Shown piece by piece: positions 1-64,000 of a stretch of DNA of 64,000 bases. The notes beneath the pieces are model-generated. The model was not told the origin of the DNA, made no database searches, and saw only the letters and a list, made by a program, of their open reading frames with translations. The stretch is from contig JAGBBP010000011.1 in the NCBI GenBank assembly GCA_017938405.1, positions 1-64,000 on the forward strand. The letters run 5' to 3'. This DNA is from Lachnospiraceae bacterium (lineage in GTDB: Bacteria > Bacillota > Clostridia > Lachnospirales > Lachnospiraceae). Within the stretch, counting starts at the first letter, position 1. The number at the start of each line of letters is the position of its first letter. A program made the position numbers and the translations under genes.

Positions 1-114
1 CCGGGTAGTTATCAGTCCGATAAGTACAATCAGGTAACCGCTGAGGCTGATCCGGTTGTTGTAACTGTTGTTGATGCAAAGAATGAGTTCGAATACGATT
101 TCAAACTTCTTTAA
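1..114 (+). CDS. C-terminal end of an unknown protein (partial)
   Basis: An open frame enters at base 1 and stops at TAA 112-114, giving 37 residues that end in EFEYDFKLL. The start lies outside the window. The segment is rich in D, V, T and Y like the tail of an extracellular or repeat-containing protein, but no family can be named. Most of it (bases 1-93) is duplicated in inverted orientation at 130-222, so it may not be an ordinary gene end. Confidence 0.4.
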   Translation, partial: PGSYQSDKYNQVTAEADPVVVTVVDAKNEFEYDFKLL

Positions 115-222
115 GTCCTTCTGTACGATTTCGAACTCATTCTTTGCATCAACAACAGTTACAACAACCGGATCAGCCTCAGCGGTTACCTGATTGTACT
201 TATCGGACTGATAACTACCCGG
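1..222. repeat. Perfect 93-bp inverted repeat with 36-nt loop
   Basis: Bases 1-93 are the exact reverse complement of 130-222, separated by 36 nt and followed on the + strand by TTTTTT (223-228). The left arm runs to the window edge and may extend further. The loop holds a second short direct repeat (TACGATTTC at 94 and 124). No mismatches were seen, so the duplication is recent, actively maintained, or an assembly fold-back. Confidence 0.9.
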
Positions 223-312
223 TTTTTTGCCGTGTCGATTCTTAGAAAACAGCGGAGTTTTCGGTTGCTTTTCTGTCGTTTTCTGTGCGTTTTTTTGTCA
301 ATTTTTCGCTTT

Positions 313-342
313 GTTACTAATCATAAGTAACAGATTAGTAAC
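313..342. repeat. 10-bp inverted repeat just past the integrase stop codon
   Basis: GTTACTAATC (313-322) and GATTAGTAAC (333-342) are perfect inverted copies around a 10-nt spacer that itself contains GTAACA. A further TTAGTAACAAA lies inside the integrase gene near 877. It lies 5 nt downstream of the integrase stop. It could be a terminator stem, but there is no clear T-run, or a recombinase core site; neither is proven. Confidence 0.45.
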
Positions 343-346
343 AAAT

Positions 347-1522
347 TCAGATTTGGATTTTGTTGATTTCTGCGCGGAGCTCGTCCAGGGTACGGTGACC
401 GTAGACGGACTTTTCAATGTCTTTGCCGAGGCTGTGTCCCATAAGGAAATGCTTGGAGACTTCGTCTACTTTGTATTTGTCGCACAACCAGGAGAAGGTG
501 TGGCGACAATCGTGGGGCGTGTGCTTTTTGCCGTTTTCCGCATAGGCAATGCCGAGACGCTCTAACGTAGGGTAGAAGAAGGTTTGCCTGAAGTTTGCTA
601 CCCGGAAGCCCGGAAAGTTCTTGCGGAAGTTTAGGGCAAAGGTGCGGATAGAGTCATGGAACGGGACAATCCGGCCTTTTCCTGCGGAGGTTTTGACACC
701 GCCTTTAAAATAAAGTTCTTCCTTATTGATTTCAATGGTTTCAAAGGCTTTGATGCGGAATCCGCTGTATATCATGATGAGTATCATTTGCACGGTGCGG
801 TCCTTTTTGTTTTTCCACAATATCTCCAGTTCTGCCGGGGAGAAAGGCTCCCCTTTTTCGTTGTCGTCCTCGTGATTATTAGTAACAAACTGTGCATAGT
901 CCTTTTCGATGATGTCGTTTTCCAGCGCAAACCGGTACATTTGGGTAAATAATTTTTTTAGGTTACAGATGCTGGAATAGCCTAAATTACAGGTATCCAG
1001 CACTTCCTGCATGTCCTGTTTCCGCAGGTCCGAGAAGCGGAGCGCATGTAACGCCGCGCAGTTTTTGAAGGCGGATTCATAGGCTTGTCTGGAGGAACGG
1101 GACAGTTCTTTCCGTGAAGTTTCAAATTTTGATTTATAAAATTGTGAGTAGACCTCCGCAAAGGTGGAATTTCGCATATGCGGATCATAGGGAGCCCGCT
1201 GGTATTCGCTTAAAGCGGCGTAAGCGGAGTGCCAGTCTTTGAAATAACCGATGGCTGGGGGATGTTTTCCGGGAGCGCCGGAACCGGTTCCTGCGGTGGT
1301 AGGATAGGCAGCGTAAGGTCTGCTGCGGTTCCCGCTTAATTTTTTGATGCTTCCGTAACCGTTGGGGAGTTTTCTTCGTTTTCGCTCTTTTTTTGCCGGG
1401 ATGGGGGGACTGCTCCAAAGAGAGGATGGAGAGACAACGGATATGGGATATCCGCAACCGGGACAGGAGAATGCCCGGTCGGAAACCGCATGGCTGCATT
1501 CCGGACATGAGAGTAGTGCCAT
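347..1522 (-). CDS. Tyrosine recombinase/integrase with N-terminal zinc ribbon
   Basis: This 391-residue protein is a site-specific DNA recombinase. Residues 1-25 form a zinc ribbon (CPEC and CPGC pairs), followed by a basic linker (KKERKRRK), an SAM-like core-binding domain (about 115-215) and a catalytic domain. The catalytic set is visible: Arg in SGFRIKAFE, Lys in KTSAGKGRIVPF, HDCRHTF, GHSLG and the nucleophile Tyr in KSVYGHRT. AAGGAGG lies 7 nt before the ATG. The gene points toward the inverted repeat at 1-222 and is divergent from the next gene. The fused zinc ribbon is common in clostridial integrases but not in classical phage enzymes. No other phage or ICE genes are next to it, so its substrate site is unknown. 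Confidence 0.9.
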   Translation of the reverse strand: MALLSCPECSHAVSDRAFSCPGCGYPISVVSPSSLWSSPPIPAKKERKRRKLPNGYGSIKKLSGNRSRPYAAYPTTAGTGSGAPGKHPPAIGYFKDWHSAYAALSEYQRAPYDPHMRNSTFAEVYSQFYKSKFETSRKELSRSSRQAYESAFKNCAALHALRFSDLRKQDMQEVLDTCNLGYSSICNLKKLFTQMYRFALENDIIEKDYAQFVTNNHEDDNEKGEPFSPAELEILWKNKKDRTVQMILIMIYSGFRIKAFETIEINKEELYFKGGVKTSAGKGRIVPFHDSIRTFALNFRKNFPGFRVANFRQTFFYPTLERLGIAYAENGKKHTPHDCRHTFSWLCDKYKVDEVSKHFLMGHSLGKDIEKSVYGHRTLDELRAEINKIQI

Positions 1523-1604
1523 GATAAAACCTCCTTGTTTCTTTCTGTAAGTCTACTGATATGATACCATAGATTCGCTTTTATAAACATTTCATACAAA
1601 AAAC

Positions 1605-1632
1605 TTGAAGAAATATACGAAATGTGTATAAT
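1605..1632 (+). promoter_or_regulatory. Sigma-A-type promoter
   Basis: TTGAAG (1605-1610), a 16-nt spacer and a perfect TATAAT (1627-1632). Transcription would start near 1639, which makes the upstream in-frame ATG at 1638 essentially leaderless and supports the ATG at 1680 as the true start. Confidence 0.65.
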
Positions 1633-1679
1633 AGTATATGGGATTTTTTGTCCTTAAAACGATTAAAGGAATGAATGTG

Positions 1680-3575
1680 ATGGCAAAGAAATATTCTCAT
1701 AAATCAAAATTTCAATTGCCGAAGGAGGGTTACTGGGGCGCGTTTTTTCGTATGCTTCCGGCAATTTTAACGGTAGGACTGGTACCGCTGATTGTTCGCG
1801 TGTATATGCACGAGACGGAATTGACCGAATACGGTTGGTTTAGTATGAAAGAAATGGATTTCGAGTTCTTTCTGGCGTCCAAGTCCGTTGTTTTGATGTT
1901 GCTTATGTTTGTGATGGCGGGTTGTATCGGCGTACGTCTTTGGAAGGAAAAGAAGAAGATTCCGTTTGCGAAGATTTTGATTCCGCTGTTTGCTTATGGG
2001 GCCCTGGCTTTTTTATCGGCCTGTGTTTCTGTAAAGAAGAGTTTCTCTTTCGGCGGCGGCTACGAGCAGTTTGAGTCCGTATGGGTACTGCTTGGTTATG
2101 TACTGGTGGTATACTATGTATTTTTATATGCAACGGAGGAATTAGAACTCCGGGTGCTGACGGATGCGGTTTGCTTCGGTGCTACGATTATCGGTATTCT
2201 CGGTACGTTTCAGGGGCTCGGAATGGACTTTTTGGCGAATCCGCTGGTGCAGAAACTGATTACCACCGACCGCTTTTTACGGATGGCGGGCGGAAGTCTT
2301 TCTTTGAATTTTACCGACGGACAGGCTATGGCGACATTATACAATCCGAACTACTTGGGTGTGTACGGTTCTTTTATGATTCCGTTTCTTGCCATGTTAC
2401 TTTTGTATGAGAAGAGCAAGTGGCGCCGTATCTGGCACATTGCGGATTTTATTCTGGTGGCGGTGGCGTTACTTTCCAGCCGTTCCCGTGCGGGCCTCAT
2501 TGCGGCGGTAGCAGCCCTTTGTGTGGCCCTGGTGGTTTGCTGCAAGCCTTTGATAAAGTACTGGTATCTGACGATTCCGGCGGTGAATTTTGCCGTGGTG
2601 ATTTTACTTTTGGTAAATGCCTATAACGATAATTTGATTTTTGACCGTTTGCAGAATATTTTTGCAAAGGATAATGTGAAGGTGGAAGAGTTTGTCGCGG
2701 AAGACGGTACGGTAGTACGTAAAACCGGGCTTACGGAGTTGTACACCACGGAAGAGTCTGTGGTCATGACTTACAATGATGTGACGGTGCATATTTATAT
2801 GTATAACGAGGATGGATATTTCGGGCTGTATTCCTTGATTGATAACGAGGAGCAGACGGAGATGAAGGCAGAGGGAGAGGAGATGCGCTTTTCTTTTGTC
2901 CATCCGGCACTGAGCGGTGTAAGCGCGGTTCCGTTAGAGGTGGAGGAGTATGCCGGCTTTATACTGGAGGTGAACGGCAAATGGCCGTTTGTGTATAACG
3001 ATGAGTTGGGGAAGTTCCAATATGTACGTAGATATGAAACCGCAGAAGGAATTGATGTGTATAAGCAGTCCGATATGATTATGGCAGAGTCCTTCGGTTT
3101 TGCGGACCGGCAACGCTTTTTCTCCGGACGAGGGTATATTTGGAGTCGGACCATTCCACTGTTAAAGGAGCATATTTTCCTTGGCTCCGGACCGGATACT
3201 TTCCTGTTGGAGTTTCCGCAGAATGATTATTTAAAGATGCAGCAAAACGGGTTCGGCGGAGGCATGGTTATGACAAAGCCCCACAGTATGTATTTGCAGG
3301 TGGGTGTGCAGACCGGTGTGCTTTCCCTGCTTTGTCTGTTGGTATTTTACGGATGGTATGCGATATGGTGTCTGCGCCTGTATTGGTTCCGTAATATGGG
3401 TACATTGACAGAAGGCTTGGGAGTATCTGTTTTTATTGCCAGCATCGGTTATATGATTTCCGGTATTTCCAACGACTCCATGGTGGTAACCGGACCGGTA
3501 TTCTGGACGCTAATCGGTCTCGGCGTGGCGGCCAATGCCATGGTGGCAAAGAAACGGAAGGAAGAGTCTGCTTAG
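1680..3575 (+). CDS. O-antigen ligase/polymerase-like multi-pass membrane protein
   Basis: About 631 residues from ATG 1680 (AAAGGA 9 nt upstream); an ATG at 1638 is also in frame but overlaps the predicted transcription start. There are about ten to twelve hydrophobic segments in two clusters (about 20-300 and 520-620). Between them is a 200-residue extracytoplasmic loop rich in D, E and Y. The motifs SSRSRAG and NPNYLG in the first cluster and the late loop with GSGPDTF and PHSMYLQ are typical of the Wzy_C/WaaL family, which joins or polymerises surface glycans on lipid carriers. The unusually long central loop is not typical. There is no glycan cluster around it, so the substrate cannot be guessed. 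Confidence 0.75.
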   Translation: MAKKYSHKSKFQLPKEGYWGAFFRMLPAILTVGLVPLIVRVYMHETELTEYGWFSMKEMDFEFFLASKSVVLMLLMFVMAGCIGVRLWKEKKKIPFAKILIPLFAYGALAFLSACVSVKKSFSFGGGYEQFESVWVLLGYVLVVYYVFLYATEELELRVLTDAVCFGATIIGILGTFQGLGMDFLANPLVQKLITTDRFLRMAGGSLSLNFTDGQAMATLYNPNYLGVYGSFMIPFLAMLLLYEKSKWRRIWHIADFILVAVALLSSRSRAGLIAAVAALCVALVVCCKPLIKYWYLTIPAVNFAVVILLLVNAYNDNLIFDRLQNIFAKDNVKVEEFVAEDGTVVRKTGLTELYTTEESVVMTYNDVTVHIYMYNEDGYFGLYSLIDNEEQTEMKAEGEEMRFSFVHPALSGVSAVPLEVEEYAGFILEVNGKWPFVYNDELGKFQYVRRYETAEGIDVYKQSDMIMAESFGFADRQRFFSGRGYIWSRTIPLLKEHIFLGSGPDTFLLEFPQNDYLKMQQNGFGGGMVMTKPHSMYLQVGVQTGVLSLLCLLVFYGWYAIWCLRLYWFRNMGTLTEGLGVSVFIASIGYMISGISNDSMVVTGPVFWTLIGLGVAANAMVAKKRKEESA

Positions 3576-3590
3576 CGGACTCTTTTTTTG
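3563..3590 (+). terminator. Intrinsic terminator after the O-antigen-ligase-like gene
   Basis: A stem AGAGTCTGC / GCGGACTCT with a three-base loop is followed by seven T. The stop codon lies in the loop region, so the hairpin overlaps the last codons. Confidence 0.8.
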
Positions 3591-3616
3591 CGTTTTCCTG
3601 TGGGTTTGCCATGAAT

Positions 3617-3645
3617 CTGACATATAGTAATCCTATACTTACTAT
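3617..3645 (+). promoter_or_regulatory. Promoter of the SH3-glucosaminidase gene
   Basis: CTGACA (3617-3622), 17-nt spacer, TACTAT (3640-3645). An inverted repeat ATAGTAA...TTACTAT overlaps the spacer and -10, a plausible operator. The 5' UTR would be about 80 nt. Confidence 0.5.
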
Positions 3646-3733
3646 GGTACATTGGAAGAGGTATAACTACCAAATATGGATAAAATACAGATAGGGTGGT
3701 TTTTTGAATTACTGGATTAAAGGAGAACGTGGA

Positions 3734-6700
3734 ATGAGGACACAAAAGCGGAAAAGAAGAGGATATGCAGGTTTGGCACTGTTGCTTTGCGCAGGGCTTT
3801 TATTTGGAGAAGTTGCAACTGCTTCGCCGAAGGTTTCCTATGCGGCGGAAGAAGGAAAGATTATTGCGTCCAGCTTATATGTAAGAAGCGGTCCGAGTAC
3901 CAGTTACAGCAAGATGACGGTAAACGGGCAGGATGTTTATTTGACAAAGAATGCTACGGTGGAGATTTTGGACGAAGAGGGCGGCTGGTACCGGATTAAG
4001 GCGACTTTTTCCGGGAAAGAGGTGACCGGCTATGTCAGCGGGAAGTATGTTTCGAAAACAACTGCGACCGCCACTGCTACGCCGACGGTAACACCGACGA
4101 AAAAGCCTTCCGCCACGACGGTTCCGTCCCAAGGGACATCCCAGGGGACCCAGGCTACCGAGTTTTCCGTTCCGGCCCAGATTTGGGTATCGGAATTAAA
4201 TATCAGAGAGTCTGCGGGGACTTCCGGAGCGATTTTGGATACGGTAAAGACCGGGACGAAGGTGACTGCCATCGGTCAGGTGTATGTAGGTTCCGAGAAA
4301 TGGTATAAAGTGACCTATACTTCCGGAGGCAAAGCGATTACCGGTTATGCGTACGGACCGTACGTTACGTTGAATGCACCGCTTCCGACGGCAACGCCGA
4401 AGCCGGCTACACCGCCGAGCCCGACGCCGGTGCCGGTGCAGGGAGAGGGGAATTATGCGGATACCATGTCCGTTCCCGCAAAGGTATCAGCCAGTGTGGT
4501 AAACGTACGTAGCGGAGCCGGTACGGATAAGGAATTGATTACTTCTTTAAGAAACGGGTTTTCGGTTGTTGTAACCGGTGTTTTTGTGGAAGACGGAGAT
4601 ACCTGGTATCGTATTAATTATGAAGATGGCGGAGTACAGAAAGAGGGTTATGTATTCGGTTTGTATGTGACATTAAACGGAACGATTCCGACGGCAACGC
4701 CGGTACCGACCGCGACACCGGTTCCGACGGCGACACCGGTTCCGACGGCAACGCCTGTGCCGACAGAATCCCCGACTCCGACTGTCACACCGGTTCCGAC
4801 GGAACCGTCACCGGAAGCAGAACTTGGGACCTTTCCGGCAAAGATTATTGCTACGGAATTGAATTTGCGTGATGCAGCGGGGACTGCGTCCAATGTGTTG
4901 AAGGTTTTAAAAACCGGGGATGAGGTAACCGTAATCGGGGAGACTATGGTAGACTCCGAGAAATGGTACCGGGTTCGATTGACCGATACAGAAGGCTATG
5001 TATTAAGCAACTACGTCGCTCCGGATTTCACAAAGCGACCGGAAGGTTCGGTGACGGAACGGGTAAGACTTCGTTCGGCGGCAGCTTCCAATGCTGCGTA
5101 TGTAAAGACCGGCGCCGGTGCAATTGCGACCGCCGACAAAGGGACTGCGGTTGTTCTTTTAGAAGAGAAGGTCGTAGGGAGTCAGAAATGGTTTAAGATT
5201 TCCTGTGAAGTAAAAGGGGAAACGGTAGAAGGTTATGCATTGGCATCTGCGGTAAAACTTGGAAAGGTGGCACCGGCTGTTACGCCGACACCTACGCCGG
5301 CACCGACTGCAACCCCGACGCCGACTGCAACCCCTACACCGGCATCGACCGCGACGCCGAAGCCGACTGCAACGCCGAAGCCGACCGCGACGCCGAAGCC
5401 GACTGCGACGCCGAAGCCGACGGCGACGCCGAAACCGACGGCGACACCGAAACCGACCGCAACGCCAACGCCGACGCCGTTACCGACGGCAACTCCGGTG
5501 GCGGATGCAAAGGAGAATGCCGCAGGAAAACAAATTGGTGTAGGTTACGGAGTTCATCCGAAGTCGGATGTTATGACAATAAAATCCCTTCCGTTAGACG
5601 GCGTGCCGACGGTGAAGGAAGAGGGAACCAGCAATGCGGTTTTGGTCTATCGGGAGACGGAGCTTAAGTTATACGGCCTGTATGCGGATGCGAAGGACCG
5701 GTTGTATCGTCATGTGGGCGTAACGTATAAAGGAAAAGAATATTACGGATATGTTTTAGAAAAGTATATCACAATTAAGGAAGAAGTTAAGCCGGAACAG
5801 CCGGAGGATCCAAAGGTAACCGGAGCACCGACGGTATCCGGTGCTCCGGCCGCAACGCCGACGCCTGGTGTGAAGTCCTGGGAGGATGCAAAAGCGGGAA
5901 CCGAGGGAGAGAAGAAGGGTTCGGGTAATGCTACACATCCGAAGTCGGCTTCCATGACTATGAAGGAGTTGCCGAAGAGCGGCGCCGGAACGGTAAAGAC
6001 AAAGGGAAGTACGACGAATCCGGTTTTGATTACCCCGGAGGATGTTTTGACGTTATATGACCTTTACGAAGATCAGGGTGGCAAAGTATATCGCCATGTA
6101 GGTGTAGAATATCGCGGAGAGATGTACTACGGCTATATTTTAGAAAATCGTGTTGTGATAAAAGAGGAAACTTCGGGAACAACGCCGACGCCGACTCCGG
6201 GTCTGGATATCTGGGGAGATGAAGACGGCGAGCAGGGGGTAGCTGCAGATTTTGAACTGAGTTTGAAACAACAGAATTTCCCGGAATCTTATAAAGCTTA
6301 CTTACGTAGCTTACATGTGGAGCATCCGAACTGGATTTTTAAAGCATATCATACCGGTTTGGATTGGGATACGGCAATCCGGGAGGAAAATATTCCAGGT
6401 AAGAACCTGATTCCGAACAGTTCCGGTATCGGATGGAAGTCTTTGGAAGAGGGTGCGTATAACTGGAAGACCGATAGTTTTATCGTATATGACGGTTCGA
6501 CCTGGGTAACTGCGTCGAAGGCGGCACTGGAATATTATATGGACCCGCGTAATTTCCTGGATGATAAGACGGTATTTCAGTTTGAAGTATTGGCCTATGA
6601 CCCGTCCTATCAGGATTTGGAAGGCGTAGAGAATATTTTAAAGTATACGCCGCTGTATCAGACTACCTATGCATACAAGGATGAGACCGGAGAGACACAG

Positions 6701-7537
6701 AACATCAGCTATGCGGAGACCTTTATCAAAGCAGCGGAATATTCCGGTGTAAGTCCGTATCATTTGGCTACCCGTGTAAAGCAGGAGGTCATTACCGGTA
6801 CTACAACGGTCAGCAACAGTGTGACCGGAACCGTCAGCGGTTTTGAAGGATTGTATAATTTTTACAATATCGGGGCATACCATAGTACACAGCCGGGTGG
6901 TGCAATCGCAAACGGCTTAAAGTACGCAAAATACGGAAAGAGCAACAATGATGCACTGAATGAGGGTTCTTTGATTCCGTGGGATAACCGATACAGAGCC
7001 ATTGTGGGCGGGGCCTTTATTATCGGAGATTCTTATATTAACCGCGGACAGAATACGATTTATCTGCAAAAGTTTAACATGACGCCTGTGTATACATACA
7101 GTCATCAGTATATGGCAAACGTGGTGGCACCGTCTTCGGAAGGAAAGAAGACTTCCCAGGCATATACCGGTGAGATGGAAAGCCCGATTGTATTCTCAAT
7201 TCCGGTATTCTACAACATGCCGGAGGAGGCATGCCCGGCACCGACGACTGCATATAACCCGAATAATTATTTGTCCAAGCTTTCCGTAGAAACCATAGAC
7301 GGTACAGCATATAAGCTGACGCCGAGTTTTAACGGAACCGCGGAGCAGATGTATTCTCTGATCGTGGAGAACAGCACGGAGGTAATCAATGTGAAGGCAA
7401 CGGCAGTTAGTAAAAAGGCGGTGGTAATCGGAGACGGTTATCAGGAACTGGAAGTTGGCCAAAACGAGATTATTGTACGGGTAATTGCGGAAGACGGAAC
7501 CGAACGAGAGTATGTACTGTATGTGGTAAGAGAATAG
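3734..7537 (+). CDS. Secreted multi-SH3 cell-wall glucosaminidase with Thr-Pro linkers
   Basis: This 1267-residue protein starts at ATG 3734 (AAAGGAG upstream; a TTG at 3704 is in frame but has no ribosome site). It has a signal peptide with KRKRR followed by [11 protein letters not shown]. Five bacterial SH3 domains occupy roughly residues 40-510, each with an LNIRES/VNVRSG-type core and GYV end. They are separated by TP-rich linkers. A long PTATPKP tract (about 530-590) and two related 75-residue repeats (about 600-820, both with HPKS and LYRHVGV/VYRHVGV) follow. A glucosaminidase domain (about 840-1165) carries the acid in TRVKQE. A cadherin-like beta-sandwich forms the last 90 residues. 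It probably binds and cuts peptidoglycan or a wall polymer. The next gene carries the same C-terminal beta-sandwich type, which suggests a functional pair. Confidence 0.85.
5341..5475 (+). repeat. 18-bp tandem repeat encoding KPTATP
   Basis: About seven near-identical 18-bp units encode a Thr-Pro linker inside the glucosaminidase gene. Wobble positions vary between units (CCGACTGCAACG, CCGACCGCGACG). Shorter PTATPVP units occur at 4680-4810. Such tracts change length easily. Confidence 0.85.
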
Positions 7538-7552
7538 CAGAGGAGAATCGGA

Positions 7553-8815
7553 ATGAAACAGAAGCTGTTTTTTGTCCTGCTTGCAGCGATGATACTATTT
7601 GGCGCAAAAGAAACGGTACAGGCAGCGGTTGCGACCATTGACTTACAGGTGGAACCGGAAATTGTGCGAGTGGAGGACCAGTTTGAAGTCTCTATTTTGA
7701 TTTCCGCACAACCGGTGGAAGGCGAAACGTTACAGGATGCCACCATCGGTGATTTTGAAGCATATTTGATTTACAATGCAGATGTAATGGAATTTGTTAC
7801 GGCACCTTCTTGTATTACAGGAGGTGCCGGTATGCTTAGAATTGCGGATGTGGGGGCAGCTCCCAGTGAAGGGAGTAGGAAATATGTGATACGTTTTCGT
7901 GCTTTGGAGCGGGGAACGGCGGATTTGTCTTTAGACAGCCGGCCGATGGTCTATTCCTACGGGATGGGGAATGCCATGTCGGTGTCCAGTAATGTTTTAA
8001 ATTTTGCAATTGAAGCGTCGAAAGATGCATCGGATAATGCCAATCTTTCCGCACTGAAGGTAAACCCGGGCAAGCTTTCTCCGGCTTTTGCCACCACGGT
8101 GCGGGAGTATGAGGTGTCTGTGCCTTTTGAAACGGAAATGATTGTGGTCAGTGCGCTGACCGAGGATGAGAATGCGAGAGTCGGAGTAAACGGAAGCACC
8201 GGTTTACAGGTGGGGCGGAATACGGTGGTTGTTACGGTTACGGCAGAAGATGGGACAGAAAAACGCTATTACCTTTATGTGACCAGAGAAAAGGAAGCGC
8301 CTGTACCGACGGAAGCGCCGGAAAAGCCAAAAGAGGACGGGTATGAAAAGGGACTGCATGCGGAAGAAAAGGGCGGTAGCGTTTTTCTAAACTATGCAGG
8401 TGCATATAAGGTGGCGGAGGATGCGACAGCTTATGTGGCGCCTACCGGCTATGAGGAAACCGTATTGTATGTGGATGGCCTCCGGATAAAGGCGTATGCA
8501 AAGCGTGATGTTCCGGACAGCACGTTTTTTGTGCTGGTGTTGGAAGACGAACTGGGAACCACGGGATATTACCGGTACGACAGAGAACAGCAGACCCTGC
8601 AACGTTTCAGCGAAGACGAGATTGTAATAAAGCAGGTTGTGGAAGAAGATAACAGCGCATTGTATGAGGCGTTGGATAAATACAAGGGACAGCAGGTATT
8701 GTTGCTGTTTTTACTGGCAATGTTTATTGCCCTCACGGTACTTTTGTTACTCATTACGGTACGGTTATACCGCCGTGATCATTCGGATGAGGATGAGTTT
8801 GATGTACGGGGATAA
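7553..8815 (+). CDS. Membrane-anchored cohesin-like plus cadherin-like protein
   Basis: This 420-residue protein has an N-terminal signal peptide (about 1-24) and a cohesin/BACON-like beta domain (about 28-150, with FEAYLIYNADVMEF). A cadherin-like beta-sandwich follows (about 160-245, ending RYYLYVTRE). Next come a Pro/Glu linker, an unknown extracellular domain (about 260-360) and one transmembrane helix (about 380-402) before a short acidic tail. It starts 15 nt after the glucosaminidase stop with AGGAG, so it is cotranscribed. The beta-sandwich matches the C-terminus of that enzyme (both end Y-LYV-RE). It probably displays or docks extracellular partners; a catalytic role is not visible. 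Confidence 0.7.
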   Translation: MKQKLFFVLLAAMILFGAKETVQAAVATIDLQVEPEIVRVEDQFEVSILISAQPVEGETLQDATIGDFEAYLIYNADVMEFVTAPSCITGGAGMLRIADVGAAPSEGSRKYVIRFRALERGTADLSLDSRPMVYSYGMGNAMSVSSNVLNFAIEASKDASDNANLSALKVNPGKLSPAFATTVREYEVSVPFETEMIVVSALTEDENARVGVNGSTGLQVGRNTVVVTVTAEDGTEKRYYLYVTREKEAPVPTEAPEKPKEDGYEKGLHAEEKGGSVFLNYAGAYKVAEDATAYVAPTGYEETVLYVDGLRIKAYAKRDVPDSTFFVLVLEDELGTTGYYRYDREQQTLQRFSEDEIVIKQVVEEDNSALYEALDKYKGQQVLLLFLLAMFIALTVLLLLITVRLYRRDHSDEDEFDVRG

Positions 8816-8838
8816 GGAAGAAAGAAGGTGTGCGATAC

Positions 8839-9213
8839 TTGGTAATCAGAATTGATTTCGGAAGTGAAGAAGCGCTGTATGTACAGCTGTATAACCAGAT
8901 AATTTACGGAATCGCCAATGCCCAGTTATTACCGGGGGATGTATTGCCTTCGGTACGGGATTTGGCGGAAGAAATCGGTATCAATATGCACACGGTAAAT
9001 AAAGCCTATGCGATTTTACGACAGGACGGCTATTTGCGTCTGGACCGCAGAAGCGGTGCGGTGGTAGCGGTCAACAGCGATAAGCTTCGGGCGATGGAGT
9101 TTTTAAAAAACGAGATGCGGATTTCTCTGGCAAAAGCATTGTGTCGCGGATTGACCGAAGAGGAAATTCACGGGGTGACCGATGAGGTATTACGGGAGTT
9201 TCAGATGAAATAG
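8839..9213 (+). CDS. GntR-family transcriptional regulator (YtrA-like)
   Basis: About 124 residues. The winged helix fills residues 10-75 with the family signature PSVRDLAEEIGIN, HTVNKAYAIL and GYL. A short helical tail replaces the usual large effector domain, as in the YtrA subgroup. TTG 8839 is preferred over GTG 8830 because AAGG stands at the right distance and relatives begin IRIDF. It lies directly between surface genes and clpC in one run of closely packed genes. YtrA regulators usually control linked transporters or stress genes; the target here is unknown. Confidence 0.8.
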   Translation: MVIRIDFGSEEALYVQLYNQIIYGIANAQLLPGDVLPSVRDLAEEIGINMHTVNKAYAILRQDGYLRLDRRSGAVVAVNSDKLRAMEFLKNEMRISLAKALCRGLTEEEIHGVTDEVLREFQMK

Positions 9214-9238
9214 AACGGGAAGACAGAAAGGGAACGTT

Positions 9239-11698
9239 ATGGGAAAGTTATATACCGAACAGGCAGAACGGGTATTGCAATATGCGAAACAGGCAGCGGA
9301 GCATTTGTCCCACGGTTATATCGGCAGTGAACATTTGCTTATGGCGCTGCTTCGGGAGAATTGTATTGCAAGAGAAGTGTTGCAGGCAAACGGCATACGG
9401 TCGGAAAAGCTGGATGAGCTGATTGCGCAGCTGATTACGCCCGAGAAGGGTGACCGTCGGAAGAAAATCGGTAACACTCCGCGTCTTACGCGGATTTTGG
9501 AGCAGGCGGAAGTGCAGGCCGGCCATTATAAGAGTGAAAAGATTGGGACAGAACATTTACTGTTAGCCATTTTACAAGAAGAAGACTGCATTGCGGTGCG
9601 TCTTTTGAATACACTGGGAATTCAGGTGCAGAAGATTTATTTTACTACGTTGGAGGCTATGGGGCTGGATGCCAGCCGGGCAAAGGCAGAGTATGCCACC
9701 GGGAAGAGCCGTACCCAGAAAGCCGAAGGGGGTTCCCTGTTAGAGAAGTTCAGTAAGGATATGACGGAGGCGGCAAGGAACGGGAAACTGGACCCGGTTG
9801 TGGGCAGAGAAGAAGAAATCGGCCGTCTGATTCGGATTTTGAGCCGCAGAACAAAGAATAATCCGTGTCTGGTGGGAGAACCGGGCGTCGGAAAAACGGC
9901 GGTAGTGGAAGGATTGGCCCGCCGGATTGCGGAAGGAAATGTGCCGGATTGCATGAAGCAAAAGCGTGTCCTTTCCCTGGATTTATCCGCCATGGTGGCC
10001 GGAACAAAGTATCGCGGCGAATTTGAAGAGCGGATTAAGCGGGTGATGGATGAGGCAATTTCCGACGGAAATGTTTTGATATTTATTGACGAGCTGCATA
10101 CCATTATCGGTGCCGGCGGTGCGGAAGGAGCTTTGGATGCCTCCAATATTATGAAGCCGGCGCTGGCAAGAGACGAATTTCAGGTCATCGGTGCCACCAC
10201 CAGGGAAGAGTACCGGAAGCATATTGAAAAGGACGCGGCACTGGAACGCAGATTCCAGCCGGTGGTAGTGGAAGAACCGTCTATAGAAGAGGCAGAAGCA
10301 ATTTTGTCCGGTCTGAAGGCTGTTTATGAAGCACATCACGGCATTGTAATCAGTGATGCCGCGATTAAAGCAGCGGTGAAGCTTTCGGAGCGTTATATCA
10401 ATGACCGGTTCCTGCCGGATAAGGCCATTGACGTATTGGATGAGGCCGCATCAAAGCTTCGTCTTTCCGGTTTGTCTTTTAATACGGCAGAACAGGAAAA
10501 GAAAAAACAATTAGAGCAACTGGAGGCGGAGAAGGAACGTTTGTTATTGTCCGGAGATGCGGAAGGAGCCATTGCGGTTGCTGCAAAGCAGAAGCGGTTA
10601 AGAGCCCGTCTGGAAAACGGTACGGCAACGGAGCAGGAGCGCCCAGTGCTTTACGAAGATATGATTGCGGATGTGATTTCCGCCTGGACCAAGGTGCCGC
10701 TTGCGAAGCTTTGCGAAGCGGAAAGCGAACGGCTGTTAAAGCTTCCGGAGGTACTGCGTAAGCGTGTCATCGGGCAGGAGGATGCGGTAACGGCGGTGGC
10801 AAAGGCCATTCGTCGTGCAAGGGTAGGCTTGCAGAATCCGCAGCGTCCGATTGGATCGTTTTTATTCCTCGGGCCTACCGGTGTGGGTAAGACGGAGCTT
10901 TCCAAGGCCCTTGCGGAGGCGGTATTCGGGAAGGAAGACGCACTGATTCGCGTGGATATGTCCGAATATATGGAAAAGCACAGTGTATCCAAAATGATCG
11001 GTTCGCCGCCGGGGTATGTAGGGCATGATGAGGGCGGTCAGTTAAGCGAAAAGATTCGTCGGAATCCGTATTCCGTGGTGTTGTTTGATGAACTGGAAAA
11101 GGCTCATCCGGATGTGTTTAATATTTTGCTTCAGGTGCTGGAGGACGGTCATATTACGGATGCTCAGGGCCGGAAAGTAAGTTTTAAGAATACGATTATT
11201 ATTATGACTTCCAATACGGGGGCACAGCGGATTATGGAACCGAAGAACCTCGGTTTTATAAGTACAGCGGATGCGTCGGCGGATTATGAACGGATGCGGG
11301 CTGCGGTAATGGAAGAAGTAAAGCATAATTTCAAACCGGAGTTCCTGAACCGTATTGATGAAACCATCGTATTTAAAACGTTGGGTACCGAGGCACTAAA
11401 GGAAATTGCGAACCTGCAAATCGCAGAAGTGGTGAAGCGTTGTAAAGAGCAGCTTTCCATTACGCTAAAACCGGAGCCGTCCGTGGCGGAGTTTATTGTG
11501 AAGAAGGGTTCCGATGAAAAGTACGGTGCAAGACCGATTCGTCGTGCGGTACAGATTCACATGGAAGATTTGATTGCGGAAGAGATTTTGAGCGGCAAAG
11601 TGGCAGAAGGGGATACGGCAGTTTTAACCCTGCAGGAGGGAGAAACGCCGGAAAAAACAGTACTTCGACTGCGCCGCGTGCGAAAGTGTAAGAAATAG
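9239..11698 (+). CDS. clpC: AAA+ unfoldase ClpC
   Basis: This 819-residue ATPase feeds proteins to ClpP. The order is two Clp N repeats (about 5-75 and 80-145), AAA1 with GEPGVGKTAV and FIDELH, a short coiled middle domain (about 410-460), AAA2 with GPTGVGKTEL and VVLFDELEKAHPDV, and a C-terminal D2-small domain. Length and middle-domain size fit ClpC rather than ClpB. The ctsR-mcsA-mcsB genes that precede clpC in Bacillus are absent; a GntR gene takes their place, so heat-shock control may differ. AGAAAGG precedes the ATG. Confidence 0.95.
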   Translation: MGKLYTEQAERVLQYAKQAAEHLSHGYIGSEHLLMALLRENCIAREVLQANGIRSEKLDELIAQLITPEKGDRRKKIGNTPRLTRILEQAEVQAGHYKSEKIGTEHLLLAILQEEDCIAVRLLNTLGIQVQKIYFTTLEAMGLDASRAKAEYATGKSRTQKAEGGSLLEKFSKDMTEAARNGKLDPVVGREEEIGRLIRILSRRTKNNPCLVGEPGVGKTAVVEGLARRIAEGNVPDCMKQKRVLSLDLSAMVAGTKYRGEFEERIKRVMDEAISDGNVLIFIDELHTIIGAGGAEGALDASNIMKPALARDEFQVIGATTREEYRKHIEKDAALERRFQPVVVEEPSIEEAEAILSGLKAVYEAHHGIVISDAAIKAAVKLSERYINDRFLPDKAIDVLDEAASKLRLSGLSFNTAEQEKKKQLEQLEAEKERLLLSGDAEGAIAVAAKQKRLRARLENGTATEQERPVLYEDMIADVISAWTKVPLAKLCEAESERLLKLPEVLRKRVIGQEDAVTAVAKAIRRARVGLQNPQRPIGSFLFLGPTGVGKTELSKALAEAVFGKEDALIRVDMSEYMEKHSVSKMIGSPPGYVGHDEGGQLSEKIRRNPYSVVLFDELEKAHPDVFNILLQVLEDGHITDAQGRKVSFKNTIIIMTSNTGAQRIMEPKNLGFISTADASADYERMRAAVMEEVKHNFKPEFLNRIDETIVFKTLGTEALKEIANLQIAEVVKRCKEQLSITLKPEPSVAEFIVKKGSDEKYGARPIRRAVQIHMEDLIAEEILSGKVAEGDTAVLTLQEGETPEKTVLRLRRVRKCKK

Positions 11699-11758
11699 TG
11701 AAACTTTTATGAGCAATTTATGAATCTGTGAAAAAATGTGGAAAAAAGTAGTCGGTTG

Positions 11759-11767
11759 TGCTATACT
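11759..11767 (+). promoter_or_regulatory. Extended -10 promoter
   Basis: TGCTATACT is an extended -10 element about 50 nt before the next start codon. There is no convincing -35. It marks a probable new transcription unit after clpC. Confidence 0.4.
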
Positions 11768-11817
11768 GATATTGTAAGAAATAACAGAAGGATAACCTGT
11801 TACAGGAGGATAAGAAA

Positions 11818-12222
11818 ATGGCAGATCTGATTTATATTCAGGATAACGGAAAGCTTGCGTTTGGGGATTACACGCTTGCTGCAAAGGCAAAGGCCGACGG
11901 TTTTGAATTTGGCGGGGACTTGTATAAAGTAAAGACGTTTCAGGAGATTACGAAGCTGGAGCGCAACGGTTTGTTTGCGTATGAGTCCGTTCCGGGAACG
12001 AATGTAACGGATTTTTCCGCAAATGATAAGGAGATGGAGTTTACCGTAGCCGGTACTACCGATACCCAGGTGGCTCTGGGGTTAGAGCCGGAGAAGGAGT
12101 TTAAGCTCTACATCGACGGTACCAACATCGGTAAGATGAAGACCAATCTGGGCGGTAAGCTGGTATTCAGTTTACAGCTTGCGGGCGGAAGAGGTTCCGA
12201 AGTACGTGTAGTAAAGCAGTAA
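11818..12222 (+). CDS. Small conserved Lachnospiraceae protein of unknown function
   Basis: 134 residues with a perfect ribosome site (AGGAGG). No signal peptide or membrane segment. The sequence alternates beta-prone stretches: an N-terminal half with FGDYTLAAKAK and KTFQEITKLERNGLF, and a C-terminal half with a Gly-rich NLGGKLVFSLQL hairpin. Similar proteins are, from memory, sometimes labelled endosialidase in databases. Nothing in the sequence supports an enzyme. It precedes radA by 16 nt and likely shares its transcript. Confidence 0.65.
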   Translation: MADLIYIQDNGKLAFGDYTLAAKAKADGFEFGGDLYKVKTFQEITKLERNGLFAYESVPGTNVTDFSANDKEMEFTVAGTTDTQVALGLEPEKEFKLYIDGTNIGKMKTNLGGKLVFSLQLAGGRGSEVRVVKQ

Positions 12223-12238
12223 GAGTTGCGGGGGAGTT

Positions 12239-13609
12239 ATGGCAAAAGGGAAACTTGTGTTTTTTTGTAAAGAATGTGGGATGGAATCGCCGAAATGGCT
12301 CGGACAGTGTCCGGGCTGTAAGGCGTGGAATTCTTTGGTAGAGGCGCCGCAAGCAGGAAAGACGAAGTCTGCTTTCGGCGTTTCGTCGTTATCCGTGGCA
12401 GAGCCGGTGCTTCTTTCGGAAGTGGATACGGGAGAAGAAGAGCGTATGGTGACCGGCATCGGGGAACTGGACCGGGTACTGGGCGGCGGTATTGTGGTAG
12501 GTTCGCTGGTATTGGTGGGCGGTGACCCGGGTATCGGAAAGTCCACCCTTCTGCTTCAGATGTGTTATGCATTGGCAAAGAAGGAGCGGAAGGTATTGTA
12601 CGTATCCGGCGAGGAGTCTATAAGACAGATCCGGATGCGGGCAGACCGGTTACAGGTGACTGACGGCAGTACGCTTTTGCTGGCGGAGACCAGTTTAAAT
12701 CGTGTGGAAGAGACCATACGGCAGATTACGCCGGAGGTGGTGATTATCGACTCCATCCAGACCATTTACCGGGAAGAGACGGAGGCGGCACCGGGCAGTC
12801 CCGGACAGATTAAGGAGGCGACGGCGTCTCTTTTACGTTTGGCCAAAGGCCTCGGAATAACGATTTTTATTATCGGTCACGTGACAAAGGAAGGCGTGGT
12901 GGCCGGTCCCCGTATGCTGGAACATATGGTGGATACGGTGCTTTATTTCGAGGGAGAGAATCATATTTCTTACCGTATTCTGCGTGCGGTAAAGAACCGT
13001 TTCGGTTCCACCAACGAAATCGGAGTATTTGAAATGGCAGGTGCGGGGCTTCGTGAAGTGAAGAACCCGTCGGAATATATGTTGGAGGGGCGGCCGGAGG
13101 ACGAGCCGGGTTCGGTTGTTACGGCAGCTATGGAGGGCACCCGTCCGATTCTGGTGGAGGTGCAGGCCTTGGTATCTCCTACCAGCTTTAATATGCCGCG
13201 GCGTACGGCGGCAGGTACGGATTATAACCGGGTAACCCTTTTGATGGCCGTACTGGAAAAACGTCTGGGGATTTCCCTGGCGGGCTGCGATGCCTATGTG
13301 AATGTGGCAGGCGGTATGAAGATTACGGAGCCGTCCTTGGACTTGGCCATTGTGTTGGCGCTTTTGTCCAGCTACCGCAATCGTCCCCTTCCGCCACGGA
13401 CGGTGGCTTTCGGAGAAGTGGGACTGACCGGAGAAATTCGTGCGGTGAATCTGATGCAGGCCCGGATTGCGGAGGCGGCAAAGATGGGGTACCGTACGGT
13501 GATTGTACCGAAGCGGAAAAAAGCCGAAGGGGAGAAAAAGGAAGATGGCATTCAGGTGATTGAGGTGGCAACGGTACAGGATTTGCAGGCGGTACTGCGG
13601 AATTTGTAA
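12239..13609 (+). CDS. radA: DNA repair protein RadA (Sms)
   Basis: This 456-residue RecA-like ATPase drives branch migration in recombinational repair. It shows an N-terminal zinc finger (CKECG...CPGC, residues 9-26), Walker A GGDPGIGKST, Walker B VVIIDSIQT, the RadA-specific KNRFGST motif near residue 258, and a C-terminal Lon-protease-like domain. Length is normal. It starts 16 nt after the small upstream gene, and the usual clpC-radA neighbourhood of Firmicutes is kept, with the 134-residue protein in between. Confidence 0.97.
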   Translation: MAKGKLVFFCKECGMESPKWLGQCPGCKAWNSLVEAPQAGKTKSAFGVSSLSVAEPVLLSEVDTGEEERMVTGIGELDRVLGGGIVVGSLVLVGGDPGIGKSTLLLQMCYALAKKERKVLYVSGEESIRQIRMRADRLQVTDGSTLLLAETSLNRVEETIRQITPEVVIIDSIQTIYREETEAAPGSPGQIKEATASLLRLAKGLGITIFIIGHVTKEGVVAGPRMLEHMVDTVLYFEGENHISYRILRAVKNRFGSTNEIGVFEMAGAGLREVKNPSEYMLEGRPEDEPGSVVTAAMEGTRPILVEVQALVSPTSFNMPRRTAAGTDYNRVTLLMAVLEKRLGISLAGCDAYVNVAGGMKITEPSLDLAIVLALLSSYRNRPLPPRTVAFGEVGLTGEIRAVNLMQARIAEAAKMGYRTVIVPKRKKAEGEKKEDGIQVIEVATVQDLQAVLRNL

Positions 13610-13675
13610 GAGATAGAGTGAGAATTTATGGGAAGACTATAATCGGGTGGAAGAATCGGAACAGGAGGTTTGCGG

Positions 13676-15427
13676 ATGAAAAAAGGTACAAAGATAGCAA
13701 TGGGAGTTTTCTGCGGTCTTTTCCTGCTGGGCTGCGGCGCAGGTGTATTGATGCTGAAGAAGATTTCGGCGGCGGGCGGTATCCGCTATTTATATAATGC
13801 AAAACACGATACAACGGGAATGGCAGAGACAGAGTACCATCCGGAAGCAATTACCGGTGTGGAAAGTGCGGTGACAAGTACGGAGCTGACTGACCCGTCG
13901 GTGCTTGGAATTCAGGAAACCATTCGCTTTTCTAAGGGCGGAGAGACGATTGTATGGGATGAGGATTATGCTTATATGCGGCCGGATCTGATTTCTTTTG
14001 CCGAGGAGATTCCGACACGGACGGTGGAAGGGATTTTTACTTTCCGTGGTAATTATCACAGAACCCTGTCCTCCTACGGAACCGCAGCGATTAAAGATGA
14101 AAAATTTGATTCTGAATATTGGAGTTACGATACCGGAAAACTGTTAAAATCCAGCGGAAAAAGCTATTGGACCGGGAACGGCTGGACCGGGCAACCGCTC
14201 ATTATTTCCTGGCCGGAAGAGACCAAGCGGATTATGAATTTATATCCGGAGAAAAAGGCAAAGGAAAATTTTGTAGAAGTGATTTATTCCGGTATGGACG
14301 GATATATTCATTTTCTGGATTTGGAGGATGGCAGCGAGAGCCGGGATGCCATTCATATCGGTATGGTATTTAAGGGAACCGCTTCCTTGCATCCGGCGGG
14401 GATTCCGATGCTGGTGCTGGGCTCCGGTGATGCCCAGACCGGATTATACGGGGAAAATGTGAGCCCGCGGGCTTACATTTACAGTTTGATTGATGGTTCT
14501 AAGTTATACGAGTTCGGAGCCAATGATGCAATGGCGCCTCGTACCTTCCATGCCTATGACAGTTCTCCGGTTTTTCATGTGGCAACGGATACGTTGATTT
14601 ATCCGGGTGAAAACGGTGTTTTATATACGATTAAACTGAATACGGAATATGACAGAGAAGCAGGCACGCTTACGGTGTCCCCGGAGCATGTGGTGGATTA
14701 TACGTATTCCACGTCCCGGGCAACGGAGGATGCTTTTACCTGGGGAATGGAAAATTCTGCGGTGGTAAACGATAATTATTTATATGTGGGAGATAACGGC
14801 GGCGTATTCTACTGCCTGGATTTAAATACCATGTCGATGGTGTGGGCCCAGGATGTATACGGTGATGTAAATTCTTCTCCGATTTTTTCCAAAGAAGAGG
14901 ACGGAGATTTTGTATATGTGGCAACCACCCTGACGGAAGCAATGTTGGACGAGCATTCCATGGGTGAAGTAGCAATTTATAAATTAAATGCAGCAAACGG
15001 AAGCGTGGTTTGGAAAAAGCCGTTTGCCTGTCATAATGTAGACGGCGTGGAGGGCGGTATCCTTGCTACCGGCGTGCTGGGACAGGGGGAAATCGAAGGA
15101 CAGATTATTTATTCCGTGTCCCGTTGTCCGAAGTTGTCTTCCGGATATCTGGTTTCTCTGGATACAAAGACCGGCGAGGCGGTTTGGTTAACGGAGCTTG
15201 ACAATTATGCGTGGAGTTCTACGGTAACCATGTATGCTCAAAGCGGTGCGGTGTATTTGATACAGTGCTGTTCCGACGGAACGATTTTGTTATTTAACGG
15301 GGCAAACGGAGATTTGCGGGATTCGATTTCCTTAAATACTACATTGGAAGCAACTCCGGCGGTATTCGGAAATACGTTGGTGGTTGGTACGCGGGATGAA
15401 CGGATTATCGGTCTTACGGTAAAATAG
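13676..15427 (+). CDS. Membrane-anchored PQQ-like beta-propeller protein
   Basis: About 583 residues from ATG 13676 (AGGAGG 9 nt upstream). An N-terminal hydrophobic helix (about 5-28) contains an LLGCG stretch that could be a lipobox. The rest has repeated beta-propeller blades of the BamB/PQQ_2 type, such as VNDNYLYVGDNGGVFYCLD, IYKLNAANGSVVWKK and VSLDTKTGEAVWL. Such proteins usually scaffold extracytoplasmic complexes; no cofactor site can be shown. It is followed 14 nt later by a solute-binding gene and seems to be cotranscribed with it. Confidence 0.75.
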   Translation: MKKGTKIAMGVFCGLFLLGCGAGVLMLKKISAAGGIRYLYNAKHDTTGMAETEYHPEAITGVESAVTSTELTDPSVLGIQETIRFSKGGETIVWDEDYAYMRPDLISFAEEIPTRTVEGIFTFRGNYHRTLSSYGTAAIKDEKFDSEYWSYDTGKLLKSSGKSYWTGNGWTGQPLIISWPEETKRIMNLYPEKKAKENFVEVIYSGMDGYIHFLDLEDGSESRDAIHIGMVFKGTASLHPAGIPMLVLGSGDAQTGLYGENVSPRAYIYSLIDGSKLYEFGANDAMAPRTFHAYDSSPVFHVATDTLIYPGENGVLYTIKLNTEYDREAGTLTVSPEHVVDYTYSTSRATEDAFTWGMENSAVVNDNYLYVGDNGGVFYCLDLNTMSMVWAQDVYGDVNSSPIFSKEEDGDFVYVATTLTEAMLDEHSMGEVAIYKLNAANGSVVWKKPFACHNVDGVEGGILATGVLGQGEIEGQIIYSVSRCPKLSSGYLVSLDTKTGEAVWLTELDNYAWSSTVTMYAQSGAVYLIQCCSDGTILLFNGANGDLRDSISLNTTLEATPAVFGNTLVVGTRDERIIGLTVK

Positions 15428-15440
15428 AACGGAGGGTATC

Positions 15441-16298
15441 ATGAAATCAAGAACCATCGGCCTATGGGCCGTATTATCGTTATTAGTGATTCTGCTTCTT
15501 CTGACGGCAGCGGGCTTTGCAAAGCCGAAGGGAACGGGGAAGGAGATAACGTCCGTAAAGGACATGGAAGGCTGTGTGATGGCCGGTGTTACGGCGTCCC
15601 GTCTTCCGGGAGAGAATGCGGAGGTATTGTTTGAGACGATTCTCGGCACAAAGCTTTCCGGATACCGGGAGGCTGCGGATATTCCGGGATTATTATATGA
15701 ACTCCGTAGCGGCAGAGCCGATGTGATTGTTTGCCCGGATGTGACGGCAGAGTATTTGCTTCGTACCGAAGAGGATTTGGTGCGGATTGAGGCTCCGGCG
15801 GATACGTCAAACAGCGTGGAGGGTGGCGGGCGTCTTTCCTTCGGTATGGTGCTTCCGAAGGGAGAAGAGGCTTTGTGTGCGGAGCTTAACGCGGCATTGT
15901 TTGAGCTGGAAGACGAAGGGATGTTAAAGGCATTGCAGGTAGCCTATGTGGACGCGGACGAACCGATGGAATTGTACGGGAAAGCGGGGAGTTCGAAGAA
16001 AAAGACCTTGTATGTAGGCGTGACGGGGACAATACCGCCCCTGGATTTGTTGGACGAAAACGGGGTATCCTGCGGGTTCTCCGTGGCGCTGTTAGAAGAA
16101 CTGGAGAAACGGACCGGCTATCATTTTGAGACGGTAACTGTAGCAACAAAGAATGCGTTTACTTCTCTTGAAAGCGGAAAAGTGGATTTGCTTTTTGCTT
16201 ACGGTACCGGTCGGAATACTACGCCGGGAGAAAAAGAGTATTTGATGACCGATGGCTATTATACCATGCAGGAATATGCATATCTGACCTTAAAATAA
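15441..16298 (+). CDS. Solute-binding protein with lobes in swapped order
   Basis: 285 residues with an N-terminal membrane helix (about 5-27). Residues 33-175 resemble the second lobe plus tail of SBP_bac_3 proteins (ITSVKDMEG, ELRSGRADVIV, SFGMVLPKG, ALFELEDEGML). Residues 190-283 resemble the first lobe (LYVGVTGTIPPLDLLDENG, LEELEKRTGYHF, LESGKVDLLFA, TDGYYTMQE). The normal order is the reverse, so this is either a circular permutant or two half-domains joined. A polar amino acid is the family's typical ligand. The permease gene follows 37 nt later, but no ATPase gene is nearby. Confidence 0.65.
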   Translation: MKSRTIGLWAVLSLLVILLLLTAAGFAKPKGTGKEITSVKDMEGCVMAGVTASRLPGENAEVLFETILGTKLSGYREAADIPGLLYELRSGRADVIVCPDVTAEYLLRTEEDLVRIEAPADTSNSVEGGGRLSFGMVLPKGEEALCAELNAALFELEDEGMLKALQVAYVDADEPMELYGKAGSSKKKTLYVGVTGTIPPLDLLDENGVSCGFSVALLEELEKRTGYHFETVTVATKNAFTSLESGKVDLLFAYGTGRNTTPGEKEYLMTDGYYTMQEYAYLTLK

Positions 16299-16335
16299 GG
16301 AACGTGTTTGAAATGAGAGAACGGAGGAAGGAAGC

Positions 16336-17007
16336 ATGATACGAAATCTTTATGACGCGGTATATAATAATTTAATCGGCGGAGGAGCCTATCTGCGGAT
16401 TATTAAGGGCTGCATATTTACTGTTCTGGTGTTTGTGCTGGCGGTAGCGGTGGCTTGTCTGTTTGCGGCCGGATTGACTTTTTTGCGGACGGCGCAGAAT
16501 ATGTTGGTGCAGCGGATCGGGGTGGCGATTACGTTTTTGACAAAAGGGACACCCTTGTATCTGGCATTGTTGTTATGGTATTACACTTTCTTGGGAAGTA
16601 TGCACCGTGGCGGGCTTTTGATTTCGGTGCTTGTGTTCGGAATTTACGGAGGCGGTCATTTGACGGATATTTTAGCCCGGGCGGTCAATAAGGAAACGGC
16701 GCGGCGCAGTACGGCGGTAAACCGCAGGGCAAGAAGAGAATTTTTCTCGGCGTTGCTTCCTTTTGTGACAGAGCAGTCCTTGTTTGAAATCAAGCGTTTG
16801 CTTTGCATTCTGTTACAAATGTCTTCCCTGGCCGGTCTGGTTGGCGTAAATGATGTGACGAAGGTATTGCTTTCTAACGGGTTACAGAACAGTGCCCCGT
16901 TCTTTGCCTTGGGCTGTGGTGTGATTTTTTATTTGGTGCTACAGCTTCTTTTAGAGGCTCTGTTTGCTTGGATCGGAAAGGTTTTAACCGGAGAAGAGGA
17001 AGAATAA
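16336..17007 (+). CDS. Polar amino-acid-type ABC transporter permease, orphan
   Basis: 223 residues with about five membrane helices. The end of the protein (GVNDVTKVLLSN, then a long C-terminal helix LVLQLLLEALF) has the layout of HisM-type permeases. The coupling segment is diverged: GGHLTDILARAVNK replaces the usual E-rich start of the family. No ATP-binding gene lies beside it, so it either borrows an ATPase or has a non-transport role with the permuted binding protein. Confidence 0.7.
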   Translation: MIRNLYDAVYNNLIGGGAYLRIIKGCIFTVLVFVLAVAVACLFAAGLTFLRTAQNMLVQRIGVAITFLTKGTPLYLALLLWYYTFLGSMHRGGLLISVLVFGIYGGGHLTDILARAVNKETARRSTAVNRRARREFFSALLPFVTEQSLFEIKRLLCILLQMSSLAGLVGVNDVTKVLLSNGLQNSAPFFALGCGVIFYLVLQLLLEALFAWIGKVLTGEEEE

Positions 17008-17045
17008 GAGGGACATTCTCCGGACGAGTGTGGTATATTTTTTTC

Positions 17046-17079
17046 CCGGACATCATAGGTTTATAAAAAGATTGTCCGG
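17046..17079 (+). repeat. 7-bp inverted repeat before the SpoIID-like gene
   Basis: CCGGACA (17046-17052) and TGTCCGG (17073-17079) surround an AT-rich 20-nt loop and end at the ribosome site. It could shape translation initiation or bind a regulator; no T-run follows. Confidence 0.35.
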
Positions 17080-17086
17080 AGGGATT

Positions 17087-18838
17087 ATGAAAAAGAAAGG
17101 TTTTTTTCTGACAGCGGTACTTCTTTTGGCGGTACTGCTGTTTTTTTGGAAAGAAAAGGATTTATTTCAGAAGAAGGGGCAGCAATCGGCGACGGGGACA
17201 CCGACACCGGAGATTGCGATGCCGGAAACGCTGAGAAATGTGTGGATTTTATCTTCCACGGAGGAAAGCATTACCTATTTTTACGAGGGAAAGCAGACAA
17301 CCCTTCCTACCAAAGGGAAAGTACAAGACCGGTTGCCGGCCTGTGTCGGTGATTTGACGGTACAAGGGAACGAGATCCTTTCCCTTGTGTTAAAACCGGA
17401 CAAAATCACGGCAAAGGTGTTGCGGGTGGATGAAAAAGAGATGGAACTGGAAGGGTATGGCGTACTTCCTTTGACGGAAGGGTTCAAGGTCTACCGCTTG
17501 TATGACGGCGTGGCGGAGGAACCTTCCGGAAAAATATTGGTAGGGTCCGCAGATACGGAGTTTGTTTTGGAGGGAGGGAAACTGTGTGCGTCACTTCTCA
17601 GGAAAAAGCCCGAACTGAAAAAAATACGTGTCTTAATCGGAACCACCGGTTATCAAGGGTATTATCATGATGCAATCGAGATTACGGCGGATTGCGGATT
17701 CACGGTGACTTCAGGGGAGAAAAAAGAAGTCTGTGAGCCGGGAGAACGTTATCTTCTTACAAGGGAGTCTTTCGGGACGGATTCCGGCAGGCGGGTCATC
17801 GTGCCGGACAAGGCCGACGGAAAATTGACGGTATGTAATTTGAAGCGCTCCTCCGGTACCCCGTCCTACCGCGGGACGTTAGAGGTGGAATGCCGAGGAG
17901 AAGGATTGTTACTGGTGAATGAGGTAACCATGGAGGAGTATTTGTATGCGGTGCTGCCCAGCGAAATGCCGTCAAGCTTCGGAAAAGAGGCCTTAAAGGC
18001 CCAAGCGATTTGTGCCAGAAGTTATGCCTATACGGAGCTTATGGCTAATCGCTACGCGGCCTACGGAGCCCATGTGGACGATAGTGTGGCCAGCCAGGTG
18101 TATAACAACACGGGAGAGACCGAGGCGGCGGTGCTGGCGGTAAAGGAGACCCATGGGCAGGTGCTGTTTTATGAGGATACGGTAGCCCAATGTTATTATT
18201 ATTCTACTTCTGCGGGACACACCGCATCGGCGGAGGATGTGTGGGAAAATGCAAAAGAGATACCGTATCTGTCGGGAAAGCCTACCGCATATGACGGAGA
18301 AAGCCCGTGGTATCGATGGCAAACTTTTTTGTCCTTAAAGGAATTGGAAACGGGAATCAATCAGGCGCTGAAAACGAGATACAGTGTGGTGCCGGAGCAG
18401 ATATTGACCTATGATGCTTCCTCTGGGGAGTTTGTGTCGAAGCCAATCACAGAGACCGGAACCATAAAGAGTATTCAAATCGGAGAAAGAGGAAAGGGAG
18501 GGATTGCGACCCGGTTACGGATTGAAGGGAGCAAAGGAGTATTTTTGGTAAAAAATGAATATAATATCCGTAGTATGTTAGCTCCTCTCGGAAAAGAAAT
18601 TTACCGGGAAAACGGAGAGTGTGTAACGGGAACATCCTTACTGCCCAGTGCATTTGTAGTATTGCAAAAAGGGGTATATGACGGAGAAACCGGATATCTG
18701 CTTACCGGAGGCGGTTACGGGCACGGTGTAGGCATGAGCCAGTGCGGCGCGGATGCCATGGCATCTGCGGGATATTCCTGCGAGGATATTATAAAAGAGT
18801 ACTATCCGGGAACGGAACTGGGATTTATATATCATTGA
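17087..18838 (+). CDS. SpoIID/LytB-domain peptidoglycan hydrolase
   Basis: About 583 residues from ATG 17087 (GGAGGG upstream); an in-frame start at 17030 lacks a ribosome site. A signal anchor (about 5-22) leads to a 200-residue unknown region. The SpoIID domain (about 275-560) then carries the catalytic Glu in LPSEMP, KAQAICARSYA, YYSTSAGHTA and the C-terminal GYGHGVGMSQCGADAMA. The family cuts glycan strands (lytic transglycosylase) during engulfment. This one is longer than SpoIID and has no spoII neighbours, so it is a paralogue rather than the sporulation enzyme itself. Confidence 0.85.
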   Translation: MKKKGFFLTAVLLLAVLLFFWKEKDLFQKKGQQSATGTPTPEIAMPETLRNVWILSSTEESITYFYEGKQTTLPTKGKVQDRLPACVGDLTVQGNEILSLVLKPDKITAKVLRVDEKEMELEGYGVLPLTEGFKVYRLYDGVAEEPSGKILVGSADTEFVLEGGKLCASLLRKKPELKKIRVLIGTTGYQGYYHDAIEITADCGFTVTSGEKKEVCEPGERYLLTRESFGTDSGRRVIVPDKADGKLTVCNLKRSSGTPSYRGTLEVECRGEGLLLVNEVTMEEYLYAVLPSEMPSSFGKEALKAQAICARSYAYTELMANRYAAYGAHVDDSVASQVYNNTGETEAAVLAVKETHGQVLFYEDTVAQCYYYSTSAGHTASAEDVWENAKEIPYLSGKPTAYDGESPWYRWQTFLSLKELETGINQALKTRYSVVPEQILTYDASSGEFVSKPITETGTIKSIQIGERGKGGIATRLRIEGSKGVFLVKNEYNIRSMLAPLGKEIYRENGECVTGTSLLPSAFVVLQKGVYDGETGYLLTGGGYGHGVGMSQCGADAMASAGYSCEDIIKEYYPGTELGFIYH

Positions 18839-18869
18839 GAAGCCCCGTGACAGAGGGGAAGGAGAAAGA

Positions 18870-19757
18870 ATGTTAAAAACAGGCTACGGAATGATTCGGT
18901 TATTTTTACGGAAGCTGCGGGAGGATGCGGTCTCAGCCTTTGCGGCACAGACAGCCTTTTTTATCATTCTTTCTTTTTTTCCCTTTTTGATTTTTCTGCT
19001 TACCTTATTACGGTTTCTGCCGTTGGATTCGGAACGGTTTCTGGGGATATTGTATGGGGTGTTCCCACCGGCGGTGCATGAATTTGTGGGAAAGCTGTTT
19101 GCGGAAGCGGTTCAAAAAACTTCCGGGGCATTGTTGTCCGTATCGGTGCTGACGACTTTATGGGCGGCCTCCCGAGGTGTTCTGGTGGTGGTACAGGGAA
19201 TGAATGCAGTCTATGTAAAGAAGGAAACCCGTAACTATTTTGTCCTTCGCTTTTTGGCGGTGGGGTATACCTTACTGTTTTCTACCGTGTTGTTGTCGTC
19301 GTTGTTGTTGCTGGTATTCGGGAACCGGATTTTGTTGTATTTGCAGAGCAGTATTCCGGTTTTGAAACAGATGGCGGGACTGTTAATCTGTCTTCGGACG
19401 GTGCTTTCTTTTCTTTTGCTGGCGATGTTCTTTTGGGCAATGTATTTGTTTGTACCGAATCGGAAAAGCGGGAAACGCACCGCGGAACTTCCCGGCGCGG
19501 TGGTGGCTGCGGCAGGGTGGCTGTTGTTTTCCTGGTTGTATTCCTTTTATATTGACCGTTTTTCCGGGCTTTCTTCCATGTATGGGAGCCTGACCGCAAT
19601 TGTGTTGTGCATGTTCTGGTTGTACGCCTGTATGTATCTGTTGTTTATCGGTGCGGAGTTGAACGTATTGCTGGCAAATCCGGTATTCGGCAAACGGTTG
19701 CGCGTATGGATAACAACGGTACGAGGGAAAAGCGGAATAAGATGTAAAAATCGGTAA
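18870..19757 (+). CDS. YihY/BrkB-family inner membrane protein
   Basis: 295 residues with six or seven membrane helices. The family marks are visible: DAVSAFAAQTAFFIILSFFPF near the N-terminus, LWAASRGVLVVVQGMNAVY in the middle, and LPGAVVAAAGWLLFSWLYSFYI plus YGSLTAIVLCMFWLY near the end. The old name ribonuclease BN is incorrect for this family and the role is unknown. GGAAGGAG precedes the ATG. Confidence 0.85.
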   Translation: MLKTGYGMIRLFLRKLREDAVSAFAAQTAFFIILSFFPFLIFLLTLLRFLPLDSERFLGILYGVFPPAVHEFVGKLFAEAVQKTSGALLSVSVLTTLWAASRGVLVVVQGMNAVYVKKETRNYFVLRFLAVGYTLLFSTVLLSSLLLLVFGNRILLYLQSSIPVLKQMAGLLICLRTVLSFLLLAMFFWAMYLFVPNRKSGKRTAELPGAVVAAAGWLLFSWLYSFYIDRFSGLSSMYGSLTAIVLCMFWLYACMYLLFIGAELNVLLANPVFGKRLRVWITTVRGKSGIRCKNR

Positions 19758-19808
19758 ATACTGTAAAGGAAAGAGCTGTCGGGAAAGACGGACAAGAAAG
19801 GATACCGG

Positions 19809-20006
19809 GTGACAGATATGAAAAAGAAGAAACCGATTGTGTTAGAAGAGTTGACGGCAGAGGAATTGGTAAAGTACGAAATCGCAAAGGAGTTAGGTTT
19901 GTTTGACCGGGTAATGGCAGACGGTTGGGGTGCCTTAACTGCAAAGGAAACCGGGAGAATCGGCGGAATTCTGGCAAAACGCAGAAAAAACGGGATGTCG
20001 CAGTAA
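19809..20006 (+). CDS. Alpha/beta-type small acid-soluble spore protein
   Basis: 65 residues. The core VKYEIAKELGLFDRV and LTAKETGRIGGILAKR matches the two conserved SASP blocks that wrap spore DNA. GTG 19809 stands at the right distance from AAAGGA; ATG 19818 is the alternative. It has its own strong terminator. The divergent N-terminal Lys-rich tail is usual for the Lachnospiraceae versions. It fits the spore-coat operon nearby. Confidence 0.8.
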   Translation: MTDMKKKKPIVLEELTAEELVKYEIAKELGLFDRVMADGWGALTAKETGRIGGILAKRRKNGMSQ

Positions 20007-20020
20007 AGCGACATCCCGTT
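19989..20020. terminator. Bidirectional terminator between convergent genes
   Basis: A perfect 13-bp stem AACGGGATGTCGC / GCGACATCCCGTT around a six-base loop that contains the SASP stop codon. TTTTG follows on the + strand, and an A-rich run precedes it for the - strand. Confidence 0.9.
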
Positions 20021-20053
20021 TTGTATGTAGATCAAGTACGTGTCAGGTAGTCT

Positions 20054-21346
20054 TTACCAATCACTGTCCCAGTCGGTTCCGCCGCTGTCCCAGGAATCGT
20101 AGCTGCTGCCGGAGTCATAATCGGAATCCGAATCATGGTAATCGTCATAGTAATAAGAATCTTCGAAGCGGTCGGAAGAGTCCATATCCCAGTTGTCGCT
20201 CCAGGCGTCATCATACATATAGACGTAATCGCCCGGGTCCAGGTAATCGGAAGAATAGGAAGTATAATCCCAACCGGAATCCGTGTACTCGTAAACATCA
20301 TTTTCAATCATATAGAAAATACGGTCGTCGGTTTGATAGTAGCCTTCTTTTTTGTTACCTTCCATAATCGGAATCACGGTAATAACCAGGGTACAGAAGG
20401 CTAACAGGACAGCCGTGGCTTTCCAGGATGCTTCTTTTGCTTTCTTTGCGCTTTTTTTCTTCGGGAGCAGCTTCCTTGAAAGAGAACCGAGAAGTTCTTT
20501 TAAAAGAAACAGTCCAAGAGGAAATCCCCAGGAAGCAAACAGGGATAATCCGGCCAGCAATAAAAGATCCATATAAAAAACCGGATGCTTTAACAGCAGG
20601 TTGAGTACGGTAACCGCAGCGGCAAACAGGACACCGATGAAAATGGCCTCTTTCCGGGAAAATGTATTTTTATCGGTGGTTTGCACACCGGTTTGTTTGT
20701 TCCTGTCGGTTTGAATGATACTGACATAAATAAGGTTATATACATAATACAAGGCAAAGCTGAGGAAGGAGGAGATACCTAATTTGACTTCCTCAAAAAT
20801 CCCCATACTGATAAAAAGTGCTTTTAAGAATGCATAGCCGAAGCCTGCCACGGCCAGTACGAAAAAGCCGAGCAAAAAAATCAACCATGCCTTGGACTTT
20901 TTAGGAGTGCCGTTATCTTGAACCGTTCTTGTAATCTTTGGCGGTTTGCCGTCCGGCGTATCCGGCCAGATGTTTCGTTTGTGGCATTCGTCCAATAATT
21001 TCATATACAGTTCTTTTACCGCATATTCCTCGTCGCGGCCGATGTAGCGTATGGAACGGGAGCCGTCGGCCTTGTTTTTATAAACGACAAATTCTCCTGC
21101 GGAATTTTGATAGATACCGAAGGCCTTTGGTTTTGTATAGTTCTCCCCAATAAAAAAGCGCATGCGATGCAGCGGCATATTGCGTTCCGCACAATATTCT
21201 TTCAGTTCTTCTATGGTATGCGGTGTCAGCACTACAGAGGGCGCATCCTCCACATAGAGAAGGTTGGCGGCACCGCAGGAAGGACAAGTCTTATCGCTGC
21301 TGAGGATAACACCTCCGCAATATTCACATTTTCCCGTACTTGCCAT
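20054..21346 (-). CDS. Zinc-ribbon membrane protein with Asp/Tyr/Ser-rich tail
   Basis: About 430 residues from the ATG at 21346 (AGGGGAG upstream); an earlier in-frame ATG at 21397 is unlikely. Residues 7-24 form a zinc ribbon (CEYCGG and CPSCGA). A region of about 100 residues with KNKADGSRSIRYIG follows. Four or five membrane helices occupy about 155-345. The last 90 residues are dominated by D, Y, S and W and have almost no positive charge. No enzymatic motif is seen. Zinc-ribbon membrane proteins of this kind are common in gut Clostridia but uncharacterised. Antisense open frames over the acidic tail are base-composition artefacts. Confidence 0.75.
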   Translation of the reverse strand: MASTGKCEYCGGVILSSDKTCPSCGAANLLYVEDAPSVVLTPHTIEELKEYCAERNMPLHRMRFFIGENYTKPKAFGIYQNSAGEFVVYKNKADGSRSIRYIGRDEEYAVKELYMKLLDECHKRNIWPDTPDGKPPKITRTVQDNGTPKKSKAWLIFLLGFFVLAVAGFGYAFLKALFISMGIFEEVKLGISSFLSFALYYVYNLIYVSIIQTDRNKQTGVQTTDKNTFSRKEAIFIGVLFAAAVTVLNLLLKHPVFYMDLLLLAGLSLFASWGFPLGLFLLKELLGSLSRKLLPKKKSAKKAKEASWKATAVLLAFCTLVITVIPIMEGNKKEGYYQTDDRIFYMIENDVYEYTDSGWDYTSYSSDYLDPGDYVYMYDDAWSDNWDMDSSDRFEDSYYYDDYHDSDSDYDSGSSYDSWDSGGTDWDSDW

Positions 21347-21409
21347 AGCGTAAATCTCCCCTTTATTCCTTGGTTTCACAAAAAATGCCGAAAGCATTTT
21401 CCATGATTT

Positions 21410-21438
21410 ATTATAATTCTACAGGAATTGATTTGCAA
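21410..21438 (-). promoter_or_regulatory. Promoter of the zinc-ribbon membrane protein
   Basis: On the minus strand TTGCAA, a 17-nt spacer and TATAAT. In the 5' UTR an AT-rich stem AAAATGC/GCATTTT (21383-21401) followed by T in the transcript could act as a weak attenuator. Confidence 0.65.
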
Positions 21439-21511
21439 GAGAAATTCACGTTTCACAAAACGGGAAAGGGCTCATATGATAGATTACGGAGAACAAAGAA
21501 AGGAGCAGGTT

Positions 21512-21970
21512 ATGAACAATTATAGAAATTATGGGAACTACGGAAACCGAAGATATGCCGGGAACAACGACTGCGGTTGTAAGAAACCGGAAGTGATGGG
21601 CGGAATGGACTGCGGTTGCATGAAACCGGAGGTAAAGCCGGGAACGGACTGCGGTTGTATGAAGCCGGAGGTAAAGCCGGGAATGGATTGCGGCTGCATG
21701 AAGCCGGAGGTAAAGCCGGGAATGGATTGCGGTTGCATGAAGCCGGAAGAAAAGAAGGACTGTGATTGCGGGTGTACCGTGGAGTCCATGTATCGTGAGG
21801 TAAAGAAAAACGGTGTGTATTGCGAAGAAGATATGCCGGGGAAAGCTCTTGCCATGGCATATGTACCGTGGCAGACATGGCGGAAGCTTTATGAGGTATG
21901 TGAAGGCTTCTCTACCGGAACGATTTTCAAAGAGCTGGATTTAGAATTCTATGGAAGGAGATGTAACTGA
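21512..21970 (+). CDS. cotJA: Spore coat protein CotJA with Cys-rich repeat expansion
   Basis: 152 residues from ATG 21512 (AAAGGAG upstream). The C-terminal 60 residues carry the CotJA core (AMAYVPWQTWRKLYE, GTIFKELDLEFYGR). The N-terminal half is a run of 13-residue units DCGCMKPEVKPGM, five in all. Classical CotJA is only about 80 residues, so the repeat is an addition. CotJA is thought to tether the Mn-catalase-like CotJC to the coat. The first gene of cotJABC, with one-base spacing to cotJB. Confidence 0.85.
   Translation: MNNYRNYGNYGNRRYAGNNDCGCKKPEVMGGMDCGCMKPEVKPGTDCGCMKPEVKPGMDCGCMKPEVKPGMDCGCMKPEEKKDCDCGCTVESMYREVKKNGVYCEEDMPGKALAMAYVPWQTWRKLYEVCEGFSTGTIFKELDLEFYGRRCN
21569..21763 (+). 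repeat. Five 39-bp tandem repeats inside cotJA
   Basis: Unit starts at 21569, 21608, 21647, 21686 and 21725. Each encodes D-C-G-C-(M/K)-K-P-E and ends near Pro-Gly. Units 2-5 are nearly identical, which points to recent slippage. Confidence 0.9.
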
Positions 21971-21971
21971 T

Positions 21972-22211
21972 ATGGGTAGTGAAAAAGAGAGAATGACACT
22001 TTTGCGGAAAATCAGCGAAGTGAGTTTTGCAATGGATGAAGCACGCCTGTTTCTGGATCCCCATCCTTGCTGTAAAGAGGCGCTGGAATATTACAAAAAT
22101 ATGTGTGCGGTAAGAGAAAAACTGGTAAAAGAGTATACGGCATGTTACGGACCGCTTTCTTCTTATGATTGTTTTTGCGACGATTGTTGGAAATGGGTAG
22201 AATATCCGTGA
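21972..22211 (+). CDS. cotJB: Spore coat protein CotJB
   Basis: 79 residues from ATG 21972 (GGAAGGAG inside the end of cotJA). Family marks are LRKISEVSFAMDEARLFLDPHP, KNMCAVREKLVKEYTACYGPL and the final WKWVEYPW-like end (WVEYP). A small coat morphogenetic partner of CotJC, normal in length and order. Confidence 0.92.
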   Translation: MGSEKERMTLLRKISEVSFAMDEARLFLDPHPCCKEALEYYKNMCAVREKLVKEYTACYGPLSSYDCFCDDCWKWVEYP

Positions 22212-22234
22212 CCGTGGGAAGGAGAGTGTAAGTA

Positions 22235-22843
22235 ATGTGGAGTTATGAAAGAAGATTACAGTACCCGGTAAACATTAAGCAGACCAATCCGAAGCTGGCT
22301 ATGGTCATTATGAGCCAGTTCGGCGGACCGGACGGGGAATTGGCTGCATCCATGCGCTACCTTTCCCAGCGGTATGCAATGCCGTACCGGGAAGTGGCAG
22401 GAACGTTGACGGACATCGGCACCGAGGAGTTGGCTCACATGGAGATTGTGTCCGCAATCATCCATCAGCTGACCAAAGACCTGACGCCGGAGGAAATCGC
22501 AGCATCCGGTTTTGACAAGTATTATGTGGACCATACTTTGGGCCTTTGGCCGCAGGCTGCGGGCGGTGTGCCGTTTACCTCTACTTTCTTCCAGTCCAAG
22601 GGAGATCCGATTACGGACCTTGTCGAGGATATGGCAGCGGAGCAGAAGGCCCGCACCACCTATGACAACATCCTTCGTCTGGTACACGACCATGATGTAT
22701 GCGACCCGATTCGCTATCTCCGCGAACGGGAAATCGTGCATTTCCAGCGGTTTGGTGAGAGTCTTCGTATTGTACAGGATAATTTGGATTCCAAGAATTT
22801 CTATGCCATCAATCCGGCATTTTTGGCGGATAAGGCGAGATAA
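22235..22843 (+). CDS. cotJC: Spore coat Mn-catalase-like protein CotJC
   Basis: 202 residues, full length. Ferritin-like four-helix fold with the expected dimanganese ligands: Glu in GPDGELAASMRY, Glu and His in GTEELAHMEI, Glu in AAEQKARTTY and His in REIVHFQRF. It probably removes hydrogen peroxide at the spore surface. The intact copy; two truncated relatives lie at 27885 and 62658. A stem-loop follows at 22866. Confidence 0.95.
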   Translation: MWSYERRLQYPVNIKQTNPKLAMVIMSQFGGPDGELAASMRYLSQRYAMPYREVAGTLTDIGTEELAHMEIVSAIIHQLTKDLTPEEIAASGFDKYYVDHTLGLWPQAAGGVPFTSTFFQSKGDPITDLVEDMAAEQKARTTYDNILRLVHDHDVCDPIRYLREREIVHFQRFGESLRIVQDNLDSKNFYAINPAFLADKAR

Positions 22844-22865
22844 GATTTGTGATAAGAAAAACAGA

Positions 22866-22892
22866 CAGGGGCGGCCGAGGGGTACGCCCCTG
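22866..22892 (+). terminator. Stem-loop after cotJC
   Basis: CAGGGGCG / CGCCCCTG with an 11-base loop GCCGAGGGGTA. No T-run follows. A related stem with compensatory changes follows the third cotJC copy (63042-63068). Confidence 0.6.
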
Positions 22893-22914
22893 AATTTGTG
22901 CAGAAGGAGACTTG

Positions 22915-22970
22915 AGCTTAAAAAGCAGGAGGAAATAAGGGGAAAGTCAACCGATGAGGGCAAGTATCCT
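22915..22970 (-). other. Decayed copy of the fic promoter/operator
   Basis: CTTAAAAAGCAG, GAAATAAGGGGAAAGTCAA and GAGGGCAAG line up in order with the promoter region of the minus-strand fic gene (26369-26416). The -10 is lost. No fic gene follows on its left, so it looks like a remnant. Confidence 0.5.
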
Positions 22971-22988
22971 TTGCTTTAAATGTTAAAC

Positions 22989-23017
22989 TTGCATTTGCTT
23001 CTAAAAGAGCGTATACT
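22989..23017 (+). promoter_or_regulatory. Promoter of the MNT/HEPN pair
   Basis: TTGCAT, 17-nt spacer, TATACT, then AAAGGAGG before the first gene. Confidence 0.65.
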
Positions 23018-23043
23018 TATCTTAGGAAAGGAGGAATGGACGT

Positions 23044-23382
23044 ATGTGTACCAGGAATCAGTTAAATGACATTTCGGGACAGATGGTTTCGATTTACCGG
23101 GACATTTATGGGGATGCTGTGACCGGTGTGTTCTTGTACGGTTCTTATGCCAGAGGAGACTTTGAAAAGGATTCCGATGTGGATATCGTGGCGATTGTCA
23201 AGGGAGAACGCCTGGCGTTACAGGATAAGTTACGGACAATCTGGGATTTGTCTGCGGATATCGGATTGGAGCATGATACAGTGGTATCTCCGACGGTAAT
23301 ACCTTATGACGAATTTGAACAATACAAGGAAGTCCTTCCTTACTACAGAAACATTGCAAGGGAGGGGCTGCGGATTGGATAA
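23044..23382 (+). CDS. MNT-family nucleotidyltransferase antitoxin
   Basis: 112 residues with the minimal nucleotidyltransferase motif GSYARGDFEKDSDVDIV (residues 34-50): Gly-Ser plus the two catalytic Asp. In known MNT/HEPN modules the enzyme modifies and silences the HEPN toxin. Its gene overlaps the HEPN gene by 8 nt, which fixes coupling. It opens the accessory patch right after cotJC. Confidence 0.88.
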   Translation: MCTRNQLNDISGQMVSIYRDIYGDAVTGVFLYGSYARGDFEKDSDVDIVAIVKGERLALQDKLRTIWDLSADIGLEHDTVVSPTVIPYDEFEQYKEVLPYYRNIAREGLRIG

Positions 23383-23764
23383 TTTGGTAAAGTATCGATT
23401 GGATAATGCGCAGGAAAAGTTGGAATCTGCAGAGATTTTATTGGATTCCGGAAAGTATAAGGATTCCATCGGTCGGTCTTATTATGCAATCTTTTCTGCC
23501 GTGCGAGCTGTGTTGGCGGTAGACAGAGTGGACTTTTCCAAACATGCCGGTGTAATAGCGTATTTCCAAAAGGAATATGTAAAGACAAAGATTTTTGATG
23601 TGAAGTATTCAAAGTATTTGCAATCTGCGTTTCAGATTCGAAATGTATGTGATTACGATGATTTCTTTATCGCATCGAAGCAGGATGCAGAGGTGCAGTT
23701 GGAGTGTGCGAAAGAGTTCTTGGATGCGGTGAAAACGTATTTGGGAACGAGGGAAGAAGTTTAG
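23375..23764 (+). CDS. HEPN-domain protein, probable toxin of the MNT pair
   Basis: About 129 residues from TTG 23375, which has GGGAGGGG at the right distance and overlaps the MNT stop. All-alpha HEPN fold with SIGRSYYAIFSAVRAVL and the late motif IRNVCDYDDFF. The usual RNase motif R-X4-6-H appears here as R followed by Y, so RNase activity is uncertain. The HEPN partner normally dimerises and is held by the antitoxin. Confidence 0.82.
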   Translation: MDNLVKYRLDNAQEKLESAEILLDSGKYKDSIGRSYYAIFSAVRAVLAVDRVDFSKHAGVIAYFQKEYVKTKIFDVKYSKYLQSAFQIRNVCDYDDFFIASKQDAEVQLECAKEFLDAVKTYLGTREEV

Positions 23765-23780
23765 AATTTTTTGATTTAGG

Positions 23781-23806
23781 AAATGGCGGGAGCAATCCCG
23801 CCATTT
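23781..23806 (+). terminator. Terminator of the MNT/HEPN operon
   Basis: AAATGGCGGG / CCCGCCATTT, loop AGCAAT. Closely similar in sequence to the stem after the AraC gene at 24782. Confidence 0.75.
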
Positions 23807-23843
23807 CTGAGTTTGATAAGCTATCAACATTTAGCAAGAAATG

Positions 23844-23874
23844 TTGCGCAAGCCAACCGTTAATGCCATATAAT
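23844..23874 (+). promoter_or_regulatory. Probable promoter of the AraC-type gene
   Basis: TTGCGC and a perfect TATAAT with a long 19-nt spacer. The -10 is convincing, the -35 less so. Confidence 0.4.
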
Positions 23875-23896
23875 CATAGATGAAAGGAGGGATTGT

Positions 23897-24772
23897 GTGG
23901 ATTGGCTTAAAGGAATGAATGATGTTGTTGGGTATATTGAGAAAAATCTTACACAACCGATACAATATGAGTCACTGGCTCGTATAGTGGGATGTTCAGT
24001 GTATGAGTTTTTTAGAATTTTTTCTTTCTTAGCAGGAATGTCTATTTCAGAGTATATTCGTCGAAGGAGGTTATCTCAGGCTGTTTTCGACATTCAATCC
24101 GGCAATGAGAAAATAATTGATATTGCTTTGAAATACTGCTATGAATCCCCAACGGCATTTACAAGAGCGTTTAAGGAATTGCATGGCGTAACGCCTTCCG
24201 GTGTTCAGAAAGGTGGTGTTCCTTTAAAGTCTTATTCGCCAATCTCCTTTATACTTACTATTGAAGGAGGTAATGCTATGAATTTTCGAATTGAACACAA
24301 GGACAGTTTTCGAATCATGGGTTTATCAGGGTATGAGACCACAGAGTGCAACGATGGTGACACGTTAACACCGTTATGGCGTGAATTTATGGATAACTAT
24401 AATTCGCGTTTGTGGAATAATGGAGGTTCAGATAATTATTATACTGCTCCGTTCTGGCAGGTTGCCGCATATTCGTACAAATCAGATGATGGAAGAACAA
24501 AAACAATTATTGGAGCTGAGTGTAAAGGACAGTGTATTAAAGATATGACGGTTGAAACAATACCGTCAGCGACATGGGCAGTGTTTCCGATTAATTCGGT
24601 GACTGGAATTAATCATGTTCCTGCTGCGTACACAAAAATTTTGACAGAATGGTTTCCTGCAAGCAATTATTGCAGAAATGAACTTGTTCCGACTTTAGAG
24701 GTGTTTCCTCCGGGAGATGCAAGTTCAGATGATTATACATGGGAAATTTGGATTCCGGTAATAGAAAAATAG
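23897..24772 (+). CDS. AraC-family regulator with GyrI-like effector domain
   Basis: 291 residues from GTG 23897 (AAAGGAGGG upstream). Two AraC helix-turn-helices fill residues 8-105 (ESLARIVGCSVYEFFRIF, and IALKYCYESPTAFTRAFKELHGVTPS). Residues 127-290 form a GyrI-like domain that binds small cationic compounds (LWREFMDNY, GAECKG, WEIWIPVI). This is the Rob/BmrR-like layout, often linked to drug sensing. Its base use is clearly more AT-rich than the cotJ or clpC regions, a hint of transfer. No target transporter is adjacent. Confidence 0.9.
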   Translation: MDWLKGMNDVVGYIEKNLTQPIQYESLARIVGCSVYEFFRIFSFLAGMSISEYIRRRRLSQAVFDIQSGNEKIIDIALKYCYESPTAFTRAFKELHGVTPSGVQKGGVPLKSYSPISFILTIEGGNAMNFRIEHKDSFRIMGLSGYETTECNDGDTLTPLWREFMDNYNSRLWNNGGSDNYYTAPFWQVAAYSYKSDDGRTKTIIGAECKGQCIKDMTVETIPSATWAVFPINSVTGINHVPAAYTKILTEWFPASNYCRNELVPTLEVFPPGDASSDDYTWEIWIPVIEK

Positions 24773-24781
24773 ACATAGCTT

Positions 24782-24805
24782 AATGGCGGAAAAATTTCCG
24801 CCATT
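24782..24805 (+). terminator. Terminator after the AraC-type gene
   Basis: AATGGCGGA / TCCGCCATT with loop AAAATT, followed by TTGAA. Confidence 0.7.
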
Positions 24806-24813
24806 TTGAATTC

Positions 24814-24828
24814 AGTGATGCGTCAAAC
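24814..24828 (+). repeat. 15-bp direct repeat, left copy
   Basis: AGTGATGCGTCAAAC, repeated exactly at 27846-27860; TTGATT follows two bases later in both. The pair brackets the gene debris and both fic genes. Confidence 0.7.
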
Positions 24829-24830
24829 TC

Positions 24831-24995
24831 TTGATTAAATTAAATGGATTTTTGCATGAGGAACTTAGTCAAGAGTTCAATAAAGTGATTACGCTACAAA
24901 CAGGGAAGGGCATTGAAATTGGTATTAGAACAGAAAAAAGAAGTTATAACGGTGGTGTGGAATATATGATTGTGATATATGGAAAACAAGCGTAA
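24831..24995 (+). pseudogene. Remnant coding segment, family unknown
   Basis: An open frame of about 54 codons (TTG start) ends at TAA 24993-24995. It has protein-like composition (FLHEELSQEF, KGIEIGIRTEKRS, VEYMIVIYGKQA). No ribosome site or upstream extension. It looks like the C-terminus of a lost gene. Confidence 0.35.
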
Positions 24996-25138
24996 GAATA
25001 AATTGTGCAGAATATGGAAAAGATATTAAATGGCGAAGTTGCGGACAATTTTATTGCATTTCATTGATACGGATAGTGTCAATAGTTTTTCGCCATAGTT
25101 GAAGCCTGATTGTCTCACATGTAATTCCGATGCGTTAG

Positions 25139-25379
25139 CAAAGGAGCCGAAAAGGAGCCGAAAAGGAGCCAAAAAAGGAGCCGGAAAGTGAGCGATAAAA
25201 TGAGCGATAACGCGGAAACTTATCACCGGGATGTTTCCGAAGATACCGAAATGAAACAAGTTCAAAAACTTCAGCCACCATTTTCATGGTGGCTGACTCT
25301 ATTTCACCCTCACATAAAAGGTCGATTTTCCGACACCGCTTCGCATGAGTTCGCCGGCGGCGACCATTTTTCGCAATGA
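25139..25379 (+). pseudogene. Tandem AAGGAGCC repeats and a possible gene tail
   Basis: Four copies of an AAAGGAGCC unit (25139-25187) run into an open frame with VSDKMSDNAETYHRDVSEDTE that stops within the fic region. Lys/Glu/Pro repeats followed by SDKMSDN resemble linkers in AlbA_2/ATPase-type regulators, which suggests a decayed C-terminus. It could also be chance. A GTG at 25188 with an ideal Shine-Dalgarno gives a 63-residue frame that overlaps the fic gene antisense. Confidence 0.25.
25273..25294 (-). terminator. Terminator of the minus-strand fic gene
   Basis: AGCCACCA / TGGTGGCT around six bases, followed in the minus direction by GAAGTTTTTG. Confidence 0.7.
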
Positions 25380-26345
25380 GCCTTCGATGGAGCTGATGCT
25401 GAGGGAAGGGCATAATTCGCGGATGTCCTGCTTGGTGAATTTACCGATTTTGTTTTGTGTGGCTTTACGGACCATGTCGATGGCCGGAAGCTTTTCTTCT
25501 ACGATGGAGAACCGGTCTTCAAAGTCGTGGTAGGCGGCAAGGATGGTTCTGAGAAGATATTTGATGAACGGGAGGGAATCTTCCTTCCCCTCGTGCCAAA
25601 CGTCCTGGGACCTGTTCAGGGAATCGTAGTAAAGGTCTTTCTTCTTTGCTATCTTTGCTTCTAAAGAAATGTATTTTCCGACATAAAATTCGTTCCGGTA
25701 GAGCAGAAGCGTGGTAAGGAGTCTGCTCATGCGTCCGTTTCCGTCGTTGAACGGGTGGATGCAGAGAAAGTCGTGGATGAAGATCGGAATGGCAATGAGG
25801 GGTTCTACTTCCATATTGCCGATCACACGGTTGAATTCCTCGCAGATTTTATCCAGGGCTTCCGGTGTTTCAAAGGGAGCCGGCGGTGTAAAGAGCGTTT
25901 CCACGTGTCCGTCCGGATACTTTGCCGTAATGTAGTTCTGTGTGTTTTTGGTCCGTCCGGCCATGGGATTATTCATGTGGCTGTACATAATCTTATGGAG
26001 CTGGAGGATATAATTTTGTGAAAGAGGAATTGCGTCAAAGCTTTCGTGAATGATGTTTAGCACGTCTCTGTAGCCGGCAATCTCCTGTTCGTCGCGGTTC
26101 TTCGGCGTGGTCTTTTCTTCCACCAGTTGTCTCATACGGGTGCTGGTGGTAACGATACCTTCAATGGCATTGGATGCCTCGGTACTCTGTATTTTTGCGA
26201 TTTCTACGAGCTTTTCCAGTTCTTCCGGACGCTGCTTTAAATAGAGCTCCTGTTTGCCTGCTTCCTTATAGATGGCAGCAATGAGTCCGAGGATATCGGA
26301 ATCCCAGCTTTGTTCTTTGATTTTTGAGTAATTAAAGTCTCTCAT
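25299..26345 (-). CDS. Fic-domain protein with C-terminal winged helix
   Basis: 348 residues. The Fic core motif HPFNDGNGRMSR (near residue 196) has the catalytic His and the phosphate-binding Asn/Arg, so AMP transfer should be possible. An N-terminal inhibitory helix with STEASNAIEG (S/T-x3-E-G type) indicates a self-inhibited class II enzyme. The last 60 residues look like a winged helix (FTKQDIRELCPSLSISSIEGSLRKMVAAGELMRSG), so it may regulate its own gene through the repeats in its promoter. AAAGGAGG precedes the ATG. A second Fic gene lies divergently. Confidence 0.92.
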   Translation of the reverse strand: MRDFNYSKIKEQSWDSDILGLIAAIYKEAGKQELYLKQRPEELEKLVEIAKIQSTEASNAIEGIVTTSTRMRQLVEEKTTPKNRDEQEIAGYRDVLNIIHESFDAIPLSQNYILQLHKIMYSHMNNPMAGRTKNTQNYITAKYPDGHVETLFTPPAPFETPEALDKICEEFNRVIGNMEVEPLIAIPIFIHDFLCIHPFNDGNGRMSRLLTTLLLYRNEFYVGKYISLEAKIAKKKDLYYDSLNRSQDVWHEGKEDSLPFIKYLLRTILAAYHDFEDRFSIVEEKLPAIDMVRKATQNKIGKFTKQDIRELCPSLSISSIEGSLRKMVAAGELMRSGVGKSTFYVRVK

Positions 26346-26449
26346 TCCCTTATCCTCCTTTCTTTCCCTTAAATAGTAGCAGAAAATAAGGGAAAAGTCA
26401 ATTGCTAAGGGGAAGATTACCTTATTTCTTGGAGCGGATTAAGGGAAAA
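26345..26449 (-). promoter_or_regulatory. fic promoter with five TTCCCTTA operators
   Basis: On the minus strand TTGACT (26401-26396), 17-nt spacer, TACTAT (26378-26373). Five copies of TTCCCTTA/TAAGGGAA lie at 26345, 26364, 26387 (inside the spacer), 26406 (one extra G) and 26440. Three lie in one direction and two in the other. The spacing suggests a bound regulator that blocks RNA polymerase. Confidence 0.7.
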
Positions 26450-26543
26450 TTATAGTGGTAGTATATGCGTAAAGAGGTATTCTTTATTCCGGAAGGTTTG
26501 AGGATAGCGGTTTGGAGCATGATACGGAAGAGTTGTAAACAAT

Positions 26544-26690
26544 ACTTTTTGAAATAAGGATGAAAAATGTAAGTTCTTATTTCAAAAAGTGGCTTGAAAT
26601 TGAAATAAAAATAAAATCTGTGATTCTTATTTCAAAAAGTAGTGACTTTTTGAAATAAAGGGGGTATAATAAGGGTAGTTATTTCAAAAA
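26544..26690 (+). promoter_or_regulatory. Operator array before the second fic gene
   Basis: Five copies of CTTTTTGAAATAA(G): + at 26544 and 26645, - at 26575, 26625 and 26678. A degenerate copy lies near 26592. The pair 26645/26678 brackets TATAAT (26664-26669). The motif is unrelated to that of the other fic gene. Confidence 0.75.
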
Positions 26691-26701
26691 GGGGTGATTC
26701 T

Positions 26702-27841
26702 ATGAATCGAGCAGGAAGCTATGTAGATAACTTAACAGGAGAGTCTGCGTATCAATCGTTTAAGCCGAGTCCATTACCTCCGATGCCGGAGCTTACAATG
26801 GACGAAGAAACGGTACGGCTCATAATAGATGCAAACAATCAGTTGGCAAAGCTTGATACTGCATCACAGCTGATTGCCAATGCAGATTTGTTTATATCGA
26901 TGTATGTCAGAAAGGAAGCCTTGATTTCTTCTCAAATTGAAGGAACACAGTGTACTCTTGACGATGTACTTGATCCGGAGGTGGATACGAATGCAAATCT
27001 GGATGTATCGGATGTTATTAATTATGTAAAAGCAACGCAGTACGCACTGATGCGTTTGGAGAAGTTCCCGCTGTGTTGCAGATTCATCCGGGAAGTACAT
27101 GAGGTATTGATGGAAGGCGTTCGTGGAGAGGATAAAACGCCGGGAGAATTCAGACGTTCTCAAAATTGGATAGGGCCGGCAAACTGCTCATTGAAAGAGG
27201 CCAGATATATTCCGCCGAATGTAGAGGATATGCAGGCTGCTATGTCGGATTTGGAAAAGTATATGAATGAAAGTGTGGAGCATGACCCGTTGGTTCGGGT
27301 GGCTCTGATTCACTATCAATTTGAAACTATCCATCCGTTTTTAGACGGAAACGGAAGAATCGGGAGGCTGCTGATATTGCTTTATCTGATGGAGCAGAGG
27401 GTGCTTACGAAGCCGGTAATATATATATCCTATTTCCTGAAAAAGAACCAGGTGGAGTACTACGACCGAATCAGTGAGGTCAGAAGAAGCGGCAATTTTG
27501 AACAATGGATTAGATTCTTTTTGGAAGCGGTAAGTAAAGCAGCTGCAGATTCTTTGGAATCCATCAACAAGCTTTCGCATTTACATGACGTAAACGTAGA
27601 AAAGCTTCCGAAAACGACGCGGAGCAAGGACAACCTACGTGCGGTGTTTGATTATATCGAGCAGTATCCGATTATTGATATTAAGAAAACAGCAAAAGAA
27701 CTGGAGATTAGTTACAATACAGTAGCTACAGCCGTAAAGAAGCTTGTGGAGCTGGGGATATTGAAGGAAACAACCAATGCTGCGCGAAACCGAGTGTTTG
27801 CCTATGAGGAGTATTTGGAGATACTGAGAAAGGATACGTAG
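26702..27841 (+). CDS. Fic-domain protein with DNA-binding C-terminus
   Basis: 379 residues. The order is Fic N-terminal domain with inhibitory motif ISSQIEGT (about 75-82), Fic core HPFLDGNGRIGR (about 218-229), then a C-terminal winged helix (about 310-375: DIKKTAKELEISYNTVATAVKKLVELGIL). The active-site loop is intact, and self-inhibition by the helix is expected. The DNA-binding end and the repeated operator in its promoter argue for autoregulation. GGGG stands 8 nt before the ATG. It is a different subgroup from the minus-strand fic gene. Confidence 0.92.
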   Translation: MNRAGSYVDNLTGESAYQSFKPSPLPPMPELTMDEETVRLIIDANNQLAKLDTASQLIANADLFISMYVRKEALISSQIEGTQCTLDDVLDPEVDTNANLDVSDVINYVKATQYALMRLEKFPLCCRFIREVHEVLMEGVRGEDKTPGEFRRSQNWIGPANCSLKEARYIPPNVEDMQAAMSDLEKYMNESVEHDPLVRVALIHYQFETIHPFLDGNGRIGRLLILLYLMEQRVLTKPVIYISYFLKKNQVEYYDRISEVRRSGNFEQWIRFFLEAVSKAAADSLESINKLSHLHDVNVEKLPKTTRSKDNLRAVFDYIEQYPIIDIKKTAKELEISYNTVATAVKKLVELGILKETTNAARNRVFAYEEYLEILRKDT

Positions 27842-27845
27842 AATT

Positions 27846-27860
27846 AGTGATGCGTCAAAC
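27846..27860 (+). repeat. 15-bp direct repeat, right copy
   Basis: Exact copy of 24814-24828, directly after the fic stop and 24 nt before the cotJC fragment. Confidence 0.7.
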
Positions 27861-27884
27861 CATTGATTTTACTACATTTTGTTG

Positions 27885-28334
27885 ATGCGCAATACCGATG
27901 CGCCTGTGGGCACGGAAGAACTGGCACACATGGAGATTGTATCCGCCATCATCCATCAGTTGACCAAAGATTTGACACCGGAAGAAATTGCAGCATCCGG
28001 GTTTGACAAGTATTATGTGGACCATACCTTGGGACTTTGGCCGCAGGCAGCGGGCGGGGTACCGTTTACCTCCACCTTCTTCCAGTCCAAGGGGGATCCG
28101 ATTACGGACCTCACCGAGGATATGGCAGCGGAGCAGAAAGCACGTACCACCTATGATAACATCCTTCGTCTGGTACACGACCACGATGTATGCGATCCGA
28201 TTCGCTATTTGCGTGAGCGTGAAATCGTGCACTTTCAGCGGTTTGGTGAGAGTCTTCGTATCGTGCAGGATAATCTGGATTCCAAGAACTTCTATGCCAT
28301 CAATCCGGCATTTTTGGCGGATAAGGCGAGATAA
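27885..28334 (+). pseudogene. 5'-truncated cotJC copy (second copy)
   Basis: After a 29-bp non-cotJC lead, the frame runs from GTEELAHMEI to the natural cotJC end NPAFLADKAR, 137 residues that match the intact gene almost perfectly in protein. Many synonymous DNA changes are present. The first 60 residues, including the first metal-binding Glu, are missing, and no ribosome site precedes it. It must be inactive or nearly so. The synonymous divergence means it came from a separately evolving cotJC, not a recent local copy. Confidence 0.85.
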
Positions 28335-28346
28335 GATCTCAGTAAA

Positions 28347-28380
28347 GAAAGAAGGGGCACCGGATGGAGCCTCTTCTTTC
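28347..28380. terminator. Terminator between the cotJC fragment and lysA
   Basis: GAAAGAAGGGGC / GCCTCTTCTTTC, one G-U pair, loop of ten. It can serve both convergent units. Confidence 0.65.
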
Positions 28381-28397
28381 GATAAAGGGGAAACATA

Positions 28398-29699
28398 TTA
28401 TAAGATATCATTCTTAATCAAATCATCATAAGTCTCTCTCTTGACGATAAGTTTTTTTTCGCTCCCTCTGACTGCGACAATAGGTGGGCGAGGAATGCGG
28501 TTATAGTTGCTTGCCATGGAGTAATTATATGCTCCGGTGGAAAGTACGGCGAGTGTATCGCCGACCTTGATCTCGGGCATCATAATGTTTTCCTGTATCA
28601 GGTCTCCCGATTCACAGCATTTGCCTGCGATAGTAATGGGAGCAACCAATTCTGCGGAGGCATTGTTAGCGACCACAGCGGAGTACTTGGAACCGTATAG
28701 GATGTATCTCGGATTGTCACTCATACCGCCGTCAACGGATACATAGGTTCTGATATTTTCAATCTTCTTGATACAACCGACAGTATAAAGGGTAATGCCG
28801 GCAGTAGCAACGATAGAACGTCCGGGTTCAAAGACCAAAAACGGGAGATCTATGTTTCTTTGCTTTGCAATGTCTTTTACTGTTTCAGCGACTTTCTTAA
28901 TATATTCAGTCGGTGGTAACGGATCGTCCTCAGCTACGTATTTAATACCGAAACCGCCCCCAAGATTCAATATTTTAATTTTTAGGGAAAGGCTTTCATA
29001 CAAATCGGCGATAAAATTAATCATGACTTTTGCCGCTTCGCAGAAGGGATCGACATCAAAAATCTGTGAACCGATGTGACAATGAACACCGTCAATTCTG
29101 ATATTGGTAAGTGTGGAAGCGTAGCGGTGAATTTGTGTGGCTTCACCGTTTTCTAAAGCGAAACCGAACTTAGAGTCGATTTGGCCGGTTTTAACGAAAT
29201 CATGGGTGTGCGCATCAATGCCTGGCTTGATTCGAAACAGTACATTTTGAACAATGCCTTTTGCTCCGGCAATTTCGTTAATCAAATCCAATTCAAACCG
29301 ATTATCAACCACCATGTGTCCTACACCATAGGTGATGGCAAGTTCGATTTCGTCAAGGGTCTTATTATTGCCGTGGAAGAATACTTTTTCCATCGGAAAG
29401 CCTGCTTTATATAGGGTATAAAGCTCACCACCGGAAACCACATCGGCACCGAGCCCTTCTTCTGCGGTAATGCGCGCAGTGTGCATTGTACACAGAGCCT
29501 TGCTAGCAAAGAGTACAAGTCCGTTGCCATCAAAGTATGTTTCGATGGCTTCTTTATATTCCCGACAATTTTTGCGTATTAAGTCTTCATCGAGAACATA
29601 AAGCGGAGTACCGTATTCACGTGCCAGGTCTACCGTATCGTGGGAGCCGATCATTAAATGATTTTTTGTATTTACTGATAAATTATCCGAATGAAACAT
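28398..29699 (-). CDS. lysA: Diaminopimelate decarboxylase
   Basis: 433 residues. This PLP enzyme of the alanine-racemase fold makes lysine from meso-DAP, the last step. Visible are the PLP Lys in VLFASKALC (near residue 50), HCHIGSQI, GGGFGI, EPGRSIV, CCESGD and the C-terminal AYNYSMASNYN. Length is usual. It is the last gene of the minus-strand glutamate synthase operon, 17 nt after the ANTAR gene. Its presence here links DAP/lysine supply with nitrogen genes; dapF and dapL close the other end of the block. Confidence 0.95.
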   Translation of the reverse strand: MFHSDNLSVNTKNHLMIGSHDTVDLAREYGTPLYVLDEDLIRKNCREYKEAIETYFDGNGLVLFASKALCTMHTARITAEEGLGADVVSGGELYTLYKAGFPMEKVFFHGNNKTLDEIELAITYGVGHMVVDNRFELDLINEIAGAKGIVQNVLFRIKPGIDAHTHDFVKTGQIDSKFGFALENGEATQIHRYASTLTNIRIDGVHCHIGSQIFDVDPFCEAAKVMINFIADLYESLSLKIKILNLGGGFGIKYVAEDDPLPPTEYIKKVAETVKDIAKQRNIDLPFLVFEPGRSIVATAGITLYTVGCIKKIENIRTYVSVDGGMSDNPRYILYGSKYSAVVANNASAELVAPITIAGKCCESGDLIQENIMMPEIKVGDTLAVLSTGAYNYSMASNYNRIPRPPIVAVRGSEKKLIVKRETYDDLIKNDIL

Positions 29700-29716
29700 G
29701 CTGGTGTCCTTCTTTG

Positions 29717-30301
29717 CTATGAATATTTTTTAATGAGCTCTTCTGCGACTGCTTTTCTGGTGACGCATTGATCCATTGCCTGTTTTTCTATATAACGGTG
29801 AGCTTCCGGCTCTTCCATTTTCAATTCACGGATGAGAAGCCATTTTGCCCGGTTGACAATACGGATTTCTTCCATTTTTTCTTCAATGGAAAGAGTTTTC
29901 TTTTCTGTCTTTCGAAGTCTTTCTCGGGCACTGGCCATCCAACCGAGTGCAGTGGTCAAGATAGGTTTTGCGGTTGGCTTGGAAAGTGTAAATACACCAT
30001 GCTCCGCAACTTTATCATGAATGTCGGCGTGGAGTTCCGTACGTACTAGAAGTAGAACAACCGTATCTCCGGAGCAGCACGTGTCAATAGCAAATCGTGT
30101 ACCGACACCGTCGGGAAGAGGCGAGTTGATGATGACATAATCAAAATCACGTTCGCCCAATGCTCGCTTCGCTGCACTGATATTAGATACAAATTGCGTG
30201 GGTGAATAGTTGGATTCAAGGAGCAGAGTTGATAAGACGCTATTAAAATTGTCTGATGCCGAAATAATCAGAACACTGTAGGTTCTTTCTTTCAGACTCA
30301 T
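29717..30301 (-). CDS. ANTAR-domain antitermination regulator with pseudo-receiver
   Basis: 194 residues from the ATG at 30301 (AAGGAGGGAG upstream). Residues 7-120 form a receiver-like domain. The N-terminal acidic pair is replaced by ISASD and the phosphoacceptor Asp by Asn59 (YVIINSPLPDG); the KP pair (108-109) remains. A short coiled linker leads to an ANTAR RNA-binding domain (about 136-191: RIVNRAKWLLI, EAHRYIEKQAM, VAEELI). ANTAR proteins such as AmiR, NasR and EutV bind hexaloop hairpins and prevent termination. Lack of the Asp implies control by a partner or ligand, not phosphorylation. It sits next to glnA in an operon whose leader has such a hairpin. Confidence 0.9.
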   Translation of the reverse strand: MSLKERTYSVLIISASDNFNSVLSTLLLESNYSPTQFVSNISAAKRALGERDFDYVIINSPLPDGVGTRFAIDTCCSGDTVVLLLVRTELHADIHDKVAEHGVFTLSKPTAKPILTTALGWMASARERLRKTEKKTLSIEEKMEEIRIVNRAKWLLIRELKMEEPEAHRYIEKQAMDQCVTRKAVAEELIKKYS

Positions 30302-30336
30302 GTTTGCTCCCTCCTTTTTGGGTGGTTTCATTTACG

Positions 30337-31548
30337 TTATTTACTGCAATAAATATCTAAAATTGAAGTCGGTATGTGAGCACGGATAAAATCGCTGGCA
30401 GTTGCAATCGCACAGGCAGAGCTCAAATTATTCGGCAATGTTTTATAATTTGCCAATGTTTTAGAATCTGCCTTGTATAGGTTAATGTCTGCCGCCTCCG
30501 GCATTGTCAGTTTATTTTCGATACCATAGAGACCCGCATAAATCATCAGTGCAAATGCAAGATACGGATTGGCTGCCGGGTCAGGAGAACGGAGCTCTGC
30601 TCGGCGGTATTCACCCACTGCTGCGGGGATTCTTACGAGCTGCGAACGGTTTTCACTTGACCAAGAGATATATTTCGGAGCTTTATCTACGCCAAATCGT
30701 TTATAGGACTCTTCGGTAGGATTTAAAAACGCAGTCATTTCCTTCACCTTATTAAGAATACCTGCGATCATGTGATAAAGCTGGTCGGAACCATCGTCTG
30801 CTTTTACAGATATATTGATATGAAAACCGTTTCCAGGTTTTCCGTCAAGAGGCTTCGGACTGAAATCCACATAAATACCGTTACGGCGGCAGACGGTTTT
30901 AACAACTGTTTGAAACGTCAGAGTATTGTCTGCGGCCGAAAGGGGGTCGGAATAACGGAAGTCGATTTCATTCTGGCCGGGACCTTCCTCGTGATGAGAA
31001 CTCTCAGGACGGATTCCCATCTGTTCCAGAGTCAGGCATATTTCACGGCGGATGTTTTCACCTCTGTCTTCCGGAGCAATATCCATATAACCGGCTTCGT
31101 CATAAGGTTTTTTTGTCGGATTGCTCTTTTCATCAAGCTCAAACAGATAAAATTCCTGCTCGGCACCGAATGCAAAAGTGTAGCCTGCTTGCTTGGCATC
31201 TTTGACAGCTTGTCTTAGTAGATTGCGTGTATCACATTCAAACGGTGTTCCGTCGGGATAGGAAATACTGGAGAACATACGGACAACTTTACCGTGTTCG
31301 GGTCTCCATGGAAGTAATGTCAATGTTTCAGGATCCGGATGGAGCAGAAGGTCGGAATGAGTTTCGTCACCAAAGCCAGCGATTGCGGAAGCATCAAAAG
31401 CAATTCCGTATTCAAAAGCACGAGGCAATTCATCCGGCATAATGGATATATTCTTCTGTTTACCAAACACATCACAAAAAGCAAGACGAATAAATTTTAC
31501 ATCGTCTTCTTGGACATACTGCATTACCTCTTCCTTTGAATACTTCAT
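30337..31548 (-). CDS. glnA: Glutamine synthetase type I (short form)
   Basis: 403 residues, about 40 shorter than usual GSI-alpha. It makes glutamine from glutamate, ammonia and ATP. Visible are FGAEQEFYLF, EGPGQNEIDFRY, GNGFHINIS, NPTEESYKRF, ENRSQLVRIP and RSPDPAANPYLAFA. The adenylylation Tyr loop is not evident, as in Gram-positive enzymes. It lies between the gltB3 gene and the ANTAR gene, 20 nt and 5 nt away by stop/start order, so it is one operon. A second synthetase (glnN) lies in the same block. Confidence 0.93.
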   Translation of the reverse strand: MKYSKEEVMQYVQEDDVKFIRLAFCDVFGKQKNISIMPDELPRAFEYGIAFDASAIAGFGDETHSDLLLHPDPETLTLLPWRPEHGKVVRMFSSISYPDGTPFECDTRNLLRQAVKDAKQAGYTFAFGAEQEFYLFELDEKSNPTKKPYDEAGYMDIAPEDRGENIRREICLTLEQMGIRPESSHHEEGPGQNEIDFRYSDPLSAADNTLTFQTVVKTVCRRNGIYVDFSPKPLDGKPGNGFHINISVKADDGSDQLYHMIAGILNKVKEMTAFLNPTEESYKRFGVDKAPKYISWSSENRSQLVRIPAAVGEYRRAELRSPDPAANPYLAFALMIYAGLYGIENKLTMPEAADINLYKADSKTLANYKTLPNNLSSACAIATASDFIRAHIPTSILDIYCSK

Positions 31549-31568
31549 AATGTTCTACCTGCTTTCTC

Positions 31569-32288
31569 TTAATTTGCTACATACATTTGTTTGTATGGGT
31601 TTTGACTGTTTGGTGTAACAACAGTGAAAGGTGAGTTTAGTATCTCACTCTTCTCGTAACCGAATAACTTGCAATATTCGGCAACATATGGTTCTAATTC
31701 CTCAAAGTCCGTATCGGTAGCTTCTCTTGCGGTAACCTGGCCCGGAAAAGAGATGTCTTTGCAGTTCCCGCGTAAGAACATCTTACCGCCATGCATTCCG
31801 GTACAAGGGAAATTGCCTACGATACGTTTTCCGTTGGCTCCAAGACCGAGAACAACGATTACACCGCCTGCCTGATATTCGCCGAGAAAGCTACCGGCAA
31901 TACCTCCGATCACCATAACCGGGATTTTATCCTTGTACGCTTTCATGTGAATACCGGCCCGATAGCCTGCATTGTGTTTGATGAATATTTTACCGCCGCG
32001 CATTGCATAGCCGGCCGCATCACCGATATTACCATGAATGATAATTTCACCTTCATTCATGGTGTCACCGACAGCATCCTGTGCGTTTGCGTTTACCGTG
32101 ATAGTAGCTCCGTTCAAATAGGCACCGAGGGCGTTTCCGGGAATGCCTTCAATTGTGATGTTCTTATTTGACATACCTGCAGCTATGAAACGTTGCCCGC
32201 AAGATTCTGTGAGTGTGCAATCGTCCTCTGCATTGCGGAGAGTGTCATTCAGTGTCTTGTAATCAAGCTCTTTTGCGTTAATATTCAT
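31569..32288 (-). CDS. Glutamate synthase GXGXG subunit
   Basis: 239 residues of right-handed beta-helix with the G-rich repeats NEGEIIIHGNIGDAAGYAMRG and LGEYQAGGVIVVLG that close the large subunit of ordinary GltB. Here it is a separate protein, as in archaeal-type enzymes. It is needed to hold the amidotransferase and synthase domains together. Five nt from the flavoprotein gene. Confidence 0.88.
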   Translation of the reverse strand: MNINAKELDYKTLNDTLRNAEDDCTLTESCGQRFIAAGMSNKNITIEGIPGNALGAYLNGATITVNANAQDAVGDTMNEGEIIIHGNIGDAAGYAMRGGKIFIKHNAGYRAGIHMKAYKDKIPVMVIGGIAGSFLGEYQAGGVIVVLGLGANGKRIVGNFPCTGMHGGKMFLRGNCKDISFPGQVTAREATDTDFEELEPYVAEYCKLFGYEKSEILNSPFTVVTPNSQNPYKQMYVAN

Positions 32289-32293
32289 AATAA

Positions 32294-33526
32294 TTATATC
32301 ACACCTCCAAATTTTTTTCTACGGGTTTCTGGAGAAAAGGCAGCTGAAGTTGCAACTTTTTTCAGTAGTTCAAAGTTTATCGTGTCAAGAGGAATTTTTT
32401 CCCGGATTAATGAGGTGTAAATACCGGCACGTTCTGTGTCTCCAATCAGTATGAAACCGATAAGATAACCGTCGCGGACAAAGAACTGTTTTAATCTGTT
32501 TTCCTCCTTTTCTTCGAAAACCTCTCCGTTATAACTGCCGGCAGTCATAGCGTGCAGACCGAAGAAACCGATGGAGTTCATGGGAATTGCGTTATCAAAG
32601 ACTTCGTTACCACCTGCCATATTTACACCGGCGGCGTGTCCCTGCATATAGGCATTCGGAAGGAGGGCAAGAACACGTTTGGTCCCGATAGATATATCGT
32701 TGCCTTCCGTACAATCTCCGGCTGCGTAGATATCGGATAAGCTTGTTTCCATACGGTCGTTTATAAGGATTCCACGATTTACCTCACCGTTCTGTTCCTT
32801 TACGAGCTCCGTATTGGCACGGACACCGACAGCTAGCACAAGAACGTCAAAGTCCACAGAACTACCGCTTTTCATTATGGCGATGTTGTTTTCAAACCGG
32901 ATGACCGTATCACCAAGCATAAATCGAATTCCGTTGCTTTCGAGATGTTCTTGTATGATGGCGGCACAATCGGTCTCAAGAATACTCGATAGTATGTGGT
33001 CGGAAAGATCACATACAGTAATACTTGCTACGCGGTCGCGTAGTCCCTCGGCACATTTGAGTCCGATAAGACCAGCACCGACAATCAGTACCCGGGATTC
33101 TTTTGTAACAGCTGCTTCCAACGCCAATGAATCATCAAGCGTTAGGAAGGAAAACTTGTTTTTCACCGTTTCAAGTCCATCAAAGGGAGGAACAAAGGGA
33201 GAGGAACCGGTAGCAACGCATACAGAATCGTATGAAACTTCGGTTCTGTCATCAAGGATAATCTTTTGAGAAGAAGAATCAATGTGTTCTGCTTTTCTTC
33301 CATAGATTACTTCGCAGTTCATTTTATCGTAGAAATCTTCACTGCGATAATTCATGCGGTTAAGCTCCGTTTTCTTTTCAAGGTAATAGGAAATAAGAGG
33401 ACGACAATAAACAGGGTATTTCTCTTCGGATATGACGATAATCGTACTGCTTTTATCCACATTGCGAATGCCTTCAATACAACCGGCAGCGGCTACGCCG
33501 TTCCCGATAATGACATATTGTTTCAT
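32294..33526 (-). CDS. FAD/NAD(P)-dependent oxidoreductase of the glutamate synthase operon
   Basis: 410 residues, pyridine nucleotide-disulfide reductase fold. FAD motif IIGNGVAAAGCIEGI at the start, NAD(P) motif VLIVGAGLIGLKCAEG (about 145), and DIYAAGDCTEG (about 265). C-terminus similar to NADH:rubredoxin reductases. The TAATG overlap with the ferredoxin gene shows translational coupling. It probably feeds electrons from NAD(P)H to the synthase through that ferredoxin, replacing GltD. Confidence 0.85.
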   Translation of the reverse strand: MKQYVIIGNGVAAAGCIEGIRNVDKSSTIIVISEEKYPVYCRPLISYYLEKKTELNRMNYRSEDFYDKMNCEVIYGRKAEHIDSSSQKIILDDRTEVSYDSVCVATGSSPFVPPFDGLETVKNKFSFLTLDDSLALEAAVTKESRVLIVGAGLIGLKCAEGLRDRVASITVCDLSDHILSSILETDCAAIIQEHLESNGIRFMLGDTVIRFENNIAIMKSGSSVDFDVLVLAVGVRANTELVKEQNGEVNRGILINDRMETSLSDIYAAGDCTEGNDISIGTKRVLALLPNAYMQGHAAGVNMAGGNEVFDNAIPMNSIGFFGLHAMTAGSYNGEVFEEKEENRLKQFFVRDGYLIGFILIGDTERAGIYTSLIREKIPLDTINFELLKKVATSAAFSPETRRKKFGGVI

Positions 33527-33963
33527 TAAACCTCACCTCTTTCCTCATAAACGATTGCTCTGTTAGGGCATCCCTTCACACAGGCAGGCTCTCCGCAAGA
33601 ATTTTGCAGACAAAGCTCGCATTTTTGCATGATACCGCTTTCGCTTGGAGTAAGCGCACCGTAAGGACATACCAACACACAAGTCAGGCAACCGACACAT
33701 TTTTCCTTGTTTATCCAAACAACGCCGTCCTCTTTGGAGATTGCACCGGCAATACAGCTTTTTATGCAGATAGGGTCAGTGCAATGACGGCAGGAAACCG
33801 CATAAGAAATTTTCTCATTTCCCTCAATGTGGATTCTGGGATAGATAGGTTTATCTTTTAACGCTGTCGCCATATCTGGCATACCCGAGTTGGCAAAAGC
33901 ACAGTTATATTCACACAAATGACAGCCGAGACACCAGTCCTCATTTACATAGATTCGTTTCAT
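33526..33963 (-). CDS. Polyferredoxin of the glutamate synthase operon
   Basis: 145 residues from the ATG at 33963, four bases after the preceding stop. Sixteen Cys in four groups: CLGCHLCEYNC, CRHCTDPICIKSC, CVGCLTCVLVCP and CELCLQNSCGEPACVKGC. These fit four [4Fe-4S] clusters, as in HycB/NrfC-type electron carriers. An in-frame ATG at 34008 would overlap the synthase gene and is less likely. Confidence 0.88.
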   Translation of the reverse strand: MKRIYVNEDWCLGCHLCEYNCAFANSGMPDMATALKDKPIYPRIHIEGNEKISYAVSCRHCTDPICIKSCIAGAISKEDGVVWINKEKCVGCLTCVLVCPYGALTPSESGIMQKCELCLQNSCGEPACVKGCPNRAIVYEERGEV

Positions 33964-33967
33964 ATTA

Positions 33968-35473
33968 TCACTCTCCCGCATGAGAGATACCAAGGATCTC
34001 AAGTTCATTTTTTGTCATGCCGATACCGCGAAGCATCAGGCGGTTTCCGCGAAGGGCTTCTATGGAGTTGATACCCATACCGCCCATCAGTTCTTTGATT
34101 TCATGTCGCCAAGCGTTCATCAGATTGACAAGACGCTCACTGCCTATATCCGGATTCAAACGTTTTACCAGCTCCGGACGCTGTGTAGCAATCCCCCAGT
34201 TACATTTACCGCTCTGACAGGTGCGGCAAAGATGACAACCGAGAGCAAGCAAGGCTGCGGTTGCAATATAGCAGGCATCGGCACCGAGTGCAATTGCTTT
34301 AACGACATCTGCTGCACTGCGGATACTGCCGCCTACAACGAGAGAGACATTATTTCGGATTCCTTCGTCACGAAGCCGTTGATCCACGGCAGCCAATGCG
34401 AGTTCGATCGGAATGCCGACATTATCCCGGATTCTGGTAGGGGCGGCACCGGTGCCACCGCGGAAACCGTCGATGGCAATAATATCAGCACCGCTTCTGG
34501 CAATACCGCTGGCAATGGCAGCAATATTATGAACGGCGGCAACCTTTACAATGACCGGTTTTTTATATTCGGTAGCTTCTTTCAGAGAGAAAACAAGCTG
34601 GCGAAGATCTTCAATAGAGTAAATATCGTGATGAGGTGCAGGCGAGATTGCATCCGAGCCTTCCGGAATCATTCGGGTACGGGAAACATCCCCGACAATC
34701 TTAGCACCCGGCAGATGACCGCCGATACCCGGTTTTGCACCTTGTCCCATCTTGATTTCAATCGCTGCGCCGGCTTTGAGATAGTCTTCATGGACTCCGA
34801 AACGACCGCTTGCCACTTGGACAACGGTGTTTTCGCCGTAACAGTAGAAGTCTTCGTGCAGACCACCTTCACCGGTGTTGTAGAGAATTCCGAGTTCGGT
34901 AGCGGCACGGGCAAGAGAAGCATGTGCGTTATAACTGATGGAACCGTAGCTCATTGCCGAGAACATGACGGGCATGGAAAGTTCAATTTGCGGGGGCAGT
35001 TCACATTTTAATTTACCGTGCTCATTTCGTTGTATTTTTTCGGGTCTTTTGCCGAGGAACACACGGGTTTCCATTGGCTCACGGAGCGGGTCGATGGGTG
35101 GATTTGTTACCTGCGAGGCGTTAATCAGAATCTTGTCCCAGTACACCGGCAGGGGATTGGGGGTACCCATAGAGGATAGAAGAACACCGCCACTGTTTGC
35201 TTGTTTATATATTTCCTTAATCGTGTTGTTTGACCAGTTTGCATTCTCACGGAGAGTACAGTCGCTTTTTACGATTTTGAGTGCTCTGGTCGGACAAAGA
35301 GAGACACAACGCTGACAGTTGACACATTTGGTCTCGTCACTTACCATAATGCCCTTTTCGGTATGAAAGGTATGCACATCGTTTGCACATTGTCGTTCAC
35401 ATACGCGGCAAGTAATACAGCGATTTTCATTACGGACAACTTCAAATTCGGGATATATAAATTCTACGCTCAT
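33968..35473 (-). CDS. Glutamate synthase FMN subunit with N-terminal ferredoxin domain
   Basis: 501 residues. Two [4Fe-4S] motifs (CITCRVCERQC and CVNCQRCVSLCP) open the protein. The FMN-binding TIM barrel follows (SAMSYGSISYNAH, GAKPGIGGHLPG, IDGFRGGTGAAPT) with the cluster ligands CHLCRTCQSGKC near residue 410. It reduces the 2-iminoglutarate intermediate to glutamate. Its start overlaps the amidotransferase stop by 4 nt. Archaeal-type split enzyme. Confidence 0.93.
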   Translation of the reverse strand: MSVEFIYPEFEVVRNENRCITCRVCERQCANDVHTFHTEKGIMVSDETKCVNCQRCVSLCPTRALKIVKSDCTLRENANWSNNTIKEIYKQANSGGVLLSSMGTPNPLPVYWDKILINASQVTNPPIDPLREPMETRVFLGKRPEKIQRNEHGKLKCELPPQIELSMPVMFSAMSYGSISYNAHASLARAATELGILYNTGEGGLHEDFYCYGENTVVQVASGRFGVHEDYLKAGAAIEIKMGQGAKPGIGGHLPGAKIVGDVSRTRMIPEGSDAISPAPHHDIYSIEDLRQLVFSLKEATEYKKPVIVKVAAVHNIAAIASGIARSGADIIAIDGFRGGTGAAPTRIRDNVGIPIELALAAVDQRLRDEGIRNNVSLVVGGSIRSAADVVKAIALGADACYIATAALLALGCHLCRTCQSGKCNWGIATQRPELVKRLNPDIGSERLVNLMNAWRHEIKELMGGMGINSIEALRGNRLMLRGIGMTKNELEILGISHAGE

Positions 35474-36567
35474 TCGTATGCACCATCCTTTACTTTTACA
35501 ATTACCGGCTCTCCGCCTGCAGGAGCCCAGATGTTTTCCGCATTCGGTTCCATCGTGCGAATCGCCGCTTCTTCACTGGCGATAAATACTTTATCGTCCT
35601 TCTCACCGACTACCATAGAACGAAGTTTCAGTCGATCGTTCAGCGCCATGAGACCACCGTTAAAGCCAAGTACAATGGAAAAAGGACCGGTGATAAGTAA
35701 ACTTGGGAAAAGTGTACGCAAATAGATATGTTTGTTTTTATCTTCCAAATCGGTTTTTCCTTCGATAGTACTCCAGAACGGTGCTGCGATGACACTGGCT
35801 GCTTCACTGAGACTCAGTCCCTGTACGCGGATTAAATAGTCCATAATATAAGTGATAACTTCTGTATCGGTCTGTAGCGTACATTTGTAACCGAACATTT
35901 CGATAAAACGGCGGTTTGCATCATAAGAAGAGATTTCTCCGTTATGTACAATAGACCAATCCAGCAAAGTGAAGGGATGTGCTCCTCCCCACCAGCCGGG
36001 AGTGTTGGTAGGATAACGCCCGTGGGCTGTCCAGGAGTAACCCTCATATTCTTCTAATTTATAAAAAACACCGACATCTTCAGGAAATCCGACAGCCTTG
36101 AATGTTCCCATGTTTTTACCGCTGGAAAAGACATAAGCACCTTTCATTTCAATGTTGATTTTCATTACAGTGCGGGCAACAAATTCTTTTTCGTCCAATT
36201 GCATAGAAGCCAGCATAGATTTTAAAGGACTTACGAAATATCTCCAGATAATAGGTTCATCGGTAATTGTCGGGATTTTACGGGTCGGTATGATTTCCGA
36301 TTTTACGATTTCAAAGTGCTCTTTTAAAAAAACTTCACATTCTTTCCGGGTGGAGCGGGTATCAAAGAACATATGCAATGCATAAAATTCTTTGTATTCG
36401 GGATAGATGCCGTAACCGGCAAAACCGCCACCAAGTCCGTTGGAACGGTCATGCATCGGCTTCATGGCATTGGTAATCATATCGCCGGACATTCTGTTGC
36501 ATTCTTTAGAAATAACAGCAGCGATTGCACATCCGGAGGGGATACGCACTTGGCCTTCTACTTTCAT
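35470..36567 (-). CDS. Glutamate synthase glutamine amidotransferase subunit
   Basis: 365 residues, class II glutaminase. The catalytic Cys is Cys13 in PSGCAIAAVISK; a 12-residue leader must be removed to expose it, as in ordinary GltB. NGLGGGFAGYGIYP, WTAHGRYPTNTPGWWGGAHPF and VHNGEISSY are further family marks. First gene of the minus-strand operon that ends with lysA. It has its own promoter and hexaloop leader. Confidence 0.92.
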   Translation of the reverse strand: MKVEGQVRIPSGCAIAAVISKECNRMSGDMITNAMKPMHDRSNGLGGGFAGYGIYPEYKEFYALHMFFDTRSTRKECEVFLKEHFEIVKSEIIPTRKIPTITDEPIIWRYFVSPLKSMLASMQLDEKEFVARTVMKINIEMKGAYVFSSGKNMGTFKAVGFPEDVGVFYKLEEYEGYSWTAHGRYPTNTPGWWGGAHPFTLLDWSIVHNGEISSYDANRRFIEMFGYKCTLQTDTEVITYIMDYLIRVQGLSLSEAASVIAAPFWSTIEGKTDLEDKNKHIYLRTLFPSLLITGPFSIVLGFNGGLMALNDRLKLRSMVVGEKDDKVFIASEEAAIRTMEPNAENIWAPAGGEPVIVKVKDGAYE

Positions 36568-36610
36568 ATAGATTCATTCCTTTCGGGGTGAAATATAATA
36601 ATTGAAAATG

Positions 36611-36712
36611 AAAAAGAAAAGGCGTTCATCTCAATGTAGAAGCATCTCTACACTGAAATGAACGCCCTTGCTCATTTGCCAGCATTGTACTCTTTTTCTT
36701 GTGGATTGTCAA
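36611..36712 (-). promoter_or_regulatory. Promoter and hexaloop/terminator leader of the gltB1-lysA operon
   Basis: On the minus strand TTGACA (36712-36707), 17 nt, TACAAT (36689-36684). A hairpin ATGAGC-[AAGGGC]-GTTCAT (36675-36658) begins about two bases after the expected start of transcription. Its last bases are also the start of a 20-bp terminator stem (36666-36621) followed by T-rich sequence. Only one hairpin can form at a time. Confidence 0.85.
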
Positions 36713-36801
36713 GGGGAATTTTTAAAAATTCTGAAAGCTTTTGGAAAATGCAAAGTTCTGAGCGCTTTTGCCGGAAAATCAAAAAAAATTGAAAAAAGGG
36801 G

Positions 36802-36900
36802 TTGACAATTCATTTTTGTGGGTGTACAATGCGGGACAGAAAGGCAAAGGCGTCTTTAGTGGTTTTCGTATCCCAACCACTAGAGATGCCTTTGTTTTTT
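36802..36900 (+). promoter_or_regulatory. Promoter and hexaloop/terminator leader of gdhA
   Basis: TTGACA (36802-36807), 17 nt, TACAAT (36825-36830). AAAGGC-[AAAGGC]-GTCTTT (36840-36857) forms a hexaloop hairpin with A at loop position 1 and G at 4. The loop plus 3' arm double as the base of a terminator (36845-36894) followed by TTTTTT. A clean antitermination design. Confidence 0.88.
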
Positions 36901-36929
36901 CTATTTCAGATAAAATAAAAGGAGGATGA

Positions 36930-38270
<1,341 letters not shown>

Positions 38271-38297
38271 GTGCGGATGAAAATAAGTGAATAGTGC

Positions 38298-38350
38298 AAA
38301 GGCAAAGGCGTCTTTAATGTTTCCCTCATTAAAGATGCCTTTCTCTATTT
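38298..38350 (+). promoter_or_regulatory. Intercistronic hexaloop/terminator before glnN
   Basis: The same 18-nt AAAGGC-[AAAGGC]-GTCTTT (38298-38315) as before gdhA, overlapping a terminator stem (38304-38342) with a weaker T-run. No promoter is seen between gdhA and glnN, so this would control read-through from gdhA. Confidence 0.8.
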
Positions 38351-38381
38351 AAAAACGGGCGCAAGAAAAGGAGGATGTTAT

Positions 38382-40478
38382 ATGGAAACTGTAACGAATT
38401 ATTTTGGGAACATGGTCTTCGATGACAGAGTAATGAAAGCTACACTGTCTGCAAAAGTGTATGCCTCGCTTAAGAAGACGATTGATGAAGGGACGGAGTT
38501 GGACATCAGTGTGGCCAATGCTGTTGCAAACGCAATGAAGGATTGGGCAATATCCAAGGGGGCTACTCATTATACACATTGGTTCCAACCGCTTACCGGT
38601 ATTACCGCAGAAAAGCATGACAGCTTTATTACTCCGTCTCCGGATGGCGGTGTGATTATGGAATTTTCAGGAAAGGAATTGATTAAGGGTGAGCCGGATG
38701 CGTCTTCTTTCCCGTCCGGTGGATTGAGAGCGACGTTTGAGGCAAGAGGCTATACCGCGTGGGATCCGACCTCGTACGCATTTATTAAGGGAACCACCCT
38801 TTGTATTCCGACGGCGTTCTGTTCTTATGGCGGAGAAGCATTAGATAAGAAGACACCACTTCTTCGTTCTATGGAAGCACTGAACAAGCAAGCGCTTCGT
38901 ATCTTGCGATTGTTCGGGAACGATACGGTAAAGTGTGTTCGTACATCCGTTGGACCGGAGCAGGAATATTTCCTTGTAGATGCGGAGATGTATGAGAAGC
39001 GTCGTGACCTGCGCTTTACCGGTCGTACCTTATTTGGCGCAAGACCTCCGAAGGGGCAGGAAATGGATGACCATTACTTCGGTGTGATCAAGCCTAGAGT
39101 TCAGGCATATATGAAAGAACTTAACGACGAACTGTGGAAGCTTGGTATTTTGGCCAAGACCGAACATAATGAAGTAGCCCCGGCGCAGCATGAGCTGGCA
39201 CCTATCTATACTACGACAAACATTGCAACAGATCATAACCAGCTGACAATGGAGATTATGCAAAAGGTTGCTGCAAAGCATGGCCTGGTTTGTTTACTCC
39301 ATGAAAAGCCTTTCGCCGGGGTGAATGGTAGTGGCAAGCACAATAACTGGTCCATGGCTACAGATGCAGGGGTAAACCTTCTTTCTCCGGGAGAAACCCC
39401 GTACGAGAATGCGCAATTCCTTTTGTTCCTTTGTGCTGTGATAAAGGCAGTGGATGATTATCAGGATTTGCTTCGTATTTCGGTTGCCACTGCCGGAAAC
39501 GATCATCGTCTTGGAGCAAACGAAGCACCGCCTGCGGTTGTTTCTATTTTCCTTGGTGATGAATTAAATGCAGTGTTGGAAGCAATTGAAACCGGAACCC
39601 CGTACAGCGGTACCGAAAAGAAACAGATGAAGTTGGGCGTTGACGTGCTTCCGAAGTTTAACCGCGATACCACGGATCGTAACCGTACTTCGCCGTTTGC
39701 GTTTACCGGTAACAAGTTCGAATTCCGTATGCTTGGTTCCTCCAACAGTATTGCTTGCGCGAACATCATGTTAAACAGTGCGGTGGCAGAGAGTTTAAAG
39801 ATTTATGCCGATCGGTTGGAACAGACAGAGGACTTTGAGACGGCGCTCCACCAGATGATTCGAAAGACTATCAAGGACCACAAAAATATTATTTTTAACG
39901 GCAATGGGTATGATGATTCATGGATTCGAGAGGCAACAGAGAAAAGAGGCTTACTTAACTATCGTACGACTGCAGACTGTGTACCGCACCTTCTGGATAA
40001 GAAGAATGTAGATATGTTAACCGCTCACGGTGTATTTTCGGAAGCAGAACTTAAGTCGCGTTATGAAATCACGTTGGAGAACTACTGTAAGACCGTTGTA
40101 ATTGAAGCGAACACCATGGTGGATATGGCGAAGACCGAGATTGCACCGGCAGTAGAGGCTTACGTGGCAGACGTGGCAAAAGCTGTGGCTGCAAAGAAGG
40201 CAGTGGATGCAGCACTTCCGTGTACTTACGAGATGGGTCTTGTGAAGAAGCTTTCAATGTTGTGCGATCGGATTGCGATAAAAACAGAGGAACTGGAGAC
40301 AATATTAAAAGAAATTCAGGAAACGGAGGATATCGGTACGGAAGCAAATGCAATTCGCGATACACTTCTTGGTAAGATGTATGAGTTACGCCTTGCGTGT
40401 GATGAGGCAGAAACCGTTACGGCAAAGAGCTATTGGCCGTTCCCTACCTATGGTGACCTGCTTTTCGGCGTAAGATAA
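38382..40478 (+). CDS. glnN: Glutamine synthetase type III
   Basis: 698 residues, the size of GSIII (large dodecamer). Family marks are [52 protein letters not shown] and [26 protein letters not shown] is common in gut Clostridia and Bacteroides and is usually the ammonia-limited enzyme. AAAAGGAGG precedes the ATG. It shares the gdhA transcript through an attenuator. Confidence 0.96.
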
Positions 40479-40509
40479 GGATAAAATGAACAGGAAAGGA
40501 TGATGTGTT

Positions 40510-42225
40510 ATGACGTACAGCGCAGTTAATACAATTTGGGTACTGATCGGTGCCGCACTTGTATTCTTTATGCAGGCCGGATTTTCCATGTGTGAAGCCG
40601 GATTTACCAGAGCGAAGAATACCGGTAACATTTTGATGAAAAACCTGATGGACTTTTGTATCGGAACACCGGCCTTCTGGTTGGTCGGTTTCGGGCTCAT
40701 GTTTGGCTCCGGAACGGGTCTGTTTGGAAAATTCGATCCTTTCATTCGGGGAGATTACAGCCATATTTTACCGGCCGGAGTACCGCTTTGGGCCTTTGCG
40801 ATATTTCAGACTGTATTTTGTGCCACCTCAGCGACCATCGTTTCCGGTGCCATGGCGGAACGGACGAAGTTCAGTGCATATTGTATTTACTCCGCAGCAA
40901 TCTCCCTTATTATCTATCCGATTTCCGGACATTGGATTTGGGGCGGTGGCTGGTTAGCGGAACTCGGTTTTCATGATTTTGCAGGTTCTACTGCTGTTCA
41001 TATGGTTGGCGGTGTCTGCGCTTTAATCGGTGCAAAGATTTTAGGTCCGCGTATCGGTAAGTACGACAAGAACAGAAAGCCACGGGCAATCCTCGGTCAC
41101 AACCTGACCTTTGCGGCACTCGGGGTATTCATTCTTTGGTTCTGTTGGTTCGGTTTTAACGGTGCTTCTACCGTTGGTATGGATAGTGATGTACTGGTGG
41201 AACGTGCAGGCATGGTCTTTTTTAACACAAACCTTACGGCTGCTGTTGCCTGTTGTACAACTCTAATTGTGACCTGGATTCGTTATAAGAAGCCGGATGT
41301 TTCCATGACATACAATGCAGCACTTGCCGGTCTGGTAGGTATTACCGCAGGCTGTGATGCGGTAAGTCCGTTAGGCGCAGCGATTATGGGCTTGATATTC
41401 GGTGTTGTAATTGTATTTGCCGTTGAGTTTTTCGATAAGGTCGCAAAAATCGATGACCCGGTAGGTGCGATTTCCGTGCATGGTATTTGCGGTGCACTCG
41501 GTACAATTTTGACCGGATTGTTTGCAACCGGTAGTTCTACCGAAAAGGGCTTATTCTACGGTGGTGGCTTCCACTTATTTGGCGTTCAGTTGTTAGGTGT
41601 TGTTACGGTAGCAGCGTATGTTGCTGTATTAATTACCATTGTGTTTTTAGTGATTAAGCATACGATCGGACTTCGCGCTGATGCGGAGGATGAGATTGCC
41701 GGACTGGATGTTTCCGAGCATGGTTTACTCACGGCATATGCGGGATTTGCAATGCTTCCGGATACAACGACGTTAGAAGACGGAACAGATCCGATCGTTG
41801 TAACCGGTGAGGTTCCGGTGGCGGAAGCGGTTCCGGTAAAGAAAATGCCGTCCTTCGAAGAGGGTACGCCTAAGTTTACGAAGGTTGAGATTATTTGCAA
41901 GGAATCCCGACTGGAAACATTAAAGTCGGCGATGATGAGCATTGGCATTACCGGTATGACCGTATCCCATGTACTCGGTTGCGGTGTGCAGAAGGGTAAG
42001 CCGGAATACTATCGTGGTGTCCCGGTCGAAGCAACCCTTTTACCGAAGGTTCAGGTGGATATTGTAGTCAGCAAGGTTCCGGTTCGCAGTGTTATTGAAG
42101 CGGCGAAGAAAGTGCTTTACACCGGACATATCGGTGATGGTAAAATTTTTGTTTATGATGTGGAAAATGTTGTAAAGGTTCGTACCGGCGAAGAAGGTTA
42201 CGATGCCCTACAGGATGTTGAATAA
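40510..42225 (+). CDS. Ammonium transporter fused to PII regulator
   Basis: 571 residues. Residues 1-410 are an Amt channel with eleven helices (QAGFSMCEAGF, DFAGSTAVHMVGG, WFGFNGAST, ISVHGICGALGT). A 45-residue linker leads to a full PII domain (455-571). The T-loop has GKPEYYRG with Tyr at 500/501, the B-loop TGHIGDGKIFV, and the C-loop VRTGE. PII normally is a separate GlnK that plugs Amt when glutamine is high. A covalent tether would give permanent local control. Whether uridylylation occurs is unknown. It follows glnN by 31 nt. Confidence 0.95.
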   Translation: MTYSAVNTIWVLIGAALVFFMQAGFSMCEAGFTRAKNTGNILMKNLMDFCIGTPAFWLVGFGLMFGSGTGLFGKFDPFIRGDYSHILPAGVPLWAFAIFQTVFCATSATIVSGAMAERTKFSAYCIYSAAISLIIYPISGHWIWGGGWLAELGFHDFAGSTAVHMVGGVCALIGAKILGPRIGKYDKNRKPRAILGHNLTFAALGVFILWFCWFGFNGASTVGMDSDVLVERAGMVFFNTNLTAAVACCTTLIVTWIRYKKPDVSMTYNAALAGLVGITAGCDAVSPLGAAIMGLIFGVVIVFAVEFFDKVAKIDDPVGAISVHGICGALGTILTGLFATGSSTEKGLFYGGGFHLFGVQLLGVVTVAAYVAVLITIVFLVIKHTIGLRADAEDEIAGLDVSEHGLLTAYAGFAMLPDTTTLEDGTDPIVVTGEVPVAEAVPVKKMPSFEEGTPKFTKVEIICKESRLETLKSAMMSIGITGMTVSHVLGCGVQKGKPEYYRGVPVEATLLPKVQVDIVVSKVPVRSVIEAAKKVLYTGHIGDGKIFVYDVENVVKVRTGEEGYDALQDVE

Positions 42226-42249
42226 TCAATTCCGGAAAGGAGTGTATCT

Positions 42250-42417
42250 ATGCAAATGAAAGAAAATTGGTTCATGACTCAAGCCGACTTTAAAAATGTA
42301 ACGCCCGAGATGCTTCTCTGCATAGAGAAGCCGGACCCACTCTATGAGAAAGCTTTTCTTTCTGGGGAAGATAAAAGTACAACGGAATTTGCTCAAAATA
42401 CGACAACCTGGGACTGA
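42250..42417 (+). CDS. Small protein of 55 residues, unknown
   Basis: ATG 42250 follows GGAAAGGAG by 8 nt, and the frame runs to TGA 42415-42417. The sequence begins MQMKENWFMTQADF and contains KNVTPEMLLCIEKPD. It is acidic with no membrane segment. An 8-bp stem (GCTTCTCT/AGAGAAGC) lies inside it. It sits between amt-PII and asnB with tight spacing, so it is likely real and cotranscribed. No family recognised. Confidence 0.55.
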   Translation: MQMKENWFMTQADFKNVTPEMLLCIEKPDPLYEKAFLSGEDKSTTEFAQNTTTWD

Positions 42418-42452
42418 TAAATTATTGACTTGATTAACGGAGGTAGATTTCC

Positions 42453-44036
42453 ATGTGTGCTATTATGGGTTATTGTGGCAGCGGTGCCACTTTGGATGTA
42501 TTTGAAAAGGGCTTTCGGGAGACTGTCTCCCGAGGCCCGGATGACAGTCGAATTATGGATACCGGGAATGGATTGCTTGGTTTTCATCGGCTTTCTATCA
42601 TGGGACTGACTCCTTCCGGAATGCAACCCTTTGAGTTGGACGGTAGTTATGTGGTATGTAATGGAGAACTCTACGGGTTTGAAAAACAAAAGGAGTGCCT
42701 GAAGCAAAAAGGGTATACATTTAAAAGCGATAGCGACTGCGAAATCTTACTCCCTCTGTATCGCGAATACGGTACCGATATGTTTGCAATGCTGGACGCT
42801 GAGTTCGCCTGCATTATCTATGACGGCGGAACGGGTGAGTTCATTGCGGCAAGAGACCCAATCGGAATTAGACCGTTGTATTACGGCTACGATAAAGCAG
42901 GTGTAATCCTGTTTGCGAGTGAAGCAAAAAACCTAGTGGGTCTTGCGGACAAGATTATGCCGTTCCCGCCGGGGCATTATTACAAGGGCGGTGAATTTGC
43001 CTGTTATTCGGATATTGCACACGCAGATACCGTGTGTATAGATGATTTGGAAACGGTTTGCCGCAACATTCATGATAAGCTGGTGGCAGGCGTGGAAAAG
43101 CGTTTGGTGGCGGATGCAAAGGTGGGTTTTCTGCTTTCGGGCGGTCTGGATTCCTCTCTAGTATGTGCCATAGCGGCAAAAAAGAGTAGTGTTCCCATTA
43201 AGACCTTTGCCATCGGAATGAGCGAGGATGCAATCGACTTAAAGTATGCGAAGCAGGTGGCAAACTATATCGGCAGTGACCATAAGGAAGTTATCATTAC
43301 GAAGAAGGATGTATTAGCCTCCTTAAAAACCGTAATTGCATTACTCGGAACCTTTGATATTACTACCATTCGGGCAAGCATGGGAATGTATTTGGTTTGT
43401 AAGGCAATTCATGAGCAGACCGATATCCGAGTGCTACTGACAGGTGAGATTTCGGATGAATTGTTCGGATATAAGTATACCGATTTCGCGCCGGATGCGG
43501 CGGCATTTCAGGCAGAAGCGGAGAAGAGAATCTCCGAGCTACATATGTATGATGTGCTTCGTGCGGACCGGTGTATTTCAGTAAACTCGCTGGAGGCAAG
43601 AGTGCCGTTCGGTGATCTTGACTTTGTAAAATATGTGATGTCGGTGGACCCGGAATTAAAGTTAAACAAGTATGGAAAGGGGAAATACCTGCTCCGTCAT
43701 GCGTTTGAAGAGGGCGACTATTTGCCGGACGAAATATTATGGCGGGAGAAAGCCGCTTTCTCCGATGCGGTAGGACACTCCATGGTGGACTATTTGAAGG
43801 AGTATGCGGAGAGCTTTTACAGTGACGAAGAGTTTGAGAACGAGCGTAAGAAATATACCCATGCGAGACCGTTCACAAAGGAGTCCTTGCTTTACCGGGA
43901 GATTTTTGAAATCTATTATCCGGGACAAGGAGAAATGATTGCAGATTTTTGGATGCCGAACAAGGACTGGGAAGGCTGCAATGTGAGCGATCCTTCTGCG
44001 AGAGTTCTTTCAAATTACGGGGACAGCGGAAAATAA
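42453..44036 (+). CDS. asnB: Asparagine synthase (glutamine-hydrolysing)
   Basis: 527 residues. Class II glutaminase with Cys2 (MCAIMGYCGSG), HRLSIMGL and NGELYG. The synthetase domain has the PP-loop LLSGGLDSSLVCA and the GEISDELFGYKY motif. It makes asparagine from aspartate, ATP and glutamine. CGGAGG 8 nt upstream. The last gene before the purC promoter. Confidence 0.95.
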   Translation: MCAIMGYCGSGATLDVFEKGFRETVSRGPDDSRIMDTGNGLLGFHRLSIMGLTPSGMQPFELDGSYVVCNGELYGFEKQKECLKQKGYTFKSDSDCEILLPLYREYGTDMFAMLDAEFACIIYDGGTGEFIAARDPIGIRPLYYGYDKAGVILFASEAKNLVGLADKIMPFPPGHYYKGGEFACYSDIAHADTVCIDDLETVCRNIHDKLVAGVEKRLVADAKVGFLLSGGLDSSLVCAIAAKKSSVPIKTFAIGMSEDAIDLKYAKQVANYIGSDHKEVIITKKDVLASLKTVIALLGTFDITTIRASMGMYLVCKAIHEQTDIRVLLTGEISDELFGYKYTDFAPDAAAFQAEAEKRISELHMYDVLRADRCISVNSLEARVPFGDLDFVKYVMSVDPELKLNKYGKGKYLLRHAFEEGDYLPDEILWREKAAFSDAVGHSMVDYLKEYAESFYSDEEFENERKKYTHARPFTKESLLYREIFEIYYPGQGEMIADFWMPNKDWEGCNVSDPSARVLSNYGDSGK

Positions 44037-44065
44037 GAGAAAAACAAAAAAATTCATAGAGTAGT

Positions 44066-44155
44066 TGACAAATTGCCGAAAAAAGAGTAGAATCTCTTCA
44101 TGAAAAGGCAAAGACGTCTTTGAGTTTATACTCGAAGTGTCTTTGTCTTTTTTTG
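44066..44155 (+). promoter_or_regulatory. Promoter and hexaloop/terminator leader of the purC operon
   Basis: TTGACA (44066-44071), 17 nt, TAGAAT (44089-44094). Hairpin AAAGGC-[AAAGAC]-GTCTTT (44105-44122), four bases after the expected start. It overlaps a terminator (44110-44146) with a run of T. The same plan as before gdhA and gltB1. No purine riboswitch is present. Confidence 0.88.
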
Positions 44156-44190
44156 TTTAAAAGCGTTATTACAATCGGAGGTATGAAGAG

Positions 44191-44904
44191 ATGACCAAGA
44201 GAGAACAGCTTTACGAAGGAAAAGCAAAAAAGGTGTATAAGACGGATGACCCGGAACTTCTTATCGTTTCCTATAAGGATGATGCGACGGCGTTTAACGG
44301 TCTCAAGAAAGGAACCATAGTCGGTAAGGGTGTTATCAACAACCGGATGAGTAATTTGCTTATGCAGCGAATCCAAAAGGCCGGTATTCCTACTCATTTT
44401 GTGCAGGAGTTGAGTGAGCGTGATACGTTGGTTAAAAAAGTCTCTATCGTGCCTCTAGAAGTAATTATCAGAAATATTGCTGCCGGCTCCTTCTCAAAAC
44501 GGTACGGTGTCGAGGAGGGCTTCGTTTTTGAATTGCCTACCATTGAATTCTCTTATAAAAACGACGAGCTGGGTGATCCGCTTATGGATGAATATCATGC
44601 TATTGCTATGAAGTTGGCAACCAAAGAAGAGATTGAAACGATTAAAAAGTATGCATTTGGTGTCAATGAGCAGTTAAAGGCATTTTGGAAGGAGTGCGGT
44701 GTCACTTTGGTGGATTTTAAGCTGGAATTCGGTAAACTTTCGGACGGTACGATTGTACTTGCCGATGAAATCAGTCCCGACACCTGCCGCCTTTGGGACA
44801 GTACGACCGGCGAGAAACTTGACAAGGACAGATTTCGCCGTGATCTTGGCGGTGTAGAAGATGCTTATGCGGAAGTGATGAAGCGTCTCATGCAACATAT
44901 ATAA
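44191..44904 (+). CDS. purC: SAICAR synthetase
   Basis: 237 residues, normal length. It joins aspartate to CAIR in purine synthesis. Visible are LYEGKAKKVYKTDDPE, KDDATAFNG, PLEVIIRNIAAGSFSKRYG and LADEISPDTCRLWD. First gene of a long cotranscribed run (purC to dapL) with gaps mostly under 30 nt. Confidence 0.97.
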   Translation: MTKREQLYEGKAKKVYKTDDPELLIVSYKDDATAFNGLKKGTIVGKGVINNRMSNLLMQRIQKAGIPTHFVQELSERDTLVKKVSIVPLEVIIRNIAAGSFSKRYGVEEGFVFELPTIEFSYKNDELGDPLMDEYHAIAMKLATKEEIETIKKYAFGVNEQLKAFWKECGVTLVDFKLEFGKLSDGTIVLADEISPDTCRLWDSTTGEKLDKDRFRRDLGGVEDAYAEVMKRLMQHI

Positions 44905-44918
44905 CGGAGGAAAAGCGA

Positions 44919-46193
44919 ATGGCGAATAGTGCAATTGTAGGTATCAACTGGGGTGACGAAGGAAAAGGCAGAATGGTAGATTTGCTGACCGAGGACTATG
45001 ATGTGGTGGTTCGTTTTCAGGGTGGGGGAAATGCCGGACACACCGTAATTAACGAGCTTGGAAGATTTGCACTTCATTTGTTGCCTTCCGGTATTTTCAG
45101 ACAGGGTGTCGTCAATATTCTCGGTAACGGTGTGGCGGTTGACCCCGAAAACCTTTGGACGGAGATGGAGGATGTAATGGCAAAAGGTGTAGAACTTACA
45201 CCGGAGAATCTTAAAATCAGCGACCGCGCTTCTTTGCTGCTTCCATGGCATCGGGATATGGATGAGCTGGAGGAACTGCGGCTTGCCGATAAAAAATACG
45301 GTTCTACGAAACAGGGAATTGCGCCGTTTTATTCGGATAAATACGGAAAAAAGACGATTCTTGCCGGAGAGTTATTCTATCCGGAAGAACTGAAAGAGCA
45401 CCTTACCGATTTGATGGAATGGAAAAATCTTATGCTTACAAAGGTATACGGAGCACCGGGTTATACAATGGAAATGTTGGAAAAATGGATTAACGGTGCT
45501 TGTGAAAAAATCAAGCCGTATATCACCGATACCGGTGCTTTTTTGAAGGAAGCACAAGCGAGCGGTAAGAACATCCTTTTTGAAGCACAGCTTGGCTCAC
45601 TCAGAGATTTGGATTATGGGATCTATCCGTATACAACATCCTCGAATACTATGGCGGCATATGCTCCGATTGGTTCGGGATTGCCGAGTGCAAAGGTAAA
45701 TGATGTGATTGGTGTTGTAAAAGCCTATTCCACCTGTGTCGGGGAAGGACCGTTTGTATGCGAAATGCTCGGTGAAGAAGCAGAGAAATTGCGTGAAAGC
45801 GGCTTTGAATATGGAGCAAAAACGGGTAGACCACGCCGGGTAGGTCCGATTGATATTGTTGCAACGCGGTATGGTGTTGAGGTACAGGCGGCAACCGCAA
45901 TTGCGCTTACAAAACTCGATGTACTCAGTTATATGGATAAAATACCGGTATGTACCGGGTATCTGTTAAACGGGGAACAAATTGATCGATTCCCGTTTCC
46001 GACAGCATTGAAAAATGCAAAGCCGGTCATTACGTATTTTGACGGATGGAAGTGCGATATCTCAGGTGTCCGCACATGGGAGGAGCTTCCGAAAGCGGCA
46101 CAGGAGTATGTGGCTTTTATAGAAGGACAAATCGGTTGTCCCATTAAGTATGTTTCCGTGGGACCTGAGCGCGACAGCATCATAATAAGATAA
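44919..46193 (+). CDS. purA: Adenylosuccinate synthetase
   Basis: 424 residues. GTP-dependent first step from IMP to AMP. Motifs GINWGDEGKGRMVD, GGGNAGHTVI, QGIAPFYSDKYGKK and TGRPRRVGPID. CGGAGG precedes the ATG 14 nt after purC. Confidence 0.96.
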   Translation: MANSAIVGINWGDEGKGRMVDLLTEDYDVVVRFQGGGNAGHTVINELGRFALHLLPSGIFRQGVVNILGNGVAVDPENLWTEMEDVMAKGVELTPENLKISDRASLLLPWHRDMDELEELRLADKKYGSTKQGIAPFYSDKYGKKTILAGELFYPEELKEHLTDLMEWKNLMLTKVYGAPGYTMEMLEKWINGACEKIKPYITDTGAFLKEAQASGKNILFEAQLGSLRDLDYGIYPYTTSSNTMAAYAPIGSGLPSAKVNDVIGVVKAYSTCVGEGPFVCEMLGEEAEKLRESGFEYGAKTGRPRRVGPIDIVATRYGVEVQAATAIALTKLDVLSYMDKIPVCTGYLLNGEQIDRFPFPTALKNAKPVITYFDGWKCDISGVRTWEELPKAAQEYVAFIEGQIGCPIKYVSVGPERDSIIIR

Positions 46194-46217
46194 ATGACGA
46201 GAAGGAGTAACAATGCA

Positions 46218-47069
46218 ATGGCATATAAGATACTAAAAAAAACAGATTTAACTCCGCAAATCTTTTTGTTGGAGATAGAAGCTCCACTAATAGCTCGTAA
46301 AGCAGAGCCCGGACAGTTTATTGTTCTAAGAATCGATGAGTACGGAGAACGGGTTCCTTTTACCATTGCCGATTTTGACCGGGAGAAGGGTACAGTCACC
46401 GTCATTGTTCAGGTAGTAGGAAAAACTACGAAGGACTTGTCTTTGCTTTCTGCAGGAGATACGGTTTTAGATTTTGCGGGACCGCTCGGAATGCCGACGC
46501 CTCTACGGGGATTGAAAAAGGTTGCTGTCATTGGCGGTGGTCTTGGGACGGCGATTGCTTATCCACAAGCGAAGAAACTGAAGGCACTCGGTGCTGAGGT
46601 TACGGTGATAACCGGTTTTAGAAACAGGGACTGTATTATTCTTGAAAAAGAGATGCAGAAGGTATCGGATAAGCTCATTATTACTACAGACGACGGTTCG
46701 AACGGTGTGCAGGGCTTTGTTACAGACCGCCTACGCGAAGAACTGGAAGCAGGAGAAAGATTCGATGAGGTGATTGCCATCGGACCTTTGGTAATGATGG
46801 GAGCTGTATGTAAGCTTACGAAAGAGTATGATATTCCGGCGATAGTTTCAATGAATCCGGTTATGATTGACGGAACGGGAATGTGTGGCGGTTGCAGAGT
46901 CGTTGTCGGTGGAGAGACAAAATTTGCTTGTGTGGACGGTCCGGATTTCGACGGACATCAAATTGATTGGGATGCTGCGTTGAAACGCCAGCAGATGTTT
47001 AAAGAACATGAAAGACGTGCTTGTGAGGAAGGAACCTGCAGAATCGGAAGGAGTAATAACCATGGCTAA
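46218..47069 (+). CDS. Ferredoxin-NADP+ oxidoreductase subunit alpha (NfnA/SudB type)
   Basis: About 283 residues from ATG 46218 (AAGGAG upstream). FAD-binding reductase domain with RIDEYGERVPFTIAD, then GGGLGTAIAYPQAKKLK, and the [2Fe-2S] ligands in MCGGCRVVVGG and FACVDGPDFDGH. With its partner it performs electron bifurcation between NADH, NADPH and ferredoxin or supplies NADPH. The end overlaps the next gene by 8 nt. In this block it may supply NADPH for GdhA and glutamate synthesis. Confidence 0.85.
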   Translation: MAYKILKKTDLTPQIFLLEIEAPLIARKAEPGQFIVLRIDEYGERVPFTIADFDREKGTVTVIVQVVGKTTKDLSLLSAGDTVLDFAGPLGMPTPLRGLKKVAVIGGGLGTAIAYPQAKKLKALGAEVTVITGFRNRDCIILEKEMQKVSDKLIITTDDGSNGVQGFVTDRLREELEAGERFDEVIAIGPLVMMGAVCKLTKEYDIPAIVSMNPVMIDGTGMCGGCRVVVGGETKFACVDGPDFDGHQIDWDAALKRQQMFKEHERRACEEGTCRIGRSNNHG

Positions 47070-48471
47070 TATGAGAGATACCAAAATTCCAATGCCGGAA
47101 CAGGCTCCGTGTGTACGAAATAAAAACTTCTTAGAGGTTACCACCGGGTATACACCGGAGATGGCAATAGAGGAAGCAAAACGTTGTCTGAACTGTAAAC
47201 ATAAACCTTGTATGCAAGGATGCCCTGTTTCCGTTAAAATTCCTGAATTTATTGCTTTGGTGGCGGAAGGAAAGTTTGAAGCAGCTTATAGCAAAATTAC
47301 CGAAACCAATGCGTTACCTGCCATATGCGGCAGAGTTTGCCCACAGGAAAGACAATGTGAATCGAAATGTGTAAGAGGAATCAAAGGAGAGGCGGTCGCA
47401 ATAGGAAGATTGGAGCGATTTGTTGCAGATTATCATTTGGCTGGCGGTACAGATGATATTTCTATACCGCAAAAGAACGGAAAAAAAGTTGCTGTTGTGG
47501 GTTCGGGACCATCCGGACTTACCGTTGCGGGGGACCTTGCAAAACTCGGCTATGAAGTTACCGTTTATGAAGCCTTTCATACCGCAGGGGGAGTATTAAT
47601 GTACGGAATTCCTGAGTTCAGACTTCCGAAGCATATTGTGCAAAAGGAGATTGAAAAGCTGAAGTTATATGGGGTTAAAATCGAAACCAATATTATCATC
47701 GGGAAGACTTTGCTTGTGGATGAACTGCTTACCGATATGGGGTATGATGCCGTGTATATCGGTTCGGGTGCAGGTCTTCCGTCATTTCTGGGAATCGATG
47801 GTGAAAGCTTAAATGGTGTATATTCTGCCAACGAATTTTTAACAAGAATTAATTTAATGAAGGGGTATCGATTCCCGGAGTACGACACGCCTGTTTATTG
47901 TGGGAAGAATGTTGCGGTATTCGGTGGCGGTAATGTTGCTATGGATGCTGCACGCAGTGCTAAACGTATGGGTGCTGAAAATGTATATATCATTTATAGA
48001 CGAAGCAAAGAAGAATTGCCGGCCCGGGCGGAGGAGGTTGCCCATGCGGAAGAGGAAGGTGTAAAATTCCTGCTGTTGCAGAGTCCTACTAATTTTATCG
48101 GAGATGATAACGGATGGCTACAGGAGGTCGAGGTTGTTGATATGCAACTGGGCGAGATGGATCAAAGCGGGAGAAGGCATCCGATCGCAGTGGAAGGTTC
48201 CGAACATCGTATTTCGATTGACACTGCGGTTATCGCTATCGGCCAAACACCGAATCCTCTGATTAGGAAGACAACGAATGGTCTGGATACCGATAAACGT
48301 GGTTGCATTATTACCGATGAACAGGGGGCTACATCAAAGCCGTTTGTTTATGCGGGCGGAGATGCTGTTACGGGAGCGGCAACCGTTATTCTTGCTATGG
48401 GTGCCGGGAAAAAGGCAGCTGCGGCAATTCACAAAGAATTACAAAACAAGGAGAAAGAATATGACGAATAG
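47062..48471 (+). CDS. NADPH-dependent glutamate synthase-like small subunit (NfnB/GltD type)
   Basis: About 469 residues from ATG 47062 (GGAAGGAG upstream). N-terminal cluster ligands CLNCKHKPCMQGCPV and CGRVCPQERQCESKC. FAD motif VAVVGSGPSGLTVAGDLAK, NADPH motif VAVFGGGNVAMDAARSAKRMG, and VYAGGDAVTGAATVI. The coupling to the NfnA-like gene favours an NfnAB complex over a true GltD, as the synthase operon has its own reductase. Confidence 0.88.
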   Translation: MANMRDTKIPMPEQAPCVRNKNFLEVTTGYTPEMAIEEAKRCLNCKHKPCMQGCPVSVKIPEFIALVAEGKFEAAYSKITETNALPAICGRVCPQERQCESKCVRGIKGEAVAIGRLERFVADYHLAGGTDDISIPQKNGKKVAVVGSGPSGLTVAGDLAKLGYEVTVYEAFHTAGGVLMYGIPEFRLPKHIVQKEIEKLKLYGVKIETNIIIGKTLLVDELLTDMGYDAVYIGSGAGLPSFLGIDGESLNGVYSANEFLTRINLMKGYRFPEYDTPVYCGKNVAVFGGGNVAMDAARSAKRMGAENVYIIYRRSKEELPARAEEVAHAEEEGVKFLLLQSPTNFIGDDNGWLQEVEVVDMQLGEMDQSGRRHPIAVEGSEHRISIDTAVIAIGQTPNPLIRKTTNGLDTDKRGCIITDEQGATSKPFVYAGGDAVTGAATVILAMGAGKKAAAAIHKELQNKEKEYDE

Positions 48472-49876
48472 ATATGAATCCCCATTATCCTCAAGATATG
48501 CTTCGGAGTATATGTTGGAGTTGTTCTCTTCAGATACCCGTTATCAAACCTGGCGTAAGCTTTGGGTGGCACTTGCAAAGGCGGAAATGAATCTTGGACT
48601 TCCGATTACAGAATCCCAAGTGGCAGAACTTAGGGAGCATATCACAGATATTGATTATACGTGTGTAAGCCGAAGGGAAAAGGAAGTGCGACATGATGTA
48701 ATGGCTCATGTGTATGCCTACGGACAGGTTGCGCCTTCGGCAGCGGGGATCATTCATTTAGGTGCCACAAGTTGCTATGTAACCGACAATGCAGATTTGA
48801 TTATCTATAGAGATGCTCTGCGCTATTTGCGTACAGAGCTTTTGGTTGTTTTAGCAAATCTTTCGGAGTTTGCCGAAAAATACAAAGATTTACCGACACT
48901 CGGATACACGCACTATCAACCGGCACAACTTGTAACAGTAGGAAAACGTGCAACTCTCTGGATGCAGGATTTTCTTTCCGATCTGAAGGAGATTGACTTT
49001 GCAATTGAAAATATTAAGTTTCTGGGCTGTCGCGGAACGACCGGCACCGAAGCAAGCTTTGTAGAGCTTTTTGAGGGTGACAATTCTAAAATCGATGAGA
49101 TGAATCGCATGATTGCTGCCGACTTCGGATTTGAGGAAACCTTTGATGTATGCGGTCAGACCTATCCGCGTAAGGTGGACAGCCGGATTTTGAATGCGCT
49201 CTCCTCTGTGGCACAAAGCTGCTACCGTATGGCAAACGATATTCGTCTGTTGCAGCACGACCGCCAGGTAGAGGAACCTTTTGAGAAAAATCAAATCGGA
49301 TCTTCTGCTATGGCATATAAGCGCAATCCGATGCGGAGTGAGCGTATTTGCTCTTTGGCCCGTTATCTCATGGCAGATGCGCTGAATGCTCCGATGACTG
49401 CTGCTACCCAGTGGTTAGAGAGAACACTTGACGATTCGGCGAACCGTCGCATTTCTTTGCCGGAGGGATTTCTGTGTGCCGATGCGATTTTGCGACTGGC
49501 GCAAAATGTTACAGACGGACTTCACGTGAATGAGAAGATTGTGGAAAAGACCGTGAAGGAATATTTACCGTTTATCGCAACCGAAAATCTGATGATGGAA
49601 GCGGTAAAACGTGGCGGAGATCGTCAACAGCTTCATGAAATCATTCGTAGATGCTCCATGGAGGCTACCGCAAAAATGAAGAACGGCGAAGAATGCGATC
49701 TGCTTTCCCGTTTGGCAGCAGAAGAAAAATTCGGTTTGACCGAAGCGGAGATGAAGGAACTGCTGACACCGTCTCTTTATGTCGGCAGATGTCCGGAGCA
49801 GGTGACGGCTTATGTAGATAAAATCAGACCGCTGCTTGCCGGGATTACAAGTGAATCGGCGGAAATCAATCTATAA
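48461..49876 (+). CDS. purB: Adenylosuccinate lyase
   Basis: 471 residues from ATG 48461 (AAGGAG upstream, overlaps the previous gene by 11 nt). It serves two purine steps: SAICAR to AICAR and adenylosuccinate to AMP. Motifs [38 protein letters not shown] and the signature [15 protein letters not shown]. Confidence 0.96.
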
Positions 49877-49893
49877 GAGAAGAGGTGAATACG

Positions 49894-51426
49894 GTGGACA
49901 AAATTCTTGTTTTGGATTTTGGAGGACAGTACAATCAATTGATTGCACGAAGAGTTCGTTCGGAACAGGTGTATGCGGAAATTAAGCCTTATAACGGAAT
50001 TTCAGTTGAAGAGATAAGGAAAAACGGTTACAAAGGTGTGATTTTTACAGGAGGACCAAATAGTGTTTATGAGGAGGCTTCGCCACATTATGATGCTACA
50101 ATCTTGGATTTGGGAATCCCGATTCTCGGCATCTGCTACGGAGATCAGTTGATGGCATACATGGCCGGTGGTGAAATAGCCTCTGCAGAGAATGGCAGCG
50201 AATACGGAAAAACCACTGTGTTTACCGCAGATGATATTCTATTCGAAGGGATTCCACAGGAAAGTATCTGTTGGATGAGTCATACCGACTATGTAAAAAC
50301 TTTGCCGGAAGGCTTTACAACGATTGCGCGCACAGAAAAATGTCCTTGCGCTGCAATGTGCGATAGAAGTCGAAATCTCTACGGTGTTCAATTTCATCCC
50401 GAGGTTACCCATACCGTTTACGGCAAGCAGATGCTTCATAACTTTATCTTTTCCGTTTGCCGGTGCCGGGCAGATTGGAAAATGGATAATTTCATAGAAA
50501 CTTTGGTTGAAAGATATAAAAAAGAGCTGGAAGGTAAGAAGGTTTTACTTGCTCTTTCCGGCGGTGTGGATTCGTCGGTTGCGGCTGTTCTTCTTCACAA
50601 AGCAATCGGCAAGAATCTGACTTGTGTATTCGTGGATCACGGGCTCCTCAGAAAAGACGAGGGTGATTTTGTGGAAAAAACATTTGGCAAGCAGTTTGGT
50701 ATGAATTTGATTCGAGTAAATGCAGAAGACAGATTTCTCTCAAAACTGGAAGGCGTCACCGAGCCGGAGAAAAAGCGGAAAATCATAGGGGAAGAATTTA
50801 TTCGGGTATTTGAGGATGAAGCGAAAAAGCTCGGAAAGATTCATGTACTCGTGCAGGGTACAATTTACCCTGATGTGATTGAAAGCGGAAAGGGTGATTC
50901 GGCGGTGATCAAAAGTCACCATAATGTAGGAGGTCTTCCGGATGTTATTTCCTTCGAGCAGATTGTGGAGCCGTTACGTGACCTGTTTAAGGATGAAGTA
51001 AGAGAGACCGGAACGAAACTCGGCATTCCGCATGAGCTTGTTTGGCGGCAGCCGTTTCCGGGACCCGGACTTGCCGTTCGTGTAATTGGTGAAATAACAA
51101 AGGAAAAATTGGAACTTTTGCGTGAAGCGGATGCTATTTTCCGTGAGGAAATCGCAAACGCAGGACTTGAGAACAGTACCAATCAGTATTTTGCTGTGCT
51201 GACTGACCTTCGCAGTGTGGGGGTCATGGGGGATGCCAGAACCTACGGTTATACGGTGGCTCTCCGTGCGGTTACGACCGATGATTTCATGACTGCCGAG
51301 TGGACCAGACTACCGTATGAAGTGCTGGAAAAGGCAAGCGGCAGGATAACGAATGAAATTAAAGGGATTACCAGAGTGGTATATGATATAACGTCCAAGC
51401 CTCCGGCAACGGTGGAGTGGGAATAA
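49894..51426 (+). CDS. guaA: GMP synthase (glutamine-hydrolysing)
   Basis: 510 residues from GTG 49894, chosen because AGAGGTG stands 7 nt upstream and the family begins with I-V-L-D-F-G-Q (here [14 protein letters not shown]). Class I glutaminase with Cys in GICYGDQ and the His-Glu in [10 protein letters not shown]-loop [16 protein letters not shown], and the C-terminal dimerisation domain ending ATVEWE. Confidence 0.96.
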
Positions 51427-51451
51427 AATAATTGAAACGGAGATTCGATTT

Positions 51452-53278
51452 ATGTGTGGAATTGTTGGATATACAGGCGCTCAGGATGCAGCCCCGATAT
51501 TGCTGGAAGGGTTGAAAAAACTGGAATATCGAGGGTATGATTCTGCAGGGATTGCAGTTCTTAACGGTAATTCGATTACTGTCAGCAAGGTGACCGGAAG
51601 AATCGCTAATTTATGCGAAAAGACAGCGGACGGAAAGAACTGTCCCGGCACGGTCGGTATCGGTCATACCCGTTGGGCTACCCATGGTGCACCTACCGAT
51701 ACAAATGCACATCCGCACCTGAGTAATGACGGAAAATTTGCGGTTGTTCACAATGGCATTGTAGAAAATTATATGAGTCTGCGTGAAGAATTGATAGAGA
51801 AGGGATATCGTTTTGAAAGTCAAACGGATACAGAAGTAATCGTGCATTTGATAGAGATGTATTATGTCGGTGATTTGAAAAAGGCTGTCATTAAAACATC
51901 GGCAAGATTACAAGGCTCCTATGCGCTGGGGGTTGTTTGTACCGAGGAACCTCAGAATGTATATGTGGTACGCGAATCCAGTCCCCTGATTCTTGGTGTA
52001 GGAGTAGGAGAAAATTACTTTGCATCCGATGTTACGGCATTGGTTTCCTATACAAGAAATGCAATTTATCTGGAGGACGGTGAGTTTGCGGAGATAACTC
52101 CCGATTCTATAACAGTGTTCGATCCTGCCGGACAGCCGATTCAGAAAAAAATCAGTCGTATCACATGGGATATTCAGTCAGCGGAAAAAGGCGGGTATGA
52201 GCACTTTATGTTAAAGGAAATTGTGGAACAGCCGCGAGCAATAAAAGCAACTATAGCACCGAGAATAAAAGATAGTGAGATTGTTCTCGACGAAACGGAA
52301 TTAACCGCTGATTATCTGAAAAGTATCCATAAAATTGTGATTACGGCCTGCGGTTCTGCATACTATGCCGGATGTGCCGGAAAATATGCGATTGAACATC
52401 TGTGCCGTATTCCTGTACAGGTCGAATTAGCGAGCGAGCTTCGCTACAGCAATCCTCTCATTGATGAGCACACGTTGTTGATTGTTTTATCACAATCCGG
52501 TGAGACCGCAGATACGATAGCCGCAATGAAGGAGTGCAAAAAGCGCGGGGCAAAAACGCTTGCGATTGTTAATGTAGTCGGGAGTACGATTGCAAAAACG
52601 GCAGATGAAACGCTTTATACCTGGGCAGGTCCGGAAATCGCCGTTGCAACAACGAAAGGGTACACCACACAGTTGGCCGTGCTATATTTGTTCGCATTGT
52701 ATGCGGCGAAAAAGATGAACCGACTGGATGATGAGACTTATGGAAAACTTTTAGAAACCTTAATAACGCTGCCGAAGCGAATTCAGGAAGCACTTGATAT
52801 GAATTCTGCAATTCCGAATTTAGCGAAGAAGTATCACACAACCGGTTCTATGTTCTTCATCGGCCGAAATACGGATTATGCGATAGCTTTGGAAGGTGCC
52901 TTGAAAATGAAGGAGATATCTTATATCCATGCGGAATCCTATGCGGCAGGGGAATTAAAGCACGGAACAATTGCCTTAATCGATGAACATCAACCGGTGA
53001 TTGCATTGTGTTGTAATGATTCTGTTATGGAAAAGACAATGAGTAATATCGTTGAGGTGAAAGCGCGAGGTGCCGAAGTGCTTGCCGTAACATTTAAGGA
53101 GAACCAGAAAATAGTATCTTTGGCGGATGATGTGATTTTTATTCCAAAGATAGAGACCATCTTCTCGGCAGCGGTAGAGATTATTCCGCTACAGTTGCTT
53201 GCATATTATGTTGCAAAAGAAAATGGTTGTGATATTGACAAACCGAAAAATCTGGCGAAATCGGTTACGGTTGAGTAA
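51452..53278 (+). CDS. glmS: Glucosamine-6-phosphate synthase
   Basis: 608 residues. Fructose-6-P plus glutamine to GlcN-6-P, first step of amino-sugar and wall synthesis. Cys2 in MCGIVGYTG, HTRWATHG, HNGIVENY, then two SIS domains (CGSAYYAG, LSQSGETADT) and the C-terminal KNLAKSVTVE. No glmS ribozyme can be expected in the 25-nt gap before it, so the usual feedback is missing here. Confidence 0.97.
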   Translation: MCGIVGYTGAQDAAPILLEGLKKLEYRGYDSAGIAVLNGNSITVSKVTGRIANLCEKTADGKNCPGTVGIGHTRWATHGAPTDTNAHPHLSNDGKFAVVHNGIVENYMSLREELIEKGYRFESQTDTEVIVHLIEMYYVGDLKKAVIKTSARLQGSYALGVVCTEEPQNVYVVRESSPLILGVGVGENYFASDVTALVSYTRNAIYLEDGEFAEITPDSITVFDPAGQPIQKKISRITWDIQSAEKGGYEHFMLKEIVEQPRAIKATIAPRIKDSEIVLDETELTADYLKSIHKIVITACGSAYYAGCAGKYAIEHLCRIPVQVELASELRYSNPLIDEHTLLIVLSQSGETADTIAAMKECKKRGAKTLAIVNVVGSTIAKTADETLYTWAGPEIAVATTKGYTTQLAVLYLFALYAAKKMNRLDDETYGKLLETLITLPKRIQEALDMNSAIPNLAKKYHTTGSMFFIGRNTDYAIALEGALKMKEISYIHAESYAAGELKHGTIALIDEHQPVIALCCNDSVMEKTMSNIVEVKARGAEVLAVTFKENQKIVSLADDVIFIPKIETIFSAAVEIIPLQLLAYYVAKENGCDIDKPKNLAKSVTVE

Positions 53279-56325
<3,047 letters not shown>

Positions 56326-56334
56326 GGTGCCGAA

Positions 56335-57447
56335 ATGATAAGGGAGTACAACAGAAAGATAATTTTAGAGGATGGGCAGGAGTATTACGGATACGCTTTC
56401 GGTGATACCGACGATAAGGCGTGTGAAATTGTTTTTAATACTTCAATGGTTGGGTACCAGGAGATTGTATCGGATCCGTCTTACACCTATCAGGCGGTAG
56501 TGATGACCTATCCGCTAATCGGAAACTATGGAATGGCTGATGATGATTATGAGACGATAACGCCAACAATCGGTGCGCTTATTGTCCGGGAATATAATGA
56601 TGAACCTTCCAATTTCAGAAGTACAGCCACACTTTCAGAAATTATGAAGAAATATAAAATTCCGGGAGTGTACGGTGTTGATACGCGTAAGCTGACGCGT
56701 TCGGTTCGAAATTACGGAAGTAGGAAGGTTTTGATAACAAATGCCTCTACTTCGCTTGAAGAGGGCCTGGAACTACTGAAAACATATGAAATTCCTAAGG
56801 ATGCAGTATCACGTGTGAGCTGTAAAGAAGGAATGGAATTTTTGGCGGAAACGCAAAAGTATCATGTGGTTGCGATTGACTGTGGTATGAAAAGGAACAT
56901 TGTGCGTTCCTTGGTGAAACGAGGCTGCAAGGTGACTGTGGTGCCGTGGAATACTTCAGCAGATGCAATCGAAGAAATGAAACCGGACGGGATATTTATT
57001 TCCAATGGCCCCGGAGATCCTACCGATGTACCGGAAACTGTTTCGACAATAAAATCCCTAGTCGGCAAATATCCTATCTTTGGGATTTGTCTCGGACATC
57101 AGATTATTTCATTGGCATACGGAGCCGAAACGTATAAGTTGAAGTTTGGACATCGTGGCGGAAATCATCCGGTAAGAAATTTGGAAACAAATAAAATTGA
57201 AATTACTTCGCAGAATCACTCCTATGCGGTAGATGCCGGCAGTTTGGCAGATACAGAATTGACGATTACTCATATCAATCTGTTGGATCAGACGATTGAG
57301 GGTGTGAAGTGTGATAGAGATAAAGTATTCAGTGTACAGTATCATCCGGAAAGTGCACCGGGACCGCAGGATAGTGCATATCTGTTTGATCGTTTTATAA
57401 AATTGATGGAGGAGGAAAAGAGCAATGCCCAAGAGAACGGATATTAG
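56335..57447 (+). CDS. carA: Carbamoyl-phosphate synthase small subunit
   Basis: 370 residues. Glutaminase subunit with [23 protein letters not shown], the catalytic Cys in [11 protein letters not shown] and His in [10 protein letters not shown]. It overlaps carB by 23 nt. It feeds pyrimidine and arginine synthesis; no other pyr or arg gene is here. Confidence 0.96.
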
Positions 57448-60400
57448 AAAAGTGCTTGTCATTGGTTCCGGTCCTATCGTCATCGGTCAGGCTGCGGAAT
57501 TTGACTATGCCGGAACACAGGCATGCCTTGCGTTGAAAGAGGAAGGGTATGAGGTGATTCTTTGCAATTCCAATCCGGCTACAATTATGACTGACACTTC
57601 TGTTGCTGATAAAGTGTATATGGAGCCGTTGACACTGGAATACGTTGCAAAGATTATTCGCTACGAGCGCCCGGATGCAATCTTACCGGGCATCGGTGGT
57701 CAGACCGGCCTTAACCTTGCTATGCAGCTAGAAAAGAAAGGGATACTTTCTGAGTGTCGTGTAGAACTCCTTGGTACAAAAAGCAGCTCAATTGAGCGTG
57801 CCGAGGATCGGGAATTATTTAAGGAACTCTGTGAAGAACTGGGAGAACCGGTGTTGCCGTCCGATATTGCGTGTTCCGTAGAGGAAGGTTTGGAGGTTGT
57901 AAAAAAAATAGGGTATCCGGTTGTGCTTCGCCCTGCTTTTACGCTTGGCGGGACAGGAGGTGGATTTGCTGATAACGAGACAGAATTTTTAACGCTTATG
58001 AAAAATGCCTTGTCCCTTTCTCCGGTCCGTCAGGTATTAATTGAAAAGAGCATCAAGGGGTTCAAAGAGATTGAGTACGAAGTGATGCGTGACAGTAATG
58101 ATACAGCGATTACAATTTGTAATATGGAAAACCTTGATCCTGTCGGTATCCATACCGGCGACTCTATTGTGGTCTGCCCTTCGCAAACACTTACGAATAA
58201 GGAATACCATATGCTTCGTGATAGTGCACTGAGAATCATTCGTGCACTGCAAATCGAAGGCGGTTGCAATGTACAGTTTGCTCTGGATCCGAACTCTTTT
58301 CGATATTATCTTATTGAAGTGAATCCGAGAGTGTCCCGTTCTTCTGCACTGGCATCCAAAGCAAGCGGGTATCCGATTGCACGTGTATCGGCAAAAATCG
58401 GTGTGGGAATGACGTTGGATGAAATTCAAATTGCGAATACACCTGCTTCCTTTGAGCCCACCTTGGACTATGTGGTAACTAAAATGCCGCGTTTTCCGTT
58501 TGATAAGTTTGCGGATGCCAATAATTCCCTTTCTACGCAGATGAAAGCGACCGGTGAGGTGATGAGTATCGGGAGAACGGTAGAAGAAAGTCTTTTAAAA
58601 GCCATTCGTTCCTTGGGAATCGGACTTATTCATTTATATCATCCAAAGTTTGATGGGATGTCGGAAGCAGACCTGTTAGCTTACATTAAAATCGGTACCG
58701 ATGACCGTATTTATGCGATGGCACAGCTGTTACGACTTGGCTGCAGTATTGGTAAAATTGCTGATGCGACCGCGATTGACAATTTTTTTATCCGTAAATT
58801 ACGTAATATTGTTGAGGAAGAAAAGGAGATTATAGATAATCCGGGCAATGCGAAGGTTTTGCGGGAGGCAAAGAAAATGGGCTTTGGCGATAAGGAAATC
58901 GGTATGCTCTGGAAGCTGCCGGAGACGCAAATCTTCGATCTGCGTAGGGCAAACGGCATCGTACCTGTCTACAAGATGATTGATACCTGTGCTTCTGAAT
59001 TCGACAGTTATATTCCGTACTTCTATTCCACCTATGAAGAGGAAAACGAGTCGGTTATTTCAGCCAAAAAGAAGGTGATTGTGCTTGGTTCCGGACCGAT
59101 TCGTATCGGTCAGGGTGTGGAGTTCGATTATTCTACGGTTCATGCCGTACAGACAATCAAGGCGGCGGGATATGAAGCAATTATCATAAACAACAATCCC
59201 GAGACGGTTTCTACCGATTATACCTGCTCCGATAAACTTTATTTTGAACCACTTTGCGTGGAAGATGTCATGAATGTGATTGAGTTGGAAAAGCCGGAGG
59301 GTGTTATCGCAACACTTGGCGGTCAGACGGCAATCAATCTGGCAGAACCGTTACATGCCCGAGGAGTTAAGATTATCGGTACCGACTGTGATGCAATCGA
59401 ACGTGCCGAAAACCGTGATGCGTTTGAAAAACTTCTCAGTTCTCTGTGCATTCCGCAACCGAAGGGAAAGGCGGTAACCAGCATAGAGGAGGGGATCAAG
59501 GCCGCAGAAGAAATCGGTTATCCTGTGCTTGTGCGGCCAAGCTTTGTACTCGGTGGCAGAGCGATGCAGATTGTTTCCAAAGAAGAAGATCTTCGCAACT
59601 ATCTTAAGACCGCTGTGGAGATTGATGAGGATAAGCCGGTTTTAGTGGATAAGTATATCCGGGGAAAAGAAGTTGAAATAGATGCTATTTGTGACGGGAA
59701 GCATGTGTTTGTGCCGGGAATTATGGAACTTGTGGAGAGAACCGGCGTGCATTCCGGCGATTCCATCAGCGTTTACCCTTCTTACAGCATTTCGGAGAAG
59801 GTGAAAAAGACGATTTTGGATTATACCGAAAAACTCGGGCTCGGCATCGGAATTATCGGGTTGTTCAACATTCAGTTCATTGTGGACGAGCATGAAGATG
59901 TTTACATTATTGAGGTAAATCCTCGTTCCTCGAGAACGGTACCGTTTCTTTCCAAGGCAACAGGCTATAGGCTTGCTGATATTGCTACCTTAGTCAGCCT
60001 TGGAGTATCCTTGAAAGAACAAGGTATCGTGGAAACTTACCCGAAAGAAAAAGAACGTTTTTATGTAAAAGCTCCGGCGTTTTCATTTTCAAAACTTCGT
60101 GGCATGGATGCCTATTTATCGCCTGAAATGAAGTCAACCGGGGAGGCAATCGGATACGATAAAAAACTTCACCGTGCAGCATATAAAGCAATGGTTGCAT
60201 CCGGATTGACGCTGCGCAACTACGGAACGGTTGTAGTTAGTGTTGCTGATGAAGACAAAGAAGAAATGTTGCCGCTTGTGCGCCGATTTTATAATATGGG
60301 TTTTAATATAGAAGCGACTACTGTTACGGGCGAATTTTTAAAGACAAACGGAATACGTACAAGGATTCGCCGTAAGCCGAGCGAAGGCAGTGAGGAAGTG

Positions 60401-60607
60401 TTGGATTCTATCCGTGCCGGATATGTTAGTTATGTAATAAATACCCGTGCGATATTATCGGGAAAGCACTATGGTGACGGAGTTGCCATTCGGTGCTGTG
60501 CGGCACAGAATAATATTACAATGCTGACCTCTCTTGATACAGTGAGAATGCTTCTGGATGTACTGGAGGAGGTTACATTAGGAATCTCAACAATAGATGC
60601 GAAATGA
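57425..60607 (+). CDS. carB: Carbamoyl-phosphate synthase large subunit
   Basis: 1060 residues, full length. Two ATP-grasp halves ([19 protein letters not shown] near the start and [18 protein letters not shown] near 552), [12 protein letters not shown] and [12 protein letters not shown], and a C-terminal MGS-like allosteric domain. GGAGGAGG lies within the end of carA. Confidence 0.97.
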
Positions 60608-60619
60608 GAGGTGAATGAT

Positions 60620-61411
60620 ATGAAATTTACAAAGATGCATGGTTTGGGAAATGACTATTTGTATGTTTATGGAGAAGTTCCGTCGGACATTGCAGAACTT
60701 TCGACAAGATTATCCGAGCGTCATTTCGGTGCCGGTTCGGATGGAATGATTTATATTTCTCCGTCTGATGTTGCGGATTTCAAAATGCGCATCTTTAATG
60801 CTGACGGAAGTGAAGCAATGATGTGCGGTAACGGGATTCGTTGTGTCGGGAAATATGTGTATGATAAAGGATATACCGATAAGACCAACCTAAAAATAGA
60901 AACCCTGTCCGGAATTAAATATCTTGATTTGCACCTGAGTGGGGGTGTGGTGAAAACGGTAACTGTCAATATGGGAATTGCAGTGCCAGAGAAAGAGAAT
61001 ATTTTGTATGTGGATAATACAGAGATTCATTATATTCCGGTTTCGGTCGGCAATCCGCATGCTGTCATTTTCGTGGATGATATTGAAAAAGCTCCGCTTA
61101 CCACACTGGGACCAAAGATTGAGCATCATTCTGCGTTTCCGGGAGGTGTCAATGTAGAATTTGTACAAGTTCTCTCTGATAAGGAACTGCGGATGCGAGT
61201 ATGGGAAAGAGGAAGTGGAGTAACAATGGCGTGCGGAACGGGAGCTTGTGCCAGTACCATGGCAGCTATAGAAAAAAAGTTCTGTGATTATGATACGCCT
61301 ATCTCTGTTCATTTAGATGGAGGAACGCTGAAGATTCAGATCGCATCGGACCATACAGTGATCATGACCGGTCCGGCAGAAATTATATACGAAGGAGAGA
61401 CAACGATATGA
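60620..61411 (+). CDS. dapF: Diaminopimelate epimerase
   Basis: 263 residues from ATG 60620 (GAGAGGTG 7 nt upstream). LL-DAP to meso-DAP. Two-Cys active site: MMCGNGIRCVGKYVY and MACGTGACAST. KMHGLGNDYLYV start. Four-base overlap with dapL. Confidence 0.96.
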   Translation: MKFTKMHGLGNDYLYVYGEVPSDIAELSTRLSERHFGAGSDGMIYISPSDVADFKMRIFNADGSEAMMCGNGIRCVGKYVYDKGYTDKTNLKIETLSGIKYLDLHLSGGVVKTVTVNMGIAVPEKENILYVDNTEIHYIPVSVGNPHAVIFVDDIEKAPLTTLGPKIEHHSAFPGGVNVEFVQVLSDKELRMRVWERGSGVTMACGTGACASTMAAIEKKFCDYDTPISVHLDGGTLKIQIASDHTVIMTGPAEIIYEGETTI

Positions 61412-62598
61412 TTACACCTAATATGCATTACGCAGACTTAAAAGATTCCTATCTCTTCTTTCATATTGCTCAGAAGACGAAGGCATATCTTGAAGCAAAT
61501 CCGGAGAAGCGCCTTTACCGCATGGGCATCGGAGATGTATCGCTTCCGCTTCCGGATGCTGTAATTCAGGCTTTACATGAAGCGGTGAATGATCAGGCAA
61601 TAAAGGAGAGTTTTCATGGTTATATGCCGGAATGTGGCGCACCTTTTTTGCGAAAAACCATTGCAAATTATTATGCCCTAAGAGGCGTGGAGATTTCGGC
61701 TGATGAAGTGTTTGTGTCCAGCGGTGCCAGTGATGAACTTGGAGATATCCTCGATTTATTTGACCGCGGAAGTTCAGCTCTTGTGATAGAGCCCGCATAT
61801 CCTGCATATGTAGATGCCAATGTCATGGCAGGAAGAACAATAGTGCATCTTGCATCGGGTAAGGAAAACGGATTTTTGCCGGAACCGAGTGAAGAGGTGA
61901 AAGCAGATATTCTCTACATCTGTTCGCCGAATAATCCGACCGGTGCGGTATTTAATCGTAAGCAGCTTCAGGCTTGGGTGGATTTTGCAAACGAGAATGG
62001 TTCCGTTATTCTTTTTGACGCAGCATATGAAGCCTTTATTGAGGATGAGACGTTGCCACACAGCATCTTTGAATTGGAGGGGGCCAAGACTTGTGCGATT
62101 GAGATTTGTTCACTTTCCAAGACGGCTGGGTTTACAGGCACGCGTCTTGGGTATACTGTAATTCCGCAACAGCTTGTACGAAATGGTATGAATCTCAATG
62201 CGATGTGGGTACGTAACCGTACTACGAAGACTAACGGTGTATCTTATATTATCCAAAAGGGCGGGGCGGCTGTCTTTACTCCGGAAGGACAGAGACAAAT
62301 TCGTGAGAACATAGGAATTTATAAAAGCAATGCCAAGGTTTTGATGGAAGCATTGGATAAGCTTGGAATTTGGTATTGCGGTGGAAAAAATGCGCCGTAT
62401 ATCTGGATGAAGTGTCCTGATGGTATGGGCAGTTGGGATTTTTTTGATTATTTGCTGAAAGAAATCCAGGTGGTCGGTACTCCGGGCGAAGGATTTGGTG
62501 CTTGTGGGGAAGGCTATTTCCGCTTTTCTACCTTCGGCAGTCCGGAGGATACAAAGGAAGCGGCTCGCCGATTGGTTGAGTTGCTCGGAAAGAAGTGA
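61408..62598 (+). CDS. dapL: LL-diaminopimelate aminotransferase
   Basis: 396 residues. Converts tetrahydrodipicolinate to LL-DAP directly, bypassing dapC/D/E. PLP Lys in CSLSKTAGFTGTRLG, plus MGIGDVSLPLP, CSPNNPTGAVF and FRFSTFGSPED. With dapF and lysA it completes the final DAP/lysine steps in this block. Last intact gene of the purC run. Confidence 0.95.
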   Translation: MITPNMHYADLKDSYLFFHIAQKTKAYLEANPEKRLYRMGIGDVSLPLPDAVIQALHEAVNDQAIKESFHGYMPECGAPFLRKTIANYYALRGVEISADEVFVSSGASDELGDILDLFDRGSSALVIEPAYPAYVDANVMAGRTIVHLASGKENGFLPEPSEEVKADILYICSPNNPTGAVFNRKQLQAWVDFANENGSVILFDAAYEAFIEDETLPHSIFELEGAKTCAIEICSLSKTAGFTGTRLGYTVIPQQLVRNGMNLNAMWVRNRTTKTNGVSYIIQKGGAAVFTPEGQRQIRENIGIYKSNAKVLMEALDKLGIWYCGGKNAPYIWMKCPDGMGSWDFFDYLLKEIQVVGTPGEGFGACGEGYFRFSTFGSPEDTKEAARRLVELLGKK

Positions 62599-62603
62599 TT
62601 GAT

Positions 62604-62657
62604 ATGCGTGATTATAAGGTTAAATTTTGGAACAGAGTTGCGAGATTCTCTATGTAA
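62604..62657 (+). pseudogene. Truncated start of a probable methyltransferase gene
   Basis: ATG 62604 begins 17 codons (MRDYKVKFWNRVARFSM) ending at TAA. The KxxFWNRVAxxY pattern resembles the start of class I SAM-dependent methyltransferases. GAAAGAAG provides a ribosome site. The frame is cut exactly where the cotJC-linked 29-bp sequence begins. Confidence 0.45.
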
Positions 62658-63004
62658 ATGCGCAATACCGATGCGCCTGTGGGCACAGAAGAACTTGCTC
62701 ATATGGAAATTGTTAGTGCCATTATCCACTAGCTCACCAAAGACCTGACGCCGGAGGAGATTGCGGCATCCGGCTTTGACAAGTATTATGTGGACCATAC
62801 CTTGGGTCTTTGGCCGCAGGCTGCGGGCGGCGTACCGTTTACCTCTACTTTCTTCCAGTCCAAGGGAGACCCGATTCGCTATCTTCGCGAACGGGAAATC
62901 GTGCATTTCCAGCGGTTTGGTGAGAGTCTTCGTATCGTGCAGGATAATATTCCAAGAACTTCTATGCCATCAATCCGGCATTTTTGGCGGATAAGGCGAG
63001 ATAG
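62658..63004 (+). pseudogene. Decayed 5'-truncated cotJC copy (third copy)
   Basis: Begins with the same 29-bp lead as the copy at 27885, then cotJC from GTEELAHMEI. It has three lesions: a stop in place of Gln (TAG 62729-62731), an in-frame 99-bp deletion whose ends match the direct repeats GATCCGATT/GACCCGATT of intact cotJC, and a 4-bp deletion (CTGG) near 62948. Apart from these it is the same 450-bp unit as the second copy. Confidence 0.85.
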
Positions 63005-63041
63005 GAGGATTTGCTATCCGAGACGGAATAAGACAAAGAGG

Positions 63042-63068
63042 AGGAGGCGGCCGAAAGGTACGCCTCCT
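63042..63068 (+). terminator. Stem-loop after the third cotJC copy
   Basis: AGGAGGCG / CGCCTCCT with loop GCCGAAAGGTA. Three base pairs differ from the stem at 22866 and all still pair. Confidence 0.6.
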
Positions 63069-63197
63069 GTATAATTATAATACATCTGCGATATATTTTA
63101 AATTTTTTTAAATAACACGCATTTTGTGGTTCTACACATAAAAATATCACGCATAATATATTAATTTTAAAAAGTTGTGGAAATATTTTGAAGAATA

Positions 63198-63206
63198 TGT
63201 TATAAT
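63198..63206 (+). promoter_or_regulatory. Extended -10 promoter of the chemoreceptor gene
   Basis: TGTTATAAT (TGnTATAAT) lies 54 nt before the ATG. A FliA-type promoter was not seen. Confidence 0.5.
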
Positions 63207-63260
63207 AGCAAATGAGTAGGTGAAAATTACTATTTTGTATATATGTTCGGAGGTGTACAA

Positions 63261-64000
63261 ATGAAATTAAAAATGAAGTTGCGAGGGAAATTGATTTGTA
63301 TCATATTGTTCCCTGTATTACTTTTGGGTGTAGCGGTAATGCAGCTCAGTAAGGTGACAATTGCTAACGTTTTAGAAGATAAACTGAATACTTCGTTGCA
63401 TGCCACGGCAATATCCGTAAATAATACGTTAATGCATATCGGCGAGGGAGACTTTCTCATAAATGACGCCGGTGAGATGGTGAAGGGGGACCACAGTATT
63501 TCCGGACATATGGAAATGGTGGACAGCATTAAGAAGGAATCCGATGTAGAAGTTTCCGTGTTTTACGGAGACACCCGTTATCTGACGACGCTGACGGATG
63601 AGGCAGGGAAACGCCTGGTAGGTGAAAAGGCGAACGCGGAGGTTGTAAGTAAGGTTTTAAAAGGCGGAGAGAGCTATTTTATAGAAGAAGCGGAACTTGG
63701 CGGAAAGCCGTATCTGGCATATTACATGCCGCTTTATAATGAGGGCGGGAAAACGCCGATTGGTATGGTATTTACCGGTATCAGCCGTGAGCATGTGGAT
63801 GAAGGCGGTAAGATTATTTCCTATAACATTTCTACGATTATTTTTGTTGTGATTTTATTTGCGATTGTTGCCGGGATCCTTATTGTAACCAATATGACGA
63901 AGGCTTTGAATAAGGGTATCGTTGCACTGGAAGAACTTTCCGAAGGTAACCTGAATGTGGAAGTTGCGGAGAAGATGTTAAAGCGTCCGGACGAAATCGG
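63261..64000 (+). CDS. Methyl-accepting chemotaxis protein (3' end outside window)
   Basis: 246 codons are visible from ATG 63261 (CGGAGGTG upstream), with no stop before the window end. Membrane helix at about 9-28, a single-Cache sensor domain (about 35-185: ISGHMEMVDSIKKESDVEVSVF, YYMPLYNEGGKTPIGMVFTG), a second helix (about 190-212) and the start of a HAMP domain (TNMTKALNKGIVALEELSEGNL). The signalling tip is not seen. The ligand is unknown. Confidence 0.88.
   Translation, partial: MKLKMKLRGKLICIILFPVLLLGVAVMQLSKVTIANVLEDKLNTSLHATAISVNNTLMHIGEGDFLINDAGEMVKGDHSISGHMEMVDSIKKESDVEVSVFYGDTRYLTTLTDEAGKRLVGEKANAEVVSKVLKGGESYFIEEAELGGKPYLAYYMPLYNEGGKTPIGMVFTGISREHVDEGGKIISYNISTIIFVVILFAIVAGILIVTNMTKALNKGIVALEELSEGNLNVEVAEKMLKRPDEI

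What the first reader, a model, noticed from the sequence alone, without database searches (positions are those of the whole stretch)
26544..26690. Second fic gene has an unrelated but equally dense operator array
Five copies of CTTTTTGAAATAA in alternating orientation within 150 bp, two of them bracketing TATAAT. Two divergent Fic genes with separate operator codes side by side argue that DNA binding by Fic proteins with C-terminal winged helices is a general control mode.
Basis: partly seen in the sequence, partly recalled or inferred. Interest (0 to 1): 0.6.

Follow-up and report, generated by a model that had tools for sequence, protein, structure and literature searches.

The report
Fic toxin gene's own repressor sites
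Upstream of a gene for a Fic enzyme related to the anti-phage toxin SoFic lies a regular row of six DNA sites over the promoter, and comparison of more than a hundred relatives shows that the enzyme's own tail domain almost certainly reads these sites to hold its gene down.

Summary
Five exact CTTTTTGAAATAA copies lie at 26545-26691 and are the only exact copies in the 2.9 Mb genome. A sixth, degenerate copy (26596-26608) makes the array strictly alternating, with centre spacings of 32/19/31/19/33 bp; the five exact copies alone run + - - + -.

The array is conserved upstream of SoFic-like homologues across phyla, on a consensus promoter: one site in the -35/-10 spacer, the next just after the -10. 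82 of 134 fic upstream regions score above threshold, against 4 of 442 for other genes.

The operator word changes with the recognition helix of the C-terminal wHTH: N339 goes with TGAAAT, S with TCAAAA, K with TAAAAT. Agreement is 76 of 76, including 23 of 23 loci fetched after the rule was noted; residue 339 ranks first of all columns tested. So the Fic protein itself is almost certainly the binder, and autorepression by promoter occlusion is the best model.

CccR of Yersinia is a footprinted precedent with one inverted pair. New are the family-wide multi-dimer array and the residue-to-base code in a defence-Fic family.

The parts
26545..26557 (+). Operator half-site O1 CTTTTTGAAATAA
   Evidence: exact match; convergent partner of O2, 32 bp centre to centre
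26577..26589 (-). Operator half-site O2
   Evidence: exact match
26596..26608 (+).
   Evidence: 8/11 match at the position the array predicts: 19 bp from O2, 31 bp from O4
26627..26639 (-). Operator half-site O4
   Evidence: exact match; conserved position in 80 of 84 homologues with confident arrays (position was part of how the arrays were found)
26642..26647 (+). Predicted -35 box GTGACT (4/6), in the 6-base gap between O4 and O5 and running into O5
   Evidence: 17 bp from TATAAT; in homologues TTGACA-like at the same place
26646..26658 (+). Operator half-site O5, in the -35/-10 spacer
   Evidence: exact match
26665..26670 (+). Predicted -10 box TATAAT, between O5 and O6
   Evidence: sequence; a TATAAT-like box at the same offset or within one base of it in most of 84 homologues
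26679..26691 (-). Operator half-site O6, over the predicted transcription start and touching the ribosome-binding site
   Evidence: exact match
26690..26696 (+). Likely ribosome-binding site AGGGGTG
   Evidence: sequence, ahead of ATG 26702
26702..27841 (+). fic2: SoFic-like class II Fic protein, 379 aa, with C-terminal wHTH
   Evidence: Pfam Fic_N and Fic; PADLOC SoFic E 4e-121; nearest fold 3zcn SoFic
26927..26944 (+). Class II inhibitory helix motif SSQIEG (residues 76-81, (S/T)xxxE(G/N))
   Evidence: S76, E80 invariant in alignment A1
27332..27367 (+). Fic catalytic motif HPFLDGNGRIGR (residues 211-222)
   Evidence: invariant core
27632..27829 (+). wHTH domain, residues 311-376 (three helices, two-stranded wing, last helix)
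   Evidence: AlphaFold2 model from 42 homologues, mean pLDDT 90.6
27716..27718 (+). Codon of Asn339, second residue of the recognition helix (338-350); sets operator positions 5-6
   Evidence: top-ranked covarying column
25299..26345 (-). fic1: divergent second Fic gene, with its own operator word
   Evidence: Pfam Fic; PADLOC SoFic E 3e-39
26346..26449 (-). fic1 promoter/operator region: TTTTCCCTTA-type words at about 26346-26353, 26363-26372, 26387-26396, 26407-26416, 26440-26449
   Evidence: sequence; conserved in L010, L012, L225, L226, L247

Best explanation
The array is the operator of fic2 and is read by the fic2 product itself. Dimers of this SoFic-like class II Fic protein bind convergent pairs of CTTTTTGAAATAA through the C-terminal winged helix. 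In the window there are three such pairs (O1/O2, O3/O4, O5/O6; 31-33 bp between centres), set next to each other at 19 bp. The pair O5/O6 straddles the -10 box, with O5 in the -35/-10 spacer and O6 over the start of transcription, so occupancy should block RNA polymerase. The upstream pairs would add cooperativity. Result: negative autoregulation that keeps a potentially toxic AMP-transferase low until something lifts repression. Shown here: the array, its conservation and geometry, its overlap with a consensus promoter, and residue-to-base covariation with the wHTH. Inferred: physical binding, dimer pairing, repression as opposed to activation, and the toxic and defence role (from SoFic and CccR).
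For: Site found only at this gene in its genome. Array upstream of fic2 homologues far above shuffles (63 of 82 above the shuffle 99th percentile) and above other genes' upstream regions (82/134 against 4/442 at score 17 or more; 0 of 107 AT-rich controls). Fixed geometry: in 84 confident arrays O4-like 80, O6-like 73 and O3-like 51, against 2-5 at control offsets (only the O3-like position was not used in finding the arrays). Promoter elements at fixed offset: both boxes at 4/6 or better in 61 of 84. Covariation: N339 with TG/GG/AG 65 of 65, S with CA/CG 9 of 9, K with TA 2 of 2, P with TT 3 of 3; residue 339 ranks first among tested columns (0.555, next 0.164). 76 of 76 agree, permutation maximum 66; 23 of 23 in loci fetched after the rule was noted. 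R343 goes with GGAAAT in 4 of 6, and GG never without R343. Model: residue 339 is the second residue of the recognition helix. Precedent: CccR footprint, EMSA and autorepression (PMC9755527).
Against: No binding or expression data. Several residue switches are clustered on the tree; the AU test does not reject a single origin of the S-type proteins tested (p 0.416), and only one independent N/non-N contrast lies on fully supported branches (6 on all branches, nearly all in the expected direction). About a third of homologues give no confident array by the motif-blind search, including S-type L101 and L132. The pairing of half-sites into dimers is inferred from spacing. Confident-site filtering dropped reverse-register calls, a small use of prior knowledge of the motif.
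Confidence: 0.86

Rival explanations
1. The array is bound by an unrelated host regulator that controls fic2 and other genes.
For: AT-rich direct/inverted sites are common for many regulators; a separate AraC-GyrI regulator gene is near (23897-24772).
Against: No other exact site in the genome. The word changes with the recognition-helix residue of the encoded Fic and with that column far more than with any other. Array present across phyla with fic and not at other genes of the same loci.
Confidence: 0.04
2. The Fic protein binds the array, but mainly to control its enzyme activity (DNA-induced dimer acting as a deAMPylase or stored inactive form), with repression secondary.
For: CbFic2 of Coxiella switches to a deAMPylating dimer on DNA (PMC10628234); three tandem dimer sites could hold several dimers.
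Against: Sites are placed exactly over the promoter, as expected of a repressor; CccR's regulatory and toxic activities were reported as independent (PMC9755527); CbFic2 was tested with random DNA.
Confidence: 0.12
3. The Fic protein binds the array and activates its own promoter.
For: Upstream sites O1-O4 could recruit polymerase; a local -35 of only 4/6 in the window.
Against: O5 and O6 lie in the spacer and over +1, positions of repressors; homologues have near-consensus -35/-10 boxes that need no activator; CccR represses.
Confidence: 0.05
4. The repeats are a structural or mobile-element feature (iterons, recombination sites, AT-rich chance).
For: The fic1-fic2 pair behaves as a movable cassette; repeats are AT-rich.
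Against: Dinucleotide shuffles and AT-rich control promoters do not give such arrays; the word tracks the protein.
Confidence: 0.01

Closest known systems
CccR of Yersinia pseudotuberculosis (YPK_0951; PMC9755527)
   Same: Class II Fic domain plus C-terminal HTH; represses its own gene by binding inverted repeats near -35 and -10; dimer needed; footprint, EMSA, ITC and reporter data.
   Different: One inverted pair AGATAATCAT-N26-ATGATAATCT (36 bp centre to centre) against three pairs at 31-33 bp with 19 bp between pairs; CccR is a secreted T6SS effector; the word is unrelated.
SoFic (Shewanella SO_4266, PDB 3eqx/3zcn; E. coli Sofic, PMC12249575)
   Same: Same domain order and fold (Foldseek TM 0.82 to 3zcn); PADLOC SoFic model matches over the full length; anti-phage toxin.
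   Different: 26% identity; below the NCBIfam SoFic equivalog cutoff (196.5 against 550). PMC10628234 states DNA binding by SoFic has not been shown; PMC12249575 names no transcription role of the C-terminal domain and reports an AS1 antitoxin, of which no conserved counterpart was seen downstream here.
CbFic2 of Coxiella burnetii (CBU_0822; PMC10628234)
   Same: Fic plus wHTH; binds DNA; DNA-induced dimerisation alters activity.
   Different: Random DNA used, no operator known; acts on histones.
Type II and IV toxin-antitoxin autoregulation (e.g. Phd-Doc, AbiEi)
   Same: Negative feedback on a toxin gene through inverted repeats at the promoter.
   Different: Here toxin-like enzyme and repressor appear to be one polypeptide, with no antitoxin partner found.

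Membership tests
Class II Fic AMP-transferase | Catalytic motif HPFx(D/E)GNGRxxR | tested here: met
   HPFLDGNGRIGR, residues 211-222, core invariant in A1
Class II Fic AMP-transferase | N-terminal inhibitory helix (S/T)xxxE(G/N) | tested here: met
   SSQIEG residues 76-81, S76 and E80 invariant
Class II Fic AMP-transferase | AMPylation activity | not testable with these tools
   no assay
SoFic | PADLOC SoFic profile over the full length | tested here: met
   E 4.4e-121, residues 16-377
SoFic | NCBIfam NF046030 equivalog cutoff | tested here: not met
   196.5 bits against 550; so SoFic-like, not a strict SoFic orthologue
SoFic | SoFic fold with C-terminal wHTH | tested here: met
   model pLDDT 90.6; nearest PDB 3zcn, TM 0.82/0.84
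SoFic | Anti-phage protection | not testable with these tools
   needs plaque assays
Fic-HTH autorepressor (CccR type) | Inverted repeats over the own promoter | tested here: met
   array at 26545-26691 over -35/-10
Fic-HTH autorepressor (CccR type) | Sites specific to the own protein | tested here: met
   residue 339/operator covariation; sites unique in the genome
Fic-HTH autorepressor (CccR type) | Direct binding and repression | not testable with these tools
   no footprint or reporter
Fic-HTH autorepressor (CccR type) | Secretion by T6SS and action in neighbours | not tested
   no T6SS search made
Type II toxin-antitoxin | Separate antitoxin gene in the operon | tested here: not met
   no conserved small ORF downstream in 121 homologous loci; upstream neighbour not tested as a partner

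The most novel reading that the evidence does not exclude
The operator array is a sensor as well as a repressor: dimers parked on their own promoter are held in an inactive or deAMPylating state, and phage take-over (host DNA degradation, polymerase shut-off or ATP change) releases monomers that AMPylate a host target and at the same time lifts repression. One protein would then be toxin, antitoxin and trigger of an abortive-infection system, with a residue-to-base code kept separate between neighbouring paralogues.
Probability: 0.12. Interest if true: 0.85.

Novelty: new variant of a known kind. Interest (0 to 1): 0.58.

Why it matters
SoFic-like proteins are among the single-gene anti-phage systems, yet the SoFic papers read here report no role for the C-terminal domain in gene control, and DNA binding by SoFic was stated as undemonstrated in 2023. 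The data here give a concrete operator word for more than 80 members, predict which residue reads which bases, and explain how a toxic enzyme without a found antitoxin partner can be kept at low level. The predictions (N339 with TG, S with CA, K with TA, P with TT, R343 with G) can be tested in one binding experiment, and the array offers a handle for finding the signal that turns these proteins on.

Tried and rejected
Viral-contig scans gave about 25 distinct contigs, used as extra homologues; the three scans overlap. A claim of several proven independent N-to-S switches was dropped, because the AU test does not reject one origin and few contrasts lie on supported branches. AS1-like antitoxin downstream: no conserved small ORF. 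The motif as a wider regulon: not supported. R343 with GG is only partial (L099 and L107 do not fit by the automatic call; in L107 the promoter-proximal site does read GAGGAAATAA). The motif-blind pair test on single Fic1 loci is weak one by one, but strong as a set (23 of 28 at 9/10 or better, 3 expected).

Full report
Observation. Five exact copies of CTTTTTGAAATAA lie at 26545(+), 26577(-), 26627(-), 26646(+) and 26679(-), ahead of an ORF at 26702-27841. No other exact copy exists in the 2,900,495-base genome; 21 one-mismatch hits elsewhere are scattered single sites (26 hits in all at up to one mismatch, against 14 for the reversed control pattern). As listed, these five do not alternate (+ - - + -). 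A sixth site, GAAATTGAAATAA at 26596-26608(+), lies exactly where the array predicts and makes it strictly alternating: centres 26551, 26583, 26602, 26633, 26652, 26685, spacings 32/19/31/19/33. I name the six O1 to O6. In the script outputs 'O3/O4/O5' are my O4/O5/O6.

The protein. It carries Fic_N and Fic domains, the full PADLOC SoFic profile (E 4e-121), catalytic HPFLDGNGRIGR and class II inhibitory SSQIEG. Nearest solved structures are SoFic of Shewanella. It is below the NCBIfam SoFic equivalog cutoff, so I call it SoFic-like. Pfam shows no DNA-binding domain, but an AlphaFold2 model from 42 homologues (mean pLDDT 90.6) ends in helices 311-321, 327-334 and 338-350, a two-stranded wing 355-367 and a last helix: a winged helix with recognition helix 338-350.

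Conservation. I took 80 homologous loci from GTDB genomes, and later more from whole genomes and viral contigs: 135 proteins under 95% identity. Their upstream regions carry the same layout with varying words. A search that knows only the geometry (inverted 11-mers about 19 and about 32 bp apart), not the word, scored above the 99th percentile of dinucleotide shuffles in 63 of 82 first loci. With 134 fic upstream regions, 82 scored 17 or more against 4 of 442 upstream regions of other ORFs from the same loci, and 0 of 107 AT-rich ones. In 84 confident arrays a further site at -48 to -55 from O5, which was not used in finding the arrays, is present in 51, against 2-5 at control offsets.

Promoter. 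Aligned on O5, the homologues show TTGACa at -5 and TATAAT at +18, 17 bp apart; both boxes match at 4/6 or better in 61 of 84. O5 thus fills the spacer, O4 ends just ahead of the -35, and O6 covers the start point and touches the ribosome-binding site. In the window the boxes are GTGACT 26642-26647 and TATAAT 26665-26670.

Who binds. In the first 80 loci I saw that the third residue of the xYNT stretch in the recognition helix (339) goes with the word: N with TGAAATAA, S with TCAAAATAA, K with TAAAATAA; and R343 with GGAAAT. The rule was written down before further loci were fetched. In 76 confident arrays with N, S or K the rule holds 76 times, 23 of them in later loci; 20,000 permutations never exceed 66. 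For N I counted TG, GG and AG together (60, 3, 2). Among all columns of the protein tested, residue 339 is first for operator positions 5-6 with score 0.555; the next is 0.164, outside the wHTH. Shared descent alone would raise columns all over the protein, so this points to direct reading. P339 proteins have TTTAATAA-like words, including Citrobacter and Agrobacterium plasmid homologues. Limits: the tree does not prove several independent S origins (AU p 0.416), and two S proteins (L101, L132) have no visible array.

Generality. The divergent neighbour fic1 has TTTTCCCTTA-type words at its own promoter, and its relatives have other words (TTTCTCGTCA, TTTCTCCCAA, CTGCATAT) in comparable places; inverted pairs of 9/10 or better occur in 23 of 28, with 3 expected. 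Plasmid homologues from Citrobacter, Agrobacterium and Thermus also show repeated inverted words at the promoter, though the single-locus test is significant only for Agrobacterium among these three.

Mechanism. Most likely negative autoregulation by promoter occlusion. CccR, a class II Fic with a C-terminal HTH, represses its own gene through AGATAATCAT-N26-ATGATAATCT near -35 and -10 (PMC9755527), and dimerisation is needed. Here convergent pairs are 31-33 bp apart and pairs adjoin at 19 bp, so three dimers could line up on the window promoter. What lifts repression is unknown. DNA may also set enzyme activity, as in CbFic2 (PMC10628234). No conserved small downstream ORF like AS1 was found, so self-repression and the inhibitory helix may be the main safety.

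Known or new. The kind is known from CccR. New here, as far as the searched library shows (subscription papers are mostly not held), are the regular multi-dimer array, its spread through SoFic-like proteins, and a residue-to-base code. PMC10628234 says DNA binding by SoFic had not been shown, and PMC12249575 does not mention transcription.

Surroundings. The fic1-fic2 pair is a cassette of about 2.55 kb, about 94.8% identical in two other genomes of the genus. In the window it lies, with an MNT-HEPN pair and an AraC-GyrI gene, between a complete manganese-catalase (CotJC-like) gene and a second copy of its 3' part: a small, probably mobile, conflict-gene cluster.

Noticed in passing
window 22235-22843 and 27903-28334: A complete Mn-catalase (CotJC-like) gene and a second copy of its 3' 426 bp (90% identical) flank the fic cluster, as if an insertion duplicated the gene end; in two related genomes the cassette also sits beside this gene, on different sides.
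   Followed up: partly
window 23044-23764: MNT nucleotidyltransferase and HEPN genes, overlapping, a likely toxin-antitoxin pair in the same cluster.
   Followed up: partly
window 24817 and 27851: Repeated TGATGCGTCAAAC followed by similar sequence near two boundaries of the fic segment; possible trace of a mobile element.
   Followed up: no
window 26346-26449; loci L224-L253: The fic1 family has its own operator words, changing by clade (TTTTCCCTTA, TTTCTCGTCA, TTTCTCCCAA, CTGCATAT), often with a copy next to the start codon; a second code that could be worked out in the same way.
   Followed up: partly
L004 (G006), L006 (G007): Apparent remnants of fic2 in two other genomes of the genus (ends only, middle missing), suggesting frequent loss.
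   Followed up: no
L072, L074, L080-L082, L097, L145, L216, L217: A subgroup with N339 keeps TG at operator positions 5-6 in most members, but in several the rest of the word becomes (A/C)GTTTTC instead of AAATAA; other recognition-helix residues (YI/YV with FC) may read that half.
   Followed up: no

Follow-up and report, generated by a model that had tools for sequence, protein, structure and literature searches.

A NitR-like ANTAR regulator with a pseudo-receiver and an apparent single-hexaloop nitrogen regulon in a Lachnospiraceae bacterium

Introduction

NitR of Clostridium saccharobutylicum has been reported to induce GS/GOGAT genes by antitermination upon nitrogen limitation (Stutz 2007, doi 10.1099/mic.0.2007/005371-0, as summarised in PMC6316151). 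For EutV, both hexaloops of the target are needed in vivo, and deletion of P1 or a change of the linker, which is natively 5–12 nt long in the E. faecalis eut leaders, strongly reduces induction (PMC3369931). In the EutV–RNA structure the dimer contacts one hexaloop at a time, with Lys149, Glu160 and Met172 as RNA-contact residues (PMC8934654). The same study reduced the minimal ANTAR site to a single hexaloop, considered why antitermination nevertheless takes two, and deferred to later work the question of how widely single hexaloops are used in nature (PMC8934654). ANTAR proteins with pseudo-receivers, such as AmiR, are already known (PMC3369936). In Bacillus, GlnR and TnrA are controlled by glutamine-inhibited glutamine synthetase, and GlnR is encoded next to this enzyme (PMC9249791). 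Our literature search on NitR and single-hexaloop antitermination found only the review PMC6316151 and the structural paper PMC8934654.

Here we analysed a 64,000-nucleotide stretch of a Lachnospiraceae genome (assembly GCA_017938405.1, contig JAGBBP010000011.1, positions 1 to 64,000), hereafter the window, which carries an ANTAR gene within a cluster of nitrogen-assimilation genes.

Results

Regulator protein

The regulator gene (Table 1) starts at the ATG at 30301, and GGAGG precedes this codon; alternatively, translation could begin at an ATG at 30331. Its product comprises a pseudo-receiver (aa 4–111), a long helix (112–160) and an ANTAR domain (140–190). The first-pass annotation had described the last as complete, in agreement with the profile search (PF03861, E 2.3e-15, profile positions 4–54 of 54, 56.5 bits against a cut-off of 27.3), by which this is the only ANTAR gene in the whole genome. 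According to our mapping, the three RNA-contact residues of EutV correspond to K153, E164 and M176, which are present in 110 of 110 homologues, and Tyr164 of EutV corresponds to His168, as in AmiR.

Pfam Response_reg gave no match in the regulator, the locus is not among the 40 receivers of the whole genome, and no NCBIfam model matches the protein. The AF2 model, built on 39 aligned relatives (mean pLDDT 87, pTM 0.69), has strands at residues 8–14, 32–38, 55–59, 81–87 and 104–108. VIA-align comparison of this model gave Z 17–19 with true receivers and, for the full-length protein, Z 17.8 with RNA-bound EutV (6ww6; 190 residues, 3.6 Å), values that speak for a shared shape only and not for function. 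As modelled, the regulator is a receiver fold with its ANTAR domain arranged as in EutV.

Table 1. Features of the nitrogen cluster in the window.
Feature	Position	Strand	Basis
ANTAR regulator gene (NitR-like), 194 aa	29717..30301	-	ORF, Pfam, AF2, structure match
ANTAR RNA-binding domain	29732..29884	-	profile search; sole ANTAR of genome
Codon of Asn59, phosphoacceptor position, end of beta-3	30125..30127	-	alignment, AF2
glnA (type I glutamine synthetase), directly upstream of ANTAR gene	30337..31548	-	ORF, Pfam, linkage in relatives
lysA (diaminopimelate decarboxylase), downstream of ANTAR gene	28398..29699	-	ORF, NCBIfam
Glutamate-synthase-type genes, same operon	31569..36567	-	ORF, Pfam
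GATase gene (gltB)	35470..36567	-	ORF, Pfam
FMN-domain gene (gltB)	33968..35473	-	ORF, Pfam
Ferredoxin	33526..34008	-	ORF, Pfam
FAD oxidoreductase	32294..33526	-	ORF, Pfam
GXGXG	31569..32288	-	ORF, Pfam
gdhA (glutamate dehydrogenase)	36936..38270	+	ORF, Pfam
glnN (type III glutamine synthetase)	38382..40478	+	ORF, Pfam/NCBIfam
amt-PII fusion	40510..42225	+	ORF, Pfam/NCBIfam
Promoter TTGACA-17-TACAAT, gltB-glnA-ANTAR operon	36684..36712	-	sequence
gltB-leader hexaloop hairpin AAATGAGC-AAGGGC-GTTCATTT (A1, G4), 6 nt after -10 box	36656..36677	-	scan, covariance model, RNAfold
gltB-leader intrinsic terminator, exclusive with hexaloop hairpin	36620..36667	-	RNAfold
Promoter TTGACA-17-TACAAT of gdhA	36802..36830	+	sequence
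gdhA-leader hexaloop AAAGGC-AAAGGC-GTCTTT	36840..36857	+	scan, covariance model, RNAfold; overlapping terminator ends in T-run near 36899
gdhA-glnN spacer hexaloop AAAGGC-AAAGGC-GTCTTT	38298..38315	+	scan, covariance model, RNAfold
glnN-leader intrinsic terminator	38304..38342	+	sequence
Promoter TTGACA-17-TAGAAT of purC	44065..44093	+	sequence
purC-leader hexaloop AAAGGC-AAAGAC-GTCTTT and overlapping terminator, before purC (44191..44904)	44104..44121	+	scan, covariance model, RNAfold

Gene neighborhood and linkage to glnA

The minus-strand order is gltB-GATase, gltB-FMN, ferredoxin, FAD oxidoreductase, GXGXG, glnA, ANTAR and lysA; divergently, on the plus strand, gdhA, glnN, amt-PII and asnB are followed by purC and other nucleotide and amide genes. 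As noted in the first-pass annotation, the regulator gene lies directly after glnA, and this placement in a GS/GOGAT cluster is of the NitR type: NitR of C. saccharobutylicum NCP262 is presumably also encoded just downstream of glnA, a position that we take to define NitR. Among relatives, glnA stands right before the ANTAR gene in every locus with Asn at position 59 (N59) whose upstream sequence is long enough to tell, at identities as low as about 30%; the six loci without glnA upstream begin at a contig end. Two apparent breaks in the linkage (L142, L151) were discarded as ordinary response regulators caught through their receiver.

The gene series headed by purC contains, by appearance, purC, purA, a pyrK-like gene, guaA, glmS, pyrG, purF and carAB. 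Beside the nitrogen cluster, two different Fic-domain proteins are encoded back to back (25299–26345, minus strand; 26702–27841, plus strand). A truncated manganese-catalase (CotJC-like) gene copy lies between a Fic gene and lysA (27879–28334, plus strand); it shares 140 of 142 residues with the full gene 5.6 kb upstream (22235–22843, plus strand) and is probably a recent segmental duplication.

Loss of the phosphorylation site

The strand sequences of the regulator are SVLIISASDN (beta-1), DYVIINSPLPDG (beta-3), VVLLLVRTE (beta-4) and VFTLSKP (beta-5). Ser14-Ala15 occupy the place of the acidic pair, where true receivers have Asp-Asp or Glu-Asp, Asn59 that of the phosphoacceptor and Val86 that of Thr/Ser; Lys108 is the only one of the five canonical positions that is kept. 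In the AF2 geometry beta-1 ends at residue 14, beta-3 spans 55–59 and beta-5 ends at Lys108. These data bear out the first-pass annotation, which had placed Asn59 (in IINSPLPDG) at the phosphoacceptor position, had found the N-terminal acidic residues absent and had suggested an alignment with EutV receivers. Canonical EutV rows in this alignment keep all five positions, whereas the regulator keeps one of them and is not of this phosphorylatable, EutV type; a receiver fold (Z 17–19) with Asn59 in place of the phosphoacceptor is of the AmiR type.

Asn59 is present in 100 of the 110 homologues and in all 87 that reach ≥50% identity, which argues against chance or a sequencing error; these 87 mostly have S-A at the acidic pair and V or I at the Thr position as well. 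Judged from these alignments, Asn59 is a family trait and not peculiar to this protein.

A wider survey covered ANTAR loci of the same order and class (Clostridia), all of which were aligned and read at the five key columns. An intact DD-D-T/S-K set was present in 0 of 142 ANTARs directly behind glnA versus 6 of 23 placed elsewhere (Fisher p about 4e-6, a figure that ignores the kinship of relatives). Position 59 of the glnA-adjacent proteins is Asn in 105, Gly in 19 and Asp in 10, with Ser, Glu, Val or Ala in the rest, and the 10 Asp59-type proteins are without a complete acidic pair. Complete DD/ED-D-T/S-K rows belong to L202, L203, L208, L211, L216 and L223, none of them behind glnA; five of these six are EutV proteins close to EutB, so the key columns are correctly placed.

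In a quick, unrooted tree the regulator falls within a mostly Asn clade of 45 rows (SH-aLRT 99). Because a second Asn group (L191, L199, L200) sits elsewhere in this tree, Asn at position 59 probably arose twice. The loci of that second group are glnA-ANTAR-PII-amt clusters whose ANTAR proteins have N59, keep Thr and Lys and lack the acidic pair, and they probably represent an independent pseudo-receiver. Another glnA-linked branch among order-level relatives (L128, L131, L133–L150), with Gly or Ser at 59 and Phe-Pro at beta-1, is even farther from a receiver; several of its leaders keep a single AAAGGC-type hexaloop.

Single hexaloops in four leaders of the window

We scanned for A1/G4 hexaloop hairpins that share an arm with an intrinsic terminator, the 3' arm of the hairpin doubling as the terminator's 5' arm. 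Four sites emerged in the relevant intergenic regions of the window, with one such hairpin each before the gltB-glnA-ANTAR operon, gdhA, glnN-amt and purC, and RNAfold indicates that hexaloop and terminator are mutually exclusive in these leaders. The first-pass annotation had credited the operon with its own target leader, which indeed lies upstream of gltB at 36620–36677 on the minus strand. Beyond that annotation, the leader has a single hexaloop near the predicted transcript start, not the standard dual hairpin, and the same element precedes gdhA, glnN and purC.

At gltB, gdhA and purC, a TTGACA-17-TANAAT promoter ends 6–10 nt before the hairpin, so that the predicted start and the first base of the hairpin coincide or lie no more than a few bases apart; given the +1 predicted from the -10 boxes, there is no room for a second hairpin ahead of the hexaloop. 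The glnN leader has no visible promoter adjacent to its hexaloop, and an undetected first hairpin may therefore exist there.

A covariance model built from 49 distinct hairpins of this type gave exactly four strong matches in the 2.9 Mb genome, all in the window (E 1e-5 to 8e-5; next 0.007), and four matches in each of three congeners. The fifth genomic match (C7:414717, E 0.007) has flanks without promoter or terminator and was taken as chance, and Rfam at gathering thresholds returned nothing within the window. We also considered whether the apical hairpin of the gltB leader hides a second hexaloop and rejected this, since its loop reads GAUGCU in the window and differs elsewhere, where A1 is mostly absent. 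This apex of the gltB terminator (36630–36655, minus strand) is a separate recurrent hairpin of the GUAGA..UCUAC type, also found in gltB leaders of relatives, that could persist in the antiterminated state. With regard to purC, the hexaloop attenuator in front of it (44059–44160, plus strand) suggests a possible link between purine synthesis and nitrogen status.

Hexaloops among relatives

We identified 132 hexaloop-plus-terminator sites in 55 loci of relatives, which are not independent of each other. A near-consensus promoter is present at 79 of these sites, and in 78 of the 79 the -10 box ends 5–11 nt before the hairpin. When promoters were chosen without reference to hairpins, a hairpin within 12 nt of the -10 box followed 81 of 108 nitrogen-gene promoters versus 5 of 284 other promoters, and these five include at least one glnA leader of this type. 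The loop identity at nitrogen promoters was AxxG in 81 cases versus at most 1 for any other identity. Stems of the single hairpins are usually 5–8 bp long (median 7). Across 49 distinct hairpins, 96% of cells are paired, a figure inflated by the scan, which itself required pairing; double-change cells number 65 versus 24.7 in shuffled sets, and sliding the pairing partners destroys the covariation.

No second C[AANGNN]G hexaloop was found between the -10 box and the hairpin at any of the 79 promoter-proximal sites, which thus lack the P1 + P2 arrangement of dual-hexaloop targets. As a positive control, the same criterion recovered a textbook dual element ahead of EutB in one of the relatives (L285 at 18044; GGAGTAC-AATGAA-GTACTCT, 6 nt, GGC-AAAGAA-GCC and terminator). 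The strict stem setting found none near eut genes, since eut P2 stems can be 3 bp long; once stems of 3 bp closed by a C-G pair were admitted, this one appeared. Upstream A1/G4 hexaloops occur near 3 of the 132 sites (L070, L104, L105) and were rejected as P1: those of L070 and L105 are within promoter sequence, outside the transcript, and that of L104 belongs to a site called before the ANTAR gene itself and is probably spurious.

In many gdhA and glnN leaders of relatives, two hairpin-terminator modules follow each other at a distance of about 76 nt. Distant glnA leaders (L127, L131, L140, L147) show the same type of single hexaloop close to the promoter. A dual hexaloop with terminator that looks like a classical two-hairpin element stands ahead of an ANTAR-PII-amt cluster that lacks linkage to glnA (L206 at 8292, minus strand).

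Discussion

Proposed mechanism

We consider it probable that the regulator is a NitR-like antiterminator with a partner-controlled pseudo-receiver that drives readthrough of its own and three other operons through single hexaloops. The element, in which hairpin and terminator exclude each other, is conserved, and the single hexaloops are restricted to the nitrogen and purine operons around the regulator. The receiver fold would serve as a protein- or ligand-docking pseudo-receiver devoid of phosphorylation chemistry, a loss that can be read from the sequence. The ANTAR domains would bind one A1/G4 hexaloop near the 5' end of the nascent gltB-operon, gdhA and purC leaders, as well as that in the gdhA-glnN spacer. 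An ANTAR dimer might take the hexaloop as the hairpin leaves RNA polymerase; the held hairpin would block the terminator that uses the same bases, and transcription would pass on, own operon included. The long stem (median 7 bp) may replace the second, recruiting hairpin of EutV targets. The autoregulation proposed in the first-pass annotation is supported at the sequence level by the operon leader, whose ANTAR-type hexaloop is exclusive with a terminator.

Nitrogen status would reach the pseudo-receiver probably via glutamine synthetase. Under nitrogen excess, glutamine-inhibited GlnA (or PII) would hold the regulator inactive, and under nitrogen limitation the regulator would be released as an active dimer. 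Readthrough under limitation is the expected sign because NitR was reported to antiterminate GS/GOGAT genes in that condition.

Alternative readings

Control by a protein partner is likely, as the first-pass annotation had proposed in naming glutamine synthetase and the PII domain of the Amt fusion, and the invariant glnA-ANTAR order makes a partner such as GlnA likely; between GlnA and PII, that part of the proposal is not separable. GlnA is the most likely partner and PII the second candidate, given the invariant linkage and the GlnR precedent, although the linkage also fits simple co-expression. The nitrogen signal could instead arrive via PII, either that of the Amt fusion or another one, which would bind the pseudo-receiver according to 2-oxoglutarate, ADP or ATP, with glnA merely co-transcribed. 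Such a route is rather doubtful: PII is present in the genome, amt-PII lies within the presumed regulon (38382–42225) and a PII/amt gene is just downstream in 8 of 23 class-level glnA-linked ANTAR loci, yet glnA linkage is constant wherever the upstream gene is visible and PII linkage is not. That a small molecule (glutamine, 2-oxoglutarate or other) binds directly in the former phosphorylation pocket seems unlikely. N59, P61, L62, D64, K108 and R46 around this pocket are strongly conserved despite the lost phosphorylation, but position 59 is occupied by G, S, E, V or A in further glnA-linked branches, so the pocket chemistry is not kept across the system, and the AmiR and NasT precedents rely on partner proteins.

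Phosphorylation is very unlikely to be the regulator's normal switch, in line with the first-pass view that a kinase does not operate it, because neither the Asp nor the acidic pair nor the Thr/Ser is left, a loss that is conserved. Modification of Asp64, in the beta3-alpha3 loop, or of Asp54 by a distant kinase is hardly more credible. Both residues are conserved (102 and 104 of 110 homologues, respectively) and the genome as a whole has many kinases; however, the acidic pair that binds Mg2+ has been lost together with the Thr/Ser, the column of Asp54 is Asp in canonical EutV receivers as well, and no kinase ATPase domain is encoded within the window. It is also quite improbable that another factor reads the hairpins as ordinary parts of attenuators or terminators while the ANTAR protein acts elsewhere. 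The target role of the hairpins is deduced from sequence features, and having only one hexaloop breaks the two-hexaloop rule; on the other side, AxxG occurs at 81 nitrogen promoters versus at most one for each other identity, as ANTAR recognition requires, and the four strong genomic sites all surround the only ANTAR gene. Since EutV needs both hexaloops in vivo, the single hexaloop may act by another route, e.g. RNA stability or sequestration.

Significance

Because EutV and NasR need two hexaloops and the four strong sites here carry one, the system looks like a natural single-hexaloop antitermination regulon. Together with about 50 relatives, the window offers a compact regulon of four long-stem sites whose transcripts contain no other hexaloop at the first terminator, so that the single-hexaloop question can be tested directly in vitro. 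In many uncultured gut Clostridia, this points to a nitrogen-control system based on an RNA-binding pseudo-receiver genetically tied to glutamine synthetase. We suggest only tentatively that ANTAR regulons with one promoter-proximal hexaloop per terminator and no phosphorylation are widespread in Clostridia, having dispensed with second hairpin and kinase and taken glutamine synthetase as the signal-giving partner.

Comparison with known systems

The regulator most resembles NitR of Clostridium saccharobutylicum, an ANTAR-family antiterminator reported to induce genes of the GS/GOGAT cycle, the role predicted here for the regulator; the likeness is one of description and gene position. The protein is thus of an already known kind, and the new part would be the single-hexaloop, promoter-proximal target, a claim that cannot be firm, as an earlier description alongside NitR (Stutz 2007) is possible. 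With EutV of Enterococcus faecalis (6WSH, 6WW6) the regulator shares the receiver, long helix and ANTAR layout, the K/E/M contact residues and targets in which an A1/G4 hexaloop is exclusive with a terminator. EutV, however, is phosphorylated at Asp54 by EutW, whereas the regulator has neither the Asp nor the acidic pair, and EutV targets have two hexaloops (P1 and P2), whereas those predicted here have one, with a longer stem, near the predicted transcript start of nitrogen-assimilation genes.

Similar to AmiR-AmiC and NasT-NasS, in which an ANTAR protein with a pseudo-receiver (AmiR) or receiver is governed by a metabolite-sensing partner, the regulator may be under partner control, and it has His at the G4-stacking position in common with AmiR. 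The partners in those systems are solute-binding-protein-like sensors, whereas the gene linked here encodes glutamine synthetase, and the AmiR and NasR leaders have reported dual hexaloops in contrast to the single ones of this regulator. The proposed logic is analogous to that of GlnR and TnrA, nitrogen regulators under glutamine synthetase. These are MerR-type DNA-binding proteins, unrelated to ANTAR, that control initiation, whereas the present regulator would act at the RNA level, possibly as an RNA-level counterpart of GS-GlnR.
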